NCBI RefSeq assembly: GCF_014884385.1
Contig: NZ_WKFH01000001.1
Coordinates: forward strand, 89,589-153,588
From: Phycobacter azelaicus
GTDB lineage: Bacteria > Pseudomonadota > Alphaproteobacteria > Rhodobacterales > Rhodobacteraceae
Reading direction: 5' to 3'
Length of the DNA stretch: 64,000 nucleotides
The notes beneath the pieces were generated by a model. It had not been told where the DNA came from. It was given only the letters and a program-made list of their open reading frames with translations, and searched no databases. The first letter of the stretch is position 1; every line of letters starts with the position of its first letter. Positions 1 through 64,000 of the stretch are shown one piece after another. The position numbers were made by a program, and so were the translations under genes.

Positions 1-2
1 TG

Positions 3-1085
3 CCCGACCATTCGACCTTCTCGAAAAACCGACATGGGCGGTTTCGGGAGAGCGAACTGCTGCGCCATTTGTTTGAGACGACTGTTACCCGTTGCATCGC
101 AGAGGGTCTCGTGAGCGGCAAACGTATGGCCATCGACGCCAGTCTGATCGAGGCTGACGCCAACAAGCAGAACTCGACACCGAAGGAAGAATGGGACGCG
201 ACAACCATTGATCCCATGGATGCACCACGCGCCGTTCGAGAGTATCTCGACACATTGGATGAGGCGGCCTTTGGCGCTGCCAGCAATGTGCAGCCGAAGT
301 TCACATCACATTCCGACCCCGCCAGTCAATGGACGGCAGCCCGCAAAGGTCCTGCATTCTTCAGCTATTCCGACAATTATCTGATCGATACGGATTATGG
401 GGTCATCGTCGACGTCGAGGCCACACGATCCATTCGGCAGGCCGAGGTTGGGTCCACCAAAACAATGCTCAGGCGCGTGAAAGACAGGTTTGATCTGCAC
501 CCGGAGCGCCTGATCGCAGATACCGCCTATGGCACCGGGCCGATGTTGGGCTGGCTTGTCGAACGCAAGATCGCCCCACACATTCCTGTCTTTGACAAGT
601 CCAGCCGCAGCGATGGCACATGGACGCGTGCTGACTTCGAATGGGATGCAGAGAACGATCAATACATCTGTCCGGAGGGGCACGCGCTGAAGCAGTTCCG
701 TCGCAACTATTCCGACCCGAACCGAGGACCCACCGGCAAAGGCACAGCCCGCTATCGCGCATTGAAACTGACCTGCCAGGCCTGCCCATCAAAGGCCAAA
801 TGCTGCCCGAATGCCGACGCTCGCAAGATCACACGTGAAGAACACGAAGACGCACGTCAAGTCGCTCGCGACATCGCCAAGACCCGCCAATACGAGATCT
901 CAATGAAGCTCCGAAAGAAGGTCGAGATGCTCTTCGCTCACCTCAAACGCATTCTCGGCCTCGGGCGGCTCCGATTACGCGGACCATGCGGTGCAAATGA
1001 CGAATTCCTCCTCGCCGCAACCGCCCAAAACCTCCGCAAACTGGCAAAGATCTTTCCCGCACCGCAGCAAACGCGCAAAGCCTGA
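3..1085 (+). CDS. IS1182-family transposase, 5' end outside window
   Basis: The reading frame is open from the first bases, and the residues before the first internal Met (beginning PDHSTFSKNR) fit the N-terminal half of IS1182-type DDE transposases, so the gene starts before the window. Family signs are the GKRMAIDASLIEADANK segment with a catalytic Asp, the ADTAYGTG motif with the second Asp, a Cys-rich insert (CQACPSKAKCC) and a C-terminal VEMLFAHLKRILGL segment carrying the catalytic Glu. It catalyses cut or copy transposition of its own element. I could not identify its terminal inverted repeat downstream. It lies upstream of the metal-resistance genes and shows nothing linking it to them functionally. 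Confidence 0.85.
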   Translation, partial: PDHSTFSKNRHGRFRESELLRHLFETTVTRCIAEGLVSGKRMAIDASLIEADANKQNSTPKEEWDATTIDPMDAPRAVREYLDTLDEAAFGAASNVQPKFTSHSDPASQWTAARKGPAFFSYSDNYLIDTDYGVIVDVEATRSIRQAEVGSTKTMLRRVKDRFDLHPERLIADTAYGTGPMLGWLVERKIAPHIPVFDKSSRSDGTWTRADFEWDAENDQYICPEGHALKQFRRNYSDPNRGPTGKGTARYRALKLTCQACPSKAKCCPNADARKITREEHEDARQVARDIAKTRQYEISMKLRKKVEMLFAHLKRILGLGRLRLRGPCGANDEFLLAATAQNLRKLAKIFPAPQQTRKA

Positions 1086-1381
1086 TAGAAAAGGCGCTCG
1101 CGCTATGTTCAGCACCGCGCTTTCTGCGTCAGCAACACGTTGTTTTTCCACAGAATCAGCCCAAAGTGAACAATGCTGCATCGCGTTCCAATGTAGGCTC
1201 TCATAGCCGAGGATGAAAAAGTGACAAAATCAAACCGAGTTTCGCCAAGGGTTTGTGGCAGAGTATCGACACCGGTAAGATCCAAAATGCTTGTAAAATT
1301 GGCCTGTGATCTGTCAGATGCCAGCGGCAGAAGGAGAGCCATCCCTTCACGAGGACTTGATCATCGCTCATAAATGAGGCC
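1086..1381. other. intergenic stretch, no gene seen
   Basis: This stretch lies between the IS1182 transposase and the MerR-type promoter of the L,D-transpeptidase. It should contain the right end of the IS element, which I could not delimit. The short open frames inside have no recognisable protein features or ribosome-binding sites. Confidence 0.4.
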
Positions 1382-1412
1382 TTGAACCTATAGTGGCTTG
1401 AGGTTCTACAAG
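1382..1412 (+). promoter_or_regulatory. MerR-family operator/promoter of L,D-transpeptidase gene
   Basis: A -35-like TTGAAC (1382-1387) is separated by 19 bp from TACAAG (1407-1412). The spacer contains an imperfect dyad, CCTATAG-tgg-CTTGAGG. A 19-bp spacer with a central dyad is the hallmark of promoters activated by MerR-family metal regulators. The same arrangement occurs at 2585, 19733 (minus strand) and 20299, which suggests a shared regulator. Confidence 0.7.
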
Positions 1413-1473
1413 GCACTCGAGGCATCCAAGCCGCGGCTGGAGGTGCACAAACAATTTCTTTGGAGTAGGACCT

Positions 1474-2136
1474 ATGCTGACCCGGCGCCATTTCATTTCC
1501 ACGTCCACTGCGATGTTTTCGTTACCGATCGCGGGACCGGCTTTGGCCAGTAGCTGGCCAACGACCGGCCAAAAAGCGTCGTGGGATTCTCAGGTAACGC
1601 CCAGCAACTATGACCCGGCGACATCCAATCCGTGGGGGCTGCATCCCCGTTTCTTGCCGCAACGTGTTGCTGCGAAAGATGGCCTTGTGCCAGGTGACAT
1701 CCATGTCGATGCAGTCGCCCGCTATCTCTATCACATTGAAGAAGGTGGTACAGCGATGCGGTATGGAGTGGCGATCGCGCGTGGAAATCTCTACGAACCA
1801 GGAACCTACACCATTCGGCGAAAGGTCGAATGGCCACACTGGACCCCAACAGCGTCAATGATCGAACGAAATCCGGAAAACGCAGAATTTGCGGATGGGA
1901 TGGAGCCGGGGCCGAAGAATGCACTCGGGTCACGTGCTCTTTATCTCTACGTTGGCAACCGAGACACTTACCTTCGCATCCACGGGACACCTAAACCTTG
2001 GTCGATTGGCGGTCGAGCGAGTTCTGGCTGCGTCCGGATGGTCATGGCACATATCAATGATCTCTATTCAAACGTCGCCATAGGGTCGACCGTATACCTG
2101 TATTCTGCCGAACAGAGTGTTGTTTCGGACAGCTAG
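1474..2136 (+). CDS. exported L,D-transpeptidase (YkuD domain)
   Basis: The 220-residue protein has a Tat-like or Sec signal (MLTRRHFISTSTAMFSLPIAG then ALAS) and a C-terminal YkuD domain. The domain carries the HGT motif near residue 170 and SSGCVRM with the catalytic Cys near 186 and the Arg two residues on. L,D-transpeptidases form 3-3 crosslinks in peptidoglycan or attach proteins to it in the periplasm. A MerR-type promoter lies about 60 bp upstream, so expression is probably metal-induced. This is the first of several envelope genes in the presumed metal regulon. The start is the first ATG, preceded by GGAG. Confidence 0.88.
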   Translation: MLTRRHFISTSTAMFSLPIAGPALASSWPTTGQKASWDSQVTPSNYDPATSNPWGLHPRFLPQRVAAKDGLVPGDIHVDAVARYLYHIEEGGTAMRYGVAIARGNLYEPGTYTIRRKVEWPHWTPTASMIERNPENAEFADGMEPGPKNALGSRALYLYVGNRDTYLRIHGTPKPWSIGGRASSGCVRMVMAHINDLYSNVAIGSTVYLYSAEQSVVSDS

Positions 2137-2163
2137 TGCAGGATTGTGACGCGTTGATCTTCG

Positions 2164-2188
2164 CTCCGGCCCTCAACGTGGGCCGGAG
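2164..2188. terminator. strong GC hairpin between convergent genes
   Basis: CTCCGGCCC (2164-2172), a 7-nt loop and GGGCCGGAG (2180-2188) form a perfect 9-bp stem. It sits between the convergent L,D-transpeptidase and lipoprotein genes. There is no clear T-run on either side, so the terminator role is inferred from stem strength and position. Confidence 0.5.
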
Positions 2189-2209
2189 ATGTCAGGAAGA
2201 TCGTTACGT

Positions 2210-2482
2210 TTACCGAGCAACACAAATCGGGTTGCCACCAGCGGTTCTGAGGGGAAGCAAGGTCTTTTCTACGGGTCCGTTGTGTTCATACCAGTAGCAT
2301 CCGTCTTCTTCGCGGAGCCGGGCTGTTGCAAGGTTTTGACTTGGATCAGCCAGTTCCACGATAGCCTCTGGCACGTTTCCGATTTTTTGGGATCCGTTCT
2401 GATCTGTCGTCGCGCATGCGCCAAGCAGCAGTACCCCAAGTAGCGGTAGTCCGATCGGTCCGGCAAATTGCTGAGTCTTCAT
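2210..2482 (-). CDS. small lipoprotein of unknown function
   Basis: A 90-residue protein with a lipoprotein signal: a hydrophobic stretch followed by the lipobox LLGAC, placing the lipid-modified Cys near residue 23. The mature part is short and contains DGCYWYEHNGPVEKTLLPL and a C-terminal PICVAR, giving two further Cys residues. I do not recognise the family. It is divergent from the P-type ATPase gene and shares that intergenic region with the ATPase's MerR-type promoter. A dedicated lspA (signal peptidase II) lies elsewhere in the same metal region and could process it. Confidence 0.65.
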   Translation of the reverse strand: MKTQQFAGPIGLPLLGVLLLGACATTDQNGSQKIGNVPEAIVELADPSQNLATARLREEDGCYWYEHNGPVEKTLLPLRTAGGNPICVAR

Positions 2483-2584
2483 AAATTCCTTGTCGCCTTT
2501 CTTCGTTGATTGCGTGTCCGCCGATTGGTTTTATACTCGCGCGCCCCTTGGCAGCCGAAAACTATATACGAAACAAAATACCTC

Positions 2585-2615
2585 TTGAACCTCTAGCGAC
2601 TGTAGGAGTTATGGT
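2585..2615 (+). promoter_or_regulatory. MerR-family operator/promoter of P-type ATPase gene
   Basis: TTGAAC (2585-2590), a 19-bp spacer holding the dyad CCTCTAG-cga-CTGTAGG, then TATGGT (2610-2615). This is the canonical distorted-spacer promoter of the ZntR/CadR/PbrR class. It lies 30 bp upstream of the ATPase start. Confidence 0.8.
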
Positions 2616-2645
2616 CCAGCCAAGCAATGATTCTGGAGATGCCGA

Positions 2646-5015
2646 ATGGCCGCCAAAACTGAAACTGTGGTATCTGAAGTACACCCAACTGATAGAGCCA
2701 AGTCAGAAACATGTGCAAGTGAACATGCCTGCTGTGGAGGAAGCCATTCACACGAAGAGTTTGGTCCCGTGCCACAAGATGGAGCGGGCCGGAGTTTTCA
2801 GGTCAGCGGTCTTGATTGCGCAGAAGAAGTGGCGATCCTCAACAAGGTCGTTGGACCGAAAGTCGGCGGGGCGGAGCACCTGGCATTCGATGTCATCAAC
2901 GGACGCATGATCATACTCCACAGCGCTGCCGCAGTGTCGGATGGAGAGATCACTCAACTGGTTGCGACCACGGGTATGAGCGCAAAACCCTGGGATGCCG
3001 AGAACGCTTCGGAGGATCAAGCTGCGCATCTTGCCCGTCAGCGCCTGTTCACAATGCTGAGCGGAGGCTTTTGGGCGGCAGGATTTCTGTATCACATCGC
3101 AGAAACCGGGATGGGCGGTGCGATCGGTCTCTTTTCCGGCCATGGAGAAGCAGTGATGCCTTTGGTCGAAGCGGGGCTTTTTGCTATCGCGATCCTGGCT
3201 GGCGTTTGGCTTGTCGCCCCGAAGGCGTGGTCATCCGCGCGGCGCGTATCGCCCGACATGAACCTCTTGATGGTGGTCGCTGTGGCCGGGGCTATCGGCC
3301 TTGGCGAGTTTTTCGAGGCGGCAACGGTCGCGTTCTTCTTCTCTCTCTCGCTGTACCTTGAAAGCTGGAGTGTCGGGCGGGCGCGGAACGCTGTCTCGGC
3401 TTTGCTCGACCTAGCGCCACCTACTGCAAGGGTTGTCTACGAAGATGGTTCTGAAGCAGATGTTCCGGCGTCAGCCGTCGCCATCGATGCACATTTCGTG
3501 GTGCGTGGCGGGGACCGCATTCCATTGGACGGGCAAGTGATCGAAGGCGCCGGGGCCGTTGATCAAGCCCCGATCACTGGCGAAAGCGCATTGGTGCCGA
3601 AGGAGCCGGGTGACGAGGTCTATGCGGGCACGATCAATGGCGAGGGCACGCTGACGGTACGCGCGACCAGGGCGGCCTCCGACACGGTGCTCGCCAAGAT
3701 CATCCGCATGGTAGGCGACGCCCACACCCGCCGCGCGCCCGTGGAGCAATGGGTGGCGAAATTTGCGCGCGTCTATACGCCCATCGTGATGGCGCTCGCC
3801 ATTGCCGTCGCGATGCTGCCACCGCTCGTATTTGGTGGAGCCTGGGATGACTGGTTCTACAACGCCCTCGTCCTTCTGGTGATCGCCTGCCCTTGTGCGC
3901 TGGTCATTTCGACGCCCGTGTCCATCGTCGCCGCGCTCACAGCCTCGGCCCGCGCCGGGGTGCTGATCAAGGGCGGTGCTTATGTCGAAGCTCCGGGACG
4001 CACTTCAGCCTTGGCCATGGACAAGACCGGTACGATCACCATCGGCGAGCCTGAAGTTGCTGCAATGTATCCGCTAGGGAATGCGTCGACGCAGGATCTG
4101 ATGGGCGTAGCGGCGGCGCTTGAAGCGCGATCCTCCCACCCGTTAGCGCGCGCTATCCTTGTACGTGCAGAAGTCGACGGCCTTGATGTATCCGCGGCGG
4201 ACGATACGCGGACCGTACCGGGGCGTGGGCTTGAAGGCAGGGTACAGGATCGGGCGGTCTGGCTCGGCTCTGACCGGTTCGCCGAGGAAAAAGGGCTTGG
4301 AAGTGCCATTCCGACAGACCTTCGGCACCGTATCGAAGTTGCCGGTAGTACGTTGGTGGCTGTTGGTGATGCAAATGGGGTGATGGGTATTCTGGAACTG
4401 CGCGACCGCATCCGCCCCGACGCCAAGGGAATCGTGGCTCGTCTGCATGCGCAGGGCGTGAAAACCATCGTCATGCTGACGGGCGACAATGAACGCACCG
4501 CGCGCGCGGTCGCGACAGAGGTCGGCATCGACGAGGTGCGCGCGGAGCTTCTGCCCGAGGACAAGGTGACGGCCATCGAAGACCTGGTCGAAGCGCACGA
4601 TATGGTGGCCATGATTGGCGATGGCGTAAACGATGCCCCCGCCATGGCGCGGGCCCACTATGCTATCGCCATGGGCGCGGTTGGTTCCGACGCGGCCATC
4701 GAGACGGCGGACATTGCCTTGATGACTGATGACATTGGCAGGGTGCCCTGGCTCATAGGCCATTCCCGCCGTGCGATGTCGATCATCCGTCAAAACATCG
4801 CAACCTCGCTGGCAACCAAGGCCGTTTTCGTGGTGGCGACAGCGTTTGGGATGGCATCGATGTGGGGGGCCATTGCCGCAGATGTTGGCGTGTCACTGCT
4901 GGTTGTCGCAAATGCGCTCAGGCTGTTAAACGGACACCACGCGGAGACTCCGCCCAAAGGCGGTGACCGCGTCGGCGACAGACTGGCCGAAGGTGCTTTG
5001 GCGCACGGCCATTGA
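2646..5015 (+). CDS. zntA: heavy-metal P1B-type ATPase (Zn/Cd/Pb efflux)
   Basis: The 789-residue protein shows the full P1B-ATPase layout. It has a cytoplasmic N-terminal metal-binding region, transmembrane helices, the actuator motif TGES, the intramembrane CPC motif (VIACPCALV, residues about 415-417), the phosphorylation site DKTGT (about 458) and the hinge GDGVND (about 658). CPC with the ZntA-like downstream helices points to Zn2+/Cd2+/Pb2+ rather than Cu+ export. The N-terminus is odd: a Cys/His-rich tail (CASEHACCGGSHSH) precedes a ferredoxin-like domain whose usual CxxC loop reads GLDCAEE, with only one Cys and acidic residues. A MerR-type promoter directly upstream implies metal induction. 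The next gene, an L,D-transpeptidase, follows after about 60 bp and is probably co-transcribed. Confidence 0.92.
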   Translation: MAAKTETVVSEVHPTDRAKSETCASEHACCGGSHSHEEFGPVPQDGAGRSFQVSGLDCAEEVAILNKVVGPKVGGAEHLAFDVINGRMIILHSAAAVSDGEITQLVATTGMSAKPWDAENASEDQAAHLARQRLFTMLSGGFWAAGFLYHIAETGMGGAIGLFSGHGEAVMPLVEAGLFAIAILAGVWLVAPKAWSSARRVSPDMNLLMVVAVAGAIGLGEFFEAATVAFFFSLSLYLESWSVGRARNAVSALLDLAPPTARVVYEDGSEADVPASAVAIDAHFVVRGGDRIPLDGQVIEGAGAVDQAPITGESALVPKEPGDEVYAGTINGEGTLTVRATRAASDTVLAKIIRMVGDAHTRRAPVEQWVAKFARVYTPIVMALAIAVAMLPPLVFGGAWDDWFYNALVLLVIACPCALVISTPVSIVAALTASARAGVLIKGGAYVEAPGRTSALAMDKTGTITIGEPEVAAMYPLGNASTQDLMGVAAALEARSSHPLARAILVRAEVDGLDVSAADDTRTVPGRGLEGRVQDRAVWLGSDRFAEEKGLGSAIPTDLRHRIEVAGSTLVAVGDANGVMGILELRDRIRPDAKGIVARLHAQGVKTIVMLTGDNERTARAVATEVGIDEVRAELLPEDKVTAIEDLVEAHDMVAMIGDGVNDAPAMARAHYAIAMGAVGSDAAIETADIALMTDDIGRVPWLIGHSRRAMSIIRQNIATSLATKAVFVVATAFGMASMWGAIAADVGVSLLVVANALRLLNGHHAETPPKGGDRVGDRLAEGALAHGH

Positions 5016-5076
5016 ACGGGCTGGCACAGCACGCTAGTGTCAAGTTTGAAAAACCTCATGAAAGAGGCATTGAGCA

Positions 5077-5586
5077 GTGAATTTTCGAGTTACACGTCGC
5101 ACAATCCTCCTGGGAGCTCTGGCGACAATTCTTTCTGGATGTGCAAACAAATTCCGCACTTACAGGGGGCCGGAGGTGACCCGGGTGCGGGTCTACAAGG
5201 GGCAGCGCATGATTGTCCTTGATGGACCAGAGGGTGTTTTGCGCACTATCCCAATGGGCCTTGGCTTTGCGCCTGAGGGTCACAAGCAATTCGAAGGGGA
5301 CGGGCGCACGCCAGAAGGATCATACGTGATTGACAGGCGAAATCCCGAAAGCCTGTTTCATCTTTCCATCGGGATCTCGTACCCGAACGAGGCGGATATC
5401 GCATACGCAAAGGCTCAGGGCCGTTCCCCTGGTGGAGATATTTTCATCCATGGGGGGCCGCGCCCTGGCATTGACCCGACAAACAAGCGCGACTGGACGG
5501 CCGGATGCATTGCCGTTTCGGATCGGGAGATAGAAGATATCTATGCAATGGTGAAGAACGGGACACCTATTGATATCTACTCATAA
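5077..5586 (+). CDS. L,D-transpeptidase-fold lipoprotein (YafK/DpaA-like)
   Basis: A 169-residue protein with a lipobox (LSGCA, Cys near 22) followed by a YkuD-fold catalytic domain. Motifs are KQFEGDGRTPEG, DIFIHGG with the catalytic His, and DWTAGCIAVSDREIE with the catalytic Cys. The TAGCIAVS form resembles the YafK/DpaA branch, which cleaves Lpp-peptidoglycan links in E. coli rather than making crosslinks, so the activity could be hydrolytic. It lies about 60 bp downstream of the zinc ATPase on the same strand and probably shares its metal-induced transcript. Two YkuD-domain proteins in one metal region is unusual. Confidence 0.85.
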   Translation: MNFRVTRRTILLGALATILSGCANKFRTYRGPEVTRVRVYKGQRMIVLDGPEGVLRTIPMGLGFAPEGHKQFEGDGRTPEGSYVIDRRNPESLFHLSIGISYPNEADIAYAKAQGRSPGGDIFIHGGPRPGIDPTNKRDWTAGCIAVSDREIEDIYAMVKNGTPIDIYS

Positions 5587-5826
5587 CCGAATTTGTCTGG
5601 AAACGGTGGCGGCTGTGCTTCTCAAAAAAACTGTTGTCGGTGCGGCAGACTGACAGTTTCAAGGTAGACTGATCAAACCGAAGAACACAGGTAATGAGCA
5701 AGATAGGCGAACCCCAGTTCAGTGGGTCTGGCGAACGATGAATGGTAGGGAAAGCTCTTCGAATGGCACTACGAAACTGAAAACGCTGCGAAATCTGAAT
5801 TTTCCGACCTTCCTTGATCAAAATCG
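5587..5826. other. convergent intergenic region
   Basis: About 240 bp lies between the convergent YafK-like gene and the ABC permease gene. I see no gene, no clear terminator hairpin with a T-run, and no MerR-type promoter with correct spacing. Confidence 0.4.
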
Positions 5827-6570
5827 TCACGAAAACCGCTTTTGTAAAACCGAATTTAGACCTTCGAACAGCAGCACAAGAGCGATGATGGCAAGCGTGA
5901 CAGTTGCAGCTTTGTCGTATTGGAACGAACGCACGTAAGTCTGAACGTACAGACCGATGCCCCCGGCGCCAACGATACCTAAGATCAAGCTTTCGCGGAG
6001 GTTCAGTTCAAAGCGGAAGACAGTGTCGCGGAGCACAACTGGTGCCATCTGTGGCCAGATCGCCCACCGCAATAATTGCGCTCGGCTGGCACCTGCGCTT
6101 TCCAATGCAGCAAGTGGTGCGGCACCGACATTGTCGATTGCTTCAGCATAGAATTTGGCCAGCATGCCGGTGGCATGAAAAGTGATTGCAAGAATACCGG
6201 GCAGTGGGCCCAGCCCGACTGCCCCCACCATCAGCATCGCCACCAAGATCAGCGGAATCGACCGGATCACTGCCAGCAGCGCACGTACCGGGCGCCAGAT
6301 GGCTGCGGGTACAAGGGTCTCAGACGCAAGTACAGCCAGCCCCGCCGACAGGACGACCGCAAACAGCGTCCCAAGAATGGCGATTCTCAGTGTCTCGGTT
6401 AGGCCTGTAAGGACTTCCGGCCAGACAGAAAGGTCCGGTGGTATCATCCGGCCTAGAAATTCTGCTAGCCTCGGACCCGCTCCGGGCAGTTTTTCCAAGC
6501 CGATGTCAGCGTTTCCTGCAGCCCACAGCACAGCAAGCCCGAGTACCATCCAAACCAAGATCCGGCTCAT
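5827..6570 (-). CDS. PhnE-like ABC transporter permease
   Basis: A 247-residue inner-membrane protein with about six hydrophobic segments and an EAA-type cytoplasmic loop (ESAGASRAQLLRWAIWPQ), ending with GIVGAGGIGLYVQTY, as in PhnE-type permeases. It is the last gene of a leftward operon. Its start codon overlaps the stop of the ATPase gene, which implies translational coupling. Family membership suggests phosphonate or phosphite import. The operon's peroxidase-like first gene and its neighbour, an MntR-type regulator, suggest instead a metal or another oxidised substrate. Confidence 0.85.
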   Translation of the reverse strand: MSRILVWMVLGLAVLWAAGNADIGLEKLPGAGPRLAEFLGRMIPPDLSVWPEVLTGLTETLRIAILGTLFAVVLSAGLAVLASETLVPAAIWRPVRALLAVIRSIPLILVAMLMVGAVGLGPLPGILAITFHATGMLAKFYAEAIDNVGAAPLAALESAGASRAQLLRWAIWPQMAPVVLRDTVFRFELNLRESLILGIVGAGGIGLYVQTYVRSFQYDKAATVTLAIIALVLLFEGLNSVLQKRFS

Positions 6571-7340
6571 CAGCTCACCACCCGCAATCCGTCACCAGGT
6601 ACTGTTCCATGGTACAAATCGCTGATGTCATCGTTGCCGACCATCGCGGAGGGCTTGTCAAACAGCACCGCGCCCGCGCGCAATCCAACGATACGGTCGG
6701 CAAAGCGCCGCGAAAGCTCTGGCTGATGCGAACTGAAGACTACAGCGATGCCGCGATTTCGCGCTGTGTTGGTGATCAGTTCCAGAATGCGTTCGGCGTG
6801 GGCTGGATCGAGGTTGCTGACCGGTTCATCCGCCAGTATCAACTCAGGCTCCTGCGCCAGGCAGCGGGCGATGGCCACTCGCTGGCGCTGACCACCTGAA
6901 AGCTGATCTGCACGGCGCTGTGCCAACTCCGTTAGGCCGGTGTCCTCCAGCGCGATGGTCGTCTTGAGGTGATCCTGCGCACCGTATCGCCCCCAAAGCG
7001 ACGGCCAGAGGCGCATTCGCCCCAGCCGCCCGTTCATCGCATTCTGGTAAACGCTCTGCCGGTCAACCAGGGCGAACTCCTGAAAGATGAAGCCAGTCTC
7101 TAGCCGGGTTTTTCGTTCTGGTGCCCGATCATTTGGAAGCCGGTTGCCCAGTACCTCAGCCCGACCGCGCCATCCCCGGACCCGCCCATCCAGCAAGGCC
7201 AGCAGGGTCGACTTGCCGGCGCCCGAAGGCCCCAGCAAGGCCACACATTCCCCCGGTGCCACCTGCAGCGACACATCCTGCAGGGCCTCAGCGTCGTCAA
7301 AGCAATGCGACACAGCATGGAGGGCAAGCGCTTGGGTCAT
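6570..7340 (-). CDS. PhnC-like ABC transporter ATP-binding protein
   Basis: A 256-residue ATPase with Walker A (GPSGAGKST, residues about 38-46), signature LSGGQRQRVAIARCL and Walker B (LILADEPVSNLD). The length and DEPVSNLDP form are those of PhnC-type ATPases. It overlaps the substrate-binding protein gene by four bases (ATGA) and abuts the permease gene, so the three are one transporter. It energises import by the permease partner at the inner-membrane face. Confidence 0.9.
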   Translation of the reverse strand: MTQALALHAVSHCFDDAEALQDVSLQVAPGECVALLGPSGAGKSTLLALLDGRVRGWRGRAEVLGNRLPNDRAPERKTRLETGFIFQEFALVDRQSVYQNAMNGRLGRMRLWPSLWGRYGAQDHLKTTIALEDTGLTELAQRRADQLSGGQRQRVAIARCLAQEPELILADEPVSNLDPAHAERILELITNTARNRGIAVVFSSHQPELSRRFADRIVGLRAGAVLFDKPSAMVGNDDISDLYHGTVPGDGLRVVS

Positions 7341-8197
7341 TTTAGATAGCCGTAACGGCGTGCCATCTGCCTGACCCCGTCATAGACCTTGGGATCTGCT
7401 GCCACATAGCCGTCTGGGCCGTAGAGATAGGCCAGCAAATACTGGTTCTCAGCCTGGTTCAGGCGCAGCATGGCATCCACGAAGCGGGCCTGCAAGGCCG
7501 CATCTAGACCAGGCCGGGCAATGATGGCATGGCTGGGGATCTGCGCGCTTTCGCCCAGCACCCTGACCTCGGCCTGCTGCTCAGGCGTCAGATAAAGATC
7601 GGCATACTGGCTGGCACCCGCAGCATCCACTAACCCGTTGGCCATAGCCTGCATTGCCTGCTGATAACCACCGGCAAAGAACTTCTGGCCAAAGAACCGG
7701 TCCGCATCGCCTGCATCCGCAACGAGTCCTTCGCGCACAAACAGGTCGAGCGGATAGAGATAGCCGGACTCCGACACCGGATCGGCAAAGGCAATGTCAC
7801 GGCCCTGCAGGTCGGCCAGCGTCTCGATGCCGCTGTCCTTGCGCACAAACACCCGGCCCGAATAGCTCGGCTGGCCGCGGTAAACCTCGGACAGAAGTGG
7901 CACCGCCCCGATCTGGTCTTCTGCCAGCACAAAGGGCAAGGCACCCATGAAGGAGATATCGGCATCACCATTGCGCAATGCCTCAACTGCCGCAGCATGA
8001 TCAAAGGTAACAAAGCCGGTGACTGGAACCTCCAACTGCTGGGACAGCCAGGCAGTGATCGCCTCGATATCCCCCAACAGCTTCTCTGGGTTTTCTTGCG
8101 GAATGAAGGCGAGTTTCAGTGCCTCTTCCGCAGAGGCAGTTGCTGGCACTGTTAGGGCGGCAGCGACAGTGGTCAAAAAGGTACGGCGCGACAGCAT
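7337..8197 (-). CDS. PhnD-like periplasmic substrate-binding protein
   Basis: A 286-residue exported protein with a twin-arginine-like signal (MLSRRTFLTTVAAALTVPATASA). Its fold signature is that of the phosphate/phosphite/phosphonate-binding family: LAFIPQENPEK near the start, then GDADISFMGALPFVLA, VFVRKDSGIETLADLQGRDIAFADPVSESGYLYP and DAAGAS. This family also includes sensors and binders of other ligands, so the substrate cannot be read from sequence. Its ATG overlaps the stop of the upstream diheme protein gene by one base (TGATG). This supports functional coupling of transporter and cytochrome. Confidence 0.86.
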   Translation of the reverse strand: MLSRRTFLTTVAAALTVPATASAEEALKLAFIPQENPEKLLGDIEAITAWLSQQLEVPVTGFVTFDHAAAVEALRNGDADISFMGALPFVLAEDQIGAVPLLSEVYRGQPSYSGRVFVRKDSGIETLADLQGRDIAFADPVSESGYLYPLDLFVREGLVADAGDADRFFGQKFFAGGYQQAMQAMANGLVDAAGASQYADLYLTPEQQAEVRVLGESAQIPSHAIIARPGLDAALQARFVDAMLRLNQAENQYLLAYLYGPDGYVAADPKVYDGVRQMARRYGYLK

Positions 8198-10050
8198 CAG
8201 AACATCCTCTCATCAATCTCGGCTTGCATGGTTTTGAAAGCGTCCCACTGGAGGCTCGCCTCAGCCCAGTCGCCAGCGGCGCTGGCATCGCCAACTGCCT
8301 GAAGAATTGCGGCAAATCGGTAGATTTCTGGCTTAGCGTTTTGATTGATCATAACGCTCGCATCTGCCGCCAGATCCGGTGCAACAGTATCAATCAATAC
8401 GGCGATGTTCTCCGCATCCCGCATCGGGATCAGTGTGTCCAGCGTCGAAGCAAAAGTGGTAAGCTCTTCCCACGACAGGCGGAACACGCTGTCTCGGCCT
8501 TCAAAGCGCTGGTAGGGCTCCTCACCATCTCCTACCGCGCGCAGATAGGCAGTTAAATCGGCGCGCTGTTCCGCATCCAAGCCCAGATCCTTGGTATCGT
8601 TGAACCAGTCTACAACCCCCGCTAGGGTCGCCAGCGATCCGTCATGCATGTAGGGCGCGGTGAAGTTGACATTGCGCAATGTGGGCGTTTCGAATGGGGT
8701 TGCGGTGCCGCCCGGGAACGGCGGCTCGGCCGAGCCAATGTCATAGGTCTGCCCATCTCGGAAAAACCGGTCCGGGGTGTGGCAGGAGGCGCAGGACCTG
8801 TCGCCAAGCCCGGCAAATTCGGTATTGAACAGTACCTCACCGCGTTTCGCAGCCTCAGAGGCCTTGTCAGTCAGCCGCCCGGCCTCGTCTATCTGTGGGT
8901 TGGGCAGAAAGTCAAAGGCGCGCAAGTAGGCGACCATCGCATCGAGTTGGAACGGCGTTGGCTCCGCTCCGGCAAACTCGGTCACGATCACATTGCGTAC
9001 AAAACTGCGCAGGCTCGGCTCGCGCCCATCACGCCCGTAAGGCGCTGTAAAGCGGATGCCTCGCATTGACGGCGTATCCAGGTGATCGTCTTCCCGGTCA
9101 TTGAACATCGGATTGAAGAAGGAGCTGTCCACATCCATCCCGCCAGCATGGCTAGAGAGGCCGGGGATAAAGAAATCCCGGTTCACATCGGACCGGTTGT
9201 GGCAAGTTGAACAGGCAATGCCCAGGTCACGTGCTGGGGAACCAAAGATTTCAGGGCTGTCGAACAGCATGTCGCCATAGGCCACAAGCGGCAGGTTGGC
9301 CTCATCCTCGCCAGCCTCTTCAAACTGGAGCACCAGCCGGGGTAGCTCGCGCTGATCAGCAATATTGGAGCCCGGTGGGAGTGTGGCGGGCAACACTACC
9401 GGCGTACCGGAGCGCACTGCGCTCTCCGGTGCCGGGGTCAGCTTGCCACGTTCGACAAAAACGGAGGGCAGATAGTTTGTCTCAATGTACTCCACGATAA
9501 CTTTTTGCGCCTCAGCAAATCGCGCCACATTCGGGTCTTGAGCGCCATTGTTCAAAATACCGGTGCTACCCAGAGAAGAATTCAGAACCAGCCAGGCGCG
9601 ACCTAGGTCGTGTGCGGCCTGCTTGTCCGCCGCCAGGATGCCGTCCTCGAACGCGCGGTACAAGGCCGCAGACTGCGCAACCTCAAATGCGGCTTCAGGC
9701 TGGCCAAGTGTCGCCTCGGCTGCCTCTAGGTGCTGCAGAATACCTTTGGCCAATGCCGTTGTAATGGCAGCAAACAGGGCCTGTCGGTCTTCCGCAGCCA
9801 GCGCTGCACGAATGTTCTGGGCGTCGCTATCCGATACCCGTGACAGTGCCTCCACCGCAACTGCGCTGCCGGGTGCCGGAGCAGTCCAATTGTTTTCAAT
9901 CTTCTCCCAGGGAACGGGTGTCAAGTTCGCCATGAATAGGCTCAGCCGGTAGGCTGCGGCCCGAGGTGCCCAAGGGGCTTCTTCAATGGCAGTGGCCCCC
10001 ACACTAAGCGGAAGCAGGCCAATCAAGGCAGATGCAATCAGGTGTTTCAT
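8197..10050 (-). CDS. diheme cytochrome c peroxidase/MauG-like protein with extra N-terminal domain
   Basis: A 617-residue exported protein with a signal peptide ending near GATA. It has two c-type heme sites, CSTCH (residues 280-284) and CASCH (about 421-425), in a cytochrome-c-peroxidase-like region. Typical segments are PSMRGIRFTAPYGRDGREPSLRSFV and PTLRNVNFTAPYMHDGSLATL, which supply distal ligands. Residues about 25-220 form a heme-free, helix-rich domain I do not recognise, and about 100 residues follow the second heme domain. Classic CcpA is about 330 residues, so this is almost double. It is the first gene of the PhnDCE-like operon. A TTAGCC/GGCTAA palindrome lies 18 bp before its ATG, and mntR diverges from it, implying manganese-responsive control. 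I infer a periplasmic redox step tied to transport. Confidence 0.82.
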   Translation of the reverse strand: MKHLIASALIGLLPLSVGATAIEEAPWAPRAAAYRLSLFMANLTPVPWEKIENNWTAPAPGSAVAVEALSRVSDSDAQNIRAALAAEDRQALFAAITTALAKGILQHLEAAEATLGQPEAAFEVAQSAALYRAFEDGILAADKQAAHDLGRAWLVLNSSLGSTGILNNGAQDPNVARFAEAQKVIVEYIETNYLPSVFVERGKLTPAPESAVRSGTPVVLPATLPPGSNIADQRELPRLVLQFEEAGEDEANLPLVAYGDMLFDSPEIFGSPARDLGIACSTCHNRSDVNRDFFIPGLSSHAGGMDVDSSFFNPMFNDREDDHLDTPSMRGIRFTAPYGRDGREPSLRSFVRNVIVTEFAGAEPTPFQLDAMVAYLRAFDFLPNPQIDEAGRLTDKASEAAKRGEVLFNTEFAGLGDRSCASCHTPDRFFRDGQTYDIGSAEPPFPGGTATPFETPTLRNVNFTAPYMHDGSLATLAGVVDWFNDTKDLGLDAEQRADLTAYLRAVGDGEEPYQRFEGRDSVFRLSWEELTTFASTLDTLIPMRDAENIAVLIDTVAPDLAADASVMINQNAKPEIYRFAAILQAVGDASAAGDWAEASLQWDAFKTMQAEIDERMF

Positions 10051-10067
10051 GGTTCAGTCTATAATTA

Positions 10068-10081
10068 TTAGCCTTGGCTAA
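10068..10081. promoter_or_regulatory. candidate MntR-type operator
   Basis: The palindrome TTAGCC-tt-GGCTAA lies in the 137-bp gap between the divergent diheme-protein and mntR genes, inside an AT-rich promoter-like stretch. It resembles the ATAGC-n4-GCTAT core of the E. coli MntR box. The link to this regulator is inferred from position and symmetry. Confidence 0.6.
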
Positions 10082-10187
10082 GTTTTGTAGAAAAGTCTAT
10101 GTCATTGTCAAGGCCCGCGTCGCTGGTGCATACACAATAAGGCGCGGCAAGCAGGGTTCCGCACCAGCAATAGACACCGAGAGCAGA

Positions 10188-10637
10188 ATGACCGATCAGA
10201 AACCACAACTATTCGGACGTAAACCTGACGACCAGGTGAGCGGTTTCGAGGCAGCCCGCGCCGCCCGACAAAGCGAAGTTGTGGAGGATTATGTCGAGCT
10301 GATCGCGGAGCTGATTCACCAGAACGGTTCAGCGAGGCCCGTGGAGATTGCCGAGCGGCTCGGCGTGACCCAGCCCACTGTGTCCAAGAACCTGACCCGG
10401 CTTAAACGCGAGGGCTTCATTGTGCAGGAACCTTACCGATCAATACGCCTAACGGATGCTGGGCGGCGATTGGCCGAGGCTTGTCGAAAGCGGCACCGAA
10501 TTGTTGTGGAGTTCCTTATCGCCCTGGGTATTTCCAAAGACGTGGCCGAGCACGATGCTGAAGGTATCGAGCATCATGTAAGCGAAGAGACGCTTCGCGT
10601 ATTCAAGGATTTTTCACAGAGTAAAATGAGCCGATAG
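10188..10637 (+). CDS. mntR: MntR-type manganese-responsive regulator (DtxR family)
   Basis: About 149 residues from the ATG at 10188. An in-frame ATG at 10074 would run through the palindrome, so I prefer the downstream one. A winged HTH (ARPVEIAERLGVTQPTVSKNL, then LKREGFI) is followed by the DtxR/MntR dimerisation part with the metal-ligand motif AEGIEHHVS. That motif matches the Glu-x2-Glu-His pattern of MntR, with a His in CRKRHR. The length matches E. coli MntR. MntR represses or adjusts Mn uptake when Mn2+ is bound. Its divergent arrangement suggests it controls both itself and the diheme/ABC operon. Confidence 0.88.
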   Translation: MTDQKPQLFGRKPDDQVSGFEAARAARQSEVVEDYVELIAELIHQNGSARPVEIAERLGVTQPTVSKNLTRLKREGFIVQEPYRSIRLTDAGRRLAEACRKRHRIVVEFLIALGISKDVAEHDAEGIEHHVSEETLRVFKDFSQSKMSR

Positions 10638-10723
10638 CGAGTTGGTTCATGCTATTGCCATTTGCCATAATGATGCGCTCAGGGGAGGATTGCATTCGAT
10701 CCTGACATGCAAACCATGGCAAT

Positions 10724-10744
10724 GCAGGGGCGCAAGGCCCCTGC
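10724..10744. terminator. GC hairpin between convergent genes
   Basis: GCAGGGGC, a 5-nt loop and GCCCCTGC form an 8-bp stem between the end of mntR and the end of the leftward His-rich exported protein gene. There is no strong T-run, so it could be a bidirectional terminator or a small palindromic repeat. Confidence 0.45.
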
Positions 10745-10775
10745 GACCGAAGTTCAGTCAAGATCTGAGTTTTGC

Positions 10776-11279
10776 TCAGGAGCCGTCATCGTCTGCTTGA
10801 ACGATTAGTTTGGCCTCGACGGGCAAGCCCCCAACCATTAGCGGGCTGTGGCTGTTGCCATTGAGGGAAACTTTTATCTCAACGTCGCCATCCGGCAGTG
10901 ATGGGAGGTGTATCCAGTTGGCATAAAGGCGCCCCAGCTTTTCGCCGTTGATATAGACATGCGCGTGACCTTCACCAAGTATTTCCTCAGTAGAGGCATT
11001 CTCAGGAGAAAATCGGAAGTTTTGCGGTGTCACGTGCAAGTTCCAACCTGCCATCGGATCTTTAATCATCTTGATCGCCACGCTGGGGGCATTGCTGTCG
11101 GCCGGTAAGTTAGTGACAGCAGAGTGGTCATGGGCTGCCATCTCCGCATTGCTACCATGTTGAGACGGGTCAGCATGGTCGTGGCTGTCAAAGGTGCTGC
11201 CGCTGCCGGCCGCGATCACAAAGCCGACGCCGCCGCCAAAAATCAGCCCGATGGCGAAGAGAGCGAGTGAACGGGACAT
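10776..11279 (-). CDS. membrane-anchored His-rich periplasmic protein downstream of cbtBA
   Basis: A 167-residue protein with an N-terminal membrane segment (LALFAIGLIFGGGVGFVIAAG) and a His-rich linker with about eight His (DSHDHADPSQHGSNAEMAAHDHS). A beta-rich domain follows, containing HVTPQNFRFSPENAS, EGHAHVYINGEKLGRLYANWIHLPSLP and a closing VEAKLIVQ. I do not know a named function. The His-rich linker and the cbtB-cbtA context suggest a periplasmic Co2+/Ni2+ or other divalent-metal binder. It is the last gene of the riboswitch-controlled operon. Confidence 0.7.
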   Translation of the reverse strand: MSRSLALFAIGLIFGGGVGFVIAAGSGSTFDSHDHADPSQHGSNAEMAAHDHSAVTNLPADSNAPSVAIKMIKDPMAGWNLHVTPQNFRFSPENASTEEILGEGHAHVYINGEKLGRLYANWIHLPSLPDGDVEIKVSLNGNSHSPLMVGGLPVEAKLIVQADDDGS

Positions 11280-11347
11280 TTTGTCCTCCTCAATAAATGA
11301 AAGCTCCCGCCGGCGGTGACCGGCGGGAAAGCAATAGAGGAAAGGAA

Positions 11348-12046
11348 TCAGGCGGCGGCGTTCGCGCGTTTGCCTTCAGCCTGCCAGAAGTATCCGGCAA
11401 AGCTTCCCAGCAACACCCAAGCGGCCATGCCGATGCCAAAGGCTCGGGCGGCAAATAGCGCGCCGATCTCGGTCGGAACCGGGCCAGCGAAGGTGTCGGG
11501 TTCAGGCGCACCGACGACGTGAGGCGCTATCAGCAGTCCAGCGGCGATCAGATAGCTCACCAAGTTGCCTCCAAAGGCGATCAACCACATGGCGACGCCA
11601 GCTGTGGCAACAGTAGCAGTCCACCATACTTGGCGCACACCGACATCTGCTGCGGCTACGCCTGGCACTTCAGGCGCCAGCGACAAGCCAGGCGCAAAGT
11701 GGAAGGCAACAAAGCCAGCCAAGCCCCAAAGCAAACCGGTGCGACCGTTAATCTCACGACCCTGTTGTTCGGCAATCGACATAAGCGCCACAAGGGCCAA
11801 TGCATAGCCAGTATACGTCAGCATCGTGAAGATGATGCTTAGGCCGTCGCGCACCGGCTCGGCGAACATGCCGGGCAACTCGGGATGCGCAGTCACAGGA
11901 TCAGCGCCAAAATGCACCAAATCGCCACCCTCATAAAGTTCGGCGTGGAGAAGTACAGGCTGCACGAAATAAAGCTGCAGCAAGGCGGCAATCAGCCCCG
12001 CTGCAGCACCAGCGAACAACGCGCTGGTCAGAATACGACTGAACAT
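11348..12046 (-). CDS. cbtA: CbtA-family cobalt transporter subunit
   Basis: About 232 residues from the ATG at 12046 (MFSRILTSALFAGAAAG). The frame is open 25 codons further upstream, but that overlaps cbtB and adds no family-like sequence. Several transmembrane helices are present, with the CbtA-typical start FSRILTSALFAGAAAGLIAALLQ and internal LWGLAGFVAFHFAPGLSLAPEVPG. CbtA and CbtB are predicted cobalt transporters, usually controlled by cobalamin riboswitches, as here. The gene follows cbtB with about 4 bp between them. Confidence 0.9.
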   Translation of the reverse strand: MFSRILTSALFAGAAAGLIAALLQLYFVQPVLLHAELYEGGDLVHFGADPVTAHPELPGMFAEPVRDGLSIIFTMLTYTGYALALVALMSIAEQQGREINGRTGLLWGLAGFVAFHFAPGLSLAPEVPGVAAADVGVRQVWWTATVATAGVAMWLIAFGGNLVSYLIAAGLLIAPHVVGAPEPDTFAGPVPTEIGALFAARAFGIGMAAWVLLGSFAGYFWQAEGKRANAAA

Positions 12047-12050
12047 GGTC

Positions 12051-12221
12051 TTAGTGGCAGGGAAAGCCAGTTGCGTGGCGCACATCGTGAGCAGCGTCAT
12101 GCAGGCCAGAAGCTTGAGCATGGCCGGTCACAGTAACAACACCCAAACCCAGAATAAGGGCGAACACTGCGGGCAGAATGGTTGATCCTACAGCGGATGC
12201 TTTGATAGCGTTTGTCGTCAT
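12051..12221 (-). CDS. cbtB: CbtB-family cobalt transporter subunit
   Basis: The ATG at 12221 is chosen because AAGGAGG lies six bases upstream. The 56-residue protein has one transmembrane helix (ILPAVFALILGLGVVTVTG) and the diagnostic C-terminal His motif HDAAHDVRHATGFPCH. It is the first gene after the B12 riboswitch and is coupled to cbtA. CbtB is thought to supply the metal-binding His cluster of the two-part cobalt transporter. Confidence 0.9.
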   Translation of the reverse strand: MTTNAIKASAVGSTILPAVFALILGLGVVTVTGHAQASGLHDAAHDVRHATGFPCH

Positions 12222-12261
12222 TTTAGTCCTCCTTGCCGTCACACCCGACGGCGCAAGTTAC

Positions 12262-12455
12262 GTTCAATATACGGCCGGTCTCCTGACTCGCGGGTCGATG
12301 CCGTCTTCCCCCTTCCCAGCACTCTCGCACCAGTGGAAATGGAAGGTAGCTCGCCGCTCACAGTCGCGGGGGCGGTTGAGGTTTCGGTGCCGCGATTTGG
12401 TCCACCGTCCTCATTCCCGTTTCAGCTCTAATGCATTTGCACCTTTGAGCACCGT
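12262..12455 (-). ncRNA. cobalamin (AdoCbl) riboswitch upstream of cbtBA
   Basis: On the minus strand a B12 box, GAGTCAGGAGACCGGCC, lies at about 12273-12289. It is preceded by the conserved core CCCCCGCGACTGTGAGCGG and a 5' GGTGC segment near 12450. The order and spacing match the cobalamin riboswitch fold. It sits about 50 bp upstream of cbtB, so cobalt import is expected to be shut down when cobalamin is plentiful. Exact ends are estimates. Confidence 0.9.
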
Positions 12456-12613
12456 AATGACTGTTTCTGTCCGATTAGGCGGTAGCAGGTCAAGTACGAA
12501 ACCGGCATGCCTAAGTTCCGCAGCGCCAAATTGATTTGAAATCTGCTGCTGTCAACACTGTACTGAATGCAATAATTCACCGCAGGAGCTACTAATATCG
12601 TGGTGCGGGTGGT

Positions 12614-12949
12614 TTACTGCACATCTGCGGGAATGCGAGCAATAGCCTTGAAACGCAGCTTTCCAAGTGGCCTTGCATCCGCGAAGTTACCGTCTGGGCT
12701 TTCCTGATACATCCGGATGAATGTCAGGATGTCCGGCAGGTCTTGAGCAGTTATCTCACCGAAAAGATAAGCAGTCTTGTCGTTCTGTCGGACTGCAAGC
12801 GTTTGTGGTCGCATGCAGCCGGACATGCAATCGACGTGCTGCAATTTTGCCTTCACATTCGCTGCCTTTAGCGTTGATACCACTTGATCATACAGGGTTG
12901 GATCCGCGTCACGGCAGGTTCGGCATAAAGTAAGCGTTGGTAGGTGCAT
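12614..12949 (-). CDS. DUF1636 family (2Fe-2S-like Cys) protein
   Basis: About 111 residues from the ATG at 12949 (MHLPTLTLCRTCRDAD); an upstream in-frame ATG at 12976 is possible. The N-terminal CRTC and central DCMSGC supply four Cys in a thioredoxin-like ferredoxin pattern, followed by QTLAVRQNDKTAYLFGEI. DUF1636 proteins commonly occur beside cobalt or cobalamin genes, and here the cbtBA riboswitch lies immediately downstream on the same strand. A metal or iron-sulfur role is inferred; no enzymatic activity can be assigned. Confidence 0.78.
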   Translation of the reverse strand: MHLPTLTLCRTCRDADPTLYDQVVSTLKAANVKAKLQHVDCMSGCMRPQTLAVRQNDKTAYLFGEITAQDLPDILTFIRMYQESPDGNFADARPLGKLRFKAIARIPADVQ

Positions 12950-12976
12950 GCGCCGAGCAAGTCCTTTTTTGAGCAA

Positions 12977-13214
12977 CCTTCTTTATGATTCAATATCTGC
13001 GGGTGGTTACTGGTTCGATTTCGAAACTTGGTTTTGTCGCGGTGCCTTTAGAAAAGTCAATACTTGAGCGATCGGTAAGCTCGCCGGAGTAGGCACCTAC
13101 AATGCCAACATAGATTATTCAGACTTGTGGCACGAGAAATTTTTCTTGTCCGGCAAATCGAGGAAACAGTTGCTCAGGCAAAAAATCCGCCGAATGAAAC
13201 TTGGGGCAATGTCT
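12977..13214. other. intergenic region between lspA and DUF1636 gene
   Basis: About 240 bp holding no convincing gene. It should contain the promoter for the DUF1636 gene and the end of the lspA transcript. I found no MerR-type 19-bp-spacer promoter or riboswitch core here. Confidence 0.4.
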
Positions 13215-13697
13215 TCAATGATCGCCCTCGAAGTGCCTCTGGATCACTGGTACCACCAGCAGTAATCCGGCACCTCCGACAATGAATACGTCTGCCATGT
13301 TGAAAGTCGGCCAGTGTGCAGATCCAATGAAAAAATCAAGGAAGTCTGTTACGGCTCCATAATGGATGCGATCAACGACATTGCCGAGCGCGCCACCTAT
13401 GATCGCCCCATACGCAATCGCTTCTATACTGCTCTCTGTGCGAAGCATCATGATCAGGAGCCAGGCACAAATGATAAGCGCAAGAAGCAAGAGGCCCCAC
13501 CAGGGGGCGCCACCCAAAAGCCCGAAGGTTACGCCATCATTGCGATGGAACGTGAGATTAAGCCCGGGAAAGACAGCGATCCCGTCTTTTAGGGTATCGG
13601 CGCTCGCGACAACCCAGGCTTTTGTTACCTGATCAGTGGCGACGGCGCCGACGACAGCTAGTATGCCGAGTACTTGTGTTTTGTTGACTGTCAACAT
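13215..13697 (-). CDS. lspA: lipoprotein signal peptidase (signal peptidase II)
   Basis: A 160-residue integral membrane protein with four hydrophobic segments and the two catalytic-Asp motifs of LspA: GNVVDRIHYGAVTDFLDF and TFNMADVFIVGG. It cleaves lipoprotein signal peptides after lipid modification. LspA paralogues are often found with Pb/Cd/Zn resistance genes (as in pbr systems), so this is likely an accessory copy rather than the housekeeping one. It is 100 bp downstream of the DUF411 gene on the same strand and probably the last gene of the sco-dsb envelope operon. Confidence 0.92.
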   Translation of the reverse strand: MLTVNKTQVLGILAVVGAVATDQVTKAWVVASADTLKDGIAVFPGLNLTFHRNDGVTFGLLGGAPWWGLLLLALIICAWLLIMMLRTESSIEAIAYGAIIGGALGNVVDRIHYGAVTDFLDFFIGSAHWPTFNMADVFIVGGAGLLLVVPVIQRHFEGDH

Positions 13698-13796
13698 GTT
13701 GCAACGTAACTACTTTGGATACCATTGGCCGGTCTGCGCTGAAGCGGCTGAATAGGTTAGCTAGATTGGGGAAAGGACTTCCATAATTCGGCTCGG

Positions 13797-14252
13797 TTAC
13801 CCTGCTGGGTAGCTCGAAAATATTTCGGTCGAGCCGTCTTTCTGGATCAAGAAGACGTCGTAGGCATCGCGTTCGTCTTCCGGCCCCATCCCTGGCGAAC
13901 CATAGGGCATTCCGGGGACTGCGAGACCGACCGCATCGGGGCGTTCGTTCAGAAGGCGGCGGATGTCGGCTGCAGGCACATGTCCCTCGATCACGTAACC
14001 GTCCACGAGCCCAGTGTGACAGGAGACCATGCGCTGCGGCACTCCGTTGTCGAGTTTGAAGCGCACGAGAAGGCCGCCGAACATGTCCTGGCCTATTGGT
14101 GCGAAGCCGTTCTCCTCAAGATGATTCATCCAGGACAGACAGCAACCGCATCCATTGGTCTTGCGGACGTCTATTGGGGTTGCCTCCGCGAGGGCCTGCG
14201 CCGCCGGTAACAGGGCGAGTGTGATGGCAAGAGCTTGGATCATGCGTCTCAT
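13797..14252 (-). CDS. exported DUF411 metal-binding protein
   Basis: A 151-residue protein with a cleavable signal (ALAITLALLPAAQALA). It carries the DUF411 features: KTNGCGCCLSW near the mature N-terminus, a central MVSCHTG and a C-terminal LAVPGMPYGSPGMGPE. DUF411 proteins are linked with copper or other metal resistance; the four Cys and the Met-rich turn suggest periplasmic soft-metal binding. The gene abuts the M23 peptidase gene (three bases between them) in the same operon. Confidence 0.88.
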   Translation of the reverse strand: MRRMIQALAITLALLPAAQALAEATPIDVRKTNGCGCCLSWMNHLEENGFAPIGQDMFGGLLVRFKLDNGVPQRMVSCHTGLVDGYVIEGHVPAADIRRLLNERPDAVGLAVPGMPYGSPGMGPEDERDAYDVFLIQKDGSTEIFSSYPAG

Positions 14253-14255
14253 GGG

Positions 14256-15629
14256 TCAGAGCCTTTCGGTTGTCGTTTCGGCAATGTCGCTGCCGAGGTT
14301 TTCATTCAGAAGCGCCCGCGCCTCGACCAGACGCAAAAGCGCGGCTGTATCATCCGCTTCGCTCTCAGCCGCTTCGGCAAGTCTGTCGTCAGAGAGGGGG
14401 TCAGTAGGGCGTCCATCCACGAGGACTTCGTAGTGCAGGTTCGGGCCCGTCGCCGTGCCAGTCGCGCCGACGCGACCGATCACATCTCCCGCCGCAACGC
14501 GTTGGCCTTGTGCCAGGCCCTCGGGCACAGCGCTGAGATGCGCATAGCGTGTCATTGTGTCTGAGCCGTGGGCGATTTCGACCACGCGACCATAGCCGCC
14601 CCGCCAGCCGATGAAGCTGATCCGTCCCGGTGCTGTCGCTTGAACCGGCGTTCCGCTTGCCGTCGCGAAATCGACACCTGTGTGCATCCGGACATTGCCG
14701 TAGACCGGGTGCGTACGGCGGCCAAATACCGAGCTTAATCGCGCCCCTTCGACAGGCTGTGCAAAAACGCGGAGAACCGTGCCATTGACGTAAATCGTTG
14801 CCCGATCGCTACCGCTTACCGGCCAGACAACTTCATAAAGTGCGCCGCCGATCTCCAGCGATGCAAAGGTAAGTTCCGGCTGACCAATTCTGTCTTCGCC
14901 AACACGGGCCTCGCGCCACAGTAGCCGAAGCGTTTCTCCGCCGGTCACCTCACGACGGAAGTCGACGATTCCACCCAGCATCTGTGCCAAATCGACAGCG
15001 AAGCGGGCAGGCATCTCGGCTTCTTCCAGCGCGGCAAAAAGCGAGCTGTCGATCACCGCTTCGCCCGCCGATGTTATGAAGTCGGGAGCCGGGGTCACGA
15101 CCTGCGTGGCCAACTCTTCGCCAAAGATCGCCTCGATCCGCACACCGTCCTCGACGGAGAGCGCGACGCTGCGCGGGCTGCCGTCCATCGTCGAAACAAC
15201 GGTGACCGAATGCCCAGGCCTAAGTCGCCTCAGATCATATTCCGCGCCGAGGGCCAGAGCGACCTCGGCACGGTCAGTCGCTGAGAGACCTGCTTCTTCA
15301 AGAACGGTGTCGAGCGTCTCGCCGGTTGCGATATCGCGTGACCAGTTGGAGAGCGGAGGTTCTATCGTCGGTAAGAGAGTATCGGCGCTCGCAACCTCCA
15401 GACGTGGCATGGACTGGAGTGGTATTGCGGGCTCCACACGTGTTTGTGCGACCTGCGGTGTTTCCGTTTCAATAGAAGTGGGAAGCGGGAGTTGAGGTGG
15501 CGACCAAGTGGTTGCAGCTGCCAGACCGGGAGGGATCGGATCCTTCGACCAGATGCCCGATATTGCCAACCCGCCCACCGACAGCACCGATACGAATGCG
15601 AAACCTGCCGCGATTGTTCTAATTCTCAT
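14256..15629 (-). CDS. M23 family peptidoglycan endopeptidase
   Basis: About 457 residues from the ATG at 15629, which has GGGGGG five bases upstream; an upstream ATG at 15659 is less likely. An N-terminal membrane anchor (IAAGFAFVSVLSVGGLAISG) is followed by a long linker and LysM/OapA-like region. The C-terminal LytM/M23 Zn-peptidase domain has Zn ligands in HTGVDFAT and LHYEVLVDG and the motifs HPVYGNVRM and GATGTATGPNLHY. It should cut peptide crosslinks in the cell wall. It overlaps the second sco gene by about 11 bases, so is firmly within the operon. With two L,D-transpeptidases nearby it forms part of a cell-wall-remodelling set. Confidence 0.88.
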   Translation of the reverse strand: MRIRTIAAGFAFVSVLSVGGLAISGIWSKDPIPPGLAAATTWSPPQLPLPTSIETETPQVAQTRVEPAIPLQSMPRLEVASADTLLPTIEPPLSNWSRDIATGETLDTVLEEAGLSATDRAEVALALGAEYDLRRLRPGHSVTVVSTMDGSPRSVALSVEDGVRIEAIFGEELATQVVTPAPDFITSAGEAVIDSSLFAALEEAEMPARFAVDLAQMLGGIVDFRREVTGGETLRLLWREARVGEDRIGQPELTFASLEIGGALYEVVWPVSGSDRATIYVNGTVLRVFAQPVEGARLSSVFGRRTHPVYGNVRMHTGVDFATASGTPVQATAPGRISFIGWRGGYGRVVEIAHGSDTMTRYAHLSAVPEGLAQGQRVAAGDVIGRVGATGTATGPNLHYEVLVDGRPTDPLSDDRLAEAAESEADDTAALLRLVEARALLNENLGSDIAETTTERL

Positions 15630-16251
15630 GTTGCCCCCCAGTTTCTCTATTGAGCGCACGCCGGATTTTCGGCACTGCGAATTCCCTCGGCTCGTGATAG
15701 TCGATCATGGTGCTGAACCGGCCTTTCGCGTCGAAAAGGAAAACGCTGGCAGTGTGGTTCATGGTGTAGTCGCCACCTTCGGTCGGCACCCGCCCATAGC
15801 GTGCGCGGAAGCCCTGTGCTGCGCGCGCAATTTCCTCTTCCGGGCCAGTCCACCCGCGGATCGACGGATGGAAATAGCCGACATACTCGGCCATTGCCTC
15901 GACAGTATCCCGCTCTGGATCGACGGTGATGAACACCACGTTCATTCCCTCCGCCTCTTCGCCCAGGTCATCAAGCCAGCCGGAAATATCCGACAGAGTC
16001 GTCGGACAAACGTCCGGGCAATAGGTGAAGCCGAAGAAGACCATTGACGGGCTGCCGATAAGGTTTTCGGGTCCAACCTCGTTACCTTCGTGATCTGTCA
16101 GGCGGAATTCCATTTCAGATAGGGCAACCGGGCGCAACCCCGCTTGTTCGGGCGCGCCGGGGCCATCGACCTGCCACCACCCAACAACAAGTGTCAGGAT
16201 GATCGCCGCGATGCCAGCGAAGGCATACTTGAGGATCGACCGTCGGGTCAT
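15619..16251 (-). CDS. SCO1/SenC/PrrC-family copper chaperone
   Basis: A 210-residue membrane-anchored thioredoxin-fold protein: anchor AGIAAIILTLVVGW, CxxxC metal site in TYCPDVCP (C78, C82), VDPERD and the distal His in MNHTAS (about 166). Sco proteins deliver copper to cytochrome oxidase CuA or act as thiol redox proteins. This is the second Sco of the operon and is intact. It follows PCuAC with overlapping start/stop, matching the known PCuAC-Sco partnership in copper handling. Confidence 0.9.
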   Translation of the reverse strand: MTRRSILKYAFAGIAAIILTLVVGWWQVDGPGAPEQAGLRPVALSEMEFRLTDHEGNEVGPENLIGSPSMVFFGFTYCPDVCPTTLSDISGWLDDLGEEAEGMNVVFITVDPERDTVEAMAEYVGYFHPSIRGWTGPEEEIARAAQGFRARYGRVPTEGGDYTMNHTASVFLFDAKGRFSTMIDYHEPREFAVPKIRRALNRETGGQHEN

Positions 16252-16715
16252 TAGCTCTCGGGACCGCGCGCTGCAATACCTAGAATTGGAACCTCGACCA
16301 CGATCTCACCACCGTCCGAGAAGTCGAGCGTCAAGGAAAAGCTTTCGCCCTTGGCCATCGGTCGCTGCAAGCGCATCAGCATGGCGTGAAGGCCACCCGG
16401 TTCCAGAGACACAGATTCACCCGGCGCAATCTCGATCTCGCCTGCAGGTGCCATTGAGCTAACACCATCGGCATTTGTGGATGTCTGGTGAATATCAGGC
16501 ATCATCGCCAAATCCGTGCGGAGGCCAGTAAGTATCACAGCCTCGTCGCCTGTATTGCGGATTGTCATATACGCGACACCCGGACGGTTTACGCCGATTG
16601 ACGCGCGCGCCCAGGCATCTTCGACGACAACGTCTTCCGAACCAGCTTCTACCGGGGTCGCTGTGCTTGATGCGAACATGCTTGCGGCCATCAGGCCATA
16701 GAGTACTGTCTTCAC
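16251..16715 (-). CDS. PCu(A)C-type periplasmic copper chaperone
   Basis: The GTG at 16715 is chosen as start because an AGGGA ribosome-binding site precedes it and it opens directly on a signal peptide (VKTVLYGLMAASMFASS). The mature domain carries the PCuAC copper-binding pattern: MPDIHQTS, then SSMAPA, then GGLHAMLM (H, M, H, M ligands). PCuAC extracts or delivers Cu+ in the periplasm. It lies between the thioredoxin-like gene and sco2 in the operon. Confidence 0.88.
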   Translation of the reverse strand: MKTVLYGLMAASMFASSTATPVEAGSEDVVVEDAWARASIGVNRPGVAYMTIRNTGDEAVILTGLRTDLAMMPDIHQTSTNADGVSSMAPAGEIEIAPGESVSLEPGGLHAMLMRLQRPMAKGESFSLTLDFSDGGEIVVEVPILGIAARGPES

Positions 16716-16737
16716 TTTGCGGTTCCCTTTTTGACCA

Positions 16738-17397
16738 CTAGCTGCCAACTGCAGCTACTTCGGCGTCAACCTGTTGTCTCAATTCGTCCATTCCAAACGG
16801 ATCTAGCGGCTTGCCATTGATGTAGAACGTTGGGGTCTGGCGAACGCCCATTGTTTCTACGTCCGCTTTGTCCTGATTGACGATTGCCACGATATCGGGT
16901 GATTTCATCTGCTCTATCGCAAGTTCGAGATCGAGCCCGGCTCCGGCCGCGATCTTTCCCAGCTTTTGTTGATCAAACGCCCCATGCGCCGCCCACGCGT
17001 CTTGATAAGCCATTAGAGCATTTAGCACCTGTTCGAACTTGCCCTGCATCCGGGCCGCTTCTAGCAACTTGACGGCTATATCCGAAATCGGTCCGTGAAA
17101 CGGAGTGTATCGTATGACAACACGCACGGCTTCGGGATTTTTGTCCAAAATATCTTTTACGACGGGGTGAAATGCGCGACAGGCCTCGCAGGCTGGATCG
17201 AGGAACTCAACGATGGTCACGGGGGCTTCAGCGGGCCCCAAAACAGGCGAATATGGTCGCATCAAAGCGTCCGCCAACTCTGGCGCGACAACCGCACGTT
17301 CAGATGACGGTTTTGGTTGGTTTACATACCACGCGGCCCCACCAAAACCGGCAGCACCCATTGCGAGAACGGAAATAATCAACCCGCGTCGGTTCAT
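16738..17397 (-). CDS. DsbA-family periplasmic disulfide oxidoreductase
   Basis: A 219-residue protein with an N-terminal anchor or signal (GLIISVLAMGAAGFGGAAW) and a thioredoxin-like domain with active site DPACEACRAFH (C70, C73). The cis-Pro loop is GVRQTPTFYING. It belongs to the DsbA/ScsC/BdbD-like thiol oxidoreductases. It overlaps dsbB by four bases (ATGA), so the two make a paired oxidation system. Genes for a disulfide pair next to two Sco proteins and a copper chaperone point to thiol maintenance of exported metalloproteins under metal stress. Confidence 0.88.
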   Translation of the reverse strand: MNRRGLIISVLAMGAAGFGGAAWYVNQPKPSSERAVVAPELADALMRPYSPVLGPAEAPVTIVEFLDPACEACRAFHPVVKDILDKNPEAVRVVIRYTPFHGPISDIAVKLLEAARMQGKFEQVLNALMAYQDAWAAHGAFDQQKLGKIAAGAGLDLELAIEQMKSPDIVAIVNQDKADVETMGVRQTPTFYINGKPLDPFGMDELRQQVDAEVAAVGS

Positions 17398-17816
17398 GAT
17401 TTTTTCTCCTTGAGAGATAGGACTGAAAGCGCACCAATAAGCGCAAATGTAACAACGGCCATCAGCGGAATGGGGATGCCTAACACCAACTGGTTGTCGT
17501 CAGTGCAAGAGGGCCCCGTCGCAGTACAAGGTTGGACGCGTTCAGGTATGATCCCGACATATAACCCCATATGCCAAGCAGCCACTGCTGCGCCACCAAG
17601 TGCGAGTACGACACCGTACCGACCAACACGCGGATCTTGCCACCATAGTCCCAGCCCAAGAATTATCGCCAGTGGAAACATGAAGGCGCGCTGGAACCAG
17701 CAAAGAACACAAGGTGTCTGCCCCAGCACTTCGCCAATGAACAGAACAGCAAGCGAGGCGATGAGGGCGATCACCCAAGCCAGCCCGAGGGCAGTTTCTC
17801 CGTATAATCGGTTCAT
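17394..17816 (-). CDS. dsbB: DsbB-family disulfide bond formation protein
   Basis: About 140 residues from the ATG at 17816, which is five bases after the stop of the displaced sco1 3' end. Four transmembrane helices carry the two periplasmic Cys pairs, CVLC in LGQTPCVLCWFQR and CTATGPSC, with the quinone-proximal Arg in CWFQR. It re-oxidises the adjacent DsbA-like protein using quinone. The short spacing to the sco1 remnant shows it was originally translated behind sco1. Confidence 0.9.
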   Translation of the reverse strand: MNRLYGETALGLAWVIALIASLAVLFIGEVLGQTPCVLCWFQRAFMFPLAIILGLGLWWQDPRVGRYGVVLALGGAAVAAWHMGLYVGIIPERVQPCTATGPSCTDDNQLVLGIPIPLMAVVTFALIGALSVLSLKEKKS

Positions 17817-17821
17817 TTGGG

Positions 17822-17902
17822 TCAGAGCCTCTCTCTTAGATCGGTAAGTATCTCTTCGGCAGAGGTGCCATAAGCCCAAGAGTCGGTGAAGCGCGCCTTT
17901 GG
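17822..17902 (-). pseudogene. 3' remnant of IS-interrupted sco1
   Basis: On the minus strand this reads KARFTDSWAYGTSAEEIL and ends DLRERL-stop, the typical SCO C-terminus (YGTSPEEI). The 5' part of the gene lies on the far side of the IS3-family element at 17903-19162. Joining HTSHL with KARFTDSW leaves only a few residues missing, so the IS insertion was accompanied by a small loss. No target-site duplication is evident. Confidence 0.82.
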
Positions 17903-17963
17903 AGAGGTGGTCCTGCTTTTTCGACCAGAATGCAGCCCAGTTAAGGTGGATCAGGGTTTCACA

Positions 17964-18794
17964 TCAGGCTGCCATTTTCATGGGTTCCGGTTTGCTGACA
18001 TGGACCTCTTCGGGGGTCAATATGCCATGGGTCGAGTGGGGCCGCTCGGCGTTGTAATAGGCCAGCCATTTCCCAATACCGTCTCGGGCCTGTGACCCGG
18101 TCTCGAAGGCGCGCAGGTAGACGCATTCGTATTTCAACGACCGCCACAACCGCTCGATCATGCGATTGTCGATCCAGCGGCCCTTGCCATCCATCGATAT
18201 CTTCACCTTGGCCTCCTTCAGCTCATCGATCCAGTCGCTGCTGGTGAACTGCGATCCCTGATCGGTGTTGAAGATCTCCGGCGGGCCATATTTGGCCAGC
18301 GCCTCTTTCAGCGCCGCGACACAGAAGTCTGCCTCCAAGGTATTCGACAGCCGCCAGGCCAGCACCTTGCGGCTATACCAGTCCATGATCGCCACCAGAT
18401 ACAGGAACCCCCGCTCCATCCGGATATAGGTGATGTCGGCGCACCAGACCTGGTTGGGCCGGTTGATCGCCAGTCCCTTGAGCAGGTAGGGATAGATCTT
18501 GTGCGCCGGGTGCTTCTTGCTGGTGTTGGGCTCCTGGTAGATCGGCACCAACCGCATCAGGCGCATCAATCGCCGCACACGATGGCGGCCACATTTGTGA
18601 CCCTGCCGCTTCATGTGCCGCGCCATCTGGCGAGAGCCATACCACGGGGTCTCCAGGAACTGCTTGTCGATGATCTCCATGAAGGCCAGGTTCTCAGCGC
18701 TCTCCCCCTTGGGCCGGTAATACAGCGTCGAGCGCGACAGTTGCAGCAGCCTGCATTGCCGCCGCTGGCTCAGCTCATGATCCTTGCTCACCAT
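17964..18794 (-). CDS. IS3-family transposase OrfB (IS_A1)
   Basis: A 276-residue rve-type integrase-core transposase. It contains the HTH_21 region (YGSRQMARHMKRQGHKCGRHR) and the DDE core: WCADITYI, FNTDQGSQFTS and the Glu in NRMIERLWRSLKYE. It is intact, unlike the related copies near 33-35 kb. It overlaps orfA, so a fused OrfAB product by -1 frameshifting is expected, as is usual in this family. Confidence 0.92.
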   Translation of the reverse strand: MVSKDHELSQRRQCRLLQLSRSTLYYRPKGESAENLAFMEIIDKQFLETPWYGSRQMARHMKRQGHKCGRHRVRRLMRLMRLVPIYQEPNTSKKHPAHKIYPYLLKGLAINRPNQVWCADITYIRMERGFLYLVAIMDWYSRKVLAWRLSNTLEADFCVAALKEALAKYGPPEIFNTDQGSQFTSSDWIDELKEAKVKISMDGKGRWIDNRMIERLWRSLKYECVYLRAFETGSQARDGIGKWLAYYNAERPHSTHGILTPEEVHVSKPEPMKMAA

Positions 18795-19096
18795 TTTTTG
18801 CCTCGCGTCCCGAGCAGTTGAACCGAGGCATTCGCTAAAAAATCCCGTTCCACCACCAGCTGCCCGATCTTCGAATGCAGCTTCTCGATCTCTGCCTCCT
18901 TCCCCTTCCCGGGATCAGCGCCTCGCCGGGTGAACGCCGTGGCCATGTTCTCGATCGCCGCCCGCTTCCACGTGCTGATCTGGTTCGGATGCACGCCATA
19001 CTTCTTCGACAGCTCGGCCAGCGTCATCTCTTCTCGGATCGCTTCAAGCGCAACCTTCGCCTTGAACTCAGGCGTATGCGTCTTTCTCTTTGCCAT
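18788..19096 (-). CDS. IS3-family transposase OrfA (IS_A1)
   Basis: A 102-residue HTH protein (KAKVALEAIREEMTLAELSKKYGVHPNQISTWKR) with a leucine-zipper-like C-terminal part (EIEKLHSKIGQLVVERDFL). It ends at TGGTGA, overlapping the orfB start ATGGTGAGC. It binds IS ends as part of the OrfAB transposase. Confidence 0.9.
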   Translation of the reverse strand: MAKRKTHTPEFKAKVALEAIREEMTLAELSKKYGVHPNQISTWKRAAIENMATAFTRRGADPGKGKEAEIEKLHSKIGQLVVERDFLANASVQLLGTRGKKW

Positions 19097-19162
19097 TTCG
19101 GATCGTCTCTCTCGTCATACGATCCACCTTAACAACTGGTCCGAATTTCCGCGACCACCTCT

Positions 19163-19668
19163 AGATGCGATGTGTGGCCCATTGTGTAGCCATTTGGTGC
19201 TGAGGCCTCCTCGATCCGCTCATAGAAGATCGGAAAGGTCTCGGACGTCTCAGCAATCTGCTCCGGCGTGCCGGTCAGCCCAATGATGCCTGCATTGAAC
19301 AAGGGCACATACTCGGCCAGCGCAGCGGGTGTGTCGCGTTCAGGATCAATCGAGATGAAGATAGGCTGTATTTTCTCTGCATCTGTTCCTAGGTCTTCCA
19401 TGACGGCGGCAACTTCGGCGAGCGTCGTTGGGCATACATCTGGGCAGTTGGCAAAGCCAAAAAAGACAAGCATCCACCGCCCGGCAAAGTACTCATCCGT
19501 CTGCACCAATCCACGATGATCGGTCAGTTCGAAATCGGCGTAAAACGCAGGGTTAGAGGCATTAGCGTCGGTATCGGTCGAAGGTTCGAAATACTGGAAT
19601 GCCGCAAAGGCAAGAAGCGCTGTGCCTGCCAGACCCCACAATAGTCTCTGAATAACTGAAAGACGCAC
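19163..19668 (-). pseudogene. sco1 (SCO1/SenC-like), 5' part, C-terminus lost to IS insertion
   Basis: The start is taken as the GTG at 19668 (VRLSVIQRLLWGLAG), because the frame further upstream crosses the operator. A membrane anchor is followed by FANCPDVCP (C75, C79 from this start), SIDPERD and the distal His region GYTMGHTSHL. The frame then runs into IS_A1 and stops after EVVAEIRTSC. The copper ligands are retained, but the last strands and helix of the fold are lost (see the remnant at 17822-17902). It was the first gene of the metal-regulated sco-dsb operon. Confidence 0.88.
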
Positions 19669-19702
19669 GTTATTTCGCCCGTTTGATTCTCGGTTTTGAG
19701 CC

Positions 19703-19733
19703 GGTTTACATCCTCTAGCTACTGTAGGTTCAA
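19703..19733 (-). promoter_or_regulatory. MerR-family operator/promoter of sco1-dsb operon
   Basis: On the minus strand TTGAAC (19733-19728), a 19-bp spacer with dyad CCTACAG-tag-CTAGAGG, then TAAACC (19708-19703). It lies about 35 bp before the GTG of sco1 and in the gap divergent from the MerR-family regulator at 19839. This is the classic arrangement for a regulator activating its divergent target. Confidence 0.82.
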
Positions 19734-19838
19734 GTGGTTTTCTAAAGAGCGCGCCAGAGATCGCCAAAACGTGATTTCCGCGGTTGCGCCATGAGTGAGA
19801 TAAATCTACATTCACTAGAGGATTAACGGGGTTTCGAC

Positions 19839-20267
19839 ATGCTCACAATTGGGACTCTTGCGAAGAGGACCGGCACCAAGGTTCAGACGATCCGCTACTA
19901 TGAGCAGATTGGATTGATGCCGGAACCTGGTCGGACTGAAGGCGGGCAACGTCGCTATGGTGACGCTGAACTTGATCGCCTCGCATTCATCCGGCACAGC
20001 AGACAGTTGGGATTTCCGCTCGACGCGATCCGGGAGTTGCTTGATTTGTCCGACGCGCCGGACCGGCCCTGTCACGAAGCCGATGAGATCGCACGCCGAC
20101 AATTGAAGCTCGTTGAGCAGAGAATGGAGCGCTTGAAAGCGTTGCGCGCGGAATTGAAACGCATGGTCAAGGAATGTAGTGGCGGCAACGCATCGCAATG
20201 CCGCGTCCTTGAAGTGCTAAGAGACCATTCGGAGTGTCTGACCGAGCACGATCAAATTGGGGTGTGA
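19839..20267 (+). CDS. MerR-family metal-responsive activator (ZntR/CadR/PbrR-like)
   Basis: A 142-residue protein with the MerR winged HTH (MLTIGTLAKRTGTKVQTIRYYEQIGLMPEP) and a long dimer helix. Its C-terminal metal site includes C78 (DRPCHEADE), C113, C121 and a final C133. The CxxxxxxxC arrangement in ECSGGNASQCRV is that of the Zn/Cd/Pb-sensing branch rather than the Hg-sensing one. It is divergent from sco1 and its 19-bp-spacer promoter, and similar promoters precede the zinc ATPase, an L,D-transpeptidase and the transglutaminase/CDF pair. It is the obvious candidate regulator for all four. The exact metal cannot be decided from sequence. Confidence 0.88.
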   Translation: MLTIGTLAKRTGTKVQTIRYYEQIGLMPEPGRTEGGQRRYGDAELDRLAFIRHSRQLGFPLDAIRELLDLSDAPDRPCHEADEIARRQLKLVEQRMERLKALRAELKRMVKECSGGNASQCRVLEVLRDHSECLTEHDQIGV

Positions 20268-20298
20268 GTGAGCACAGAAAACTATTCGAAGTTTTTGC

Positions 20299-20329
20299 TT
20301 GAACCTACAGCGACTGTAGCAATTATCTC
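20299..20329 (+). promoter_or_regulatory. MerR-family operator/promoter of transglutaminase-CDF operon
   Basis: TTGAAC (20299-20304), a 19-bp spacer containing the near-perfect dyad CTACAG-cga-CTGTAG, then TATCTC (20324-20329). It lies 30 bp upstream of the transglutaminase-like gene. Of the four sites, it has the best dyad symmetry. Confidence 0.82.
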
Positions 20330-20358
20330 TGTACTCGAAAGATTCGAGGAGCCCCATC

Positions 20359-21120
20359 GTGGCACATAATGACCCTTTATTGACCGCAACCCCGATCCTG
20401 GATTTTGGGGCGGCGCCCATAGCGGAGCTCATCGCTGCAAGGGGTTGGCGTGATCTGTCCGACACCGACAAGATTGGCGCGATCTATGACTATATCCGCA
20501 ACGAGATCGCCTTCGGCTACAACCGCGCCGACGACATTCCAGCGTCCGAGGTGCTGTCTGATGGCTATGGTCAGTGCAATACGAAGGGCACGCTCCTTAT
20601 GGCGCTCCTTCGGGGTGTGGGCATAAAGTGCAGAATCCACGGGTTCACGATCCACAAGGGCCTTCAGCGCGGTGTTGTGCCGGAGCTGGTCTACCCGATT
20701 GCGCCGGAAGAGATCCTGCATTCGTGGATCGAGGTCGCACTGGACGGCAAGTGGATCAATCTCGAAGGCTTCATTCTCGACAGCGCGTTCCTGAAGGTTC
20801 TGCAATCGTCGTTTACCGACCGCGAGAGTCTGTGCGGTTACGGTGCTGGGACGGATTGCCTCAACGCGCCGCCTGTCGAGTGGACAGGGCAGGACACATA
20901 TATCCAGGATACCGGGATCGTGCAGGATTTCGGAACGTTCGACACGCCCGACGCTTTCTATGCAGAGCATGAGCAGAAATTCGGGCGTTTGCGCGGATGG
21001 CTCTATCGGAACATCATCCGGCACTGGATGAATGCGCGTGTGCGGGCCTTCCGCGCAGGCCGTCTGAAACCCGACGCCTCAATTGCGCACCAGCATGAGG
21101 GAGAGACCCGTGCCGCATGA
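20359..21120 (+). CDS. transglutaminase-like cysteine-protease-fold protein
   Basis: A 253-residue protein without a signal peptide. The transglutaminase core is recognisable: GQCNTKGTLLMALLRGVGI with the catalytic Cys, ILHSWIEVALDGKWINLEGFILD with His and the acidic or polar third residue. A C-terminal amphipathic region (RLRGWLYRNIIRHWMNARVRAFRAG) follows. The substrate is unknown; it could be a peptide, a thiol or an isopeptide bond. It lies directly behind a MerR-type metal promoter and overlaps the CDF transporter gene, so it is part of the metal response. I know of no defined role for this protein type in zinc or cadmium resistance. Confidence 0.8.
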   Translation: MAHNDPLLTATPILDFGAAPIAELIAARGWRDLSDTDKIGAIYDYIRNEIAFGYNRADDIPASEVLSDGYGQCNTKGTLLMALLRGVGIKCRIHGFTIHKGLQRGVVPELVYPIAPEEILHSWIEVALDGKWINLEGFILDSAFLKVLQSSFTDRESLCGYGAGTDCLNAPPVEWTGQDTYIQDTGIVQDFGTFDTPDAFYAEHEQKFGRLRGWLYRNIIRHWMNARVRAFRAGRLKPDASIAHQHEGETRAA

Positions 21121-22048
21121 TCACCATGGTCACAGCCATGCCCATCTGGACCCGTCCAGCGGGGATCGCCGGGTAGCAATTGCGATTTGGGCGAACGGTC
21201 TTCTGACGGTTGCGCAGATCGTCGGCGGCATCTTCGCAGGGTCTCTCGCCCTGATCGCGGATGCGCTGCATAACTTCTCGGACATGGCCGCGCTTGTCAT
21301 TGCCTTTGCGGCCCGCAAGATCGCGCGGCGGCCCGCTGATGAGCGAATGACCTTCGGCTATGGCCGGATCGAGACCGTGGCGGCCTTGATCAACTACACG
21401 ACGCTGATCGTGATCGGGCTCTATCTGATCTATGAAGGCGGCATGCGCCTTATCGAGCCGCCTGAGGTGAAAGGGTGGACAGTCGTCATCATCGCGGGAC
21501 TGGCACTGGTGGTTGATGCCCTGACGGCGGGGTTGACCTATTCCATGCAGAAGGGCAGCCAGAACATCCGCGCCTTGTTCCTCCACAACCTCTCCGACGC
21601 TTTGGCTTCAGTCGCTGTGATTGTCGGTGGCACGCTGATCATCCTCTATGACATGCGTTGGGTTGATCCTGCGATCACGATTGGTATCGCGCTCTATATT
21701 CTGTACCTGGCCTTCGCTGAGATTGGTGGCCCGATCCGGACGCTGATGCTTGGCAGCCCGCCGGACATTGATGGAGGTGACGTGGTGGCCGTTTTGCGCC
21801 AAACAGAGGGCGTTAGCGACGTCCACCATGTGCACTTGTGGCAGATGGAAGAGAATGCTCCAGCGCTCGATGCGCATGTCGTCGTCGAAGATGTTGCATG
21901 GGGCCAGTTGGAGCAGATCAAGGCAGAGCTAAAGACGCAAATTGGCGCTGAGTTTGGGATTGATCATTCCACGCTGGAATTTGAGCGTAATGAAGCTTGT
22001 GACGTCGAGGCGCCGCTGTTTGGACATGACAAGCACCAGATCGAATAG
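21110..22048 (+). CDS. cation diffusion facilitator (CzcD/ZitB-like)
   Basis: The GTG at 21110 is preferred (GGGAGAG lies upstream and the product starts with the His-rich VPHDHHGHSHAH); ATG codons at 21083 and 21095 are alternatives. The 312-residue protein has six transmembrane segments and the two CDF metal-site motifs ADALHNFSDM and LHNLSDALA. The C-terminal cytoplasmic domain has VHHVHLWQM. It exports Zn2+, Cd2+ or Co2+ in exchange for protons. It overlaps the transglutaminase-like gene by about 11 bases, implying translational coupling, and both follow a MerR-type promoter. Confidence 0.92.
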   Translation: MPHDHHGHSHAHLDPSSGDRRVAIAIWANGLLTVAQIVGGIFAGSLALIADALHNFSDMAALVIAFAARKIARRPADERMTFGYGRIETVAALINYTTLIVIGLYLIYEGGMRLIEPPEVKGWTVVIIAGLALVVDALTAGLTYSMQKGSQNIRALFLHNLSDALASVAVIVGGTLIILYDMRWVDPAITIGIALYILYLAFAEIGGPIRTLMLGSPPDIDGGDVVAVLRQTEGVSDVHHVHLWQMEENAPALDAHVVVEDVAWGQLEQIKAELKTQIGAEFGIDHSTLEFERNEACDVEAPLFGHDKHQIE

Positions 22049-22168
22049 CTTAGGTGATATGCATGATTGATATCTTTGGGGCGGCACCTAGGACGACGTG
22101 GAAGCAGACCTTGTTGCTGCTGCAGCGAAAGGGCACTTTGTCCGCGTAGCAGACCTTGGCGCCAAGTG
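22049..22168. other. unassigned DNA between CDF gene and Tn3 left end
   Basis: About 120 bp. One frame reads DDVEADLVAAAAKGHFVRV and continues into the left end of the transposon, so it may be the truncated end of a gene. I cannot identify it. No terminator with a T-run was seen. Confidence 0.3.
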
Positions 22169-22206
22169 GGGGTAGATTCCGGTAGGGGGCAGGATCGTAT
22201 CATAAG
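22169..22206 (+). repeat. left 38-bp terminal inverted repeat of Tn3-family element
   Basis: It pairs with the reverse complement of 25800-25837 with only a few mismatches near positions 6 and 15-16. The tnpR stop codon lies inside it. Confidence 0.9.
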
Positions 22207-22808
22207 GCTTTCTGTCGGTGACGTTTGACGATCTCCGTGACTGTGTTTTTTGAGATCCCGAGATCGCGGGCGATCCAGCGGTAAGATCGACCATCTTCCA
22301 CGGCCTGAAGCACCTTTGGCGCGAGCTTGTCGGATTTCGGACGTTGGCCGGGCTGTCTGCCGAGCTTTTTGCCCCTTGCCCGTGCGGCGGCGAGGCCGGA
22401 TTTCACACGCTCGCTGAGGAGATCACGCTCAAACTGGGCAATGCCTGCCAACATGGTGGCCATCATCCGTCCGTGGGGCGTGTTGAGTTCAAAGGTCATG
22501 CCGTTCATGGCAACAACCGAGACTTTCCAGCCTGCAAGCCTGTTCAGGGTATCGAGCAGATCCTGGGTGGAACGCCCCCAACGCGAGAGCTCGCTGACCA
22601 GGATCGCATCGATCTGCCGGGTCTGCGCGAGATCAAGCACCCGACTGCGGGCGGCTCGATTTGCCGATGCCCCGGAAGCCGTTTCCTTGAACACGCCGAT
22701 TACATCGTAGCCGCCACGTTCCGCGAAGGCGGTCAGTTCGGCCACCTGCCGCTCGCAGGACTGGTCGGATGTGGAGACCCTGGCGTAAATGGCCGCGCGC
22801 TGTCCCAT
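22200..22808 (-). CDS. tnpR: serine recombinase (resolvase) TnpR
   Basis: A 202-residue resolvase with the N-terminal catalytic domain (IYARVSTSDQ, catalytic Ser in YARVS), the Arg-containing region LVSELSRWGRS and the ERDLLSERVKSG segment. A C-terminal HTH follows (RSYRWIARDLGISKNTVTEIV). It resolves cointegrates at the res site in the gap before tnpA. The gene is divergent from tnpA and its 3' end is inside the terminal inverted repeat. Confidence 0.93.
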   Translation of the reverse strand: MGQRAAIYARVSTSDQSCERQVAELTAFAERGGYDVIGVFKETASGASANRAARSRVLDLAQTRQIDAILVSELSRWGRSTQDLLDTLNRLAGWKVSVVAMNGMTFELNTPHGRMMATMLAGIAQFERDLLSERVKSGLAAARARGKKLGRQPGQRPKSDKLAPKVLQAVEDGRSYRWIARDLGISKNTVTEIVKRHRQKAL

Positions 22809-22902
22809 TTGAACCCCCTTGGATTTTGGCCTTGCAAGCCATTGATTTTGCTGGTGCAGATTTTGTCCCGAACAGACTAATGACTAACAAGGACAATCCA
22901 GC
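22809..22902. other. tnpR-tnpA intergenic gap, expected res site
   Basis: This 94-bp AT-richer gap between divergent resolvase and transposase genes is where res sites normally lie in this layout. I did not resolve individual TnpR-binding subsites. Confidence 0.5.
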
Positions 22903-25788
22903 ATGCCAAGACGGTCCATTCTGACCGAACGACAGCGCTCTACGCTGTTTGATTTGCCCACTGATGAAGCCACCCTCCTGCACCACTACACCCTGGCCGA
23001 TGATGATATCGAACATATCCGCACCAGGCGGCAGGCGCGTAATCGGCTTGGCTTCGCACTGCAGTTGTGCGCGTTCCGGTATCCCGGTCGTCTTCTGATG
23101 CCGGGGGAGATCATCCCCCTGGAAGTGAGCCGCTTCCTCGCTGCACAGCTTGGCGAACGCTCCGAAGACCTTGCCTGTTACGCCGAGACCGATGTGACAC
23201 GGCGCAGGCACCTGATCGACCTTCGCCGGATTTACGGCTTCAAGATGTTCTCGGGCCGTGGTGCGCGTGACTTGAAGGCGTGGCTTGAGCGCGAGGCCGA
23301 AACGGCCCGTTCCAACGAAGACCTGGCGCGCCGGTTTGTCGAGGAATGCCGTCGGACACAGACCATCCTGCCCGGTGTCTCGGTCATCGAGCGGCTGTGC
23401 GCCGACGCCCTCGTAGCGGCGGAGCGCAGAATAGAAAGCCGGATCGCCGCCAGGGCTGATGACCAAATGAAGGAACGGCTGGACGCGATGCTGACCGAGA
23501 TGGTCGATGGCAAGGTCAGCCGGTTCGTCTGGTTGCGCCAGTTCGAGGTGGGCAACAACTCGGCGGGGGCATCCCGGCTCCTGGACAGATTGGAATTCCT
23601 GCAGGCATTGGCAGTGCCGCCCGGAATCCTGGAGGATGTTCCGCCCCATCGGGTCACGCGCCTGCGCCGTCAGGGTGAGAGATACTTTGCCGACGGGCTA
23701 CGCGACATCACCAGCGACCGGCGTCTGGCGATCTTGGCAGTCTGCGCCATCGAGTGGACCGCGACCATCGCTGATGCGGTGATCGAGACCCATGACCGGA
23801 TTGTTGGCAAAACCTGGCGGGACGCGAAGAAACTATGCGATGCACGGATCGCCGATGCCAGATCTTCGCTGCAGGAGACGTTGCGGTCATTCAAAGACTT
23901 GGGCGCCGCCCTGCTGGAAGCCAAGGGAGATGACACATCCCTCGACGCGGCCACGGAAGCGGCATGCGGTTGGACACGTCTCGAAAATATGGTGGCAACC
24001 GCTGCCGAGCTGACCGACACGATGGCCGCCGACGCTCTGGCGCATGTCGTTCACGGATATCACCGGTTCCGGCGCTATGCGCCACGCATGCTGCGTGTGC
24101 TCGATGTCCGGAACGCCCCTGTGGCTGCGCCTTTGGTGAAAGCCGCCAAAATCCTCACCGAAGATCAGACCGATGCGCCCCGCCAGTCCTCGTTCCTGCG
24201 CCGCACGTCAAAATGGCATCGCCACCTCAATGCCCAGGAGCCCGATGACAACCGGCTTTGGGAGGTCGCCGTGCTGTTCCAGATCCGAGAAGCTTTCCGT
24301 TCCGGCGATATCTGGCTCCCGCATTCCCGGCGCTACGCTGACCTGAAACAGGCACTTGTGCCGATGGAGGCGGCGAAGGCGTCGCCGCGACTGACCATGC
24401 CCTTTGAGCCGGAGGTCTGGCTTGAAGATCGTAAAACGCGATTGGCGGAAGGCATGAATCGCTTGGCTAGAGCCGCCCGAACTGGCGCAATCCCAGGTGG
24501 ATCTATTGAAAATGGCGTTCTCAAGTTGGATCGCCTCACCGGCACCGTGCCCGGCGATGTCGACGACATGGTGCTCGATCTCTATGGCCGCCTGCCCGCA
24601 GTCCGCATCACCGATCTGCTGCAAGAAGTCGATGACGATATCGGCTGCACTGAAGCATTCACTCATCTACGCACCGGCGTTCCCTGTAGAGATCGCATTG
24701 GGCTCTTGAATGTACTGCTGGCCGAGGGGTTGAACCTTGGGCTCAGCAAGATGGCCGAGGCGACCAGTTCTCACAATTACTTCCAGCTTTCCCGCCTGTC
24801 GCGGTGGCATGTCGAAAGCGATGCCATCAACCGGGCGCTTGCCATGGTGATCGAAGCTCAGACCCGTCTGCCCATGGCCCAGTTCTGGGGTGGTGGCGTC
24901 ACCGCGTCCAGTGACGGGCAGTTCTTCCCTGCCGCCCGGCAGGGCGAGGCCATGAACCTCATCAACGCGAAGTATGGCTCCGAGCCCGGCCTGAAAGCCT
25001 ATACCCACGTCTCCGACCAGTTCGGCCCGTTCGCCACCCAGAACATCCCGGCCACCGTCAACGAAGCGCCCTACATCCTGGATGGGCTGTTGATGAACGA
25101 GGTCGGGCGCAAAATCAAAGAGCAGTACGCCGACACCGGCGGCTTCACGGATCACGTCTTCGCTGTCACGGCGTTGCTGTCCTATCACTTTATCCCGCGC
25201 ATCCGTGATCTGCCATCGAAACGGCTCTACCTCTTCGACTCTGCCGCCGCGCCGAAGGAACTGCGCGGTCTGATCGGCGGAAAGGTTCGGGCGAAATTGA
25301 TCGTCGACAACTGGCCAGTCATCCTGCGGGCCGTCGCCACGATGGCGGCAGGGGCCATGCCGCCCAGCCAACTTCTGCGGAAGTTCGCCTCATATCCGCG
25401 TCAGCATGAGCTTGCCCTGGCGCTTCGAGAAATCGGGCGCATCGAGCGCACCCTTTTCATCATGAACTGGTTGCTCGACGTTGACATGCAGCGCCGCGCC
25501 CAAATCGGCTTGAACAAAGGCGAGGCGCATCACGCGTTGAAAAATGCCCTGCGCATTGGACGCCAAGGTGAAATCCGCGACCGCACCGCCGAAGGACAGC
25601 ACTACCGAATGGCCGGTCTCAACCTGCTGGCTGCGATCATCATCTACTGGAATACGAAACACCTCGGCCACGCGATCAAAGCCCGAAAACGCGAAGGGCT
25701 CGACTGCTCGCCAGAGCTTCTGGCGCACATCTCACCCCTCGGATGGGCGCATATCTTGCTCACCGGTGAATACAGGTGGAAAAGGTAG
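22903..25788 (+). CDS. tnpA: Tn3-family transposase TnpA
   Basis: A 961-residue protein of normal Tn3 TnpA length. It starts MPRRSILTERQRSTLFDLP (DUF4158 N-terminal domain). The catalytic DDE region contains TASSDGQFFPAAR, YTHVSDQFGPFATQ and a C-terminal Glu in LNKGEAHHALKNALRIGRQGEIRDR, the typical Tn3 end. It appears intact, so the transposon may still be active. Confidence 0.95.
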   Translation: MPRRSILTERQRSTLFDLPTDEATLLHHYTLADDDIEHIRTRRQARNRLGFALQLCAFRYPGRLLMPGEIIPLEVSRFLAAQLGERSEDLACYAETDVTRRRHLIDLRRIYGFKMFSGRGARDLKAWLEREAETARSNEDLARRFVEECRRTQTILPGVSVIERLCADALVAAERRIESRIAARADDQMKERLDAMLTEMVDGKVSRFVWLRQFEVGNNSAGASRLLDRLEFLQALAVPPGILEDVPPHRVTRLRRQGERYFADGLRDITSDRRLAILAVCAIEWTATIADAVIETHDRIVGKTWRDAKKLCDARIADARSSLQETLRSFKDLGAALLEAKGDDTSLDAATEAACGWTRLENMVATAAELTDTMAADALAHVVHGYHRFRRYAPRMLRVLDVRNAPVAAPLVKAAKILTEDQTDAPRQSSFLRRTSKWHRHLNAQEPDDNRLWEVAVLFQIREAFRSGDIWLPHSRRYADLKQALVPMEAAKASPRLTMPFEPEVWLEDRKTRLAEGMNRLARAARTGAIPGGSIENGVLKLDRLTGTVPGDVDDMVLDLYGRLPAVRITDLLQEVDDDIGCTEAFTHLRTGVPCRDRIGLLNVLLAEGLNLGLSKMAEATSSHNYFQLSRLSRWHVESDAINRALAMVIEAQTRLPMAQFWGGGVTASSDGQFFPAARQGEAMNLINAKYGSEPGLKAYTHVSDQFGPFATQNIPATVNEAPYILDGLLMNEVGRKIKEQYADTGGFTDHVFAVTALLSYHFIPRIRDLPSKRLYLFDSAAAPKELRGLIGGKVRAKLIVDNWPVILRAVATMAAGAMPPSQLLRKFASYPRQHELALALREIGRIERTLFIMNWLLDVDMQRRAQIGLNKGEAHHALKNALRIGRQGEIRDRTAEGQHYRMAGLNLLAAIIIYWNTKHLGHAIKARKREGLDCSPELLAHISPLGWAHILLTGEYRWKR

Positions 25789-25799
25789 GTCAGGATCAG

Positions 25800-25837
25800 C
25801 TTATGATACGATCCTGCCCCCAGCCGGAATCGACCCC
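25800..25837 (-). repeat. right 38-bp terminal inverted repeat of Tn3-family element
   Basis: It is the mirror of the left repeat. It begins 11 bp after the tnpA stop codon and ends with CCCC at 25837. Immediately outside is GGCAAGG, the end of a palindromic insert also present in the second copy of the neighbouring IS. Confidence 0.9.
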
Positions 25838-26243
25838 GGCAAGGCATCGCCCAGACCTGGTTCGGTCGTGTCACAGCCAGCTTTCTCAGCAAATACGGGA
25901 AGACCTTGTGACCCGGTGCTGGTTTTGAGGTGTTCGGCCTGCGATAGAGCGCTTGAATGCCCATCCGCTTCATGCAGGTGGCCAGATGCAGCCGCCCAGT
26001 GGTGAAGCCTTCCTGACGGAGGAGGCCCTTCATCATCCGGCTGCCCGCGAACGGATACTCCATGTGAAGCTCATCAATCCGACGCATCAGTTTGAGATCA
26101 TCATCACTGGTGGGACGCGGCTCGTAATAGAGACTGCCGCGGCTGATCCCGAGCAGATCGGCCTGACGCGTGAGGCTCAGCTTGTGGTCACGGTTGGTCA
26201 TTTCTTTGCGCTCCCCAACAGACCGGCCTTGGCGAGCTTTCAT
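25838..26243 (-). pseudogene. IS_B copy 1 orfB fragment
   Basis: The frame starts at the ATG at 26243 (MKARQGRSVGERKEMTNRDH). It contains the HTH_21 region (YPFAGSRMMKGLLRQEGFTTG) and stops matching a transposase at TRPNQVWAM, just before the first catalytic Asp. The Tn3 end follows. The entire DDE core is lost. Confidence 0.88.
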
Positions 26244-26248
26244 CGGGC

Positions 26249-26593
26249 TTACGCGGCCCCACCGGGGCCACGGTCCCTCTTCAATCCCAAAAAATCATTT
26301 TCCGGCGTCAGCTGGCCAATCTTCGCATGCAACGATTTGATGTCGATCTCGGGCTCTTTCGACGCCTTCGGCTTGTCGTCGAAAACATCCGCCACGCCGT
26401 CGACGAGCTGGTTCGTCGGGAAAACCATTCACCGGATGGTTTTCTGTTCCTTCTCACTCCACTGCTTGATCTGGTTGGGGTGAACGTCAAACTGCGTCGC
26501 CAGTTCGCTCATCGTTTTGTCGCCCTTCAAGGCTGCCAATGCGACTTTCGCCTTGAAAGCAGGGCTGTGGTTCCGCCTGGGTCGTCTTGCCAT
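26249..26593 (-). pseudogene. IS_B copy 1 orfA with in-frame TGA inside a palindromic insert
   Basis: The ATG at 26593 opens MARRPRRNHSPAFKAKVALA and a normal OrfA HTH ending HPNQIKQWSEKEQ. It then enters the insert KTIR-stop-MVFPTNQ before resuming QLVDGVADVFDDKPK and the leucine zipper SLHAKIGQL. The insert contains AAAACCAT/ATGGTTTT. The frame is unchanged through it, so the TGA (codon 55) is the only defect. Copy 2 has the same defect. Confidence 0.78.
26421..26443. repeat. short palindromic insert in IS_B orfA (copy 1)
   Basis: AAAACCAT, a 7-nt loop and ATGGTTTT. The predicted protein is disturbed only here, by about 12 codons, consistent with a short in-frame insertion. The same palindrome is at 33703-33725. 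Confidence 0.65.
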
Positions 26594-26710
26594 GTTCGCT
26601 CCTTCGTCCCGGCTCGCTGCCGGATCAAGAGCGGAAAATCCACCTAACTCGACTGTTCAGACTTGTCGAGCCACCTCTAACAATCAAATAGCAACGCTCT
26701 CAACGCGCGC

Positions 26711-26747
26711 TTGACATTAATCATTGTTTAATATTCTATATACAGAA
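26711..26747 (+). promoter_or_regulatory. promoter with candidate IclR operator for PPOX-ABC operon
   Basis: TTGACA (26711-26716) is followed at about 17 bp by TTCTAT. The 15-mer ATTCTATATACAGAA (26733-26747) matches ATTCGATATACTGAA at 36484 in 13 of 15 positions, with related copies at 36363 (inverted) and 39377. Location at every promoter of the nitrile/amide region suggests an operator for the local IclR regulator. Confidence 0.6.
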
Positions 26748-26828
26748 CGAAATTCGAAATATCGAATATAGATGAACAACGCGATCATGGACGGACCCGT
26801 CCTGTGTGCCGCAGGGAGAAAAAGCTGA

Positions 26829-27449
26829 ATGAGTGAGGCATGGAACCGTCCATTTTTCCATGAAGGCATGCGTCACTTCCAGGACATGCATGACGGACGA
26901 CGAACGGCAGAAGCGATCGAAAAACATCGCAAGCACTATGCCTTCTGGGATGACGAGATTGAGATGATCTCTCAAGCGCCGTTCTTTTTCATCGCCTCGA
27001 CTTGGGACGACTACGTCGATTGCAACATCAAATCCGGCGATCCCGGTTTTGTAAAAGTCGTCGACGACAACACCCTCGAATATCCCGAATATGACGGGAA
27101 CTCGATGTACCGGACCCTCGGCAACATTCGTAAAAATCCAAACATTGCGCTTCTCTTCGCCAAGTTTGATGGAAAAAGCCGTCGCATACGCATCAACGGT
27201 GTCGCATCCATCCACGATGATGAGGCGTCGCTGTCCAGGCACTACGGGGCCAAGTTTGTGGTCAGGATCGGATGCGAAATCTATCCAAATTGCCCGCGTT
27301 ACCTTCCCAACCTCGCTGAGGGATTACCGTCCCCGCATGTGCCCCGTGAAGGCCAGGGTGTGCCGCCTCCACCAGAGTGGAAGACACGCGATTACATCCG
27401 GCACGGGCTGCCAAAAACCGATCCTCATCGTGTGGATGCTAACGAATGA
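26829..27449 (+). CDS. pyridoxamine 5'-phosphate oxidase-like FMN-binding protein
   Basis: A 206-residue protein with the FMN split-barrel pattern: an N-terminal helix, IEMISQAPFFFIASTWDDYVDCNIKSGDPGFV, YPEYDGNSMYRTLGNIRKNPNIALLF and RIRINGVASI. Such proteins bind FMN or F420 and reduce or oxidise small molecules. It is a cytoplasmic protein and the first gene behind the IclR-type operator. It is about 130 bp upstream of the amide-transporter genes on the same strand. A role in nitrile or amide metabolism is inferred from context; the reaction is unknown. Confidence 0.82.
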   Translation: MSEAWNRPFFHEGMRHFQDMHDGRRTAEAIEKHRKHYAFWDDEIEMISQAPFFFIASTWDDYVDCNIKSGDPGFVKVVDDNTLEYPEYDGNSMYRTLGNIRKNPNIALLFAKFDGKSRRIRINGVASIHDDEASLSRHYGAKFVVRIGCEIYPNCPRYLPNLAEGLPSPHVPREGQGVPPPPEWKTRDYIRHGLPKTDPHRVDANE

Positions 27450-27576
27450 ACATTCACCCGCTCAGTTCCGCCGACACATGTCGAAAACTCAACTCAGCCG
27501 CTTCTGGCGGTCCAGACCTGGTGGCGATCCGCTCACTATAGATCCAATCAAAACTGAAAAATCAGGGAGTCCTTTC

Positions 27577-28866
27577 ATGAACAAAACAATGAAAAAAATG
27601 AGCACATTGGCTTCAGCAATGTTGCTAACCACGGCGATCGGTGCTGCGCCTTCAACTGCCCAGGAAGAAACCTTCAAAGTCGGTGTCGTCTCATTTCTAT
27701 CTGGTCCGGCAGCCGGCCCGTTCGGCATTCCAGCCAGAAACGCGGCAGAACTCATTATTGATGCTGCAAATGCAGGAACACTTCCGGCGCCTTACAACAC
27801 AGCTGGCATTGGTGGAGCCCAGATTTCGACCGTCGTGATCGACGAAAACTCAAAGCAAAAGAACGCTGATTTCGTCAAACTTGTCGAAAAAGACGGTGTC
27901 GATGCGATCGTCGGCTATGCATCGTCTGGAAGCTGTAAAGCGATTGCACCTGAAGCTGAGAAGCTAAAAACACTCACCGTCTTCTCAATTTGTGGAACGC
28001 CGCAAATCTTCGAAGAGATCGTGACAGAACCACAATATCTGTTCCGCACACTCAGCCATGCGACCATGGATAACGTCGCAGCAGCGCGATACGTGGTCGA
28101 AACCATGGGTGATGTGAGCACGATTGGTGGTATCAATCAGAACTACGCATGGGGTCAGGACAGCTGGCGCGACTTTTCTTTGTCCGTTGCGTCGCTCAAA
28201 GACTCTGTCACAGAAACGGAAACACAATTTCCGAAGATCTTCGCTGGCCAATACGGTTCAGAAATTTCTGCTTTGTTGAACGCCAAACCGGATGTTGTCC
28301 ATTCTTCCTTCTGGGGCGGTGATCTCGAAGCGCTGATCATCCAAGGGTCCGGTCGTGGTTTGTTCGGGCGCAGCCAAGTGGTGCTGACATCTTCCGATAC
28401 GGCGATCCCGCGCCTGGGAGCGCAAATTCCAGACGGCACTATCATCGGCGCGCGCGGCCTCAATGGTCCTTACGCACCAGAGACCGAATTGGCTGAATGG
28501 TTCCAGAAGGCATATTTTGATCGCTTCGGAACCGAACCTGTGAGCCCGGCCTATCAAATGGCGCAATCCATTTTGGCCATCAAAGCCGCTGCTGATCAGT
28601 CAAACTCGTCAGACCCTGAAGTCATTCGCGGTGCCTTGGCTGGCCTGACATTTGAGTCGATGTCTGGAGAAGTGAACATGTCGCTCGCCAATGGTCACCA
28701 GGCGATTACCGCCACTGCATACGGCACATATAAGTTCGATGCAGCATCAGGCAAAGGAACGGTCGAGAATGTTCGTACCTACAGCGCTGGCTGTGTGAAC
28801 CCGCCAGCCAATGTTGGCTCAGTTGATTGGATCAAAGGTGGCTTTGAAGGAGCTGTCTGCGAATAA
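27577..28866 (+). CDS. HAAT-family ABC transporter substrate-binding protein
   Basis: The ATG at 27577 has GGGAG upstream and opens a signal peptide (MNKTMKKMSTLASAMLLTTA, cleavage near STAQEE). The frame is open further upstream but without family-like sequence. The mature protein has the Peripla_BP_6 layout: KVGVVSFLSGPAAGPFGIPARNAAELI, VDAIVGYASSGSCKAIAPEAEK and INQNYAWGQDSW. It resembles branched-chain amino acid, urea and short-chain-amide binding proteins. With an amidase and nitrile hydratase nearby, an amide or nitrile-derived ligand is likely. Confidence 0.9.
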   Translation: MNKTMKKMSTLASAMLLTTAIGAAPSTAQEETFKVGVVSFLSGPAAGPFGIPARNAAELIIDAANAGTLPAPYNTAGIGGAQISTVVIDENSKQKNADFVKLVEKDGVDAIVGYASSGSCKAIAPEAEKLKTLTVFSICGTPQIFEEIVTEPQYLFRTLSHATMDNVAAARYVVETMGDVSTIGGINQNYAWGQDSWRDFSLSVASLKDSVTETETQFPKIFAGQYGSEISALLNAKPDVVHSSFWGGDLEALIIQGSGRGLFGRSQVVLTSSDTAIPRLGAQIPDGTIIGARGLNGPYAPETELAEWFQKAYFDRFGTEPVSPAYQMAQSILAIKAAADQSNSSDPEVIRGALAGLTFESMSGEVNMSLANGHQAITATAYGTYKFDAASGKGTVENVRTYSAGCVNPPANVGSVDWIKGGFEGAVCE

Positions 28867-28920
28867 ACTTCCCGAGAGAGATGGCTGGCAGACAGATGTC
28901 AGCCATTTCCGACCAACTTG

Positions 28921-28962
28921 CCGGGTTACCAGTCCATCAAAGACTGGTCAGCCCGGTTTTTC
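28921..28962 (+). terminator. terminator/attenuator hairpin between binding protein and permease genes
   Basis: CCGGG-tt-ACCAGTC, a 7-nt loop, GACTGGT-ca-GCCCGG then TTTTTC. A strong two-part stem with a T-run, it sits 54 bp after the binding-protein gene. It would give a short abundant transcript for the binding protein and lower read-through into the membrane and ATPase genes, a common arrangement. Confidence 0.85.
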
Positions 28963-29015
28963 TCCAAGCTGAAACTGAGCAAAGGAGAGTTCAAAATTAG
29001 ACTGGAGTATCAAAA

Positions 29016-29912
29016 ATGCTGACCGCTATAGCGATCACAGTGGACGGCCTCGGGTTCGCCGCATGGCTTTTTTTATCATCAGTGGGGCTGACACTGATTT
29101 ACGGTGTGATGAGGATCCTCAACATCGCCCATGGCGGGTTTTATGCGCTTGGAGCTTATTCCTCAGCATGGGCCATTGGTCTTTACGCGACAACTGGCTC
29201 CCCCATCGTCTTTTCGTTTCTTCTCATTCCGCTTGCCGCGCTCATCGCCGGTTTAGCCTCCGGCCTTCTGGTGGAACGAGGCGTTCTCAAATTCATGTAT
29301 GGCCGTGATGAAGTGCTGATGGTTCTCGTGACCTACGCGATCTTCCTCATTCTTGAAGACGCCACCAAGCTGATCTGGGGCACAGAATCCTACGTTGCCT
29401 GGCAGCCAGCTTTTCATTTCGGAACCATCGATGTCTTCGACATTCCCTACACCGTCTACAAATTTATCATCATATCCGTTGCCATCATCGTCGGTATCGC
29501 ACTCTATTTCGTGCTTAATAAAACCCGCGTCGGCAAGTTGCTTTTGGTGGTTATTGAGGATCGCGAGATCAGCGCAGCCCTCGGGATTAACGTCACAAAA
29601 TTCTTCACCGTGACTTTCGTTGTCGGTGCCGTTCTCGGCGCACTTGGTGGTGCCATCACCGCACCTGAAATTTCCGTTTCACCAGGAATTGGTGCTGAGA
29701 TCATTGTTTTGTCCTTTGCCGTGATCGTCATAGGTGGCATGGGATCAATCGGAGGTGCCATGATCGGCGCTTTGATTGTGGGCTTTGCGCGCGCCGCCTC
29801 AGTCCATCTCTATCCGCCCGCAGAGCTCTTTTCGATCTACCTCGTCATGGCGGCTGTTCTCGCCGTGAAGCCCTACGGCCTATTCGCATTGGCAGAAAGC
29901 AGAAAGATATGA
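29016..29912 (+). CDS. HAAT-type ABC permease (LivH-like)
   Basis: A 298-residue inner-membrane protein with about eight transmembrane helices and LivH-type motifs: GLTLIYGVMRILNIAHGGFYALGAY, EDREISAALGINV and a GGMGSIGGAMIGALIVG loop. It forms the channel with the following LivM-like protein, whose gene overlaps by four bases. Confidence 0.92.
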   Translation: MLTAIAITVDGLGFAAWLFLSSVGLTLIYGVMRILNIAHGGFYALGAYSSAWAIGLYATTGSPIVFSFLLIPLAALIAGLASGLLVERGVLKFMYGRDEVLMVLVTYAIFLILEDATKLIWGTESYVAWQPAFHFGTIDVFDIPYTVYKFIIISVAIIVGIALYFVLNKTRVGKLLLVVIEDREISAALGINVTKFFTVTFVVGAVLGALGGAITAPEISVSPGIGAEIIVLSFAVIVIGGMGSIGGAMIGALIVGFARAASVHLYPPAELFSIYLVMAAVLAVKPYGLFALAESRKI

Positions 29913-30889
29913 TGTCCAAACTAGACCGCACCGAGATCGGGCTTCTGATGGCACTTCCAACCCTCATCCTGATCGCATTCATCCTGCCCAAATGGGTGGT
30001 GAACTACATCCATGTGTCGATGGGCACCGGCATGGTGGCCCTTGGCGTCATGATCCAAATGCGGGCCGGTCTCGTCTCGTTTGGCCAAGGTCTGTATTTC
30101 TGTGTGGGAGGCTATGCAGCGGGTATGACTGCCAAATTCCTTGGCATCTCCGACCTGTTCGTGCTGCTGGCAATTGGCGTCGTAGCGGCTCTCATTCTGT
30201 CTGCAATCCTCGGGTTTCTCCTGCGCAGATACCGAGAAATCTTCTACGCGATGCTCACCCTTGCGATTTCCATGATCCTTTTCGGATTGCTTTCCAGCAC
30301 CGAAGAGCTTGGCAGTACGGATGGGTTCAACCTGCCAACACCGACCTATTTGGGTTGGGCGCCAACAGGTGAAGTGGGACGCATCACGCTTTACATCTTG
30401 ACCTGCTTCATTGCCATCGGATGCGCTATTGCTCTCAATCGTTTCCTGAAAAGCCCAATCGGCTATGTGAATGAAGCGATCCGCGAAAATGAACTGCGCG
30501 TTGAGTATCTCGGCACATCAGCGCACAAAGCCGTCCACATCACATATATGCTGGCCGCGGTCGTCTCATCCATCGGCGGTGTGCTGTGGTCTTTGGTTCT
30601 TGGTCACGTCGATCCGGAAATGACGAACTGGACGACCTCCGGTCAGTTTGTTTTTGTCTCAATCCTTTCCGGGATCGGCAACGTTGCAGCGCCGCTGATC
30701 GGTACGTTCATCCTTGAAATTGTACGCGTCTACGCGGTCGAGATATCGCCAAACACATGGCAGATGATTTTGGGAAGTGTCATGCTCCTGACCATCATCT
30801 TCCTGCCAAAAGGACTTTGGTCGCTGCTCACCCGCAAGAAAAAATCCAAACCACAGCAGACGGCATCAGCCCCTGCAGCAGGTGAATGA
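29909..30889 (+). CDS. HAAT-type ABC permease (LivM-like)
   Basis: A 326-residue membrane protein with LivM features: GLVSFGQGLYFCVGGYAAGM, AIRENELRVEYLG and a late SILSGIGNVAAPLIGTFILE. It starts with ATGA overlap to the LivH-like gene and overlaps the ATPase gene at its end, so the set is translationally coupled. Confidence 0.92.
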   Translation: MMSKLDRTEIGLLMALPTLILIAFILPKWVVNYIHVSMGTGMVALGVMIQMRAGLVSFGQGLYFCVGGYAAGMTAKFLGISDLFVLLAIGVVAALILSAILGFLLRRYREIFYAMLTLAISMILFGLLSSTEELGSTDGFNLPTPTYLGWAPTGEVGRITLYILTCFIAIGCAIALNRFLKSPIGYVNEAIRENELRVEYLGTSAHKAVHITYMLAAVVSSIGGVLWSLVLGHVDPEMTNWTTSGQFVFVSILSGIGNVAAPLIGTFILEIVRVYAVEISPNTWQMILGSVMLLTIIFLPKGLWSLLTRKKKSKPQQTASAPAAGE

Positions 30890-31676
30890 TATGACAACAA
30901 TACTTGAAACCAAAAACCTGGAAATGAAATTTGGTGCGGTCTACGCGGCCAAGGACGTCAATATCTCAATTGAAGCTGGCGAAATCCTGGGCGTCATCGG
31001 CTCCAACGGAGCCGGCAAAACGACTTTCGTAAATATGGTGACGGGATATTTGAAACCAAGTTCGGGAGACATTCTGTACCGCGGCAAAGACATCAAAGGA
31101 AAACCAACACGTGATATTACACGGTTGGGGATCTGTCGCTCGTTTCAAATCCCGCAGCTCTTTCCCGAGCTTCCAGTGATAGAAAATATGCTGATCGCTC
31201 TCACGATTGCCAAACAGGACAGGCCCGTGCTTTTCCGGCAAGCCATTGATGCGTCACTCCAAGAAGAAGCGTTGACCATGCTCAGACGCTTTAAAATTGA
31301 TCAATATGCTGACCAGGAAATCCAAGTCCTGCCACAGGGTGTGCGTAAACTCGTCGATATTGCCATGGCAACTGTTGCCGATCCTGATCTTCTTTTCCTT
31401 GATGAACCGACAAGCGGTGTCAGTGCGGATGAAAAAATGGAGTTCATGCGCATCCTGATCAATGCGCTCAAAGAGACCGAAACAGCGGTTTTGTTCATCG
31501 AGCACGACATGGAGATCGTCGAGGAATTCTCGCCACGCTGCGTTGCTTTCTACGAAGGCACTATTCTTGCTGATGGTCCCACGGCGGATGTGTTGGAAAA
31601 CGAAAAGGTACGGGAGTTCGTCATCGGCAGCGAGTTCCACCGCGGAGAGACGAAAGCCAAAGAGAGGGCCAACTAA
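30882..31676 (+). CDS. HAAT-type ABC ATPase (LivG-like)
   Basis: The start is GTG at 30882 (overlapping livM) or ATG at 30891. The roughly 264-residue protein has Walker A GSNGAGKTT, a LivG-type signature (VLPQGVRKLVDIAMA) in which the usual LSGG is replaced by LPQG, and Walker B LLFLDEPTSGV. The altered signature is noteworthy but still near-consensus in spacing. It energises the amide transporter. Confidence 0.88.
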   Translation: MNDMTTILETKNLEMKFGAVYAAKDVNISIEAGEILGVIGSNGAGKTTFVNMVTGYLKPSSGDILYRGKDIKGKPTRDITRLGICRSFQIPQLFPELPVIENMLIALTIAKQDRPVLFRQAIDASLQEEALTMLRRFKIDQYADQEIQVLPQGVRKLVDIAMATVADPDLLFLDEPTSGVSADEKMEFMRILINALKETETAVLFIEHDMEIVEEFSPRCVAFYEGTILADGPTADVLENEKVREFVIGSEFHRGETKAKERAN

Positions 31677-32335
31677 TGCTGTCCATTAAAAACATCAGTC
31701 TTTCCATTCAACGGGTTCCGATCCTGCACGATGTCAGTTTGGAAATTGAAACTGGCACAACATGTGGCTTGATTGGCCGAAACGGAGCGGGGAAAACCAC
31801 TTTGATGCGCTCCATCATGGGGGCGCTGCCAGTCGAGCAGGGGAGCATTACGTTCAATGACACAGCTCTACATTCAGCACCGTCTCATGAGCGTGCAGCG
31901 TTCGGGATAGGGTACTTGCCCGAAGACCGTAGGCTCGTGCCGCACTTCACCGTTGAAGAAAACATTCTGGTCTCTTTATGGGCCACCAAAAACACCGACC
32001 AATCTCGGCTGAAATGGGTGTATGAACTCATGCCCGAAATTGGTCGTTTTGCTGACCGCAAAGCGCTCACCCTGAGCGGGGGACAACAAAAGCTTGTGGC
32101 CTTGGCCCGTGCGCTCGTCGCCGGTTCCAACCTGCTTCTTTTGGATGAGCCTTTTGAAGGCGTAGCCCCCGCACTCGCAGCACGCTTGATGGAAGTGATC
32201 GGTGATTTACGCTCAGAGAAGCTGACAGTTCTCGTATCGGAATCTGACTACACACATTCACAGAAGGTCGTTGACAGGGTCTATTCCATTGAGAGAGGCA
32301 AGATCAGTTTGATGGAAGCGGCCAAAGCAGCCTAA
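31676..32335 (+). CDS. HAAT-type ABC ATPase (LivF-like)
   Basis: A 219-residue ATPase with Walker A GRNGAGKTT, signature TLSGGQQKLVALARAL and Walker B LLLLDEPFEGVAP. It is slightly shorter than typical LivF (about 233). Its ATG overlaps the end of the LivG-like gene (TAATG). It is the last gene of the operon; the IS_B copy 2 end lies about 100 bp downstream. Confidence 0.92.
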   Translation: MLSIKNISLSIQRVPILHDVSLEIETGTTCGLIGRNGAGKTTLMRSIMGALPVEQGSITFNDTALHSAPSHERAAFGIGYLPEDRRLVPHFTVEENILVSLWATKNTDQSRLKWVYELMPEIGRFADRKALTLSGGQQKLVALARALVAGSNLLLLDEPFEGVAPALAARLMEVIGDLRSEKLTVLVSESDYTHSQKVVDRVYSIERGKISLMEAAKAA

Positions 32336-32508
32336 GAGCCCACTCTTTCTTCACCACAAAACTTGTACTCGCCGTCACCCGACATTCCACCCATAGAATA
32401 AAAGCAAAGTTCATCGACGAGCGACAAACATGGAGAGGTGGTTCGGTTCGTTTGAACAGTTTCGAGGCGTTTCGTAAGTGGATTTCCCGCTCGGTTATGC
32501 CGCCACCC

Positions 32509-32547
32509 GTTGCCCGTCAGGGCATGCGGAGCATGTCCCGTGAGGGG
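32509..32547. repeat. palindromic insert near 3' end of IS_B orfB
   Basis: TTGCCCGTCAGGG, an inner hairpin CATGC-gga-GCATG, then TCCCGTGAGGGG. The ends resemble the other inserts (TTGCCCGGCAGG on one side and CCGAGAGG on the other) while the inner hairpin differs. Confidence 0.6.
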
Positions 32548-32728
32548 GGATTGGTGACGACGGGTTGAGATATGCCTGATCGGGCGTCTGCCCGTCCAGC
32601 GATGAATGTTGCCTTCTGCCGTTGTAGAAAGCCAGATATCGGCCCAGGCTTTCGCGGGCCGCCGATACGCTGTCATAGGCGCGCAGATAGACCTCTTCGT
32701 ATTTGATCGTCCGCCAGAGCCGTTCGAC

Positions 32729-32767
32729 CACTGCCCGGCAGTCGTTTGCATAGCAAACGATGAGAGG
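32729..32767. repeat. 39-bp in-frame palindromic insert in IS_B orfB
   Basis: CTGCCCGGCAG at one end, inner hairpin TCGTTTGC-ata-GCAAACGA, and GAGAGG at the other end. Removing exactly 39 bp restores the continuous transposase sequence AWRDNVF-VERLWRTIKYE, so it is an insertion that keeps the frame. Confidence 0.8.
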
Positions 32768-33028
32768 GAAGACATTGTCCCGCCACGCGCCCTTGCCGTC
32801 CATGCTGATCTGGATGTCGGCATCCTTCAGCGTTTTGATGAAGTCGATGGATGTAAACTGGCTGCCCTGATCCGTGTTCATGATCTCGGGTTTGCCGTGG
32901 CGGCGCATGGCGTCTTTCAAAGCTTCTATGCACGGTCCGGTTTCGAGCGTCGTCGACAGCCGCCAGGCCAGAACCTTCCTGCTGAACCAGTCCAGCACAG
33001 CGACCAGATAGACAAAGCCACGGGCCAT

Positions 33029-33068
33029 GCCTTGCCCGGCAGGGCCTTGCGAAGCAAGGTCCCGAGAG
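33029..33068. repeat. 40-bp palindromic insert A in IS_B orfB
   Basis: CCTTGCCCGGCAGGG, inner hairpin CCTTGC-gaa-GCAAGG, TCCCGAGAG. It is in inverted orientation to the insert at 33087-33126 and separated from it by 18 bp of genuine transposase sequence. Confidence 0.82.
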
Positions 33069-33086
33069 GGGGATGTAGGTAATGTC

Positions 33087-33126
33087 CCTCTCGGCAGCAT
33101 CCTGCGGATGCGCCTGCCGGGCAAGG
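33087..33126. repeat. 40-bp palindromic insert B in IS_B orfB
   Basis: CCTCTCGGCA, inner hairpin GCATCC-tgc-GGATGC, then GCCTGCCGGGCAAGG. Its outer ends are the reverse complement of insert A's ends while the inner stem differs. The final GGCAAGG is also present next to the Tn3 end at 25838, so copy 1 once had this insert. Confidence 0.82.
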
Positions 33127-33530
33127 CATCGCCCAGACCTGGTTCGGTCGTGTCACAGCCAGCTTTCTCAGCAAATACGGGAAGACCTTGTGACCCGGTG
33201 CTGGTTTTGAGGTGTTCGGCCTGCGATAGAGCGCTTGAATGCCCATCCGCTTCATGCAGGTGGCCAGATGCAGCCGCCCAGTGGTGAAGCCTTCCTGACG
33301 GAGGAGGCCCTTCATCATCCGGCTGCCCGCGAACGGATACTCCATGTGAAGCTCATCAATCCGACGCATCAGTTTGAGATCATCATCACTGGTGGGACGC
33401 GGCTCGTAATAGAGACTGCCGCGGCTGATCCCGAGCAGATCGGCCTGACGCGTGAGGCTCAGCTTGTGGTCACGGTTGGTCATTTCTTTGCGCTCCCCAA
33501 CAGACCGGCCTTGGCGAGCTTTCATCGGGC

Positions 33531-33875
33531 TTACGCGGCCCCACCGGGGCCACGGTCCCTCTTCAATCCCAAAAAATCATTTTCCAGCGTCAGCTGGCCA
33601 ATCTTCGCATGCAACGATTTGATGTCGATCTCGGGCTCTTTCGACGCCTTCGGCTTGTCGTCGAAAACATCCGCCACGCCGTCGACGAGCTGGTTCGTCG
33701 GGAAAACCATTCACCGGATGGTTTTCTGTTCCTCCTCACTCCACTGCTTGATCTGGTTGGGGTGAACGTCAAACTGCGTCGCCAGTTCGCTCATCGTTTT
33801 GTCGCCCTTCAAGGCTGCCAATGCGACTTTCGCCTTGAAAGCAGGGCTGTGGTTCCGCCTGGGTCGTCTTGCCAT
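33531..33875 (-). pseudogene. IS_B copy 2 orfA with in-frame TGA inside a palindromic insert
   Basis: Same structure as copy 1: start ATG 33875, HTH, then TGA at codon 55 within the AAAACCAT/ATGGTTTT palindrome, then the zipper region. Only two base differences between copies were noticed over the shared length, so the insert predates duplication of the element in this replicon. Confidence 0.78.
33703..33725. repeat. short palindromic insert in IS_B orfA (copy 2)
   Basis: AAAACCAT, 7-nt loop, ATGGTTTT, identical to 26421-26443. Confidence 0.65.
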
Positions 33876-34337
33876 GTTCGCTCCTTCGTCCCGGCTCGCT
33901 GCCGGATCAAGAGCGGAAAATCCACCTAACTCGACTGTTCAGACTTGTCGAGCCACCTCTATCCAACGGCCCCGGCCATCCATCGAGATTTCCACCCCGG
34001 CTTCGGTCAGCGCATTCGTCCAATCGAAGCCGGTGAACTGGCTACCCTGATCGCTGTTCATGATCTCGGGCGGGCCGTATGCGGCCAGGGCCTCTTTCAA
34101 GGCCTCGATGCAGAAGTCGGCTTCCATGCTGTTTGATAGCCGCCAGGCCAGAACCTTGCGGCTGTACCAGTCCATGATGGCGACGAGATACAGAAAGCCC
34201 CGCCGCATCGGGATGTAGCTGATATCGACGCACCAGACCTGGTTGGGCCGGGTGATAGCGAGCCCTTTCAGAAGATAGGGCCAGACCTTGTGCTGCGGGT
34301 GCTTCTTGCTGGTGTTGGGCGTCTGATAAATCGGCAT

Positions 34338-34442
34338 TACAGCATCATGCCGAATACCTGAAGCATGCCTTATCACTTAACGCGTTGAAATCTTTAATTT
34401 CAGGCAGCGTTAAGTGATTCAGGTTTTTCGGCATGTGCTTTA
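34338..34442. repeat. about 105-bp cruciform MITE-like insert in IS_A2 orfB
   Basis: Arms CATGCCGAA-t-ACCTGAA and TCACTTAACGC (34373-34383) pair with GCGTTAAGTGA (34407-34417), TTCAGGT and TTCGGCATG. The centre holds a small stem TGAAAT-ctttA-ATTTCA. The left arm has an extra GCATGCCTT. It interrupts an otherwise continuous transposase frame. It has no coding capacity and is unlike the 40-bp inserts in IS_B. Confidence 0.75.
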
Positions 34443-34535
34443 GCCGCATCTTGCGCATCAGGCGCCGAACACGATGACGACCGCATTTGTGCCCCTGACG
34501 TTGCATGTGCCGCGCCATCTGCCGCGATCCGTACC

Positions 34536-34582
34536 GTCGCCCATTGGGCTTGAACCAATGGCGCCTTCAACGGGCAACCGTT
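34536..34582. repeat. palindromic insert in IS_A2 orfB (HTH_21 region)
   Basis: It has stem CCATTGG (34541-34547) and CCAATGG (34555-34561), with the outer parts CGTCGCC and GGGCAACCG. In the related IS_A1 the corresponding site reads straight through as FLETPWYGSRQ, so this is an insertion. Confidence 0.65.
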
Positions 34583-34728
34583 TCCAGGAACTGCTTGTCG
34601 ATGATTGCCATGAACCGCAGATTCTCGGCGCTTTCGCCGACTGGTCGGTAATACAGGCCCGACCGCGTCAGCCGCAGCAGCGCACATTGCCGTCTCTGGC
34701 TCAACTGATGATCCGCGCTCACCATTTT

Positions 34729-35032
34729 TTGCCTCGCGTCCCGAGGCCGTCAGGCGATGCGAGGCACTCGCCAAAAAATCCCGCTCCACAACCAACTGTC
34801 CGATCTTCGAATGCAGCTTCTCGATCTCGGCCTCGGAGGCGCGGGCCTCATCGGATTTGCCGCGCTCAAAGGTCTGCGCCATGTTGGAAATCGCCGCGCG
34901 TTTCCAGCCGCTGATCATGTTCGGATGCACGCCGTATTTGCGCGACAGCTCGGCCAGCGTCAGTTCCTCGCGGATGGCCTCAAGCGCAACCTTGGATTTG
35001 AACTCCGCCGAATGGTTCTTTCTCTTCGTCAT
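34729..35032 (-). CDS. IS_A2 OrfA
   Basis: It starts at ATG 35032 (MTKRKNHSAEFKSKVALEAIREELTLAEL), with a normal OrfA HTH and zipper (EIEKLHSKIGQLVVERDFLASAS). Relative to IS_A1 a few extra bases near the end shift the frame, so no stop occurs at the usual place and the frame runs on into orfB out of phase. OrfA proper is intact, but its ending is altered. Confidence 0.7.
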
Positions 35033-35098
35033 TCTGGATCGTCTCTTTCGTCATGCGATCCACCTTAAACGCTGGTCCGAATTTACGCGACCACCTCT

Positions 35099-35467
35099 CT
35101 CGTCAATGCCCTGGAGCAGGAAAAGGCGCTTGGAAAGGCCGGGAAATTGGCCGAGATGCTGACCAAGATCGACTTGCTCATACTCGATGAACTCGGATAC
35201 CTGCCGTTCAATTCATCCGGTGGCGCACTGCTCTTCCACCTCCTGAGCAAACTCTATGAGCGCACCAGCGTCGTCATCACCACCAACCTCAGCTTCTCAG
35301 AATGGGCCCAGGTCTTCGGCGATGCAAAGATGACCACCGCACTGCTCGACCGCCTCACACACCGCTGCCACATCCTGGAAACCGGCAACGACAGCTACCG
35401 CTACAAAGCCAGCTCCGAAGCCGCAAAGAAAAAGAGAAAGGAGACGCCAACATCGACCACAACATAA
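35099..35467 (+). pseudogene. istB 3' fragment (IS21 family)
   Basis: The frame opens at [20 protein letters not shown] and continues [27 protein letters not shown], then [15 protein letters not shown] and a C-terminal Lys-rich tail. These are the Walker B and sensor parts of the IstB AAA ATPase. The N-terminal half with Walker A is absent, replaced by IS_A2. The bases differ from the istB at 41.2-41.6 kb, so it is from another IS21-type element. The 35468-35546 stretch (GGGTCA...TCTCAGCGG) is probably that element's right end. Confidence 0.85.
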
Positions 35468-35546
35468 CCGCTGAGACATAAACAAGGGTGGGTCAAATCT
35501 CGGTGAAAATACCGGGTCACTTCTCAGCGGAAATCAACAAGGGTGT

Positions 35547-36317
35547 TTATGTGACCAAATCTGCGAAGCTGGACAGGCGAGCCGCCAGATTTTTGATGGC
35601 TTCAATTGCCTCGAGGGATACCGCGTCGGTCACATTGTCTTCATGCAATGAGATGGAAACGCCTGCGACGGCTTCACCGGAGGGTTTAGCAACGAGCGCC
35701 CCATAAGAAATCATGTTTGGCGCGGTGCCTTTGATCTCTTGCGAATAGCCGTTTTGGCGAACCTGCTGCAGAATTTTTAATAGTTCACTGCGAAATTTGG
35801 GATGGGCCTTGGTTACTTGCGGAATCTCTTCAGCTGGGTAAAGCTCACAGACTTCGTCGTCCGTAAGATTGGCCAAAAGCGCACGACCGGAGGCCATGCA
35901 ACAAGCAGGCAAGCGCGTACCAGGCCGGAACTTAATTCCGAAGGGTCGAGGGCTGTTTCGCGTGGCGATGAAGAAAACATCAGGGCCTTCCAGGACTGTG
36001 AGCGTTGCCCCGTTTGTGCGAATGAGCTCGTTTTCTTCACAGGCTTTGTTGAAATGTTCAACGATCTCATAGCTTTTGATTTTCGAACTGGCGAGATCGA
36101 GAACCTTCAGTGTCAAATGAAACGAGCCGTCGCTCTGCTTTTCGAGGTAGCCTTCCTGCAAGAGCGTGGTGCAAATTGAATGGGCCGAGCTCATAGCGAT
36201 ACCCATATGATTTGATATTGTTGTCAGATTCTGGGGTTTTGTGCTTTTGGCGATGAATTCCAGCAGGTGCAATCCTCTGCTGAGTGCCGGTGCGGGGCTC
36301 TTTTTGGGACTTTTCAT
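35547..36317 (-). CDS. IclR-family transcriptional regulator
   Basis: A 256-residue protein with an N-terminal winged HTH (LSRGLHLLEFIAK, then TTISNHMGIAMSSAHSICTTLLQEGYLEK) and the IclR effector domain (RNSPRPFGIKFRPGTRLPACCMASGRALLA, QEIKGTAPNMISYGALV, AGVSISL). It is divergent from the amidase gene. A 15-bp near-palindrome sits in its own promoter and at three other promoters of the region, which makes it the likely local regulator of nitrile/amide genes. The effector is probably an amide or the corresponding acid, by inference only. Confidence 0.9.
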   Translation of the reverse strand: MKSPKKSPAPALSRGLHLLEFIAKSTKPQNLTTISNHMGIAMSSAHSICTTLLQEGYLEKQSDGSFHLTLKVLDLASSKIKSYEIVEHFNKACEENELIRTNGATLTVLEGPDVFFIATRNSPRPFGIKFRPGTRLPACCMASGRALLANLTDDEVCELYPAEEIPQVTKAHPKFRSELLKILQQVRQNGYSQEIKGTAPNMISYGALVAKPSGEAVAGVSISLHEDNVTDAVSLEAIEAIKNLAARLSSFADLVT

Positions 36318-36362
36318 TTTTTGTTCTCTTTCCAGTCCCTTAGGCAGGTCGCAGGATTATTA

Positions 36363-36377
36363 TTCAGTATATCGAAT
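36363..36377 (-). promoter_or_regulatory. candidate IclR operator at iclR promoter
   Basis: On the minus strand ATTCGATATACTGAA, identical to the plus-strand copy at 36484-36498. The two copies are inverted across the divergent iclR/amidase gap, one per promoter. Confidence 0.7.
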
Positions 36378-36483
36378 TCTTATCCTTGTCGGAGATCAAA
36401 AGCAATCTAATCATGAACGATCATCAGGCCGTGGACGGGGGCATAAGCGGGAAACGGCTTGCCACTTCGCGATAAAGAATGAT

Positions 36484-36498
36484 ATTCGATATACTGAA
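36484..36498 (+). promoter_or_regulatory. candidate IclR operator at amidase promoter
   Basis: ATTCGATATACTGAA, an imperfect dyad TTC-n8-GAA around an AT core, 28 bp before the amidase start region. It is identical, inverted, to the copy upstream of iclR. Confidence 0.7.
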
Positions 36499-36525
36499 CA
36501 TTAACACACAACAAGGAGCTGAGTT

Positions 36526-37728
36526 ATCGCCCCTCAATCCCGAGGCCATGAGCTGAACGCGTGGTGTGACTACCCTCCGGTCAGCGTCGATTATGCTGGA
36601 AGCGGTCCGCTCTCTGGAACCACTTTGGCTGTGAAAGACGTGTTTCCTGTAGAGGGTTATCCAAATGGGTGGGGTCAGCCAAGCCGACTGGCGGAAGCGC
36701 CAATTGATCGCGAAACGCATATTGAGGTGCAACGACTGCTAAATGCGGGCGCTGTATGCGTCGGGAAGAGTCAGTGCGAGGAACTGTGCTATTCGCTGAT
36801 GGGGTCAAACAAACATTATGGGCAACCGGTCAACAGCCGCGCCCCCGACAGATTGACGGGCGGATCATCTTCTGGGTCTGCCTCCCTTGTGGCAGCCGGC
36901 GCGGTTGACATGGCAACGGCCACGGACACGGCCGGCTCCATCCGGGCCCCGGCATCCTTTTGTGGATTGATTGGGCTCAGACCCACCCATGGTGTTCTGT
37001 CCCTCGATAAAGCCATGCCGCTTGCCCCAAGCTTTGATTGTTTTGGTTGGTATGCAAAAGATGCGCAAACCTATTCCATGGTCGCTGATGTGCTACTGGG
37101 TCCGCCAGTGCCCGCCAAACTGACCCGTCTGTTGACCTTTGACCCTTTCAACACGCTTCTGTCCGGACCTCAGGAGCGACGCGTATTTGAGGTCGGGGCA
37201 CAGAAGGTGACACAGCATTTCCAGGTGACAAAGACCCTCACATCGCTTGGGTTCTCGTTTGAAGAGGCCTCACGTATTTTCATCACGCATCAGTCTTATG
37301 AGGCTTGGCAAAGTTTGGGCCCCTGGGTCAGTCGCGTGAATCCTGATCTTGATGATGCGATCAAGGAGCGGTTTCGATTTGGGTCAACCATCACGCATGA
37401 CGATTTTTTGGATGTCGCAACGCAAAGATCAGCAATTGAAGAGGCGCTTGAGACCATACTTGGCGAAGATGGCGTTTTGTTGCTGCCGACTGTGCCCAGC
37501 TGCGCGCCTTTGAAGACCAGCAATGCATCGGAACTTCAAGCTTTTCGCTTGCAGATGATACAATTGCTCTGTCTTTCAGGTCTTGCCAGACTGCCTCAAA
37601 TCACATTGCCCTTAATGAGCGTTGATAACGCGCCCTTCGGCATCAGCCTGCTTGGCCCGAAAGGATCAGATCGAGAATTGGTTTCGCTCGGTGAGCAAAT
37701 TATGACGTCACACAGTGTCGCCAGCTGA
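36526..37728 (+). CDS. amidase (amidase signature family), probable ATC start
   Basis: The amidase-signature enzyme carries AVKDVFPVEGYPNGWG (catalytic Lys), the Ser-rich signature GGSSSGSASLVAAGAVDMATATDTAGSIRAPASFCG with cis-Ser and Ser nucleophile, and RPTHG. The family-like N-terminus (PQSRGHELNAWCDYPPVSV) continues upstream of any ATG, GTG or TTG start that fits. AAGGAG at 36513-36518 is seven bases before ATC at 36526, where an ATG would be expected. TTG at 36625 is an alternative but would remove 33 residues including the segment before the catalytic Lys. The enzyme converts amides to acids and ammonia, the second step after nitrile hydratase. The gene is convergent with the nitrile hydratase operon and overlaps its last gene slightly at the 3' ends. 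Confidence 0.85.
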   Translation: MAPQSRGHELNAWCDYPPVSVDYAGSGPLSGTTLAVKDVFPVEGYPNGWGQPSRLAEAPIDRETHIEVQRLLNAGAVCVGKSQCEELCYSLMGSNKHYGQPVNSRAPDRLTGGSSSGSASLVAAGAVDMATATDTAGSIRAPASFCGLIGLRPTHGVLSLDKAMPLAPSFDCFGWYAKDAQTYSMVADVLLGPPVPAKLTRLLTFDPFNTLLSGPQERRVFEVGAQKVTQHFQVTKTLTSLGFSFEEASRIFITHQSYEAWQSLGPWVSRVNPDLDDAIKERFRFGSTITHDDFLDVATQRSAIEEALETILGEDGVLLLPTVPSCAPLKTSNASELQAFRLQMIQLLCLSGLARLPQITLPLMSVDNAPFGISLLGPKGSDRELVSLGEQIMTSHSVAS

Positions 37729-38052
37729 GAGGACGATTGCCTCTCCATGTGGCGTGGCTTTGGCGGCTCGGTGCCAGGCGGCTTCACATTCAATTAGTTT
37801 TTGGCCGGTGGTGAGTTTTTTGGCCACCACAATTTTCTCCAGAGCGACAAGCCAGTGTTCATAATACGAGCGTTCCAGACCTGAATGGATCTCGGCGGAC
37901 AGCGTGTCGGCCCACTCGTTCCAACCAAAGAGTCCATTTTGGTGCAGATTGACAGCCATTGCAAAAGCTTGCGCCTCCCAAGGCTCGTTGAAGACGGGCT
38001 CATCTTCTTTTAGCGCGATATCTGGGAGGCGTTTCAGATCAAGATCAGTCAT
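37708..38052 (-). CDS. nitrile hydratase accessory protein
   Basis: A 114-residue protein starting MTDLDLKRLPDIALKEDEPVFNEPWEAQAFAMAVNLHQNGLFGWNEWADTL in the pattern of the nitrile hydratase beta-like accessory/activator family. Such proteins insert the metal into the alpha subunit by subunit swapping. It overlaps the beta-subunit gene by eight bases. Its 3' end overlaps the convergent amidase gene by about 20 bases. Confidence 0.88.
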   Translation of the reverse strand: MTDLDLKRLPDIALKEDEPVFNEPWEAQAFAMAVNLHQNGLFGWNEWADTLSAEIHSGLERSYYEHWLVALEKIVVAKKLTTGQKLIECEAAWHRAAKATPHGEAIVLSAGDTV

Positions 38053-38710
38053 CGGAAATACTCATATAAGGCTCCCACAAGTCGAGCGTGATTGTATCGA
38101 TCTCATTGCCTTGAGCGCCCCATAGGGCGTGTGATGAGAACGTCACTTGGTATAGCCAATGGGGGTGCTCTCCCAAACCTTGACTGTTCATGTCTGGCAG
38201 AACGTGAAACCCATGTATCTTTGTGATGATGCCTTGCTTATTGCGGGCATAGCTCGGCAGGCGCGTATGGGTTTGCGGAAGATCGCTGATGGTCCTGACA
38301 GATTGACCGATTTCAAATTGAGGACGCCCCTCAGGTTTTCGATCCGCAGGCTCACCGGCGAATAGAACCGCTTGAACATCGCCTGCGGCAAGCATGCGCT
38401 TAACGGCTATGGGTGGTTCCATGGCTTTGGCCGCGTCAATCTCAGCATCGCTGACCATCCCGCGTTCTTTCATCAACTTGATCGCGGCCTCAAGCCAAAT
38501 CTGATAATAGTTTGCGGTGAGATAAAAGGGTTTTGGCAAGGTCTCGCGTGCGCTGCGCGACATATCCAGGTTCCACAGTCCGCAGGCTCCCAAAGCAATC
38601 ACGATCCCCATGGCGCGTGCTTCCCAATCGGCATGGAACACGGGTTCGTTTTCTTCCTGGCCAATGGCTCCAAAGCCCCTGACGCCGCCCAGATCGGCAG
38701 CGCTGCTCAT
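38045..38710 (-). CDS. nthB: nitrile hydratase beta subunit
   Basis: A 221-residue protein with the beta-subunit layout: N-terminal DLGGVRGFGAI and PVFHADWEARAMGIVIALGACGLWNLD, then a C-terminal SH3-like barrel (FEIGQSVRTI, TRLPSYARNKQGIITKIHGFHVLPD, LYQVTFSSHALWG). It packs against the alpha subunit to form the active site. Its start overlaps the alpha-subunit stop (ATGA-like). Confidence 0.92.
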   Translation of the reverse strand: MSSAADLGGVRGFGAIGQEENEPVFHADWEARAMGIVIALGACGLWNLDMSRSARETLPKPFYLTANYYQIWLEAAIKLMKERGMVSDAEIDAAKAMEPPIAVKRMLAAGDVQAVLFAGEPADRKPEGRPQFEIGQSVRTISDLPQTHTRLPSYARNKQGIITKIHGFHVLPDMNSQGLGEHPHWLYQVTFSSHALWGAQGNEIDTITLDLWEPYMSISDD

Positions 38711-39330
38711 GAAAGGGATCCAGCGTTAAGCGCAAACTCTGTTCCGATCATCGAATTTCTTGTGACGAGCGTTGCCAGCTTTTGCGCGTCCCACCCCTCA
38801 GTGCCGTCAGGACGTTGCGGAACCACGAGATACCGCATCTCAGAGGTGGAATCATGGACTTCAATTTTCCGGTTTGCAGGTATTATGGTTCCAAATTCCT
38901 CAAGGACCTTTCGCGGCTCTTTGACTACACGGGAGCGGTAAGGAGGTGACTTGTACCATGTCGGCGGCAGACCAAGTACTGACCATGGATAACAGGAGCA
39001 CAGGGTGCAAACGACAACATGGTGCACCTCTTCGGAATTGAAGACCGCCTCGATATGTTCTCCTTGGCGTGATGTATAACCAAGAGAGTGGATTGCTGCC
39101 GTGGAATCTGACTTCAACCAATCCATGAAATCAGGCTCAGTCCAAGCTTTGGCAATCACATGAGCCCCGTTTTGAGGTCCGATTTTCGTTTGGTAAGTCT
39201 GTACGATTTCATCAACCGCTGCAGGGTCTATGTAGCCTTTTTCACTGAGAACGCTCTCCAAGGCGCGCACCCGTCCCTCGGTTTCAGTCAGGTGTGAATG
39301 ATGGCTGTGCTTGTGATCATGATCTGACAT
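38707..39330 (-). CDS. nthA: nitrile hydratase alpha subunit, cobalt type
   Basis: A 207-residue protein with the metal claw VCTLCSCYPW (Cys108, Cys111, Cys113), in which Thr at the second position is diagnostic of the Co(III) type; the Fe type has Ser. The downstream LGLPPTWYKSPPYRSRVVKEPRKVL and TSEMRYLVVPQRPDGTEGW are typical of the family. The N-terminus is His-rich (MSDHDHKHSHHSH). It hydrates nitriles to amides in the cytoplasm. A cobalt-importing CbtBA system is encoded in the same window. Confidence 0.95.
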   Translation of the reverse strand: MSDHDHKHSHHSHLTETEGRVRALESVLSEKGYIDPAAVDEIVQTYQTKIGPQNGAHVIAKAWTEPDFMDWLKSDSTAAIHSLGYTSRQGEHIEAVFNSEEVHHVVVCTLCSCYPWSVLGLPPTWYKSPPYRSRVVKEPRKVLEEFGTIIPANRKIEVHDSTSEMRYLVVPQRPDGTEGWDAQKLATLVTRNSMIGTEFALNAGSLS

Positions 39331-39376
39331 CGTGAAGTGATTACCGCTGGTTTCAATTTATCTTTTATTCCATATT

Positions 39377-39391
39377 ATTCTATATAATGAA
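39377..39391 (-). promoter_or_regulatory. candidate IclR operator at nitrile hydratase promoter
   Basis: ATTCTATATAATGAA on the plus strand, matching the 36484 site at 12 of 15 positions, about 45 bp upstream of the nthA start in an AT-rich promoter region. This is the fourth occurrence of the motif and the weakest. Confidence 0.5.
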
Positions 39392-39533
39392 GCATATTCA
39401 ATATCAAGAATTTCACTTTGGGTGTTTTCAACGTCAGATCGCAACCGGGACATGGTCATGACGGGCAGGGTAACTCTTCTACGCAAGCCATCTGTGGCAT
39501 TCGAGGACCAAGATCAAAGGTGGACTTGTTGAT

Positions 39534-41603
39534 TGTCACTGAGAACTGACCCGGTAGCCCTATAAATTGTCACTGAGAATTGACCCATGTGAACACACTT
39601 CCCCGACGGTTTTGGTTGGGGGGATTAGGAGTGATCGACATGGGATTTTTGAGTGTCATTCGACGCTGGGCATTGCGTGACAAAATGCCAATCAGGGAGA
39701 TTGCCCGGCGGACGGGTTTGTCTCGGAACACGATCAAGAAGTATCTGCGTGAAGGTGCGGTGGAACCGCAGTTCAAGACGCCCAAGCGTCCAAGCAAGCT
39801 GGACCCCTACGCGGATCGGCTGTCAGCCTGGCTTTTAATCCAGACGCGGAAGTCACGCAAAGAGCGGCGGACAGTGAAGCAAATGCATGCTGATCTTGTG
39901 AAGCTGGGATATAATGGTTCCTATGAACGCGTGGCAGCTTTCGCCCGGGCATGGCGTGAAGATCGGCATCGAGCGGAACAGACGACGGGGCGCGGCACCT
40001 ACGTGCCTTTGGTGTTCGCGCCCGGCGAAGCCTTCCAATTCGATTGGAGCGAGGACTGGGCCAACATCGGCGGTGAGCGCGTCAAACTTCAGGTCGCTCA
40101 TATCAAGCTATCGCACAGCCGCGCTTTCTTGGTGCGGGCCTACCCGCTGCAAACGCACGAGATGCTGTTTGACGCCCACTGGCATGCATTCCGCGTGTTC
40201 GGCGGTGTGCCTGGTCGCGGGATCTATGACAATATGAAGACCGCCGTTGATCGTGTGGGCAAAGGCAAGCAGCGGGACGTCAATGCACGCTTCAAGGCTA
40301 TGGCCAGCCACTACGTGTTTGAGCCCGAGTTCTGCAATCCGGCGGCCGGTTGGGAGAAAGGCCAGGTTGAGAAGAACGTGCAGGATGCGCGCAACCGCAT
40401 GTGGCAGGTCATGCCGGTCTGCGCCGATCTGGCAGAGCTGAACCAATGGCTTGAAGATCGCTGTATCGCCCTTTGGACAGAGACGCCGCACAAGGCTTTG
40501 CCGGGGTCCATCGCTGACGTGTGGGAGGCCGAGAAGCCTACGCTGATGGCACTGCCGCCGGCATTCGATGGCTTTATCGAACACAGTAAGCGTGTGTCAC
40601 CCACATGCCTGATCACTTTCGAACGCAATCGCTACAGCGTTCCCGCCAGCTTTGCGAACCGCCGTGTCAGTTTGCATGTCTATCCCGAACGGCTGATCGT
40701 GGTCGCTGAAGGGCAAACGGTTTGCAAGCATGCGCGGATCATCGAGCGGTCTCATCGCAAGCCCGGCAAGGTCATCTATGACTGGCGCCACTATCTCGCT
40801 GTTATCCAACGCAAACCGGGCGCACTTCGGAATGGTGCGCCGTTCACGGAGATGCCGGATGCCTTCCGTCAATTGCAGGATCACATGCTGCGTAAAGAAG
40901 GCGGTGACCGAGAGATGGTCGACATTCTGTCTTTGGTCCTTCAGCACAACGAAGAGGACGTTTTGTGTGCAGTGGAGCTGGCACTTGAAGCAGGCGTCCC
41001 CACCAAGACGCACATCCTGAACCTGTTGCATCGATTGATCGACCGCAGACCGACAGATCACCCCGAGGTCGATCCGCCGGACGCACTGGCATTGCAGACA
41101 ACGCCAGTGGCCAACGTCGGTCGCTATGACGGGTTGCGACAGACTGAGGAGAAGCGCCATGCGTCATGACCCAGCAGGAGCCTCTATCGTCATCATGCTG
41201 CGCAGTCTTAAGCTCTATGGCATGGCAAATGCGATTGAAGACTTGGTCGCCCAGGGCGCGCCAGCGTTCGAAGCTGCCACACCAATGCTGTCACAGCTGC
41301 TCAAGGCCGAGATCGCCGAACGCGAGGTACGGTCCATCGCCTACCACACGAAGGTCGCCCGCTTCCCCGCATACAAGGATCTGACGGGCTTCGACTTTGC
41401 ATCGAGTGAGATCAACGAAGCGACAGTGCGGCAGCTACACCGATGCGAGTTTATCGAAGCGGCCGAGAATGTCGTTTTGATCGGCGGTCCCGGAACGGGC
41501 AAGAGCCACACAGCCACAGCAATCGGCGTCCAAGCCATCGAACATCACCGGCGTAAGGTGCGCTTCTTCTCGACCGTGGAATTGGTCAACGCGCTGGAGC
41601 AGG
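39534..41603 (+). mobile_element. IS21-family element, 3'-truncated by ISL3 insertion
   Basis: The left end has two direct copies of the IS21 terminal motif, TGTCACTGAGAACTGACCC (39534-39552) and TGTCACTGAGAATTGACCC (39568-39586). istA and istB follow in overlapping frames. istB stops at 41603, where the ISL3 end begins, and the right end of the IS21 element is not present next to it. Confidence 0.9.
39640..41169 (+). CDS. istA: IS21-family transposase IstA
   Basis: About 509 residues from the ATG at 39640 ([36 protein letters not shown], an HTH). The frame is open to 39580 but that part overlaps the terminal repeats. The rve core has [22 protein letters not shown] and [10 protein letters not shown] (D, D, E). 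It appears intact. Its stop overlaps the istB start. Confidence 0.92.
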
Positions 41604-41620
41604 TGTCGCGTTACCCTTAA
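41159..41620 (+). pseudogene. istB: istB 5' part (IS21 helper ATPase), truncated
   Basis: The ATG at 41159 overlaps the istA stop. The product has the N-terminal IstB region and Walker A (LIGGPGTGKSHTATAIG), then breaks off after STVELVNALEQ where ISL3 begins; VSRYP is read-in. Walker B and the C-terminal half are missing. The break falls at the same codons (VNALEQ) as the start of the separate istB fragment at 35099. Confidence 0.9.
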
Positions 41621-43334
41621 ATCGGTTCTGCCTCAATCTGTGTGGCGCAGTGGCAGCATTCGGGCTCTGAGGAGTTCTGGTCCGGCGCGACCGTACATGG
41701 CGCGCTTGAGGGTCTTCAGGCGATTGACTTGGCCCTCAGCCTGACCGTTGCTCCACGGAAGTTCGATGGCATTGCGCACGGCCTCGATGTCGCGGTGCAG
41801 CGTGCGGGCAAAGCGCATGATTGGTGGGATGCCAGTCTCAATGGCCAGGTCGATCCATGCGTCCAGCGGGGCGGACTGGTCGCCGCGCAAAATGCCCTGA
41901 AACCGCATGGCAAGGCTCCGCATCGTGGCAAAGCTTGGCGATCCGGCCTTCAATGCATCTACCTTTTGGGCCTGGTCTGCGGTCAATTTGCGTCGCGGCT
42001 TGATACAGAGCGCCGCTGCGACAACCGGCGAAATGGCGTGACCGGTTTGCGGGTCCCGCACAGGCGCCAGGGGCAGCGGCGTGTCGGTCGGGCCTGCTAG
42101 AACGGTTTGTTCATCCCTTCGCCATCCGGCCAGCAGACGTTGCAAATGAGACAAGCTGCCCTCATAGCCATGGCGTTGAATTTCGACCAATAATTCCTGG
42201 CCGGACCGGATACCCTGTTTCCAGAGATCGGCCAGTATGCTCTCAAAATACCACGGCGACGTGGGCTTCAATGCAGCTCGGCGGCGGTCTGGTGGCGAGT
42301 CGGAGCTCAACCACTTCGCCACACTACGACGCGGGAAGCCGGTCCGACGTCCAATTTCGCTACAAGACAGCCCTTGATCACGAAGCGCATGGATGTTTCG
42401 GAAAATTTCCTCACGTGATTTCCGATGAGCAAGACGCGATCGCAGTAGATGATTGGCCGTGCTGATGTTTTCGGCATCTGACAATAGCGCCCGCCCGGTG
42501 GCGCGGCCATGCATATTCATCTGCTCTTCAATGGCCTGGCGCAGGTTCTGGACGAGATGGAAACGGTCTGCGACCTGCAGGGCTTGCGGTGCACCCTGAC
42601 GTGCGGCCTTCGCATATCCGCCACAACGATCCCGACTGATGACTTCAATCTCAGGGTGCTGCCGCAGCCAGCTCGCACAGCTTTCAACGCTCCGATCCGG
42701 AAGAATATCAATTACGGTCTGCCGCTCGAGATCGACGATGATGGTTCCGTAAGTCTGCGACTTGCGCCAGCTCCAATCGTCGATGCCAATGACCGTTGGC
42801 GGCGGGGCGACGCTTTCCGCACACTTCTTGAGGTGTCGCAGCACCGTGTCATTGCTGACACCGACGCCTAAACGGCGCAAGAGCCGCTCGGCAGGCCGTC
42901 CACCCGTGGCGTGCCCCAGATGAACTACAATGTCATCAGCACGCGAAGTTCGACGTGCAAATGGACGCGCAATTGACGAGGTGTAGTCCGAAAAAGTCCG
43001 CCGCGGGCACGTGGAAGCGCGACATCGCCACCTGCAGACCCAGAGTGCGATTGTTACCTTGTCGCCAAGTGCAGGTAAATCCTGTAGCCGCCTTTGCCGC
43101 CACCCGTGACGACGCCGAGAATGCAAACCACAATCTGGGCAGATGCCTCTGGGTGCCAAAACACCGGATACAAGCCACCCGCCGGAATCACGTCGCTTAA
43201 CGCCTTGAACCGAAACGTCGCTCCCGGGCGACCAGTGCTTTTTTGAAATCACGACTATCCCTCCCGAATGTTCCAAGCTCAGGATAGTTGCGCCACACAA
43301 ATTGAGGCAGAACCCAATTAAGGGCTACGCGACA
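41604..43334 (-). mobile_element. ISL3-family insertion sequence
   Basis: The element is 1731 bp, with inverted ends starting TGTCGCGTTACCCTTAA (left) and TGTCGCGTAGCCCTTAA (right, reverse complement) and continuing with TTCTGCCTCAAT on both sides. There is no 8-bp duplication (GGAGCAGG against GAAGTTCC), so the flanks are not the original pair. It separates the truncated IS21 element from the end of the mercury operon. Confidence 0.88.
41633..43300 (-). CDS. ISL3-family transposase
   Basis: A 555-residue protein with an N-terminal zinc-binding segment (CPDCGLHSRRRHGWRQRRLQDLP, then CRWRCRASTCPRRTF), the DDE region starting VIGIDDWSWRKSQTYGTIIVDLE, SRDRCGGYAKAARQGAP and DRFHLVQNLR. The C-terminal NGQAEGQVNRLKTLKRAMYGRAG supplies the Glu. 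It appears intact. Confidence 0.93.
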   Translation of the reverse strand: MCGATILSLEHSGGIVVISKKHWSPGSDVSVQGVKRRDSGGWLVSGVLAPRGICPDCGLHSRRRHGWRQRRLQDLPALGDKVTIALWVCRWRCRASTCPRRTFSDYTSSIARPFARRTSRADDIVVHLGHATGGRPAERLLRRLGVGVSNDTVLRHLKKCAESVAPPPTVIGIDDWSWRKSQTYGTIIVDLERQTVIDILPDRSVESCASWLRQHPEIEVISRDRCGGYAKAARQGAPQALQVADRFHLVQNLRQAIEEQMNMHGRATGRALLSDAENISTANHLLRSRLAHRKSREEIFRNIHALRDQGLSCSEIGRRTGFPRRSVAKWLSSDSPPDRRRAALKPTSPWYFESILADLWKQGIRSGQELLVEIQRHGYEGSLSHLQRLLAGWRRDEQTVLAGPTDTPLPLAPVRDPQTGHAISPVVAAALCIKPRRKLTADQAQKVDALKAGSPSFATMRSLAMRFQGILRGDQSAPLDAWIDLAIETGIPPIMRFARTLHRDIEAVRNAIELPWSNGQAEGQVNRLKTLKRAMYGRAGPELLRARMLPLRHTD

Positions 43335-43387
43335 GAAGTTCCCGAAGAAAACATAGGTTGGGCAACCTAATACAAGCCGTTACGTTT

Positions 43388-43786
43388 TTACCGAGTAGAT
43401 CTCCACAGATCCCACATGAAACGTTGTGCCGAAGCTTCCCAGTATGGTGAAGTCAAAGCAATCAGGAATGAAAGCGTCGCCAGTATCGTCCAAACTACGG
43501 CAGAATTCCTTCCAACTGAACAGGGCCTGGGTCTGAGTATACGATACCAGGCCCAAACCAGCGCGAGGCCAACCACTACGAGGATCGGAAGACGATAGGC
43601 AATAAACGGTCCAAGTAGTGTTAGCCAGGCTCCGCCCAATCCTATGATTGACAGGCCAATAGGTAAAACGCAGCACGACGCACTAAGCAGGGCAAGCAAC
43701 CCGATACCACCGATCAAAACACGGCTCGGCCCCTTGTCTTCCTTTGGCGGTATTTCTGCTTCTGATGTCATATGTTTTGATTTCAT
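43388..43786 (-). CDS. second MerT-like mercury transporter
   Basis: A 132-residue (or 127 from the second Met) membrane protein with about three or four helices and the MerT signature SASCCVLPIGLSIIGLGGAWLTLLGPFIAYR, with the Cys pair in the first helix. A further Cys is in RPRPCSVG. It is less like canonical MerT than the protein at 50858. It overlaps the preceding small gene by four bases (ATGA), so belongs to the mer operon. It would move Hg2+ or organomercury across the inner membrane. Confidence 0.82.
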   Translation of the reverse strand: MKSKHMTSEAEIPPKEDKGPSRVLIGGIGLLALLSASCCVLPIGLSIIGLGGAWLTLLGPFIAYRLPILVVVGLALVWAWYRILRPRPCSVGRNSAVVWTILATLSFLIALTSPYWEASAQRFMWDLWRSTR

Positions 43787-43965
43787 CCTTGAGCCACTTG
43801 GCCAGCTTTAGAGTAACGTTCACATGGTCGCCAATGCCGCAATCTCCAAGCGATACTAGCCCCGATCAAGCATACCCGCGATTGCAGATGCGAGTAGACT
43901 GCCCAAGAAATCGCCAACGCGCCTAACCAAATCGGGATACCCACCGGTTTGGGTATCTCAGGCAT
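43783..43965 (-). CDS. small membrane protein coupled to ccdA and merT-like genes
   Basis: A 60-residue product starting MPEIPKPVGIPIWLGALAISWAVYSHLQS with one possible membrane segment. The C-terminal half is basic with two Cys (RVCLIGASIAWRLRHWRPC). Its ATG overlaps the end of ccdA by eight bases and its stop overlaps the next start by four, which argues that it is translated. I do not recognise it. Confidence 0.5.
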   Translation of the reverse strand: MPEIPKPVGIPIWLGALAISWAVYSHLQSRVCLIGASIAWRLRHWRPCERYSKAGQVAQG

Positions 43966-44800
43966 CTGCCTTTTTGCGCTGCAGGTTCCTGACCCACGCT
44001 ATCCATCCGCTCACGACAAGTGCAGCGATTCCAAAAAACAAGATGAGCAACCCAGTTCCCGAGGATAGTAACATGCTTGCTCGTGAGGAAAATCCGACTA
44101 CAGAATTTATAAGTTGGTCTGCCCATGAAGCTTCATCCAGGAAAAGCCTCCCCCAGTAGAGGGCGATATATAGGCCGGCCAAAAAGGTCATTGCTCCAGC
44201 CGTTCGTCGCAAGAGGCCGACGCGACCTTGTACAAGCGTGGATAAACCCGATCCAACCAGCGTTCCTCCCACTGCCACAAGTGTCAGCACTGCGGTCGCT
44301 CCGGCCAAATAGGCCAAAAATCCAGCCAATGAAATTTCGCTCTCCAAAAGAAAGGACAGCCCGGCAACCGACATAAACACTGGTAGCGTGCAGGAGATAG
44401 AGGCGAGTCCGTATGAAAGACCAAATCCGAACGCTCCGTAGCGCGTGCTGACCTTGCGACAGGTTTCAATGACGGGAAGCCCAGGAAGCCGGACCGACGC
44501 AATCCAGCTGATGCCGATCAGTGCCAACATCGCTCCCAGAACGACACCAATCCATGGCAACGCTGGACCAAGCCACTCGGACCCGGCGGCCAGAAGAACA
44601 CCGGCAATCACAAAGATCAAGACGAACCCAAGCGATACCAGCCCTGCTGAAATTACCGCGCGGATTAGGCGCTCTCCTGCAGGACGACCTTCGTGCTCCG
44701 CCATTTCTCGGGCGAACCACGCGGGCAAAAGCGCAAAACCGCAGGGGTTGACCGTCGCAACCGCGCCGGCGGTGAATCCATAGATGACGAGGGAACTCAT
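43958..44800 (-). CDS. ccdA: CcdA-type thiol-disulfide transmembrane transporter
   Basis: A 280-residue inner-membrane protein with CcdA features: AVATVNPCGFALLPAW (Cys in the first helix), YGLASISCTLPVFMSV (second redox Cys) and six or more helices. CcdA passes reducing equivalents from cytoplasmic thioredoxin to the periplasm. It overlaps merB by four bases, so both are in the mer operon. Delivering reductant for periplasmic Cys pairs of Mer transporters or for organomercurial handling is a plausible role, by inference. Confidence 0.9.
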   Translation of the reverse strand: MSSLVIYGFTAGAVATVNPCGFALLPAWFAREMAEHEGRPAGERLIRAVISAGLVSLGFVLIFVIAGVLLAAGSEWLGPALPWIGVVLGAMLALIGISWIASVRLPGLPVIETCRKVSTRYGAFGFGLSYGLASISCTLPVFMSVAGLSFLLESEISLAGFLAYLAGATAVLTLVAVGGTLVGSGLSTLVQGRVGLLRRTAGAMTFLAGLYIALYWGRLFLDEASWADQLINSVVGFSSRASMLLSSGTGLLILFFGIAALVVSGWIAWVRNLQRKKADA

Positions 44801-45498
44801 GACGCAGCCGTACTGGTTTGGGCATGCAGGAAAGGCCGAAAGACCGCAGCGCCCAGTTGCACACCCTGGGCCAGCGACAGGTCAAACCCCCGCGCGGATT
44901 GCGGCTGGGATCGTTTCCAGGTGTCCAGATGTTCGGGGCTGCAGAACAGCAGCATCGACTTGCATTGGCTGTCTGCGGCGCAGGATTCGACCGCCACGAC
45001 CCCGGCCCAGACCCGAGGGTCGGATGTCGAGGCATTTTCGACTGTCAGGCCATCCGACGAAACGTTCAGGCAGACGCGGGCCCCGCAGGTTGGGCAGTTG
45101 CAGACGATCTCGGCAGGTTTGCGGACCATCGCAGGGGTGCCGAGCGCATCAACGGCACAGACGGCGTAGACTGTGACATCCCCCAAGCGAACCAGAAAAT
45201 CGGTTGGGCTGGTCGAAAACGGATATGCGAGAGCGATCTCTCCGTTCCGGACATGCACGAGATCGCGCCGTGCCAGTTCGGCAAGTACCTCCGCGGAAAA
45301 CTGCGACGCCGGGGGCGGCGCGCCGTTTGTCATATAAGACTGCAGGATTGTTAGATGCGCCTGCCTCGGCGCGCCCGAAAGACCATCCCAGCGCTCTGCA
45401 AATCTGGATTCGCTCATTAGCTCGGGCAGGATATTCCGGAGTACCGGGTCCTTAAAGACCGAAGTGTCTGGCAATATGCTTTCAGTGCTGTTCGTCAC
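44797..45498 (-). CDS. merB: organomercurial lyase MerB
   Basis: The GTG at 45498 is chosen because AAGGAG lies just upstream and the product starts VTNSTESILPDTSV. The roughly 233-residue protein has the MerB active-site motif VYAVCAVDALGTPAM (Cys and Asp equivalent to C96 and D99 of plasmid R831b MerB) and the second Cys region AVESCAADSQCKSMLLFCSPEH. The N-terminal part is HTH-like (LTILQSYMTNGAPP, ELARRDLVHVRNGEIALAYPFS). It cleaves carbon-mercury bonds, handing Hg2+ to MerA, so the operon is of the broad-spectrum type. Confidence 0.92.
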   Translation of the reverse strand: MTNSTESILPDTSVFKDPVLRNILPELMSESRFAERWDGLSGAPRQAHLTILQSYMTNGAPPPASQFSAEVLAELARRDLVHVRNGEIALAYPFSTSPTDFLVRLGDVTVYAVCAVDALGTPAMVRKPAEIVCNCPTCGARVCLNVSSDGLTVENASTSDPRVWAGVVAVESCAADSQCKSMLLFCSPEHLDTWKRSQPQSARGFDLSLAQGVQLGAAVFRPFLHAQTSTAAS

Positions 45499-45538
45499 TG
45501 GTTTCTCCTTAAGTTCCACGTGTCTGAATTTCCTAGGC

Positions 45539-46429
45539 CTAACCAACGTCCGCAGTCGCAATTCTGACGACCGGTTTGGGAAGCCGAGACAATGCCGCCA
45601 CCGATTGCTGGTATCCCGTCTCCAGCAGGGACGGCGTCCGGGAGAGGTTCAATATGCCCGGTTCGTCGTCAAAATCGGGGACAATCCGGACAATTTCCAT
45701 CCGGCGCTGATGCAGCTTGAATTCGGCTCGATCTTTGCGCGCGAGGGCGATTTCGAAGGCGCGGCCAATGGTGCCGATCAGTCCGGATGGCGCCAATTTG
45801 CAGGGGTTTGAACATGCACAGTCGATCATCAATGCCCGCTGCGCCCCGGTCGCGGCCGCGCGTACCAGCGGCGCGTTTTCGGCGACGGCACCGTCGATGT
45901 GCGGATGCCCGCCCAACTCAACCGGCGGGAAGATGCCGGGAAGGCTGACGGAGGCAAGAAGCGGCGTTACGATGTCGCCTGACCCTTCCCAGTAACAGGC
46001 CTTGCCGGTGATCAGGTCAGTCGTGACGATGGTCAACGGGATGCGCAAGTCCTCGAACCGGCGAACGGGAAGCTTTCGTTCCAGCCACTGGCCGAAGGCG
46101 CCGAGCGACAGCAGGCCGGGTCGGGAGCGCGGGTGCAGAACCCAACTCCAATTTGGCCGCAGCATTTGTCGCAGCCGAACCGTTCGCCACAGATCAGAAA
46201 GGTCATCGACGGACATGCCACCCGCCAGAAACGCACCATTCACGGCACCGATCGAGGTTCCGAGGATCCGGTCGTACCCGATGCCAAGATCCGACAGTGC
46301 GCGGACGAATCCGACTTCCAGAGCCCCGTGGCCGCCGCCGCCACAGAGGACAAGCGCCGTGTCGCCGCAGGTCAAACAGACCCGGCTGGCGTCACCGTCA
46401 GGCAATGTCTCGGCGGTGTTCATGGGCAT
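45539..46429 (-). CDS. patatin-like phospholipase in mer operon
   Basis: A 296-residue protein with the patatin signature: oxyanion loop LVLCGGGGHGALEVG, nucleophile elbow GTSIGAVNG and the Asp of the dyad in HIDGAVAENAP. Extra Cys residues occur near the N-terminus (RVCLTCGD) and in the middle (MIDCACSNPC), unusual for patatins and reminiscent of thiol metal sites. It is cytoplasmic or membrane-associated. It lies between merA and merB, overlapping the adjacent small membrane-protein gene by about 30 bases. A lipid-hydrolysing enzyme has no standard place in mercury resistance. Confidence 0.88.
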   Translation of the reverse strand: MPMNTAETLPDGDASRVCLTCGDTALVLCGGGGHGALEVGFVRALSDLGIGYDRILGTSIGAVNGAFLAGGMSVDDLSDLWRTVRLRQMLRPNWSWVLHPRSRPGLLSLGAFGQWLERKLPVRRFEDLRIPLTIVTTDLITGKACYWEGSGDIVTPLLASVSLPGIFPPVELGGHPHIDGAVAENAPLVRAAATGAQRALMIDCACSNPCKLAPSGLIGTIGRAFEIALARKDRAEFKLHQRRMEIVRIVPDFDDEPGILNLSRTPSLLETGYQQSVAALSRLPKPVVRIATADVG

Positions 46430-46664
46430 GCCCGCCTTCGTTCAGCGACCCACGGTTTGGTCTGTTCGAAAGCGTCCGCCGCACTAACCAGCCCGCCGCC
46501 AATACCAGAAGGAGCACGCCTCCGATTTTGGCCACTGGCTGATCTATCAGCGACAAAAAACCGCCAAGCGAAAACCCTCCGACAGCCAGAATGAGCCCGC
46601 CGCAACAGACCAGCTTGAGCCCGATCAGTGCCGCCAGAGTTTTCTTGCCACCAGTCTCATTCAT
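46398..46664 (-). CDS. small Cys-Cys membrane protein of mer operon (between merA and patatin)
   Basis: An 88-residue protein with two hydrophobic segments. The first contains GLKLVCCGGLILAVGG (Cys pair), the second IGGVLLLVLAAGWLV, and there is a His-rich tail (GGHAHEHRRDIA). The Cys pair at the start of the first helix resembles Mer inner-membrane transporters (MerT, MerC, MerF, MerH), but I cannot place it in one of them. It directly follows merA. Confidence 0.72.
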   Translation of the reverse strand: MNETGGKKTLAALIGLKLVCCGGLILAVGGFSLGGFLSLIDQPVAKIGGVLLLVLAAGWLVRRTLSNRPNRGSLNEGGHAHEHRRDIA

Positions 46665-46668
46665 CCCG

Positions 46669-48126
46669 TCACCCCGCGCAGCAACTGAGTTTGGCTACGT
46701 CCTTGTCGAAGGTCTGTGCGGCAAGTTTCAGCCCTTCTACGGTGGTCAGGTATGGGAAAATCGTTTCGCCAAGCGCCTTGGTGGTCATCCCGAACTTGAG
46801 CGCCATAGCCAGCGTTTGGATCGTGTCGGAGCCCTCGGGTGCCGCAATCTGGCCGCCCAGCAGGCGGTCGGTTTTGGCGTCAGCCACGAGCTTGATCACG
46901 CCGCGGGTGTCTCGTGCGGCGGCGGCACGTGGCACGTTGTCGAGTGTGATTACGCTTGTCTTGACCTCGTGCCCTGCAGCCTTCGCTTCCGCCTCCGACA
47001 GCCCAACACCGGCCACTTGCGGGTCGGTGAACACGACCCAGGGCATTGTGGCATTGTCATAGCGCATCTGCTGCAGTCCAAGGGCGTTGTTGATTGCCAC
47101 TTTGGCGCCGTAGGCCGCCATATAGACGAATTGGTCGCGGTCGGTGACATCCCCCGCTGCCCAAACACCGGGCAGCGTAGTGGCCATGTCTTCACCGATG
47201 GTGATGGACCCGCGCGCGTTGGTCTCGATACCCAGTTCTGCCAGCCCAAGGTTTTCGGTATTCGCCACACGGCCCGTGGTTGCCACCAAACGCTCTGCCG
47301 TGAGTGTCTCGACTTGGCCGTCACGCTCGATCGACAGAATGACACCGTCGTCGCCTTGCGACACCGAGCGATAGGTCAACCCGGTCTCCACCGATATGCC
47401 CTCCGCCCTCAGCGCATCGGTCAGGGCTTCTGCGACTTCTGGCTCTACTCCGGGCAAAAGACGCGAGCGAGTCACCAAAGTGACCTTCACGCCCAGTCGC
47501 GACGCCATTTGCGCAATTTCGCAACCGATATAACCACCGCCCAGCACCATGATGCTCTCAGGGCGGGTGGGCAGCGTTAGCATGCTGGTAGAATCTAGCG
47601 TTTCTACGGTTTCGATCCCGTCGATATTCGGCATATGCGGGCGCGAACCGGTGGCGACCAGTACGCGCGGTGCGGACAGGACACGTCCGCCGACCGCAAC
47701 GCCGCCCTCGACCAACCGCGCCGCGCCTTCCTCTATATAGGTGACGTTGTCATAGGCGGGCAGCAAGGCGATATATTTCTTGTCCCGCATTTCCGCGACC
47801 AGATCGGCGGTGCCTTTCACCACGGTTGGCCAGTCCACGGCATGTTCACATGGCGAGATGCCGGGGAATCGGGCAGCGGATGCGCCACCGTGCACCGCTT
47901 CGGCGGCGCGGATCATCGCCTTGGACGGCACGCAACCGACGTTCACACAAGTTCCGCCGATTGTGCCGTCGCCAACGAGTGCAACCCGTTTTCCAGCCTC
48001 GGCGGCGGTGATGGAGGCGGAGAACCCGGCAGAGCCAGCACCCACGACAATGAGATCGTAATTGTCATCGCCGGTTTCACTGGGAGTGCAGCAGTCGTCT
48101 TTCGTTACAGTTTGGTCCATTTTCAT
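46669..48126 (-). CDS. merA: mercuric reductase MerA
   Basis: A 485-residue FAD/NAD(P) disulfide oxidoreductase. It has the FAD motif VGAGSAG, redox pair GGTCVNVGCVPSK (C61, C66), NAD(P) motif LGGGYIG, GDVTDRDQFVYMAAYGAKVA and the C-terminal mercury-binding CC (C482, C483 in SCCAG). The NmerA heavy-metal domain is absent. In its place is a short N-terminus with a CC pair (DDCCTPSE). It reduces Hg2+ to Hg0 in the cytoplasm. Confidence 0.95.
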   Translation of the reverse strand: MKMDQTVTKDDCCTPSETGDDNYDLIVVGAGSAGFSASITAAEAGKRVALVGDGTIGGTCVNVGCVPSKAMIRAAEAVHGGASAARFPGISPCEHAVDWPTVVKGTADLVAEMRDKKYIALLPAYDNVTYIEEGAARLVEGGVAVGGRVLSAPRVLVATGSRPHMPNIDGIETVETLDSTSMLTLPTRPESIMVLGGGYIGCEIAQMASRLGVKVTLVTRSRLLPGVEPEVAEALTDALRAEGISVETGLTYRSVSQGDDGVILSIERDGQVETLTAERLVATTGRVANTENLGLAELGIETNARGSITIGEDMATTLPGVWAAGDVTDRDQFVYMAAYGAKVAINNALGLQQMRYDNATMPWVVFTDPQVAGVGLSEAEAKAAGHEVKTSVITLDNVPRAAAARDTRGVIKLVADAKTDRLLGGQIAAPEGSDTIQTLAMALKFGMTTKALGETIFPYLTTVEGLKLAAQTFDKDVAKLSCCAG

Positions 48127-48177
48127 TTCCTTTTCTTGACAACCGGTGCCGTCCTCGTGGACCGGTCAAATTTCGTT

Positions 48178-49527
48178 TCACACCATCGAACCGATGTCGG
48201 AGGCGTAACTGGGATAAGCGAAAATCATCGCCTTGATCTGATTTGCGGTCTGCCCGGCACCCATAGCCATGGCAAAAAGATTGATCTGCTCCTCGGCTCC
48301 TGGTCCGATCAGGTGCGCGCCGAGTATTTGCCCGCTGCCCCGTTCGACAAGAACCTTGTAGGCGGTCCGCTTCGCGCCGACGCGCAGCGACGAATACCAG
48401 CCCTCGGTCTTCTCGAAATGCGTGTCGAACGTCAGACCCCGTTCCCTGGCTGCCGCTTCCGACAAGCCTAGGGTGGCAACCATCGGCAGGGTGAAGACAA
48501 CCGACGGGATCGGCGGGTATTTGACCTTGCGCGCGTCTTTACCGGCGAGCAGGTTCTTGCCCGCGACGCGTCCCTCTGCCGCCGAGACCGGGGTCAGATT
48601 CAGCCCGCTGTCGGCGCAATCGCCGGCGGCGAAGATCGCCGGATTGCTGGTGCGCATTGCGGTGTTCACCTTGATGCCACGGCGTGTGTATTCGACGCCG
48701 GCAGCCTCAAGATTCAGTCGGTCGATATTGGGCACCCGGCCTGTGCCATGCACCACCAGATCGCAAGTCACGGTTTCGGTGCCGTCGGGACGCTCCACGG
48801 TGACCAAAAATTCGTCGCCCTGCTTTTCAATTTTTGCCACCTTCGCCTTAGTGCGCAGATCGACGCCCAGCTCTTCGGTCGCCTCGACAAGCATTGCGAC
48901 CAGGTCGGGATCGAAAGGACCCAAGGGGCGGTCCATCATCTCCAGCACAGTGACTTCGCTTGCGCCAGAGCGTTTGGCGATATGCGCGAATTCCATGGCA
49001 ATGAAGCCGCCGCCGACAAAGGCGATGCGGTTCGGTCGCTCAGGCAGTTCCAGGAATTCGGTACTGGTGGCAAGATACTCCTCGCCTGGGATGTTCAGCG
49101 TCATCGGCCGGGCACCTGTGGCGATATGAAAATACTTCGCCCTCAGGGTCTCGCCGTTCAACTCGATCGTATCGGGACCGGTAAACCGTGCCTGCCCGTG
49201 CAAGACGTCGATCCCCGCCTTTTCCAGCCCGGCTTCGATGCGTAGTGGCATAGAGTCGGTGAAGGTGCGTTTGAAAGCGGTCATGTCGGGCCAGTTGACC
49301 GCAGGTTGCGCCTCCAGGCCCTTGCCTTTCATGTTTTCCGCCCACTCGACGCCCTCGGTGACCGCGATCAGCATCTTCTTGGGGTCGCAGCCCCGCAATG
49401 CGCAGGTGCCGCCATGGGGCTCGCTGTCGATGCTGGCGACGCTCCATCCGGCGTTCGCCGTCATCCGGGCGACACCATTGCCGCCAGTTCCACCGCCGAT
49501 GACGATAAGGTCGTAACTACTCTTCAT
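48178..49527 (-). CDS. second pyridine-nucleotide disulfide oxidoreductase in mer operon
   Basis: A 449-residue flavoprotein with FAD motif VIGGGTGGNGV, redox Cys pair GGTCALRGCDPKK, NAD(P) motif VGGGFIAMEFA and GDCADSGLNLTPVSAAEGRVA. It resembles glutathione reductase or dihydrolipoamide dehydrogenase in layout. The C-terminal HPxxxE catalytic motif is replaced by YPSYASDIGSMV, and there is no C-terminal Cys pair, so it is neither a standard GR nor MerA. It lies immediately upstream of merA in the operon. A thiol-pool or mercury-thiol reductase role is possible. Confidence 0.88.
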   Translation of the reverse strand: MKSSYDLIVIGGGTGGNGVARMTANAGWSVASIDSEPHGGTCALRGCDPKKMLIAVTEGVEWAENMKGKGLEAQPAVNWPDMTAFKRTFTDSMPLRIEAGLEKAGIDVLHGQARFTGPDTIELNGETLRAKYFHIATGARPMTLNIPGEEYLATSTEFLELPERPNRIAFVGGGFIAMEFAHIAKRSGASEVTVLEMMDRPLGPFDPDLVAMLVEATEELGVDLRTKAKVAKIEKQGDEFLVTVERPDGTETVTCDLVVHGTGRVPNIDRLNLEAAGVEYTRRGIKVNTAMRTSNPAIFAAGDCADSGLNLTPVSAAEGRVAGKNLLAGKDARKVKYPPIPSVVFTLPMVATLGLSEAAARERGLTFDTHFEKTEGWYSSLRVGAKRTAYKVLVERGSGQILGAHLIGPGAEEQINLFAMAMGAGQTANQIKAMIFAYPSYASDIGSMV

Positions 49528-49554
49528 ATTCTGCTTACCTACCTGGCTTTCGTC

Positions 49555-49737
49555 TTAGGCTTCATTCGGGCGGACGGCGGCCTGCGGGCGTTTTGCAAGC
49601 AGGTATACAATCGCGGCAACCGCGATCAGGGGCGTTGCCATGGAGATGAGGCCGGCGAACAAGCCAAAAAATCCGAATGAGCAGCACCCCATCATCTGCG
49701 GTGCCATTGGCATCATTTCATTTGCAGAATTCATCAT
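49555..49737 (-). CDS. 60-residue Cys-Cys membrane protein of mer operon
   Basis: The sequence starts MMNSANEMMPMAPQMMGCCSFGFFGLFAG: a Met-rich N-terminus, then a GCC pair at the head of a hydrophobic segment, a second segment (TPLIAVAAIVYLLAK) and a basic tail. Soft-metal-binding Met and Cys at the membrane face fit Hg2+ (or Cu+) handling. I do not recognise a named family. It lies between merF and the flavoprotein gene with a close spacing. Confidence 0.65.
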   Translation of the reverse strand: MMNSANEMMPMAPQMMGCCSFGFFGLFAGLISMATPLIAVAAIVYLLAKRPQAAVRPNEA

Positions 49738-49740
49738 ATG

Positions 49741-49980
49741 TCAGTTCCTTTGAGATGCCGAATTGCGGGCGCTTTTCCGCCAAAGTGCGTAAATTGTCAG
49801 TAGGATGAAGATCCCCAATGCGGGGAACAACACAGCGTCCAGGTATCCCACAACTGCAGCCAGGCCGACCGCGCCGAAAAGGACCACCAAGACAGGTGTG
49901 AAGCAGCACAGTGCAGCGACGATCGTGCCGATCACGCCAACCTTTAGGAGAGTATTGGGGGATTTGTCGTCTGAACTCAT
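49741..49980 (-). CDS. merF: mercuric transporter MerF
   Basis: The ATG at 49980 gives a 79-residue protein, close to the usual 81. The first helix carries LLKVGVIGTIVAALCCFTPVLVVLFGAVGL (CC pair followed by FTP as in MerF) and the second helix is FPALGIFILLTIYALWRK. The second, C-terminal Cys pair of classic MerF is missing here (tail SARNSASQRN). The start overlaps the stop of the preceding gene (ATGA). Confidence 0.92.
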   Translation of the reverse strand: MSSDDKSPNTLLKVGVIGTIVAALCCFTPVLVVLFGAVGLAAVVGYLDAVLFPALGIFILLTIYALWRKSARNSASQRN

Positions 49981-50225
49981 GAACTTTCCAATTCTGTTTC
50001 TACCGAACATCGGGTCCGGCGGCGAATTACTTGCCTGATTGCATAGGCGACTACGAGGCCGACGCCTACCGCGGCGACCAAACCTCCGCCGCCGAGCCAG
50101 GTGCCGAGAGCACTCATCGCGCCGGATCCGAGAAGAAAGGCTCCACCACCGCCGCAGCAACCGCCGAACACCACGGGAAAGGCGACCACCCCGGCAACCT
50201 TGCCGATTGCCGACCAGGCCGACAT
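49977..50225 (-). CDS. small GGCCGGGG membrane protein of mer operon
   Basis: The start is set at ATG 50225 (MSAWSAIGKVAGVVAFPVVFGGCCGGGGAF), one base after the stop of the upstream gene. The 82-residue product has two hydrophobic segments, a Cys pair in a Gly-rich turn and a basic C-terminus with one Cys (RRRTRCSVE). It is similar in design to the gene just upstream (ICCGGGG), suggesting duplication or a heterodimeric pair. The family is unknown to me. Confidence 0.68.
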   Translation of the reverse strand: MSAWSAIGKVAGVVAFPVVFGGCCGGGGAFLLGSGAMSALGTWLGGGGLVAAVGVGLVVAYAIRQVIRRRTRCSVETELESS

Positions 50226-50226
50226 C

Positions 50227-50517
50227 CTACCGGTGTCCGATATCGGCGGAGCCGGGCGCGACCTTGGCTTTGGGAAGGCAGCAGGTCTCGTCCTGCGCGC
50301 CATCGGCCTTTGCGGCGCGGTGCCGACGGATCTCCCGAACCAGCAGCACTGCACCGAAGGCAGCGACCACCGTGGCGATGCCGCCGAGCCCGGTCAGCCA
50401 CCCGCCTATGCCGCCGAGAATGGCAGCAAGGATGACACCGCCGCCACCGCAACAGATCACCATGATCGGCGCGGCAATGATGAAGGCCAGAAGACCCCCC
50501 ATGTGCTTGTCATCCAT
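50227..50517 (-). CDS. small ICCGGGG membrane protein of mer operon
   Basis: A 96-residue protein: HMGGLLAFIIAAPIMVICCGGGGVILAAILGG, then a second hydrophobic segment (GGIATVVAAFGAVLLVREIRR) and a C-terminal tail with another Cys pair (DETCCLPKAK). Two Cys pairs, one in the membrane and one on the cytoplasmic tail, is the MerF logic (relay of Hg2+ to MerA), although the sequence is not MerF. It directly follows merP. Confidence 0.72.
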   Translation of the reverse strand: MDDKHMGGLLAFIIAAPIMVICCGGGGVILAAILGGIGGWLTGLGGIATVVAAFGAVLLVREIRRHRAAKADGAQDETCCLPKAKVAPGSADIGHR

Positions 50518-50539
50518 GGCCCTCGCCCTCCTTCAACCC

Positions 50540-50845
50540 TCAGGAGTCGCCTGACTGAAGCACTTCAGCTGGATAGCCGTTGGCAAGAACCGCGTTGATG
50601 ATCATATCGGGACTGGCCGCCTGATCGTCGTAAGCGACCACATAGATGCCTTCCCCCCACGTCTCCCCCTCAAGGAAGTCGACGATTTCGACCGTTGGCA
50701 CCCCACGCATCGCCGCCGCCACCGTGAAGGAGCAGGACGGGCAGGTCAGTTCGCCAACACCAACATTGATGCGCTGTTCATCTGCGGTGGCCGGGATTGC
50801 TGCGAACATTCCAAGCGTCGCAAGAACGAGGTGAAGATTTTTCAT
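50540..50845 (-). CDS. merP: periplasmic mercury-binding protein MerP-like
   Basis: A 101-residue protein with a signal peptide (LHLVLATLGMFAAIPATA) and a heavy-metal-associated fold. The binding loop is GELTCPSCSFTVAAAMRGV (CxxC, with Pro-Ser between), followed by a beta-alpha-beta pattern (VEIVDFLEGETWGEG, YDDQAASPDMIINAVLANGYPAEVL). The canonical GMTCAAC loop is altered, so it is a divergent MerP. It lies between merT and the small CC proteins. Confidence 0.85.
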   Translation of the reverse strand: MKNLHLVLATLGMFAAIPATADEQRINVGVGELTCPSCSFTVAAAMRGVPTVEIVDFLEGETWGEGIYVVAYDDQAASPDMIINAVLANGYPAEVLQSGDS

Positions 50846-50857
50846 GGTTTAAGCCTT

Positions 50858-51265
50858 TCAGTAGGACAGGAAGTATGGGGTGAGATAGGGGAAGATCATC
50901 GCGACGGCGACGATGGCGGTTGCAATCCAAAGAATGGATCGCATGAATGTTCGGTTCATGGGCCGCGCGCAGGTTCCATCGGCACATGATTCGGCCGGTA
51001 TCGGGCGGTAGGCCTTGTAAAAGCCGTAGCCGATGAACGCGGCGCTCAGCGCGAAGGTGATCCACTTGTATTGGTAGAGGGCGCCCAACTGGGCGATGAA
51101 CACGCCGGTGACGCCGAAGCTCACCAGCACCAGCGGCAGGATGCAGCACGAGGTCATCGCCAGCGCGCCCAGCACCCCCAGACCGGTTGTTGCCCATGCC
51201 TTTTTATCGGCACCCGGCGTTTCGTCGAATGCCGTCTCCCGGCCTGTAGATGTGGTTTCAGTCAT
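50858..51265 (-). CDS. merT: mercuric transporter MerT
   Basis: A 135-residue inner-membrane protein with the MerT signature (LGVLGALAMTSCCILPLVLVSFGVTG: Cys pair in helix 1) and a cytoplasmic second Cys pair region (AESCADGTCARP) between helices 2 and 3. It is the first gene of the operon, about 40 bp behind the MerR-type promoter. Confidence 0.93.
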   Translation of the reverse strand: MTETTSTGRETAFDETPGADKKAWATTGLGVLGALAMTSCCILPLVLVSFGVTGVFIAQLGALYQYKWITFALSAAFIGYGFYKAYRPIPAESCADGTCARPMNRTFMRSILWIATAIVAVAMIFPYLTPYFLSY

Positions 51266-51298
51266 AATTCGAATCGTCCTTGCCTCATTGATGTTTTC

Positions 51299-51329
51299 AA
51301 ACTAGTGTCTGTAGTTGGTACAGGCTCAA
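51299..51329 (-). promoter_or_regulatory. mer operator/promoter (19-bp spacer)
   Basis: On the minus strand TTGAGC (51329-51324), a 19-bp spacer with dyad CTGTA-ccaac-TACAG, then TAGTTT (51304-51299). It lies in the 74-bp gap between divergent merT and merR. The half-sites (CTGTAC-type) differ from the ACCT-type sites of the zinc/lead regulon in this window, consistent with a separate regulator. Confidence 0.88.
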
Positions 51330-51339
51330 GGGGGTAATT

Positions 51340-51762
51340 TTGAAAAAACATCATAAACCTGTGAAGATCATTCGGCGCGGAGAATTGGCGCAGATGACAG
51401 GATGTAACCTGGAGACCATTCGTTATTACGAGAACATAGGCGTCATGCCTGAGCCGCCACGCTCCAGCAAAAACTACCGCGTCTACGATGACAGTCATGT
51501 CACGCGGCTGCGCTTTATTATGCGTTCGCGTGAATTGGGGTTCACGCTGGAAGAGGTTCGCGATCTCTTGGCGCTTGTCGATGGAGGCGCTCAGACCTGT
51601 GGCGAAATGCAAGTTCTTGCAAATACGCATCTTACCTCGGTTCGCACCAAGATTGCCGATCTCAAGCGAATCGAGCACGTCTTGTCTTCTACCGTGGCGC
51701 AATGCACCGGCGACAACGTACCCGAGTGTCCCGTAATTGACGCGCTGACCGAAGTGGCATGA
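51340..51762 (+). CDS. merR: mercury-responsive regulator MerR
   Basis: A 140-residue protein; the probable TTG start at 51340 follows a GGGGG ribosome-binding run. MerR HTH is RRGELAQMTGCNLETIRYYENIGVMPEPPR. The Hg-binding Cys set is C87 (QTCGEMQVL), C122 (AQCTGD) and C130 (PECPVIDAL), matching C82, C117 and C126 of classic MerR in spacing. It represses, then activates with Hg2+, the divergent mer operon. Confidence 0.92.
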   Translation: MKKHHKPVKIIRRGELAQMTGCNLETIRYYENIGVMPEPPRSSKNYRVYDDSHVTRLRFIMRSRELGFTLEEVRDLLALVDGGAQTCGEMQVLANTHLTSVRTKIADLKRIEHVLSSTVAQCTGDNVPECPVIDALTEVA

Positions 51763-51768
51763 AAGACG

Positions 51769-52500
51769 TCACTTGAGAATGTCCACGCCAATTAACCAGA
51801 CGGCCAGCGGAACCGGTGCCGTCGCTAGGATCACCGTAACCAAGATAGAGGGCAGTGAGAACAACCGGCTCAGCCCCGCAACCAGCAGTATTCCACCACC
51901 TCCACCAATCAAGCTATTGCCGGGCAGGTTGATCAACACGGCCAGCAGCACATAGCGATACCGCAATATCCATCGCCCAATCCACCGCGGCACCGCCGCA
52001 TTGAGGTACTCTAGCCTCTCTTGACGGCTCATCACCTTCATCGCGTCTACAAAGGCGCAAGCGCGGTGGAGCCCCATTGTGTCCAAAAACTTGCACGGCA
52101 ATGTTGTCGCGAAGGCCCACCCGATTGCGAAAGAAATCAACAATCCCGCTACAGTCGCAGCATGCACGAAGGGCGCGATCGCTGGTCCTTGCATGATGAG
52201 GAGTGCGATTCCGATTTCCACACCGGGGACAAATGGAATTGCCAGTAGCAAGGCGTAGACGACGAGGGCAGCAACGCCGAACCAGACCCCTGAAGACAAT
52301 CCGGCATCAAGCTGTCCTTCGATAAGTTCGGTAAAACCCTTTCCAAGCAGGAAATTGAGCAGCAAGATTGCAGCAATCAGCACGGACCAGCGCAGCAAAG
52401 AAGTAAGCCGCGACGTCGACTTGGATGAATACTTCTCTGCAGATTCTTGCCCTTGGCTTTTGGTATCCGACTTGAAAGTCTCGTTCATCATCGCAACCAC
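51769..52500 (-). CDS. TVP38/TMEM64 (VTT domain) membrane protein
   Basis: A 243-residue (or 239 from the second start) protein with a polar N-terminal tail and about six hydrophobic segments. The VTT core includes AIPFVPGVEIGIALLIMQGP, FAIGWAFATTLPCKFLDTMGL and LLAVLINLPGNSLIGGGGGILLVAGL. Family members act as lipid scramblases or DedA-like transporters. It is convergent with merR and just downstream of a hydrolase gene. TVP38 proteins occur near mer genes in other bacteria; a direct role is unproven. Confidence 0.82.
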   Translation of the reverse strand: MVAMMNETFKSDTKSQGQESAEKYSSKSTSRLTSLLRWSVLIAAILLLNFLLGKGFTELIEGQLDAGLSSGVWFGVAALVVYALLLAIPFVPGVEIGIALLIMQGPAIAPFVHAATVAGLLISFAIGWAFATTLPCKFLDTMGLHRACAFVDAMKVMSRQERLEYLNAAVPRWIGRWILRYRYVLLAVLINLPGNSLIGGGGGILLVAGLSRLFSLPSILVTVILATAPVPLAVWLIGVDILK

Positions 52501-53691
52501 CTACGGCCCATGCGGCGCGAGGTTGGGTAACTTCGCATCGGGGCTGAGGTAGCGATCGAACCAGTCCCGGACCATGATCTGAACTTCAAGCTCGAATTCG
52601 GACATGCTGTGATCACCGCCTTCAAGCATAACGAGCCGGAAGGGCACGCGGCGGTCCAATAAAGTTTCTGATAGCCTTAGGGAGTCCGAAGGAGGCACAC
52701 GCCAGTCTGCGGTGCCGTGCAGGATAAGAAGCGGAGTGGTCTACGGAAATTTATCGACGAGATTGAGTGCTGAGCGAGCATCGAGTTCAATCTCAAGCTC
52801 CGCACCTTGCCGGTCAATAGCTTCCGCATAGACCCGCATCATTTCCGGCCGGGCTTCCAATCCTGCCCGAAGATCAGTTGGTCCGGCCATCACGACGGCG
52901 GCGTGGATACGATTTGTTCTTGTCACGGTAAGATATGTCATCAAGCCGCCGCGGCTATGGCCCATCACCCCAATACGGTCCGCATCGACCGACTCTAGTC
53001 GATCCAACACATCAATCAGCGAAAGCACATCTCCGACATCTTCGCCTCCAAACCCATCGTGGCCAGGGGCTCCTGCGGTTCCCCGGTATTGGCTCGCCAC
53101 CACAACAAACCCTTCCGCCGCCAAATCAACAAGTTGCAAAAAATCTAGATTAGGGGCGAGCATGCCGAATGTACCGTATCCGCCGCGATTGTAGATAATG
53201 GCCGGATGCGGACCAGGAGCGTTTGGTTCAAAAAGAAAACCGGCCACTGGCAGCCCGCCGCTATCGTATGTTATTTCCCGGATTCTCACGCGGGCCAAAG
53301 CATCGTTGTTGAGCAAAGGCAGCGTCTCGAGAACGTCGGCTCCAATCGACAGCGACACCTCCGTCGAAGTCAGGAGCGCTTGGGGCGCGTTTTGCTCGGT
53401 ACCCTGCTGCGCAGACGCTGCTGTCGCCGAGGCTATCATAACAGACACGACAGAGCTGCGGCATACGGACCAAAGAGTTCGCCGATGTTTACGGTTGGTT
53501 GTTTCATATTGTTGCGTCAATGCTTTGCCAGATTTGATCAGTTCCGAATATCTCAATGGCAGTCCTACGGCCTGTAGTGAGTACAGAGTCAAGGGGTTCT
53601 CTTCGGGGGCCGGTTTGCGCAGTGTCCATCTGGTCGCGCTGATCAAGCCCTTACCCTTATTTTCAAATGCGAGCTGCTTCATAAGATGCAA
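52501..53691 (-). pseudogene. exported alpha/beta hydrolase (S9-like) broken by an in-frame TAG
   Basis: A secreted hydrolase: signal-like SVVSVMIASATAASAQQ, PAIIYNRGGYGTFG, nucleophile elbow MGHSRGGLMTYL. It ends at TAG (52743-52741) after NLVDKFP. The same frame continues without any shift as TTPLLILHGTADWRVPPSDS (catalytic Asp) and MLEGGDHSMSE (catalytic His), stopping at 52501. One CAG-to-TAG change explains the break. The truncated protein lacks two of three catalytic residues. The true start is uncertain because several upstream codons are possible. Confidence 0.82.
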
Positions 53692-53996
53692 AGATGGGCA
53701 CTTCGCTGCCCACTCAACCCGTCAAGACCGCGCGTACATGTAATGTCAGGTAGGGACGGATTTGTCCCGCAAGGTGTAGGTTGCTATTGCCAGCATCGCC
53801 GTACGCTTCTTGAGCGACCGGTTCTTCTGCTGCTTGGCAGCATCAAATTTTTGGCAACTGCAGCATTTTTTCGCTTCAGGCGAGCGCAGCGAGAAGTTCG
53901 AATTCACAACTTGGGGCTCTCTGCCGTCGTTATCTGCGCGCAGAACGAATGGCTGTTTCCCGCAAGGCCGGGTTGGCGCCGGGTTTGTCAAAGCAC
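53692..53996. other. intergenic stretch, no gene seen
   Basis: About 305 bp between the hydrolase gene and the HTH plasmid protein gene. Short open frames have no ribosome-binding sites or recognisable products. No repeat or terminator with clear features was found. Confidence 0.4.
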
Positions 53997-55064
53997 CTAG
54001 ATGTCGATCCGCCACATCCTAAAGCGCCGCTGCCCTGTCATCTCACGGATCAAGCCCCTTTCTTCCAGCCTGATCAGATTGCGTTGCACAGCAGCCCGGC
54101 TCGCACCGGTCAAGGCCTCGGCCATAGGAGCCGAGGCCAAAGGCCATTCCGTGAGGACTTTGCGCAAAGCTACAGGTGTACGACCCGACAGTTGCGCCAT
54201 CGCGCTCTTCGCGCGAACGCCCCATTCTTCAATACCATCCAGGTGACGCATCGCAGTCAAAATGGCGCTGTCCATGCCATCTAGCCAGCGGTCCAACCGC
54301 TCTAACGGCAAGCCGGAGGCACGCAGCCCCCCTGCCCCACCCATGGCCAGCGGTGCAAAGATGGCACCGCTTCCGTCGCTGGCCGCGATCCTGGCAGCTG
54401 TGACGGCCGCTTCGATCTGGTCGCCGTGTTGCCCGAGACCCGCCATGCTCCAAAGGTGATATCCCATACAGGCGCGTGTAATTGGGTGCAGATCGGAAGC
54501 TGCCGTCATCACAGCTAGCCATCCGCGAGCGCGATCTTCGAAACGCTCGGCGCTGTCCTCGATGTTCTCGGGATCGCGGCGGTCAAGAAACGCTGCAAGA
54601 TCGACCTTCGGGCCGGGACCACCTGTCAGGCGACGAACAGCCCACCCAATTCGGGCCAGCGCTTCCGGATCATCCTGCGCGCCAGACAATCGCATTGATA
54701 TCCAAAGAGCGAGGCGGTCAGAACTCACCCGATCCCCTGCAAGCCAGCTGACGTCTGCCGCCTCGATCAGTGCCAGTCTGTTTCGCCAGCCATTCGGGCC
54801 ACGCAGCAACCGGTCATCCAGCGCACCCAAGCGTCCAGCCACCTTTGCCAGCCGCGCAGAGTGAGCCCCCTCTGCCTTTGCCCAATCGTCGATGACCGCG
54901 GTATCAGGCGGTTCCGCCCGTGGCCCGGGAGGCAAATCATCCGGTCCCTCTTCGAGCGGCCCCGGCAGGAACCAGAGGTCGTCTTCGTGAGTCTCCTCAT
55001 CCCCCTCGACAGTGATGAGGGGGTCGTCGAAATCATCAAGAAAAGTAGATGCTTGCGGCTTCAT
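53997..55064 (-). CDS. HTH plasmid protein (RHE_PE00001/DUF1612-like)
   Basis: A 355-residue cytoplasmic protein. The N-terminal half is acidic and Pro-rich (EDDLWFLPGPLEEGPDDLPPGP). A middle helical part contains WRNRLALIEAADVSWLAGDRVSSDRLALWISMRLS. The C-terminus is HTH-like (LASAPMAEALTGASRAAVQRNLIRLEERGLIREMTGQRRFRMWRI). This matches the RHE_PE00001-type proteins of rhizobial and rhodobacteral plasmids, whose function is unknown. It is divergent from the serine recombinase. Confidence 0.75.
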   Translation of the reverse strand: MKPQASTFLDDFDDPLITVEGDEETHEDDLWFLPGPLEEGPDDLPPGPRAEPPDTAVIDDWAKAEGAHSARLAKVAGRLGALDDRLLRGPNGWRNRLALIEAADVSWLAGDRVSSDRLALWISMRLSGAQDDPEALARIGWAVRRLTGGPGPKVDLAAFLDRRDPENIEDSAERFEDRARGWLAVMTAASDLHPITRACMGYHLWSMAGLGQHGDQIEAAVTAARIAASDGSGAIFAPLAMGGAGGLRASGLPLERLDRWLDGMDSAILTAMRHLDGIEEWGVRAKSAMAQLSGRTPVALRKVLTEWPLASAPMAEALTGASRAAVQRNLIRLEERGLIREMTGQRRFRMWRIDI

Positions 55065-55290
55065 ATATGCAAAATACTATTATTATGCACATTACCCAAG
55101 CAGTTTTATGGTCATTGCCCATGCTCTTTATGTAGTATGCGCGCGCGACCGCCGGCGGAACCTCTCAGATCGCGCTCAGCGCAAGGAAACCAAGGGATTG
55201 TGCGCCAGCACGACGAGAGAACACTTGCTTGCATTCGTTTACAAATGGTCGTTTATTGATGATACATAAAATTGCAAACGGCCCGTTTTC

Positions 55291-56199
55291 ATGCCCCTGA
55301 TAGGCTACGCCCGTGTTTCCACAGAGGATCAGACCCCCCTGCCCCAGTCTGAGGCCCTGCAGTCTGCGGGATGCGCCGAGATCTTTGAAGAGCACGCCTC
55401 GGGCGGCAATCGCGCGCGACCGGTGCTGGCACGCGTGCTCGAACGCGTCCAGAGCGGCGATACGCTGGTCGTTGTGCGGATCGACCGGCTTGCGCGATCT
55501 CTGTCGCACTTGCTGGAGGTGATCGAAAGACTGGAGGGAAAGGGGGCGTTCTTCCGCTCGCTCCAGGACCCGATCGACACTGCCTCGCCCCAGGGCAAGT
55601 TCACGTTGCAGGTTCTGGGCGCTGCGGCTGAGTTCGAACGCGCTCTGATCCGCGAGCGCACAAAGGCCGGGCTTGCCTCTGCGCGCGCCAAAGGGCGCGT
55701 AGGCGGCAACCCAGGGCTACGCGCCAAGGATCCCGCCGCGCTGCGCAAGGTGCGGCTGGCACGGCAGGACGGCTATATGGAACGCCTGAACGAGACCGCG
55801 CAGGATTGGGTGCCTCATGTGCGCCGCCTGCGCCCCGATATGGCTTGGGAAGACGTGCTGCGAATTATCAATGCCCCCCTGCCCCCAGATCACCATTGGA
55901 CACAAGGCCGACTGCTCCGCGCTGTGAAGGCATATGTGCGCGACGGGTTCCTTCCTGCCGAGGTGCTTGGCCGCGCCGGACGCCGCGAAACCGATGACCG
56001 CCTGCCGGCCATCGTCGCAGCGATCAAAGGCGCGGACCCCGAAATCACGCTGCAGGCGATCTGCGATCGGCTAGAGTCGATGCGCGAACGGACCCCTCGA
56101 GGTCGTGCCAGCTGGCAGCCGTCTTCGGTCAAAATGTTGCTCGAACGAGCGGAGCGGCTTGGCCTAATTTCATCAGAATCGGCTCACTCCCAACTGTAA
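55291..56199 (+). CDS. serine recombinase/resolvase with long C-terminal domain
   Basis: A 302-residue protein. The N-terminal resolvase domain starts MPLIGYARVSTEDQ (catalytic Ser in YARVS), with VVVRIDRLARSLSHLLEVIERL and AAEFERALIRERTKAGLASARAKGR. A roughly 120-residue C-terminal region after the usual resolvase end contains two HTH-like segments (PEITLQAICDRLESM, PSSVKMLLERAERLGLI). It sits just upstream of repABC and probably resolves plasmid multimers. Confidence 0.88.
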   Translation: MPLIGYARVSTEDQTPLPQSEALQSAGCAEIFEEHASGGNRARPVLARVLERVQSGDTLVVVRIDRLARSLSHLLEVIERLEGKGAFFRSLQDPIDTASPQGKFTLQVLGAAAEFERALIRERTKAGLASARAKGRVGGNPGLRAKDPAALRKVRLARQDGYMERLNETAQDWVPHVRRLRPDMAWEDVLRIINAPLPPDHHWTQGRLLRAVKAYVRDGFLPAEVLGRAGRRETDDRLPAIVAAIKGADPEITLQAICDRLESMRERTPRGRASWQPSSVKMLLERAERLGLISSESAHSQL

Positions 56200-56238
56200 C
56201 TAGCAGAGGCTCAAACAGCTGAATCTATCGCTCTAAAC

Positions 56239-56501
56239 ACCGTCAGAAGGTCAATTGTGCCATTGGTTGCATGGGTTTAGCCAATACCATCCAAACAATC
56301 CCCATGAATGGCTTGAAGCACGGTCTTTTGGATTTATCACCATAAAATCAACAACTTGCAGTTATCTTGATGTGACTGTACGTATTGGTGCTGTGGATAA
56401 CTTTCACACTACATCTAGATTCTTCTTGCCGGACTCACTTGATCGTGGCATTCCCATTCTGACGGTAAAACGCGTCAGTCGCGCTGTACACCGTCAGAAT
56501 G
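56239..56501. repeat. repeated ACCGTCAGAA motif upstream of repA
   Basis: ACCGTCAGAAGG (56239-56250), its inverse CATTCTGACGGT (56455-56466) and ACCGTCAGAATG (56490-56501). The latter two form a 12-bp inverted repeat with a 23-nt centre, 40 bp before repA. Such sites are expected operators for RepA/RepB autoregulation. The 56200-56541 gap holds no other feature I can see. Confidence 0.7.
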
Positions 56502-56541
56502 ACCAAGAGCCTCAACAGAGGCCGAGAGTGGGCGGCAGGAC

Positions 56542-57741
56542 ATGGATGATCGTAACGTTGGATACGCGCAAGGCATAGGCTCTTCCGACATCGGAGCATT
56601 TGCCGACAATCTGGCTGAATCTTTGGATCGCCAGATGAAGATCGCTTTCGAGCCCGAAGAACGAAAGTCCCTGCGCCGATTCAGTTCTACCGAAGTTGCC
56701 AGCCTCCTGCGCGTTAGCACATCTAACCTGCGCAACCGGCACAAGGACGGCAGCTTCCCGGAAGTTCATACAGACAACCGCGGACACCGGTTCTACACAG
56801 CCCAAGAGATCGATAAGCTGCGCGACATTCTGGGGCGCACCGGAAAGAACGCAGAAAGCTACCGCCCCGGTCGACGTGAAGGCGATCGTCTCCAGGTGAT
56901 ATCTGTCGTCAATTTCAAAGGCGGATCGTCAAAAACAACAGCAACGATCCATCTTGCACAACGGTATGCTTTGCGAGGTTACCGAGTGTTGGTCTTGGAT
57001 CTCGATCCGCAGGCAAGTTTGACCACCTTTTTCGGCTTTCGGCCAGAGCTCGAGTTCGCCGAAGGCGGCACAATCTATGATGCCCTGAGATATGAGGAAC
57101 AAGTTCCGCTCTCAGCCGTCATCCAAAAAACCTACTTCCATAAGCTCGATATGGTCCCAGCGGGCCTGATGCTCTCGGAATACGAAACTGAGACGGCAAA
57201 CGCCCTCGCCCGCCGGGTGCAACCCATATTTGCGGAGCGTCTTGCCTTAGCGCTTGAGGAAGTAGAGGCGAATTACGACATCGTTCTGATCGACTGCCCA
57301 CCTCAACTTGGCTTTCTGACCCTAACGGCGTTGGCAGCCTCGACGGGACTCCTAGTAACGGTCGTGCCTGGCATGCTCGACATTGCTTCAATGAGCCAGT
57401 TCCTGAAACTTGCTTCGGAAACGGTAAAGGCTGTCGAAGAAGCCATTGGCAGGCGCGTTACATGGGACTTCGTAAAGTTCTTGATCACGAGATACGAGCC
57501 GTCGGACGGGCCTCAGACCCAGATGGCGGGCTACCTGAGATCGATCTTGGCCGGACAGGTCATGACTGAGCCAATGCTGAAATCTACAGCAATCTCGGAC
57601 GCCGGTATGACCCAGCAAACCGTCTACGAAGTTGATCCGAGCCAATTCATTAGAAAAACGATTGATCGCGCTCTGACCAGCGTGAATGGCGTTGGAGATG
57701 AGTTGGAACAGACAATCCAAATGGCATGGGGGCGTCGCTGA
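56542..57741 (+). CDS. repA: plasmid partitioning ATPase RepA (ParA family)
   Basis: A 399-residue protein with an N-terminal HTH region (FSSTEVASLLRVSTSNLRNRHKDG), deviant Walker A VVNFKGGSSKTTATIHLAQ, LDLDPQASLTTFFG and LIDCPPQLGFLTL (Walker B). The size and N-terminal HTH match RepA of repABC plasmids. It segregates the plasmid and represses repABC. Its stop overlaps the repB start (TGATG). Confidence 0.95.
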   Translation: MDDRNVGYAQGIGSSDIGAFADNLAESLDRQMKIAFEPEERKSLRRFSSTEVASLLRVSTSNLRNRHKDGSFPEVHTDNRGHRFYTAQEIDKLRDILGRTGKNAESYRPGRREGDRLQVISVVNFKGGSSKTTATIHLAQRYALRGYRVLVLDLDPQASLTTFFGFRPELEFAEGGTIYDALRYEEQVPLSAVIQKTYFHKLDMVPAGLMLSEYETETANALARRVQPIFAERLALALEEVEANYDIVLIDCPPQLGFLTLTALAASTGLLVTVVPGMLDIASMSQFLKLASETVKAVEEAIGRRVTWDFVKFLITRYEPSDGPQTQMAGYLRSILAGQVMTEPMLKSTAISDAGMTQQTVYEVDPSQFIRKTIDRALTSVNGVGDELEQTIQMAWGRR

Positions 57742-58709
57742 TGGCCCGAAATATCTTCAATCAGCCTCCAAAGGACGAGAAGGAGAGCGCGGCCCCCTCC
57801 CCTACCCCGCCAAAAGCAGCAAAACTGCCAGGATCTGTTGGCGGATTGCGCGACTCTTTGCGCGAGATTACCGCGAATTCGATCCGTGACATCGAGCCCG
57901 ATCAGATTGACATGGATGGTCTGCGCGATCGGTTGGTGCTGGAGGATTCCAGTATTGATGAGTTGGCCGAAAGCATTCGCAAGCATGGGCAACAAGTACC
58001 AATTATGGTCCGTCCATCAGCGCAACCGGACAGATACCGTATCATCTACGGACGACGCAGGCTCGCAGCGATCCGCATGGTCGGCGGAACGGTCAAGGCG
58101 ATCGTTCGAAGCCTGGATGACGACGCATCTCTGATCGCACAGGGCCAAGAGAACAACCTCCGACTAGACCCGTCTTTCATTGAGAAATCTCTTTTTATCA
58201 AAGAGATGCAGGAATCAGGTTACAAGCCAAACGTCATTCAGGATGCTCTCGGCTTGACACGGCAGGGCGTGTCCAATCATCGCGTCGTCATAGAGCAACT
58301 GCCAGAAGGGCTTGTACAGCTGATCGGGCCGGCACATGGCATCGGACGACGGCAATGGGGTGACCTGGCCGCTTTGTCGAAAAAGATAGATCTGGTGAAC
58401 ACAGCCAAAGAGGTGATCGCCGCCCTGCCCGACGACACTCCAAGCGCGGATAAGTTTCAGGCAGTCTACTCGGCTTGCTCGAACAAGGCGCGTAGCGACA
58501 AGAAGCAAGCCAACCGCAGCCTAACGTCCGTTGTCAAAGATGGGGACGGTAGCTCTGTGGGAACGCTGACAGTCGACCAGAAAACGATCGCTATCAAGAT
58601 CACCAAGAAGGACAACCCAGAATTCGGCCAATGGATCGAAGAGCGCGCGGAGGCAGCGCTTTTGAAGCTCTTCGAACAGTGGCGGAATGAGAGCGGCTCT
58701 GGGTCCTAA
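57741..58709 (+). CDS. repB: plasmid partitioning protein RepB (ParB family)
   Basis: About 322 residues starting MARNIFNQPPKDEKES. A ParB N-terminal domain has GQQVPIMVRPSAQPDRYRIIYGRRRLAAI and LIAQGQENNLRLDPSFIEKSLF, followed by the HTH (YKPNVIQDALGLTRQGVSNHRVVIEQLPEGL). It binds centromere-like palindromes, of which two candidates lie just after repC. Confidence 0.94.
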   Translation: MARNIFNQPPKDEKESAAPSPTPPKAAKLPGSVGGLRDSLREITANSIRDIEPDQIDMDGLRDRLVLEDSSIDELAESIRKHGQQVPIMVRPSAQPDRYRIIYGRRRLAAIRMVGGTVKAIVRSLDDDASLIAQGQENNLRLDPSFIEKSLFIKEMQESGYKPNVIQDALGLTRQGVSNHRVVIEQLPEGLVQLIGPAHGIGRRQWGDLAALSKKIDLVNTAKEVIAALPDDTPSADKFQAVYSACSNKARSDKKQANRSLTSVVKDGDGSSVGTLTVDQKTIAIKITKKDNPEFGQWIEERAEAALLKLFEQWRNESGSGS

Positions 58710-58819
58710 GCCCCGAGCCACACAGAGTAACTCGAGCAGAGGAGAAAAGCGAAGACCAGAAAGAAAAGAGCCCCCCAAAGTTTCCCCTGGAGAGCCCTCA
58801 TCATTCGATTAGCACTCAT
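58706..58819 (-). CDS. possible 37-residue hydrophobic peptide antisense in repB-repC gap
   Basis: ATG at 58819 is preceded by GGAGG at 10 nt. The product starts MSANRMMRALQGKLWGALFF, continues as a hydrophobic LVFAFLLCSSYSVWLGA and stops overlapping the repB stop codon. Charge followed by one membrane helix is the look of a type I toxin peptide. The gap is also where repABC plasmids encode the antisense ctRNA that controls repC. The peptide may be a chance frame within that RNA, or a real product. Confidence 0.4.
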   Translation of the reverse strand: MSANRMMRALQGKLWGALFFLVFAFLLCSSYSVWLGA

Positions 58820-58949
58820 GATGTAGCAACCTCCAGCAAACCGGTCAAGAGTCACCGATTCGGTGGACGGGTTTTTATTGCCTTTTTCTGAGCGAAATCT
58901 CGGGAAGAGACTGGGAAGTTGTGGGCCGAACGGTCGTCGTGAAGAAACC
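58710..58949 (-). ncRNA. expected location of repABC antisense ctRNA
   Basis: The 240-bp repB-repC gap of repABC plasmids usually encodes a roughly 50-nt antisense RNA, read opposite to repC, that lowers RepC synthesis. I did not identify its promoter or terminator with certainty, so the RNA is assigned by position only; its ends are unknown. Confidence 0.4.
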
Positions 58950-60005
58950 ATGGCATTTACAAAACTATCGATCAGAACCGCTGATGCTGATGCATCACGC
59001 GGCTCAATTTCTGCGGCTGAAACCGACATCTGGACCATCTTCAGGGCACTAAGAGATGCACGTAGCGTATTCGGTCTGCGTCCTGGCCATATCCAAACAC
59101 TTCAAGCCATGCTCAGTTTCTTGAAGCCCGGCCATGGCGAAACGGTTTTCGCGTCCAACGACTCGATTTGCCAGCGCGTCGGCGGAATCGACGAACGGAC
59201 ACTCCGCAGGCACATCAACCGCTTCGTCGAACTCGGGTTCATCAAACGCAATGACAGCTCGAACAGAAAGCGCTACCGCGTTCGCTCATCCAGCGGGGAA
59301 TGCATCAGCTATGGACTGTCTCTAACCCCCCTCCTCCAACGTGCGAGCGAGCTTATCGCCATCGCACATGAGATGGAAAATAACCGGCGGGATCGGATAT
59401 TTGTCCGCAAACAGATCCTGACAAAGCTCGCCCATTTGGAAGAGCATGATCCCAGCAACACATTCATCAACCACGCACGGAGAGCTCTACGCAGGAAGCT
59501 GAGCCTTACCGAATACCACGCGCTGCTCGCCGACACGGACAAAGAATGCCAGACTTTGTATACCCCAGATAACCCACCAGAAACTGTGGAGTTGCCCGCC
59601 AATGACGGACAAACTGTCCGGCACCAATCTATGTCTGAAGAAGAAAAAAAAGATTTAGATAGCAACACAGGCAATGAAGCTCTGAAACCAGACTTGCTAA
59701 CCTCAGTCTGCGATCAAGCGACATCGTTCTCCACAGAGAGACTTAGAGACTGGTTGGACATTGAAAACCATGCTCGAACTCTTGCACCCATGATGGGGAT
59801 TCACCCAGAAACATTTGAGAAAGCCAAGAATGCAGTAGGAGCTCAGAAAGCGTCATGCGCGATCTTCATCATGCTACAACTTGGACAACGCATCAGGGAT
59901 TTTGGAGCGTACTTTCACAGTATCACCTTGGGCCAACGTCAAGACCAGTTTGATCCAGTGGCTTTGATCAAGCGTCTATCCAAAACTGCTATGCAAACCG
60001 CCTAG
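58950..60005 (+). CDS. repC: replication initiator RepC
   Basis: About 351 residues from ATG 58950 (MAFTKLSIRTADADASRGS); an ATG-less extension upstream to 58863 is not family-like. The N-terminal winged-helix part (FGLRPGHIQTLQAMLSFLK, FASNDSICQRVGGIDERTLRRHINRFVELGFIKR) matches RepC. The C-terminal RepC domain has LAPMMGIHPETFEKAKNAVGAQKASCAIFIMLQLGQRI and FGAYFHSITLGQR. It initiates replication, with the origin normally inside the AT-rich middle of repC. Confidence 0.94.
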   Translation: MAFTKLSIRTADADASRGSISAAETDIWTIFRALRDARSVFGLRPGHIQTLQAMLSFLKPGHGETVFASNDSICQRVGGIDERTLRRHINRFVELGFIKRNDSSNRKRYRVRSSSGECISYGLSLTPLLQRASELIAIAHEMENNRRDRIFVRKQILTKLAHLEEHDPSNTFINHARRALRRKLSLTEYHALLADTDKECQTLYTPDNPPETVELPANDGQTVRHQSMSEEEKKDLDSNTGNEALKPDLLTSVCDQATSFSTERLRDWLDIENHARTLAPMMGIHPETFEKAKNAVGAQKASCAIFIMLQLGQRIRDFGAYFHSITLGQRQDQFDPVALIKRLSKTAMQTA

Positions 60006-60006
60006 T

Positions 60007-60022
60007 GTCCACCGCGGTGGAC
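60007..60022. repeat. candidate RepB centromere (parS) site 1
   Basis: Perfect 16-bp palindrome GTCCACCGCGGTGGAC, two bases after the repC stop codon. It differs from the rhizobial GTTnnnnGCnnnnAAC consensus but keeps the central-GC, 16-bp palindromic form. Confidence 0.7.
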
Positions 60023-60139
60023 GTCTGGCCATCAACTAGTCCAATGACGCGCGGTCTCGCCACATGCATCAAAGCGACAGAGCCAAATTCCACTAGGGCG
60101 ATACTACACAGTCAATCCATGTACCTCCGACCCGCCGAT

Positions 60140-60155
60140 GTCCACCGCGGTGGAC
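60140..60155. repeat. candidate RepB centromere (parS) site 2
   Basis: It is the same perfect 16-bp palindrome, 133 bp from the first, extended here to 18 bp (TGTCCACC...GGTGGACA). Two copies downstream of repC support a centromere role. Confidence 0.7.
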
Positions 60156-60172
60156 AGATCCGGCACCAAGTC

Positions 60173-60691
60173 TCACAACTCACATGCGCGACAGCCGCTT
60201 TTCGTCATCCACCACTTCCAAAGAACCCTTGTTGGCAGTCCAGGCCCACAGGACGATGTTGAAGTCCGTTGATGACGCACCTTCGCAAAGCTTTGGATCA
60301 GAAGCCCCGCAAACCGATCTGCTATAAGGGCGCGTGCTAGCTCCTGTGTCGGTACCAATTGGCCATCGAGCATCTTCATGCGCCATGCAGAGTCGGCAAG
60401 CATCGCCTCGGTCACACCATACCGTTCGAGCTTGTCCTGATCGCGGGTATCGAAAATAGGCCCAAGGTCGGCTTTGTAGGACACCAGGATCGTGGGTTGC
60501 AGGCTGCCTACCTGGTTGGCTTCTCTAAGAGCGGTCGCGGGATCCAGCGAGGTGTAGAGGGCAGGGGTGCCCTTGGCGTTAAAGCGCCCTCCATAGAGTT
60601 CAGCGCCTCGTCCGGACAGAGGTTCACGCGCATAGACCGGGTTCAGGGCGCGATAGAGTGGCCCTGTGTAGCGTCCATCTTTCAACGGCAT
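60173..60691 (-). pseudogene. RES-domain toxin, frameshifted near its C-terminus
   Basis: The frame starts MPLKDGRYTGPLYRALNPVYAREPLSGRGAELYGGRFN (RES domain Arg and Tyr), then ALYTSLDPATALRE. It is normal to GLLIQSFAK, after which it changes to VRHQRTSTSSCG. The expected ending, GASSTDFNIVLWAWTANKGS then LEVVDDEKRLSRM, is in another frame. One G missing from GGGTGCG near 60280 explains it. RES toxins degrade NAD+. The last roughly 35 residues, including the conserved LW segment, are lost, so the toxin is probably inactive unless the deletion is a sequencing error. Confidence 0.85.
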
Positions 60692-61041
60692 CAGGCAAAG
60701 ACGCCCGCATCGACCGCATCGATGTATTCCAGAACTTGCTGAGCTTTGCCTTCCTGCACCAGCTGCATGGCTGTCCGGCCATCAAAGCCGGGCAGGGGCT
60801 CTGACCGGTACCATGCATAGGCCATCAGTTCCGAGCCGAAGCGGGGCTCAACTTTGTTCAGCACCTCTACCAATTCGCGCAGGCGGCGCTGCGTCTTGTC
60901 CGAACCGATGCGGGCTCGCCTCTGCAACGCGTCTTTGCCCAAGCCGACGGTCAATGCGATCTCTTCTGCTGATGTGCGTAGCACCGCGGCGATCTTGCGC
61001 GGTTCGAATTGCCCAGCTTCAGCAAAGTTCGTGATGTGCAT
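60691..61041 (-). CDS. Xre/MbcA/ParS-type antitoxin
   Basis: A 116-residue protein with an HTH-like N-terminal part (PRKIAAVLRTSAEEIALTVGLGKDALQRR) and the toxin-binding MbcA/ParS/Xre C-terminal domain (VEPRFGSELMAYAWYRSEPLPGFDGRTAMQLVQEGKAQQVLEYIDAVDAGVFA). It overlaps the RES toxin start by one base, the normal RES-Xre operon order. It should neutralise the toxin and repress its promoter upstream. Confidence 0.9.
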   Translation of the reverse strand: MHITNFAEAGQFEPRKIAAVLRTSAEEIALTVGLGKDALQRRARIGSDKTQRRLRELVEVLNKVEPRFGSELMAYAWYRSEPLPGFDGRTAMQLVQEGKAQQVLEYIDAVDAGVFA

Positions 61042-61500
61042 GATCTATGCTCCTACGGTGATACTGACGGTATATAGCGGCAACATCGCTGAAATTCAAG
61101 CTGACAGGAGGCGCTGCGCCTTCGTTTCCCGTGCTTATCCGTAACGCTGCAGTGCTCTGAACGAAGCAAATCCTGATCTTTGGGCCTGAGAGGTCACCGT
61201 TGGAGCGCTTTTGCCGATCGAGAACGTCAGATAAGCTATTGATAATATGAGAAAGACTGCAGCAGTCGGGCCGGAGTTGCCGATATGGCTTGCCGATCTT
61301 GGATCGAAACCGCCACTTACTGCATGCCGTCACTGGGGTCCGCGGTGGTGTCGGACCCTCGGCCGTTACCCCGGACCAGTTGGCTGCTGAAAAGTAAAAG
61401 TGTCCTTCGGGTTTTGTGACTGACGGATGAGGGCCTTTGGGGTCCCTCGGATGGGTCCGGACCGGATTCCGGTCTGTCTTTCCTAATGAAGGGCATTCTA
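61042..61500. other. intergenic region upstream of toxin-antitoxin genes
   Basis: About 460 bp. The part next to 61042 should contain the toxin-antitoxin promoter. Palindromic bits such as GACCGGATTCCGGTC occur near 61450-61466. No gene is convincing. Confidence 0.4.
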
Positions 61501-61866
61501 ATGGAAACAGGTGTCTTGCGCGTGCTCCGCACAACCGCCGCCTCCTGGTGGCGGCATAGAGAGCTGCGCAGAACTGGCCATACGGCGCTATCGCGGCAAC
61601 TCGAGCGCGAGACCGTCCTGCGCGATCTTGGCTACCTCAGGCCGGCGGCATTATTGCCAAACGCGCATGTGATCTGCGGGGAGGGTGGGACGTTCCTTCA
61701 TCTCGGCTGGACCACAGTGTCGACTTTCGCGCCGATCGAACGCTTTCCCCTTGGCCGCTCTTGCGGTCGCACGAGGGACCCCGTTCATCGATATCCGACC
61801 CGTCACCGATGTTATCGCATTCGCGAACTTGCCGCGGGTGGCGCGGGACAGATCTGTCGATCCTGA
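61501..61866 (+). CDS. hypothetical protein, DUF1127-like N-terminus, uncertain
   Basis: From ATG 61501 the product begins METGVLRVLRTTAASWWRHRELRRTGHTALSRQLERETVLRDLGY, an amphipathic Arg-rich helix pair resembling DUF1127-type small proteins. Sequence after about residue 55 looks like a wrong-frame read (Arg/His/Cys-rich), so the natural gene may end or be frame-broken there. No function is assigned. Confidence 0.3.
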   Translation: METGVLRVLRTTAASWWRHRELRRTGHTALSRQLERETVLRDLGYLRPAALLPNAHVICGEGGTFLHLGWTTVSTFAPIERFPLGRSCGRTRDPVHRYPTRHRCYRIRELAAGGAGQICRS

Positions 61867-62012
61867 CCTTTCAGGTGCCGGCAGGTGCGTCTCGCTGACC
61901 ACCTACATCGACACGGTCGAGCGGCTCGGCGCGAGGATCGTCAACGATCCGCGGCCCCGTCAGTCAATCTGATCACCACTCCCTCTCACAAACATTCGAA
62001 AGGAGGCCAGCC

Positions 62013-62983
62013 ATGGCCCGATCCCCCACGCCCAAATTCGATGCCTCCGAGGTCATCACAAACGAATCATCCGCATCATCGAGCGCGGCGTCCTGCCGTG
62101 GCGCAAGCCCTGGACCGCAGGCGGCAGCTCACGCCCCCTGCGCGTGGGCGGCGAACCCTACCAGGGGGTGAACAACTTCCTGCTGACGATGCGGACCGTG
62201 ATGGCGGGCCACAGCTCTCCCTTCTGGATGACCTCTGCCTCAGGCCAATGCGTTGGACGCAAAGGTCCGCAAGGGCGAGAATCCTCTGTCGTCGTCTATT
62301 ACGGCCAAAGCCGGAAAGACGCGGGCGGCGAGGACGACCGCAGCGATGGCGATGATCGCTCCGAGGAAGCCCGCATCTTCCGCTTCCAGAAATCCTACCG
62401 CGTGTTCAATGCCTGCCAGATCGATGGCCTGCCCGACAGCTTCTTCCCCAGACCGGAGCCCGCGCCCGAGCATCCGCCGTCCGAGCCCATCCCGCACATG
62501 CAGGCGTTTTTCGATGCCATCGACATCACGACCGTCTTCACGGGCACGGAGGCGTACTATTTGCCCCCCGTGGACAAGGTCTACATGCCATCCATCACGC
62601 GGTTCCAGGACCCGCGCAATTTCTACGGGGTCTGGGCGCATGAGCTGGCCCATGCCACGAAGGCCCGGCATCGACTGAACCGTGATTTCGGGTTCTCGAA
62701 GTTTGGCAACACCTCTTACGCGCGCGAGGAGATCGTCGCGGAATTGACCTCGGTGTTCCTGGGTCAGACGCTCGGCTTTACGGCGCATACGCTCGAGATG
62801 AATGCTGCCTACCTCCATAACTGGTTGCGCGTTCTTCGGTCGGACAAGGGTGCGATCTTCAAGCACGCCGCGGATGCGCAGCGCGCCTGTGATTACCTGA
62901 TCGCCAGATCGGAGGCGGGCAGGGCAGGGGCCGAGCCAAGGCCGCCTGACCACAGGGAGAACGGAGACGCCCATGTCACGTAA
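62013..62983 (+). pseudogene. ardC: ArdC-like antirestriction protein with several small frameshifts
   Basis: The start ATG 62013 follows AAAGGAGG. The product begins MARSPTPKFDASEVITN, then a missing base near 62061 changes frame. The continuing sequence RIIRIIERGVLPWRKPWTAG and PYQGVNNFLLTMRT is typical of ArdC (ssDNA-binding N-terminal domain). A +1 near 62232 and a -1 near 62281 replace about 17 residues with SASGQCVGRKG-type sequence. The rest is normal: QKSYRVFNACQIDGLPDSFFP and the zincin motif WAHELAHATKARHRLNR (HELxH). It protects incoming plasmid DNA in conjugation. Confidence 0.85.
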
Positions 62984-63243
62984 GGAACCCAAGACGCTGC
63001 GGGTGGCCGGGCTCCGCCCGTTCTTGCCTCAAACTGTCCCCGGACAGTTTGCCGCTTCGCGGACCAGCGCGAACTCAAAGATGGCCGCCGCAAGATCATC
63101 ACCTTCAAACGCGGTGCCTATTGGTGGAGCCCGTCCGAGGGCGCTTACCCGCTCTCGGCGGCACTCGAGAGCATCACGGACCAAGGCGGCTGGATCGAAA
63201 CCATCCCCAACCCGAATTACAGACCCAAGCGATTGTTCGGTAG
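62973..63243 (+). pseudogene. conserved plasmid protein (DUF6117-like) split by a palindromic insert
   Basis: It starts MSRKEPKTLRVAGLRPF, overlapping the ardC end. After a 35-bp insert the matching frame continues ADQRELKDGRRKIITFKRG and AYWWSPSEGAYPLSAALESI, then TDQGGWIETIPNPNYRPKRLFG. Thirty-five is not a multiple of three, so the gene is broken. The family name is a tentative recollection; function unknown. It typically follows ardC on such plasmids. Confidence 0.65.
63024..63058. repeat. 35-bp palindromic insert in plasmid gene
   Basis: Stem AAACTGTCC (63031-63039) and GGACAGTTT (63042-63050) with flanks TTGCC and GCCGCTTC. TTC stands on both sides, which may be a 3-bp target duplication. 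Its removal rejoins the coding sequence RPF-ADQREL. Confidence 0.72.
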
Positions 63244-63330
63244 GGCCCCTTCTGCTTCTGTCCTGCCGCCAGGGGAAAAAGAAAAAGCTGGCTTTTGGAA
63301 GGTGTTTCAACTTCTCAAAGGAGCACCCCA

Positions 63331-63715
63331 TGTCCATGACAGGACAACCCCAGACAGACCGCCCTGATCCGAGTGTGATCGCAGCGCAGAACGACGCGTT
63401 TCGCAAGCTCGCGTGCCTCGGTGTGCCAACCGCCCAGTCTATTCAGGGCGCATGCATGTCACCCGCTCAATTATGAATGCCGGTGACGGCTTCATGGCCG
63501 AGGCGGTGAAGGCCACGGGCATGTTCGAGACCTTCGAGCCCGAGAACGATCCCGAAGGATGGCATGATTTCGGCGGTCGAGGTCCGCGGCGAGACCGTGT
63601 TCTGGAAACTGGATTTGTACGAAGCGGATTCCGACTTCCGCTATGGCGCCGAGGCCCCGGACAATCCCGCACCACCATGCGCGTGCTGACCATCATGCTG
63701 GCGCGCGACTGGTAG
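63331..63715 (+). pseudogene. DUF3768 family protein with multiple frameshifts
   Basis: It starts MSMTGQPQTDRPDPSVIAAQNDAFRKLACLGVPTAQSIQG. A base missing near 63450 shifts to the frame RMHVTRSIMNAGDGFMAEAVKATGMFETFEPENDPEGWHDFG. A further 2-nt deletion near 63571 shifts to AVEVRGETVFWKLDLYEADSDFRYGAEAPDNP, and a last change leads to TMRVLTIMLARDW-stop. Taken together these pieces make a complete DUF3768 protein (function unknown, common on rhodobacteral plasmids). Confidence 0.82.
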
Positions 63716-63750
63716 GGCAGGGGACGCCTCCCCTGACATCTCAGACGATG

Positions 63751-63790
63751 AAGGCCCGCTGCCCCCAAAAAGGCAAAGCGGGCCTTTTGT
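63751..63790 (+). terminator. rho-independent terminator after DUF3768 gene
   Basis: AAGGCCCGCT, a 16-nt loop and AGCGGGCCTT form a perfect 10-bp stem followed by TTGT. It ends the ardC-DUF3768 unit before the ParB-like gene. Confidence 0.88.
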
Positions 63791-63869
63791 CGTGGTGATC
63801 CCTGAAGACGGGGATTGGCCGCGCATCTGAATGCGCGGGCCGCTCCAAACCCACCGAAAAGGAAACGCC

Positions 63870-64000
63870 ATGACCACAAGCTTCAAACCCGTCTCCGTCG
63901 CCATCGGCGATCTGGTCTCGCATCCCGCAAATGTGCGCAGCCACTCGCCGGAAACCTATGACCCCGAGAACATCGCGCATCTGAAGGCCAGCATCGCTGT
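63870..64000 (+). CDS. ParB-like nuclease-domain protein, 3' end outside window
   Basis: ATG 63870 has AAAGGAAA upstream. The 43 residues seen (MTTSFKPVSVAIGDLVSHPANVRSHSPETYDPENIAHLKASIA) fit the start of a ParB/sulfiredoxin-type N-terminal domain, as in accessory ParB-like nucleases on alphaproteobacterial plasmids. The gene continues beyond the window. Confidence 0.8.
   Translation, partial: MTTSFKPVSVAIGDLVSHPANVRSHSPETYDPENIAHLKASIA

Follow-up and report, generated by a model that had tools for sequence, protein, structure and literature searches.

The window, a 64,000-nucleotide stretch of the Phycobacter azelaicus genome, contains four leftward genes for a diheme protein, a PhnD-like binding protein, a PhnC-like ATPase and a PhnE-like permease, which diverge from a gene for an MntR-type regulator (Table 1). 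The ORF list confirms this arrangement, described in the earlier note, with overlaps of 1, 4 and 1 bases between the PhnE-like, PhnC-like, PhnD-like and diheme genes, taken in that order on the minus strand. The palindrome that the note had placed between the operon and mntR was likewise found there. For the regulator, whose gene ends at 10637, the ATG at 10188 is a likelier start than the TTG at 10074 taken by the automatic ORF call.

Table 1. Features of the locus. Positions are counted from the first base of the window.
Feature	Position	Strand	Basis
PhnE-like ABC permease, 247 aa	5827..6570	-	ORF; TIGR01097 239.7 bits (cut-off 216.7)
PhnC-like ABC ATPase, 256 aa	6570..7340	-	ORF; TIGR02315 238.6 bits (cut-off 266.1)
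PhnD-like periplasmic binding protein, 286 aa, twin-arginine-like signal SRRTFL, altered pocket	7337..8197	-	
His223 codon (Te_PtxB capping Tyr208)	7529..7531	-	alignment
Tyr178 codon (Te_PtxB His160)	7664..7666	-	alignment
Glu143 codon (Te_PtxB Thr131, anion loop)	7769..7771	-	alignment
His67 codon (Te_PtxB Tyr55)	7997..7999	-	alignment
Diheme peroxidase/MauG-superfamily protein, 617 aa	8197..10050	-	ORF; family search
C-terminal helical bundle, residues ~512-617	8200..8517	-	structure model
Second heme motif CASCH, residues 420-424	8779..8793	-	
First heme motif CSTCH, residues 280-284	9199..9213	-	
N-terminal heme-free helical domain, residues ~29-215, no family	9406..9966	-	structure model
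Palindrome TTAGCCTTGGCTAA, candidate MntR site	10068..10081	.	genome scan; locus comparison
Likely operon promoter, TTGACA (10106-10111), 16 bases, TACAAA (10084-10089)	10084..10111	-	by eye; inference
MntR-type regulator, 149 aa, six of six Mn ligands	10188..10637	+	NF008273

The families matched were PF12974, ABC_tran, PhnE TIGR01097, CCP_MauG and MntR NF008273, with TIGR01097, an equivalog family, and NF008273 above their cut-offs. The PhnC-like ATPase has TIGR02315 as its best family, yet scores under the equivalog cut-off. The PhnD-like protein falls short of the PhnD equivalog cut-off TIGR03431 (163 against 261.1 bits) and passes the broad phosphate/phosphite/phosphonate subfamily TIGR01098 (157.4 against 112.05 bits). 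The family search assigns it to PF12974 and not to PF01297; the two PF01297 proteins of the host are encoded elsewhere. Public records label these genes as phosphonate transport and cytochrome c peroxidase. The operon shares its gene set, fold and permease family with PhnCDE, PtxABC and HtxBCDE, but differs from them in its replaced pocket residues, its Mn-type regulator, its diheme partner and its Tat-like signal.

The pocket was mapped by alignment to the Te_PtxB positions of a published paper, at the level of sequence and not of model geometry. Te_PtxB contacts the phosphorus oxygens through Y55, Y100, S130, T131, S132 and H160 (cap: Y208, D22). The window's protein retains Y100, S130 and S132 but has H, E, Y, H and Q in place of Y55, T131, H160, Y208 and D22, a change at five of the eight mapped positions. 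H67, E143, Y178 and H223 are present in all 24 operon proteins aligned (23 distinct) and in 117 of the best 120 homologues listed, the remaining three having Tyr67. By comparison, the 27 distinct PhnD-like proteins taken as controls had no H67, E143 or Y178, and the combination of the four substitutions was not seen among them. Judged by this alignment, the phosphite pocket is gone from the PhnD-like protein, and the comparison supports the view that the pocket would now be unfit for an oxyanion and would suit a metal. The TIGR01098 score counts against a metal importer. An ordinary importer of phosphonate, phosphite or another oxyanion, simply brought under MntR control, is nevertheless quite unlikely, given the PhnD and PhnC scores under their equivalog cut-offs, the five changed pocket positions, which include a glutamate in the anion loop, and the Mn type of regulation.

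A twin arginine is found in 119 of the best 120 homologues listed, as against one Tat-like signal among the 27 distinct controls. This would fit metal-loaded folding before export, as expected if the metal were a fixed cofactor of a Tat-exported binding protein and bridged to an anion such as a metal chelate or a small organic acid, and the anion-loop serines are still present. However, Tat export may have other reasons and nothing points to an anionic substrate of this kind, and we consider this explanation very unlikely.

With respect to regulation, the MntR-type protein passes the NF008273 cut-off (205.4 against 153 bits), and all six Mn ligands of B. subtilis MntR (D8, E11, H77, E99, E102 and H103) have aligned equivalents in it (D34, E37, H103, E125, E128 and H129), a tie of the unit to manganese. 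The same ligands argue against an Fe3+ importer, in which the pocket would resemble that of ferric-binding proteins, the diheme enzyme would oxidise Fe2+ and MntR would admit iron when Mn is short. We regard that reading as unlikely.

The palindrome directly follows the TACAAA of the likely operon promoter. A consensus promoter scan listed another pair (10064-10091) and not the TTGACA/TACAAA pair. The host genome (4,008,202 bases) holds a single exact copy of the palindrome. At up to two mismatches it occurs at 48 places in the genome, against 169 for a backwards control, and twice in the window, against 1.35 in shuffles; only near-exact copies are informative, because the mismatch-tolerant counts are no higher than the backwards control or lie near the shuffles. 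At this tolerance no wider MntR regulon was seen in the host, the palindrome being rarer than the control. Across loci, 23 of the 25 counted have TTAGCCNNGGCTAA at the operon promoter, matched at 10 or more of its 12 bases, and the locus comparison shows the palindrome kept down to about 53% identity of the diheme protein. In addition, ATAGCCTTTGCTAT, located 16 bases ahead of E. coli mntH, matches the palindrome at 11 of its 12 inner bases. Resting on the conservation of the site, the operon palindrome is a candidate MntR site.

One locus without mntR, L040 (Pontibaca), bears TTGCGAATGACAATCATT at the operon promoter instead. The pattern TTGCGAAYNNNNNTCATW, which was drawn up from the very three sites that it matches, has two copies in the host genome, both upstream of a cluster with the SitABCD layout (binding protein, ATPase, permease, permease), and is absent from every locus compared other than L040. 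In R. pomeroyi, both Mur and sitABCD are described as validated. The resemblance of the L040 box to the Sit-like box may thus provide a second, weaker tie of the operon to manganese. Assigning the host cluster to SitABCD is uncertain, because its binding protein scores higher with zinc AztC (199 bits) than with manganese MntC (150 bits), both under cut-off.

The conserved co-occurrence of the diheme protein, the PhnD-like protein and MntR, for which the earlier note had suggested a search, is borne out by genome comparison. Of 40 genome loci, 35 have the complete set of five genes in one place; the diheme gene adjoins the PhnD-like gene in 38 and has mntR alongside in 36. Gene order is kept even where the diheme proteins share only 47% identity. 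In a sample of 292 genomes, each of 14 further carriers has MntR, PhnD and PhnC matches beside the diheme gene, together with a site in which 10 or more of the 12 bases agree. Two loci depart from the pattern: L021 has the diheme gene without its partners and without the site, and L146 has the four operon genes without mntR and without a good site. At least 43 plasmid records with these genes were found. The gene set is mobile and occurs in marine bacteria. Among the papers listed in literature searches, no title or abstract opening describes a diheme-PhnD-MntR operon; a 2006 computational study of the iron and manganese regulons of alphaproteobacteria may have predicted part of it.

The diheme protein combines two CXXCH c-type heme motifs with a CCP_MauG domain, and stays far under the cut-offs of TIGR04039 (72.6 against 362.85 bits) and TIGR03791 (46.3 against 443.85 bits). 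Its Phe483 aligns with the methionine of two bacterial CCPs, the position being Met or Tyr in aligned structures. Because Phe483 replaces the CCP methionine, the enzyme is not a plain CCP. The heme-free N-terminal domain recognized earlier is real, its residues being modelled as a confident helical bundle. The C-terminal helical bundle had gone unmentioned.

Neither Pfam nor hhalign gave an imelysin (PF09375) match to the N-terminal domain. A Foldseek search with this domain, as modelled within the longer protein, listed EfeM, EfeO and an imelysin only at E > 1. One distant diheme relative, on a Bradyrhizobium plasmid, adjoins an EfeO-like gene. Pairing with EfeO as a rule was rejected: an M75 profile and an EfeO-like query, which recovered the Bradyrhizobium control, found it at none of 12 other loci. 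These had been gathered by similarity to the Bradyrhizobium enzyme and comprise 11 diheme relatives outside the operon and one, L146, that is the operon itself.

Mn shortage weakens Mn-dependent antioxidant enzymes, and the diheme enzyme, as a member of the CCP/MauG superfamily, could be a mere periplasmic H2O2 scavenger for times when these defences fail, unrelated to transport. This role, which is compatible with a metal importer, seems doubtful to us in view of the one-base overlap with the binding-protein gene, the adjacency of the two genes in nearly all loci, and Phe483.

Taken from sequence comparison, the operon would encode a mobile, Mn-repressed PhnDCE-type importer of a metal, most likely Mn, acting in partnership with a diheme enzyme of the periplasm; we put the probability of this reading at about 0.57. 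The earlier proposal of a new metal or redox-dependent import system is partly supported, by the conserved Mn-tied unit and by a pocket that appears suited to a metal. When Mn is sufficient, position and sequence suggest that Mn-loaded MntR would occupy the palindrome, thereby covering the transcription start and blocking the operon; when Mn is short, the four operon proteins would be produced together. The PhnD-like protein would probably fold in the cytoplasm and then be exported by Tat. His67, Glu143, Tyr178 and His223 may bind the metal, most likely Mn, where relatives hold phosphite, with a small anion perhaps held beside it by Ser142/Ser144. From what is known of their families, PhnE and PhnC would bring the metal into the cell. 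In the weakest step, the metal or its carrier may be the periplasmic target of the diheme enzyme, which could, for instance, oxidise it or release it from a complex.

The iron uptake system EfeUOB consists of the imelysin EfeO, the peroxidase EfeB and the permease EfeU, and its peroxidase has been proposed to oxidise iron or to free it from a complex. What recalls EfeUOB is the notion of a peroxidase working in the periplasm next to a metal carrier, and the Bradyrhizobium relative. In contrast to EfeUOB, the window's operon yielded no imelysin match, its diheme protein is not a DyP-type peroxidase, and it has an ABC importer and not EfeU. A redox-coupled Mn importer, in which, under Mn starvation, the diheme enzyme would convert periplasmic Mn(II) to Mn(III) or free Mn there from organic complexes and a transferrin-like PhnD site with a small anion would pass it to the ABC permease, is improbable in our judgement. 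If true, phosphonate-transporter parts would here have been assembled into a manganese equivalent of EfeUOB; we know of no earlier PhnD-type protein acting as a metal carrier, and this would be the first. In Mn-oxidising Pseudomonas putida, intracellular Mn is reported to be higher than in non-oxidising mutants (PMC3798386).

The diheme CCP_MauG domain is shared with MauG and MbnH, and MbnH, too, is described as paired with a conserved partner (PMC3621798). The window's diheme protein differs from MbnH/MbnP and MauG in its far-below-cut-off scores, its extra helical domains and its Phe in place of Met/Tyr. The operon resembles MntR-mntH and Mur-sitABCD in its regulator family, its palindrome related to the E. 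coli mntH upstream sequence and the Sit-like box of L040, but its importer belongs to a family with no relation to either Nramp or the PF01297 binding proteins. If the metal reading is true, the plasmid records mentioned above are mis-annotated, which is relevant to surveys of marine phosphorus cycling, and the operon represents a further ABC type for bacterial Mn uptake, with an oxyanion-binding protein turned metal carrier. It also offers a clear test for the part of periplasmic heme enzymes in Mn uptake.

The operon was not seen to take the place of known Mn importers. Relatives of the Sit-like binding protein encoded by the host occur in 115 of the 292 genomes; 9 of the 15 operon carriers have one, counting a weak one in G130 (42% identity). 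Five carriers (G012, G072, G257, G269 and G271) have neither of the two importer types searched for, a Sit-like relative and Nramp, which is no proof that they lack another, such as MntX. Nramp above cut-off was found in 44 of the 292 genomes and in one of the 15 carriers.

Judged by sequence, the operon would be a metal ABC importer built of phosphonate-importer parts, with a diheme partner. A conserved import operon under manganese-type control is well supported, and this is the part of the earlier idea of a metal (Mn/Fe) importer that stands by sequence comparison; a metal substrate is probable from the altered ligand site (pocket) of the PhnD-like binding protein, with manganese as the first choice and iron as the second. 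In the literature, we found no description of an operon combining diheme, PhnDCE-like and mntR genes, with one key regulon study lying outside the coverage.

Inspection of open reading frames and sequence bore out the earlier description of four minus-strand genes and a divergent regulator, including the short gene overlaps, which are of 1, 4 and 1 bases. The regulator exceeds the cut-off of the E. coli-type MntR model. In an ungapped alignment with B. subtilis MntR, its D34, E37, H103, E125, E128 and H129 correspond to D8, E11, H77, E99, E102 and H103, the six manganese ligands according to PMC6860424. Both features agree with the manganese-type assignment proposed earlier from the sequence.

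To follow the candidate MntR palindrome across loci, sites were scored by their agreement with the 12 fixed bases of TTAGCCNNGGCTAA. This covered 25 of 40 loci, leaving out 7 identical copies and 8 near-duplicates recognized by eye (L013-L015, L027, L029, L030, L034, L041). In 23 of the 25, a site with 10/12 or more matches lies in the operon promoter; 22 of these have no equal site anywhere else in the locus, and L031 has a second one of equal score. L021 (8/12) and L040 (9/12) fall short of this level. All 14 further carriers from a 292-genome sample have a site of at least 10/12, and L019 and L022 have two in tandem. Read by eye, the order is TTGACA, about 16 bases, a TA-rich hexamer and then the site, and this position just after the promoter elements suits a repressor. 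In the host genome, the window's copy is the only exact site, and a single further one differs at one base. When two mismatches are allowed, the pattern turns up less often than its backwards control, which gives no indication of a wider regulon. In E. coli K-12, ATAGCCTTTGCTAT lies 16 bases before mntH and is identical at 11 of the inner 12 bases, although at least six sites in that stretch of 10 kb, this one included, score 9 of 12. It corresponds to the known E. coli MntR box.

With the diheme protein as query and one genome per species, 40 loci were obtained. The co-occurrence of diheme, PhnD-like and MntR proteins, a search proposed in the earlier note, takes the form of a five-gene unit kept in 35 of them (recounted); the diheme gene adjoins the PhnD-like gene in 38 and mntR adjoins in 36. 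Among the exceptions, the sequence stops 337 bases past the diheme match (L020) or within the PhnD-like gene (L031), no partner genes were found at L021, and L040 and L042 lack an adjoining mntR. In an even sample of the order, 15 of 292 genomes carry the diheme gene, which is thus a sparse accessory, and MntR, PhnD and PhnC matches adjoin it in all 14 non-host carriers. A phylum sample gave 2 carriers in 398 genomes, the host being one. The four operon genes occur without mntR in L146, which comes from another family; the palindrome is also absent there. In one surveyed genome (G166; L068 and L069), the diheme gene is split over two frames. Named plasmids also carry operon relatives: the diheme protein has matches in 44 records with E of 1e-20 or lower, and in 43 of these the match spans 80% or more of the protein. 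In a DNA search, the best 20 of 150 records all have five annotated genes under the match, namely mntR (or Mn-dependent regulator), binding protein, ATPase, permease and cytochrome c peroxidase.

The binding protein may be exported folded. An RR pair lies within the first 30 residues in 119 of its 120 best-listed homologues, the remaining one being truncated, and a Tat-like motif occurs in 102 of the 120 versus 1 of 27 distinct other PhnD-like proteins, whose start sites are uncertain. This suggests Tat export, with folding before export, perhaps with metal.

A weaker, second manganese link by sequence comes from L040 (Pontibaca), which lacks mntR and a good palindrome and whose promoter contains TTGCGAATGACAATCATT. 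TTGCGAATAATTCTCATT and TTGCGAACCGTTCTCATA precede a host PF01297 protein gene. TTGCGAAYNNNNNTCATW, a pattern derived from the very sites that match it, matches the host genome (4.0 Mb) at two places, each before that gene, and among 155 loci occurs elsewhere only in L040. A control scan for sequences agreeing with the first box at 14 or more of 18 bases gave 5 of 2,669,844 positions: both strands of the L040 site (two), L021 (two) and L024 (one). The likeness of the L040 box to the host boxes points to a different, second metal box on the same operon at one locus. The host cluster has a binding protein, an ATPase and two ABC-3-like permeases (fold type by eye) in a row, the gene layout of SitABCD. 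Its binding protein scores highest with zinc AztC (199.3 bits) and next with manganese MntC (149.9), both below cut-off; its ATPase scores highest with manganese MntA. For Ruegeria pomeroyi, PMC4334477 describes Mur and sitABCD as validated. Mur may read the L040 box. The first permease of the host cluster has an extra cytoplasmic-looking C-terminal part, helix-turn-helix-like by eye.

Coordinates of features in the window, the host genome and related loci
Feature	Sequence	Position	Remark
Regulator start	window	10188	most likely
167-aa protein	window	10776-11279	no family match in searches; adjoins CbtA
Extra segment, ~1.25 kb	window	17904-19161	
Integrase-core (rve) transposase ORF	window	17964-18794	inside extra segment
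PF01297 protein	host contig C3	1391566	
First permease, host Sit-like cluster	L157	1904-3169	
EfeM/EfeO-family lipoprotein and short diheme enzyme	L125 (Bradyrhizobium)	7129-9287	genes overlap by 4 bases

The diheme enzyme, a CCP_MauG superfamily member of 617 aa with two CXXCH motifs, scores far below the cut-offs of both the MbnH and MauG models. Phe483 aligns with a Met in the bacterial CCPs 1iqc and 3o5c and with a Tyr in 6e1c, residues that serve there as axial ligands. In the predicted structure (mean pLDDT 75.9, heme region poorly modelled), helical domains lie outside the heme core at residues ~29-215 and ~512-617, and sequence and structure comparison found no known-family match for either. 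The heme-free N-terminal domain stays unplaced, as in the earlier note, and is helical in the model. A distant relative on a Bradyrhizobium plasmid is short, without the N-terminal domain, and 43% identical over residues 215-560. Its neighbour matches PF09375 (E 9.7e-19) and, short of the cut-off, the EfeO model (E 3.8e-29), a hint that the wider diheme family may take part in metal uptake; among 12 further loci holding a diheme relative, none has an EfeM/EfeO-family neighbour. One genome (G966) encodes two short diheme proteins (L142, L143), 45-47% identical to the Bradyrhizobium one, and no transporter of the operon type was found beside them.

The window takes up the final 64 kb of one contig (153,588 bases) in a three-contig genome. 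About 20 kb around the operon (1-21297) is 99.95-100% identical in eight of the 40 loci (L003-L006, L008, L018, L023, L032), near-identical copies of the window's island from other species, which the record titles place in seven genera. This points to very recent spread. The extra segment is absent from all eight and, given its transposase ORF, is probably a fresh insertion sequence. The island (2646-5015 and 11348-19815) also encodes a metal P-type ATPase, named from its sequence and relatives, CbtA, PCu(A)C, two SCO1-like proteins and a DsbA-like protein; metal or copper genes of such kinds recur near the operon at other loci. An 87% relative of the 167-aa protein adjoins the operon in L063.
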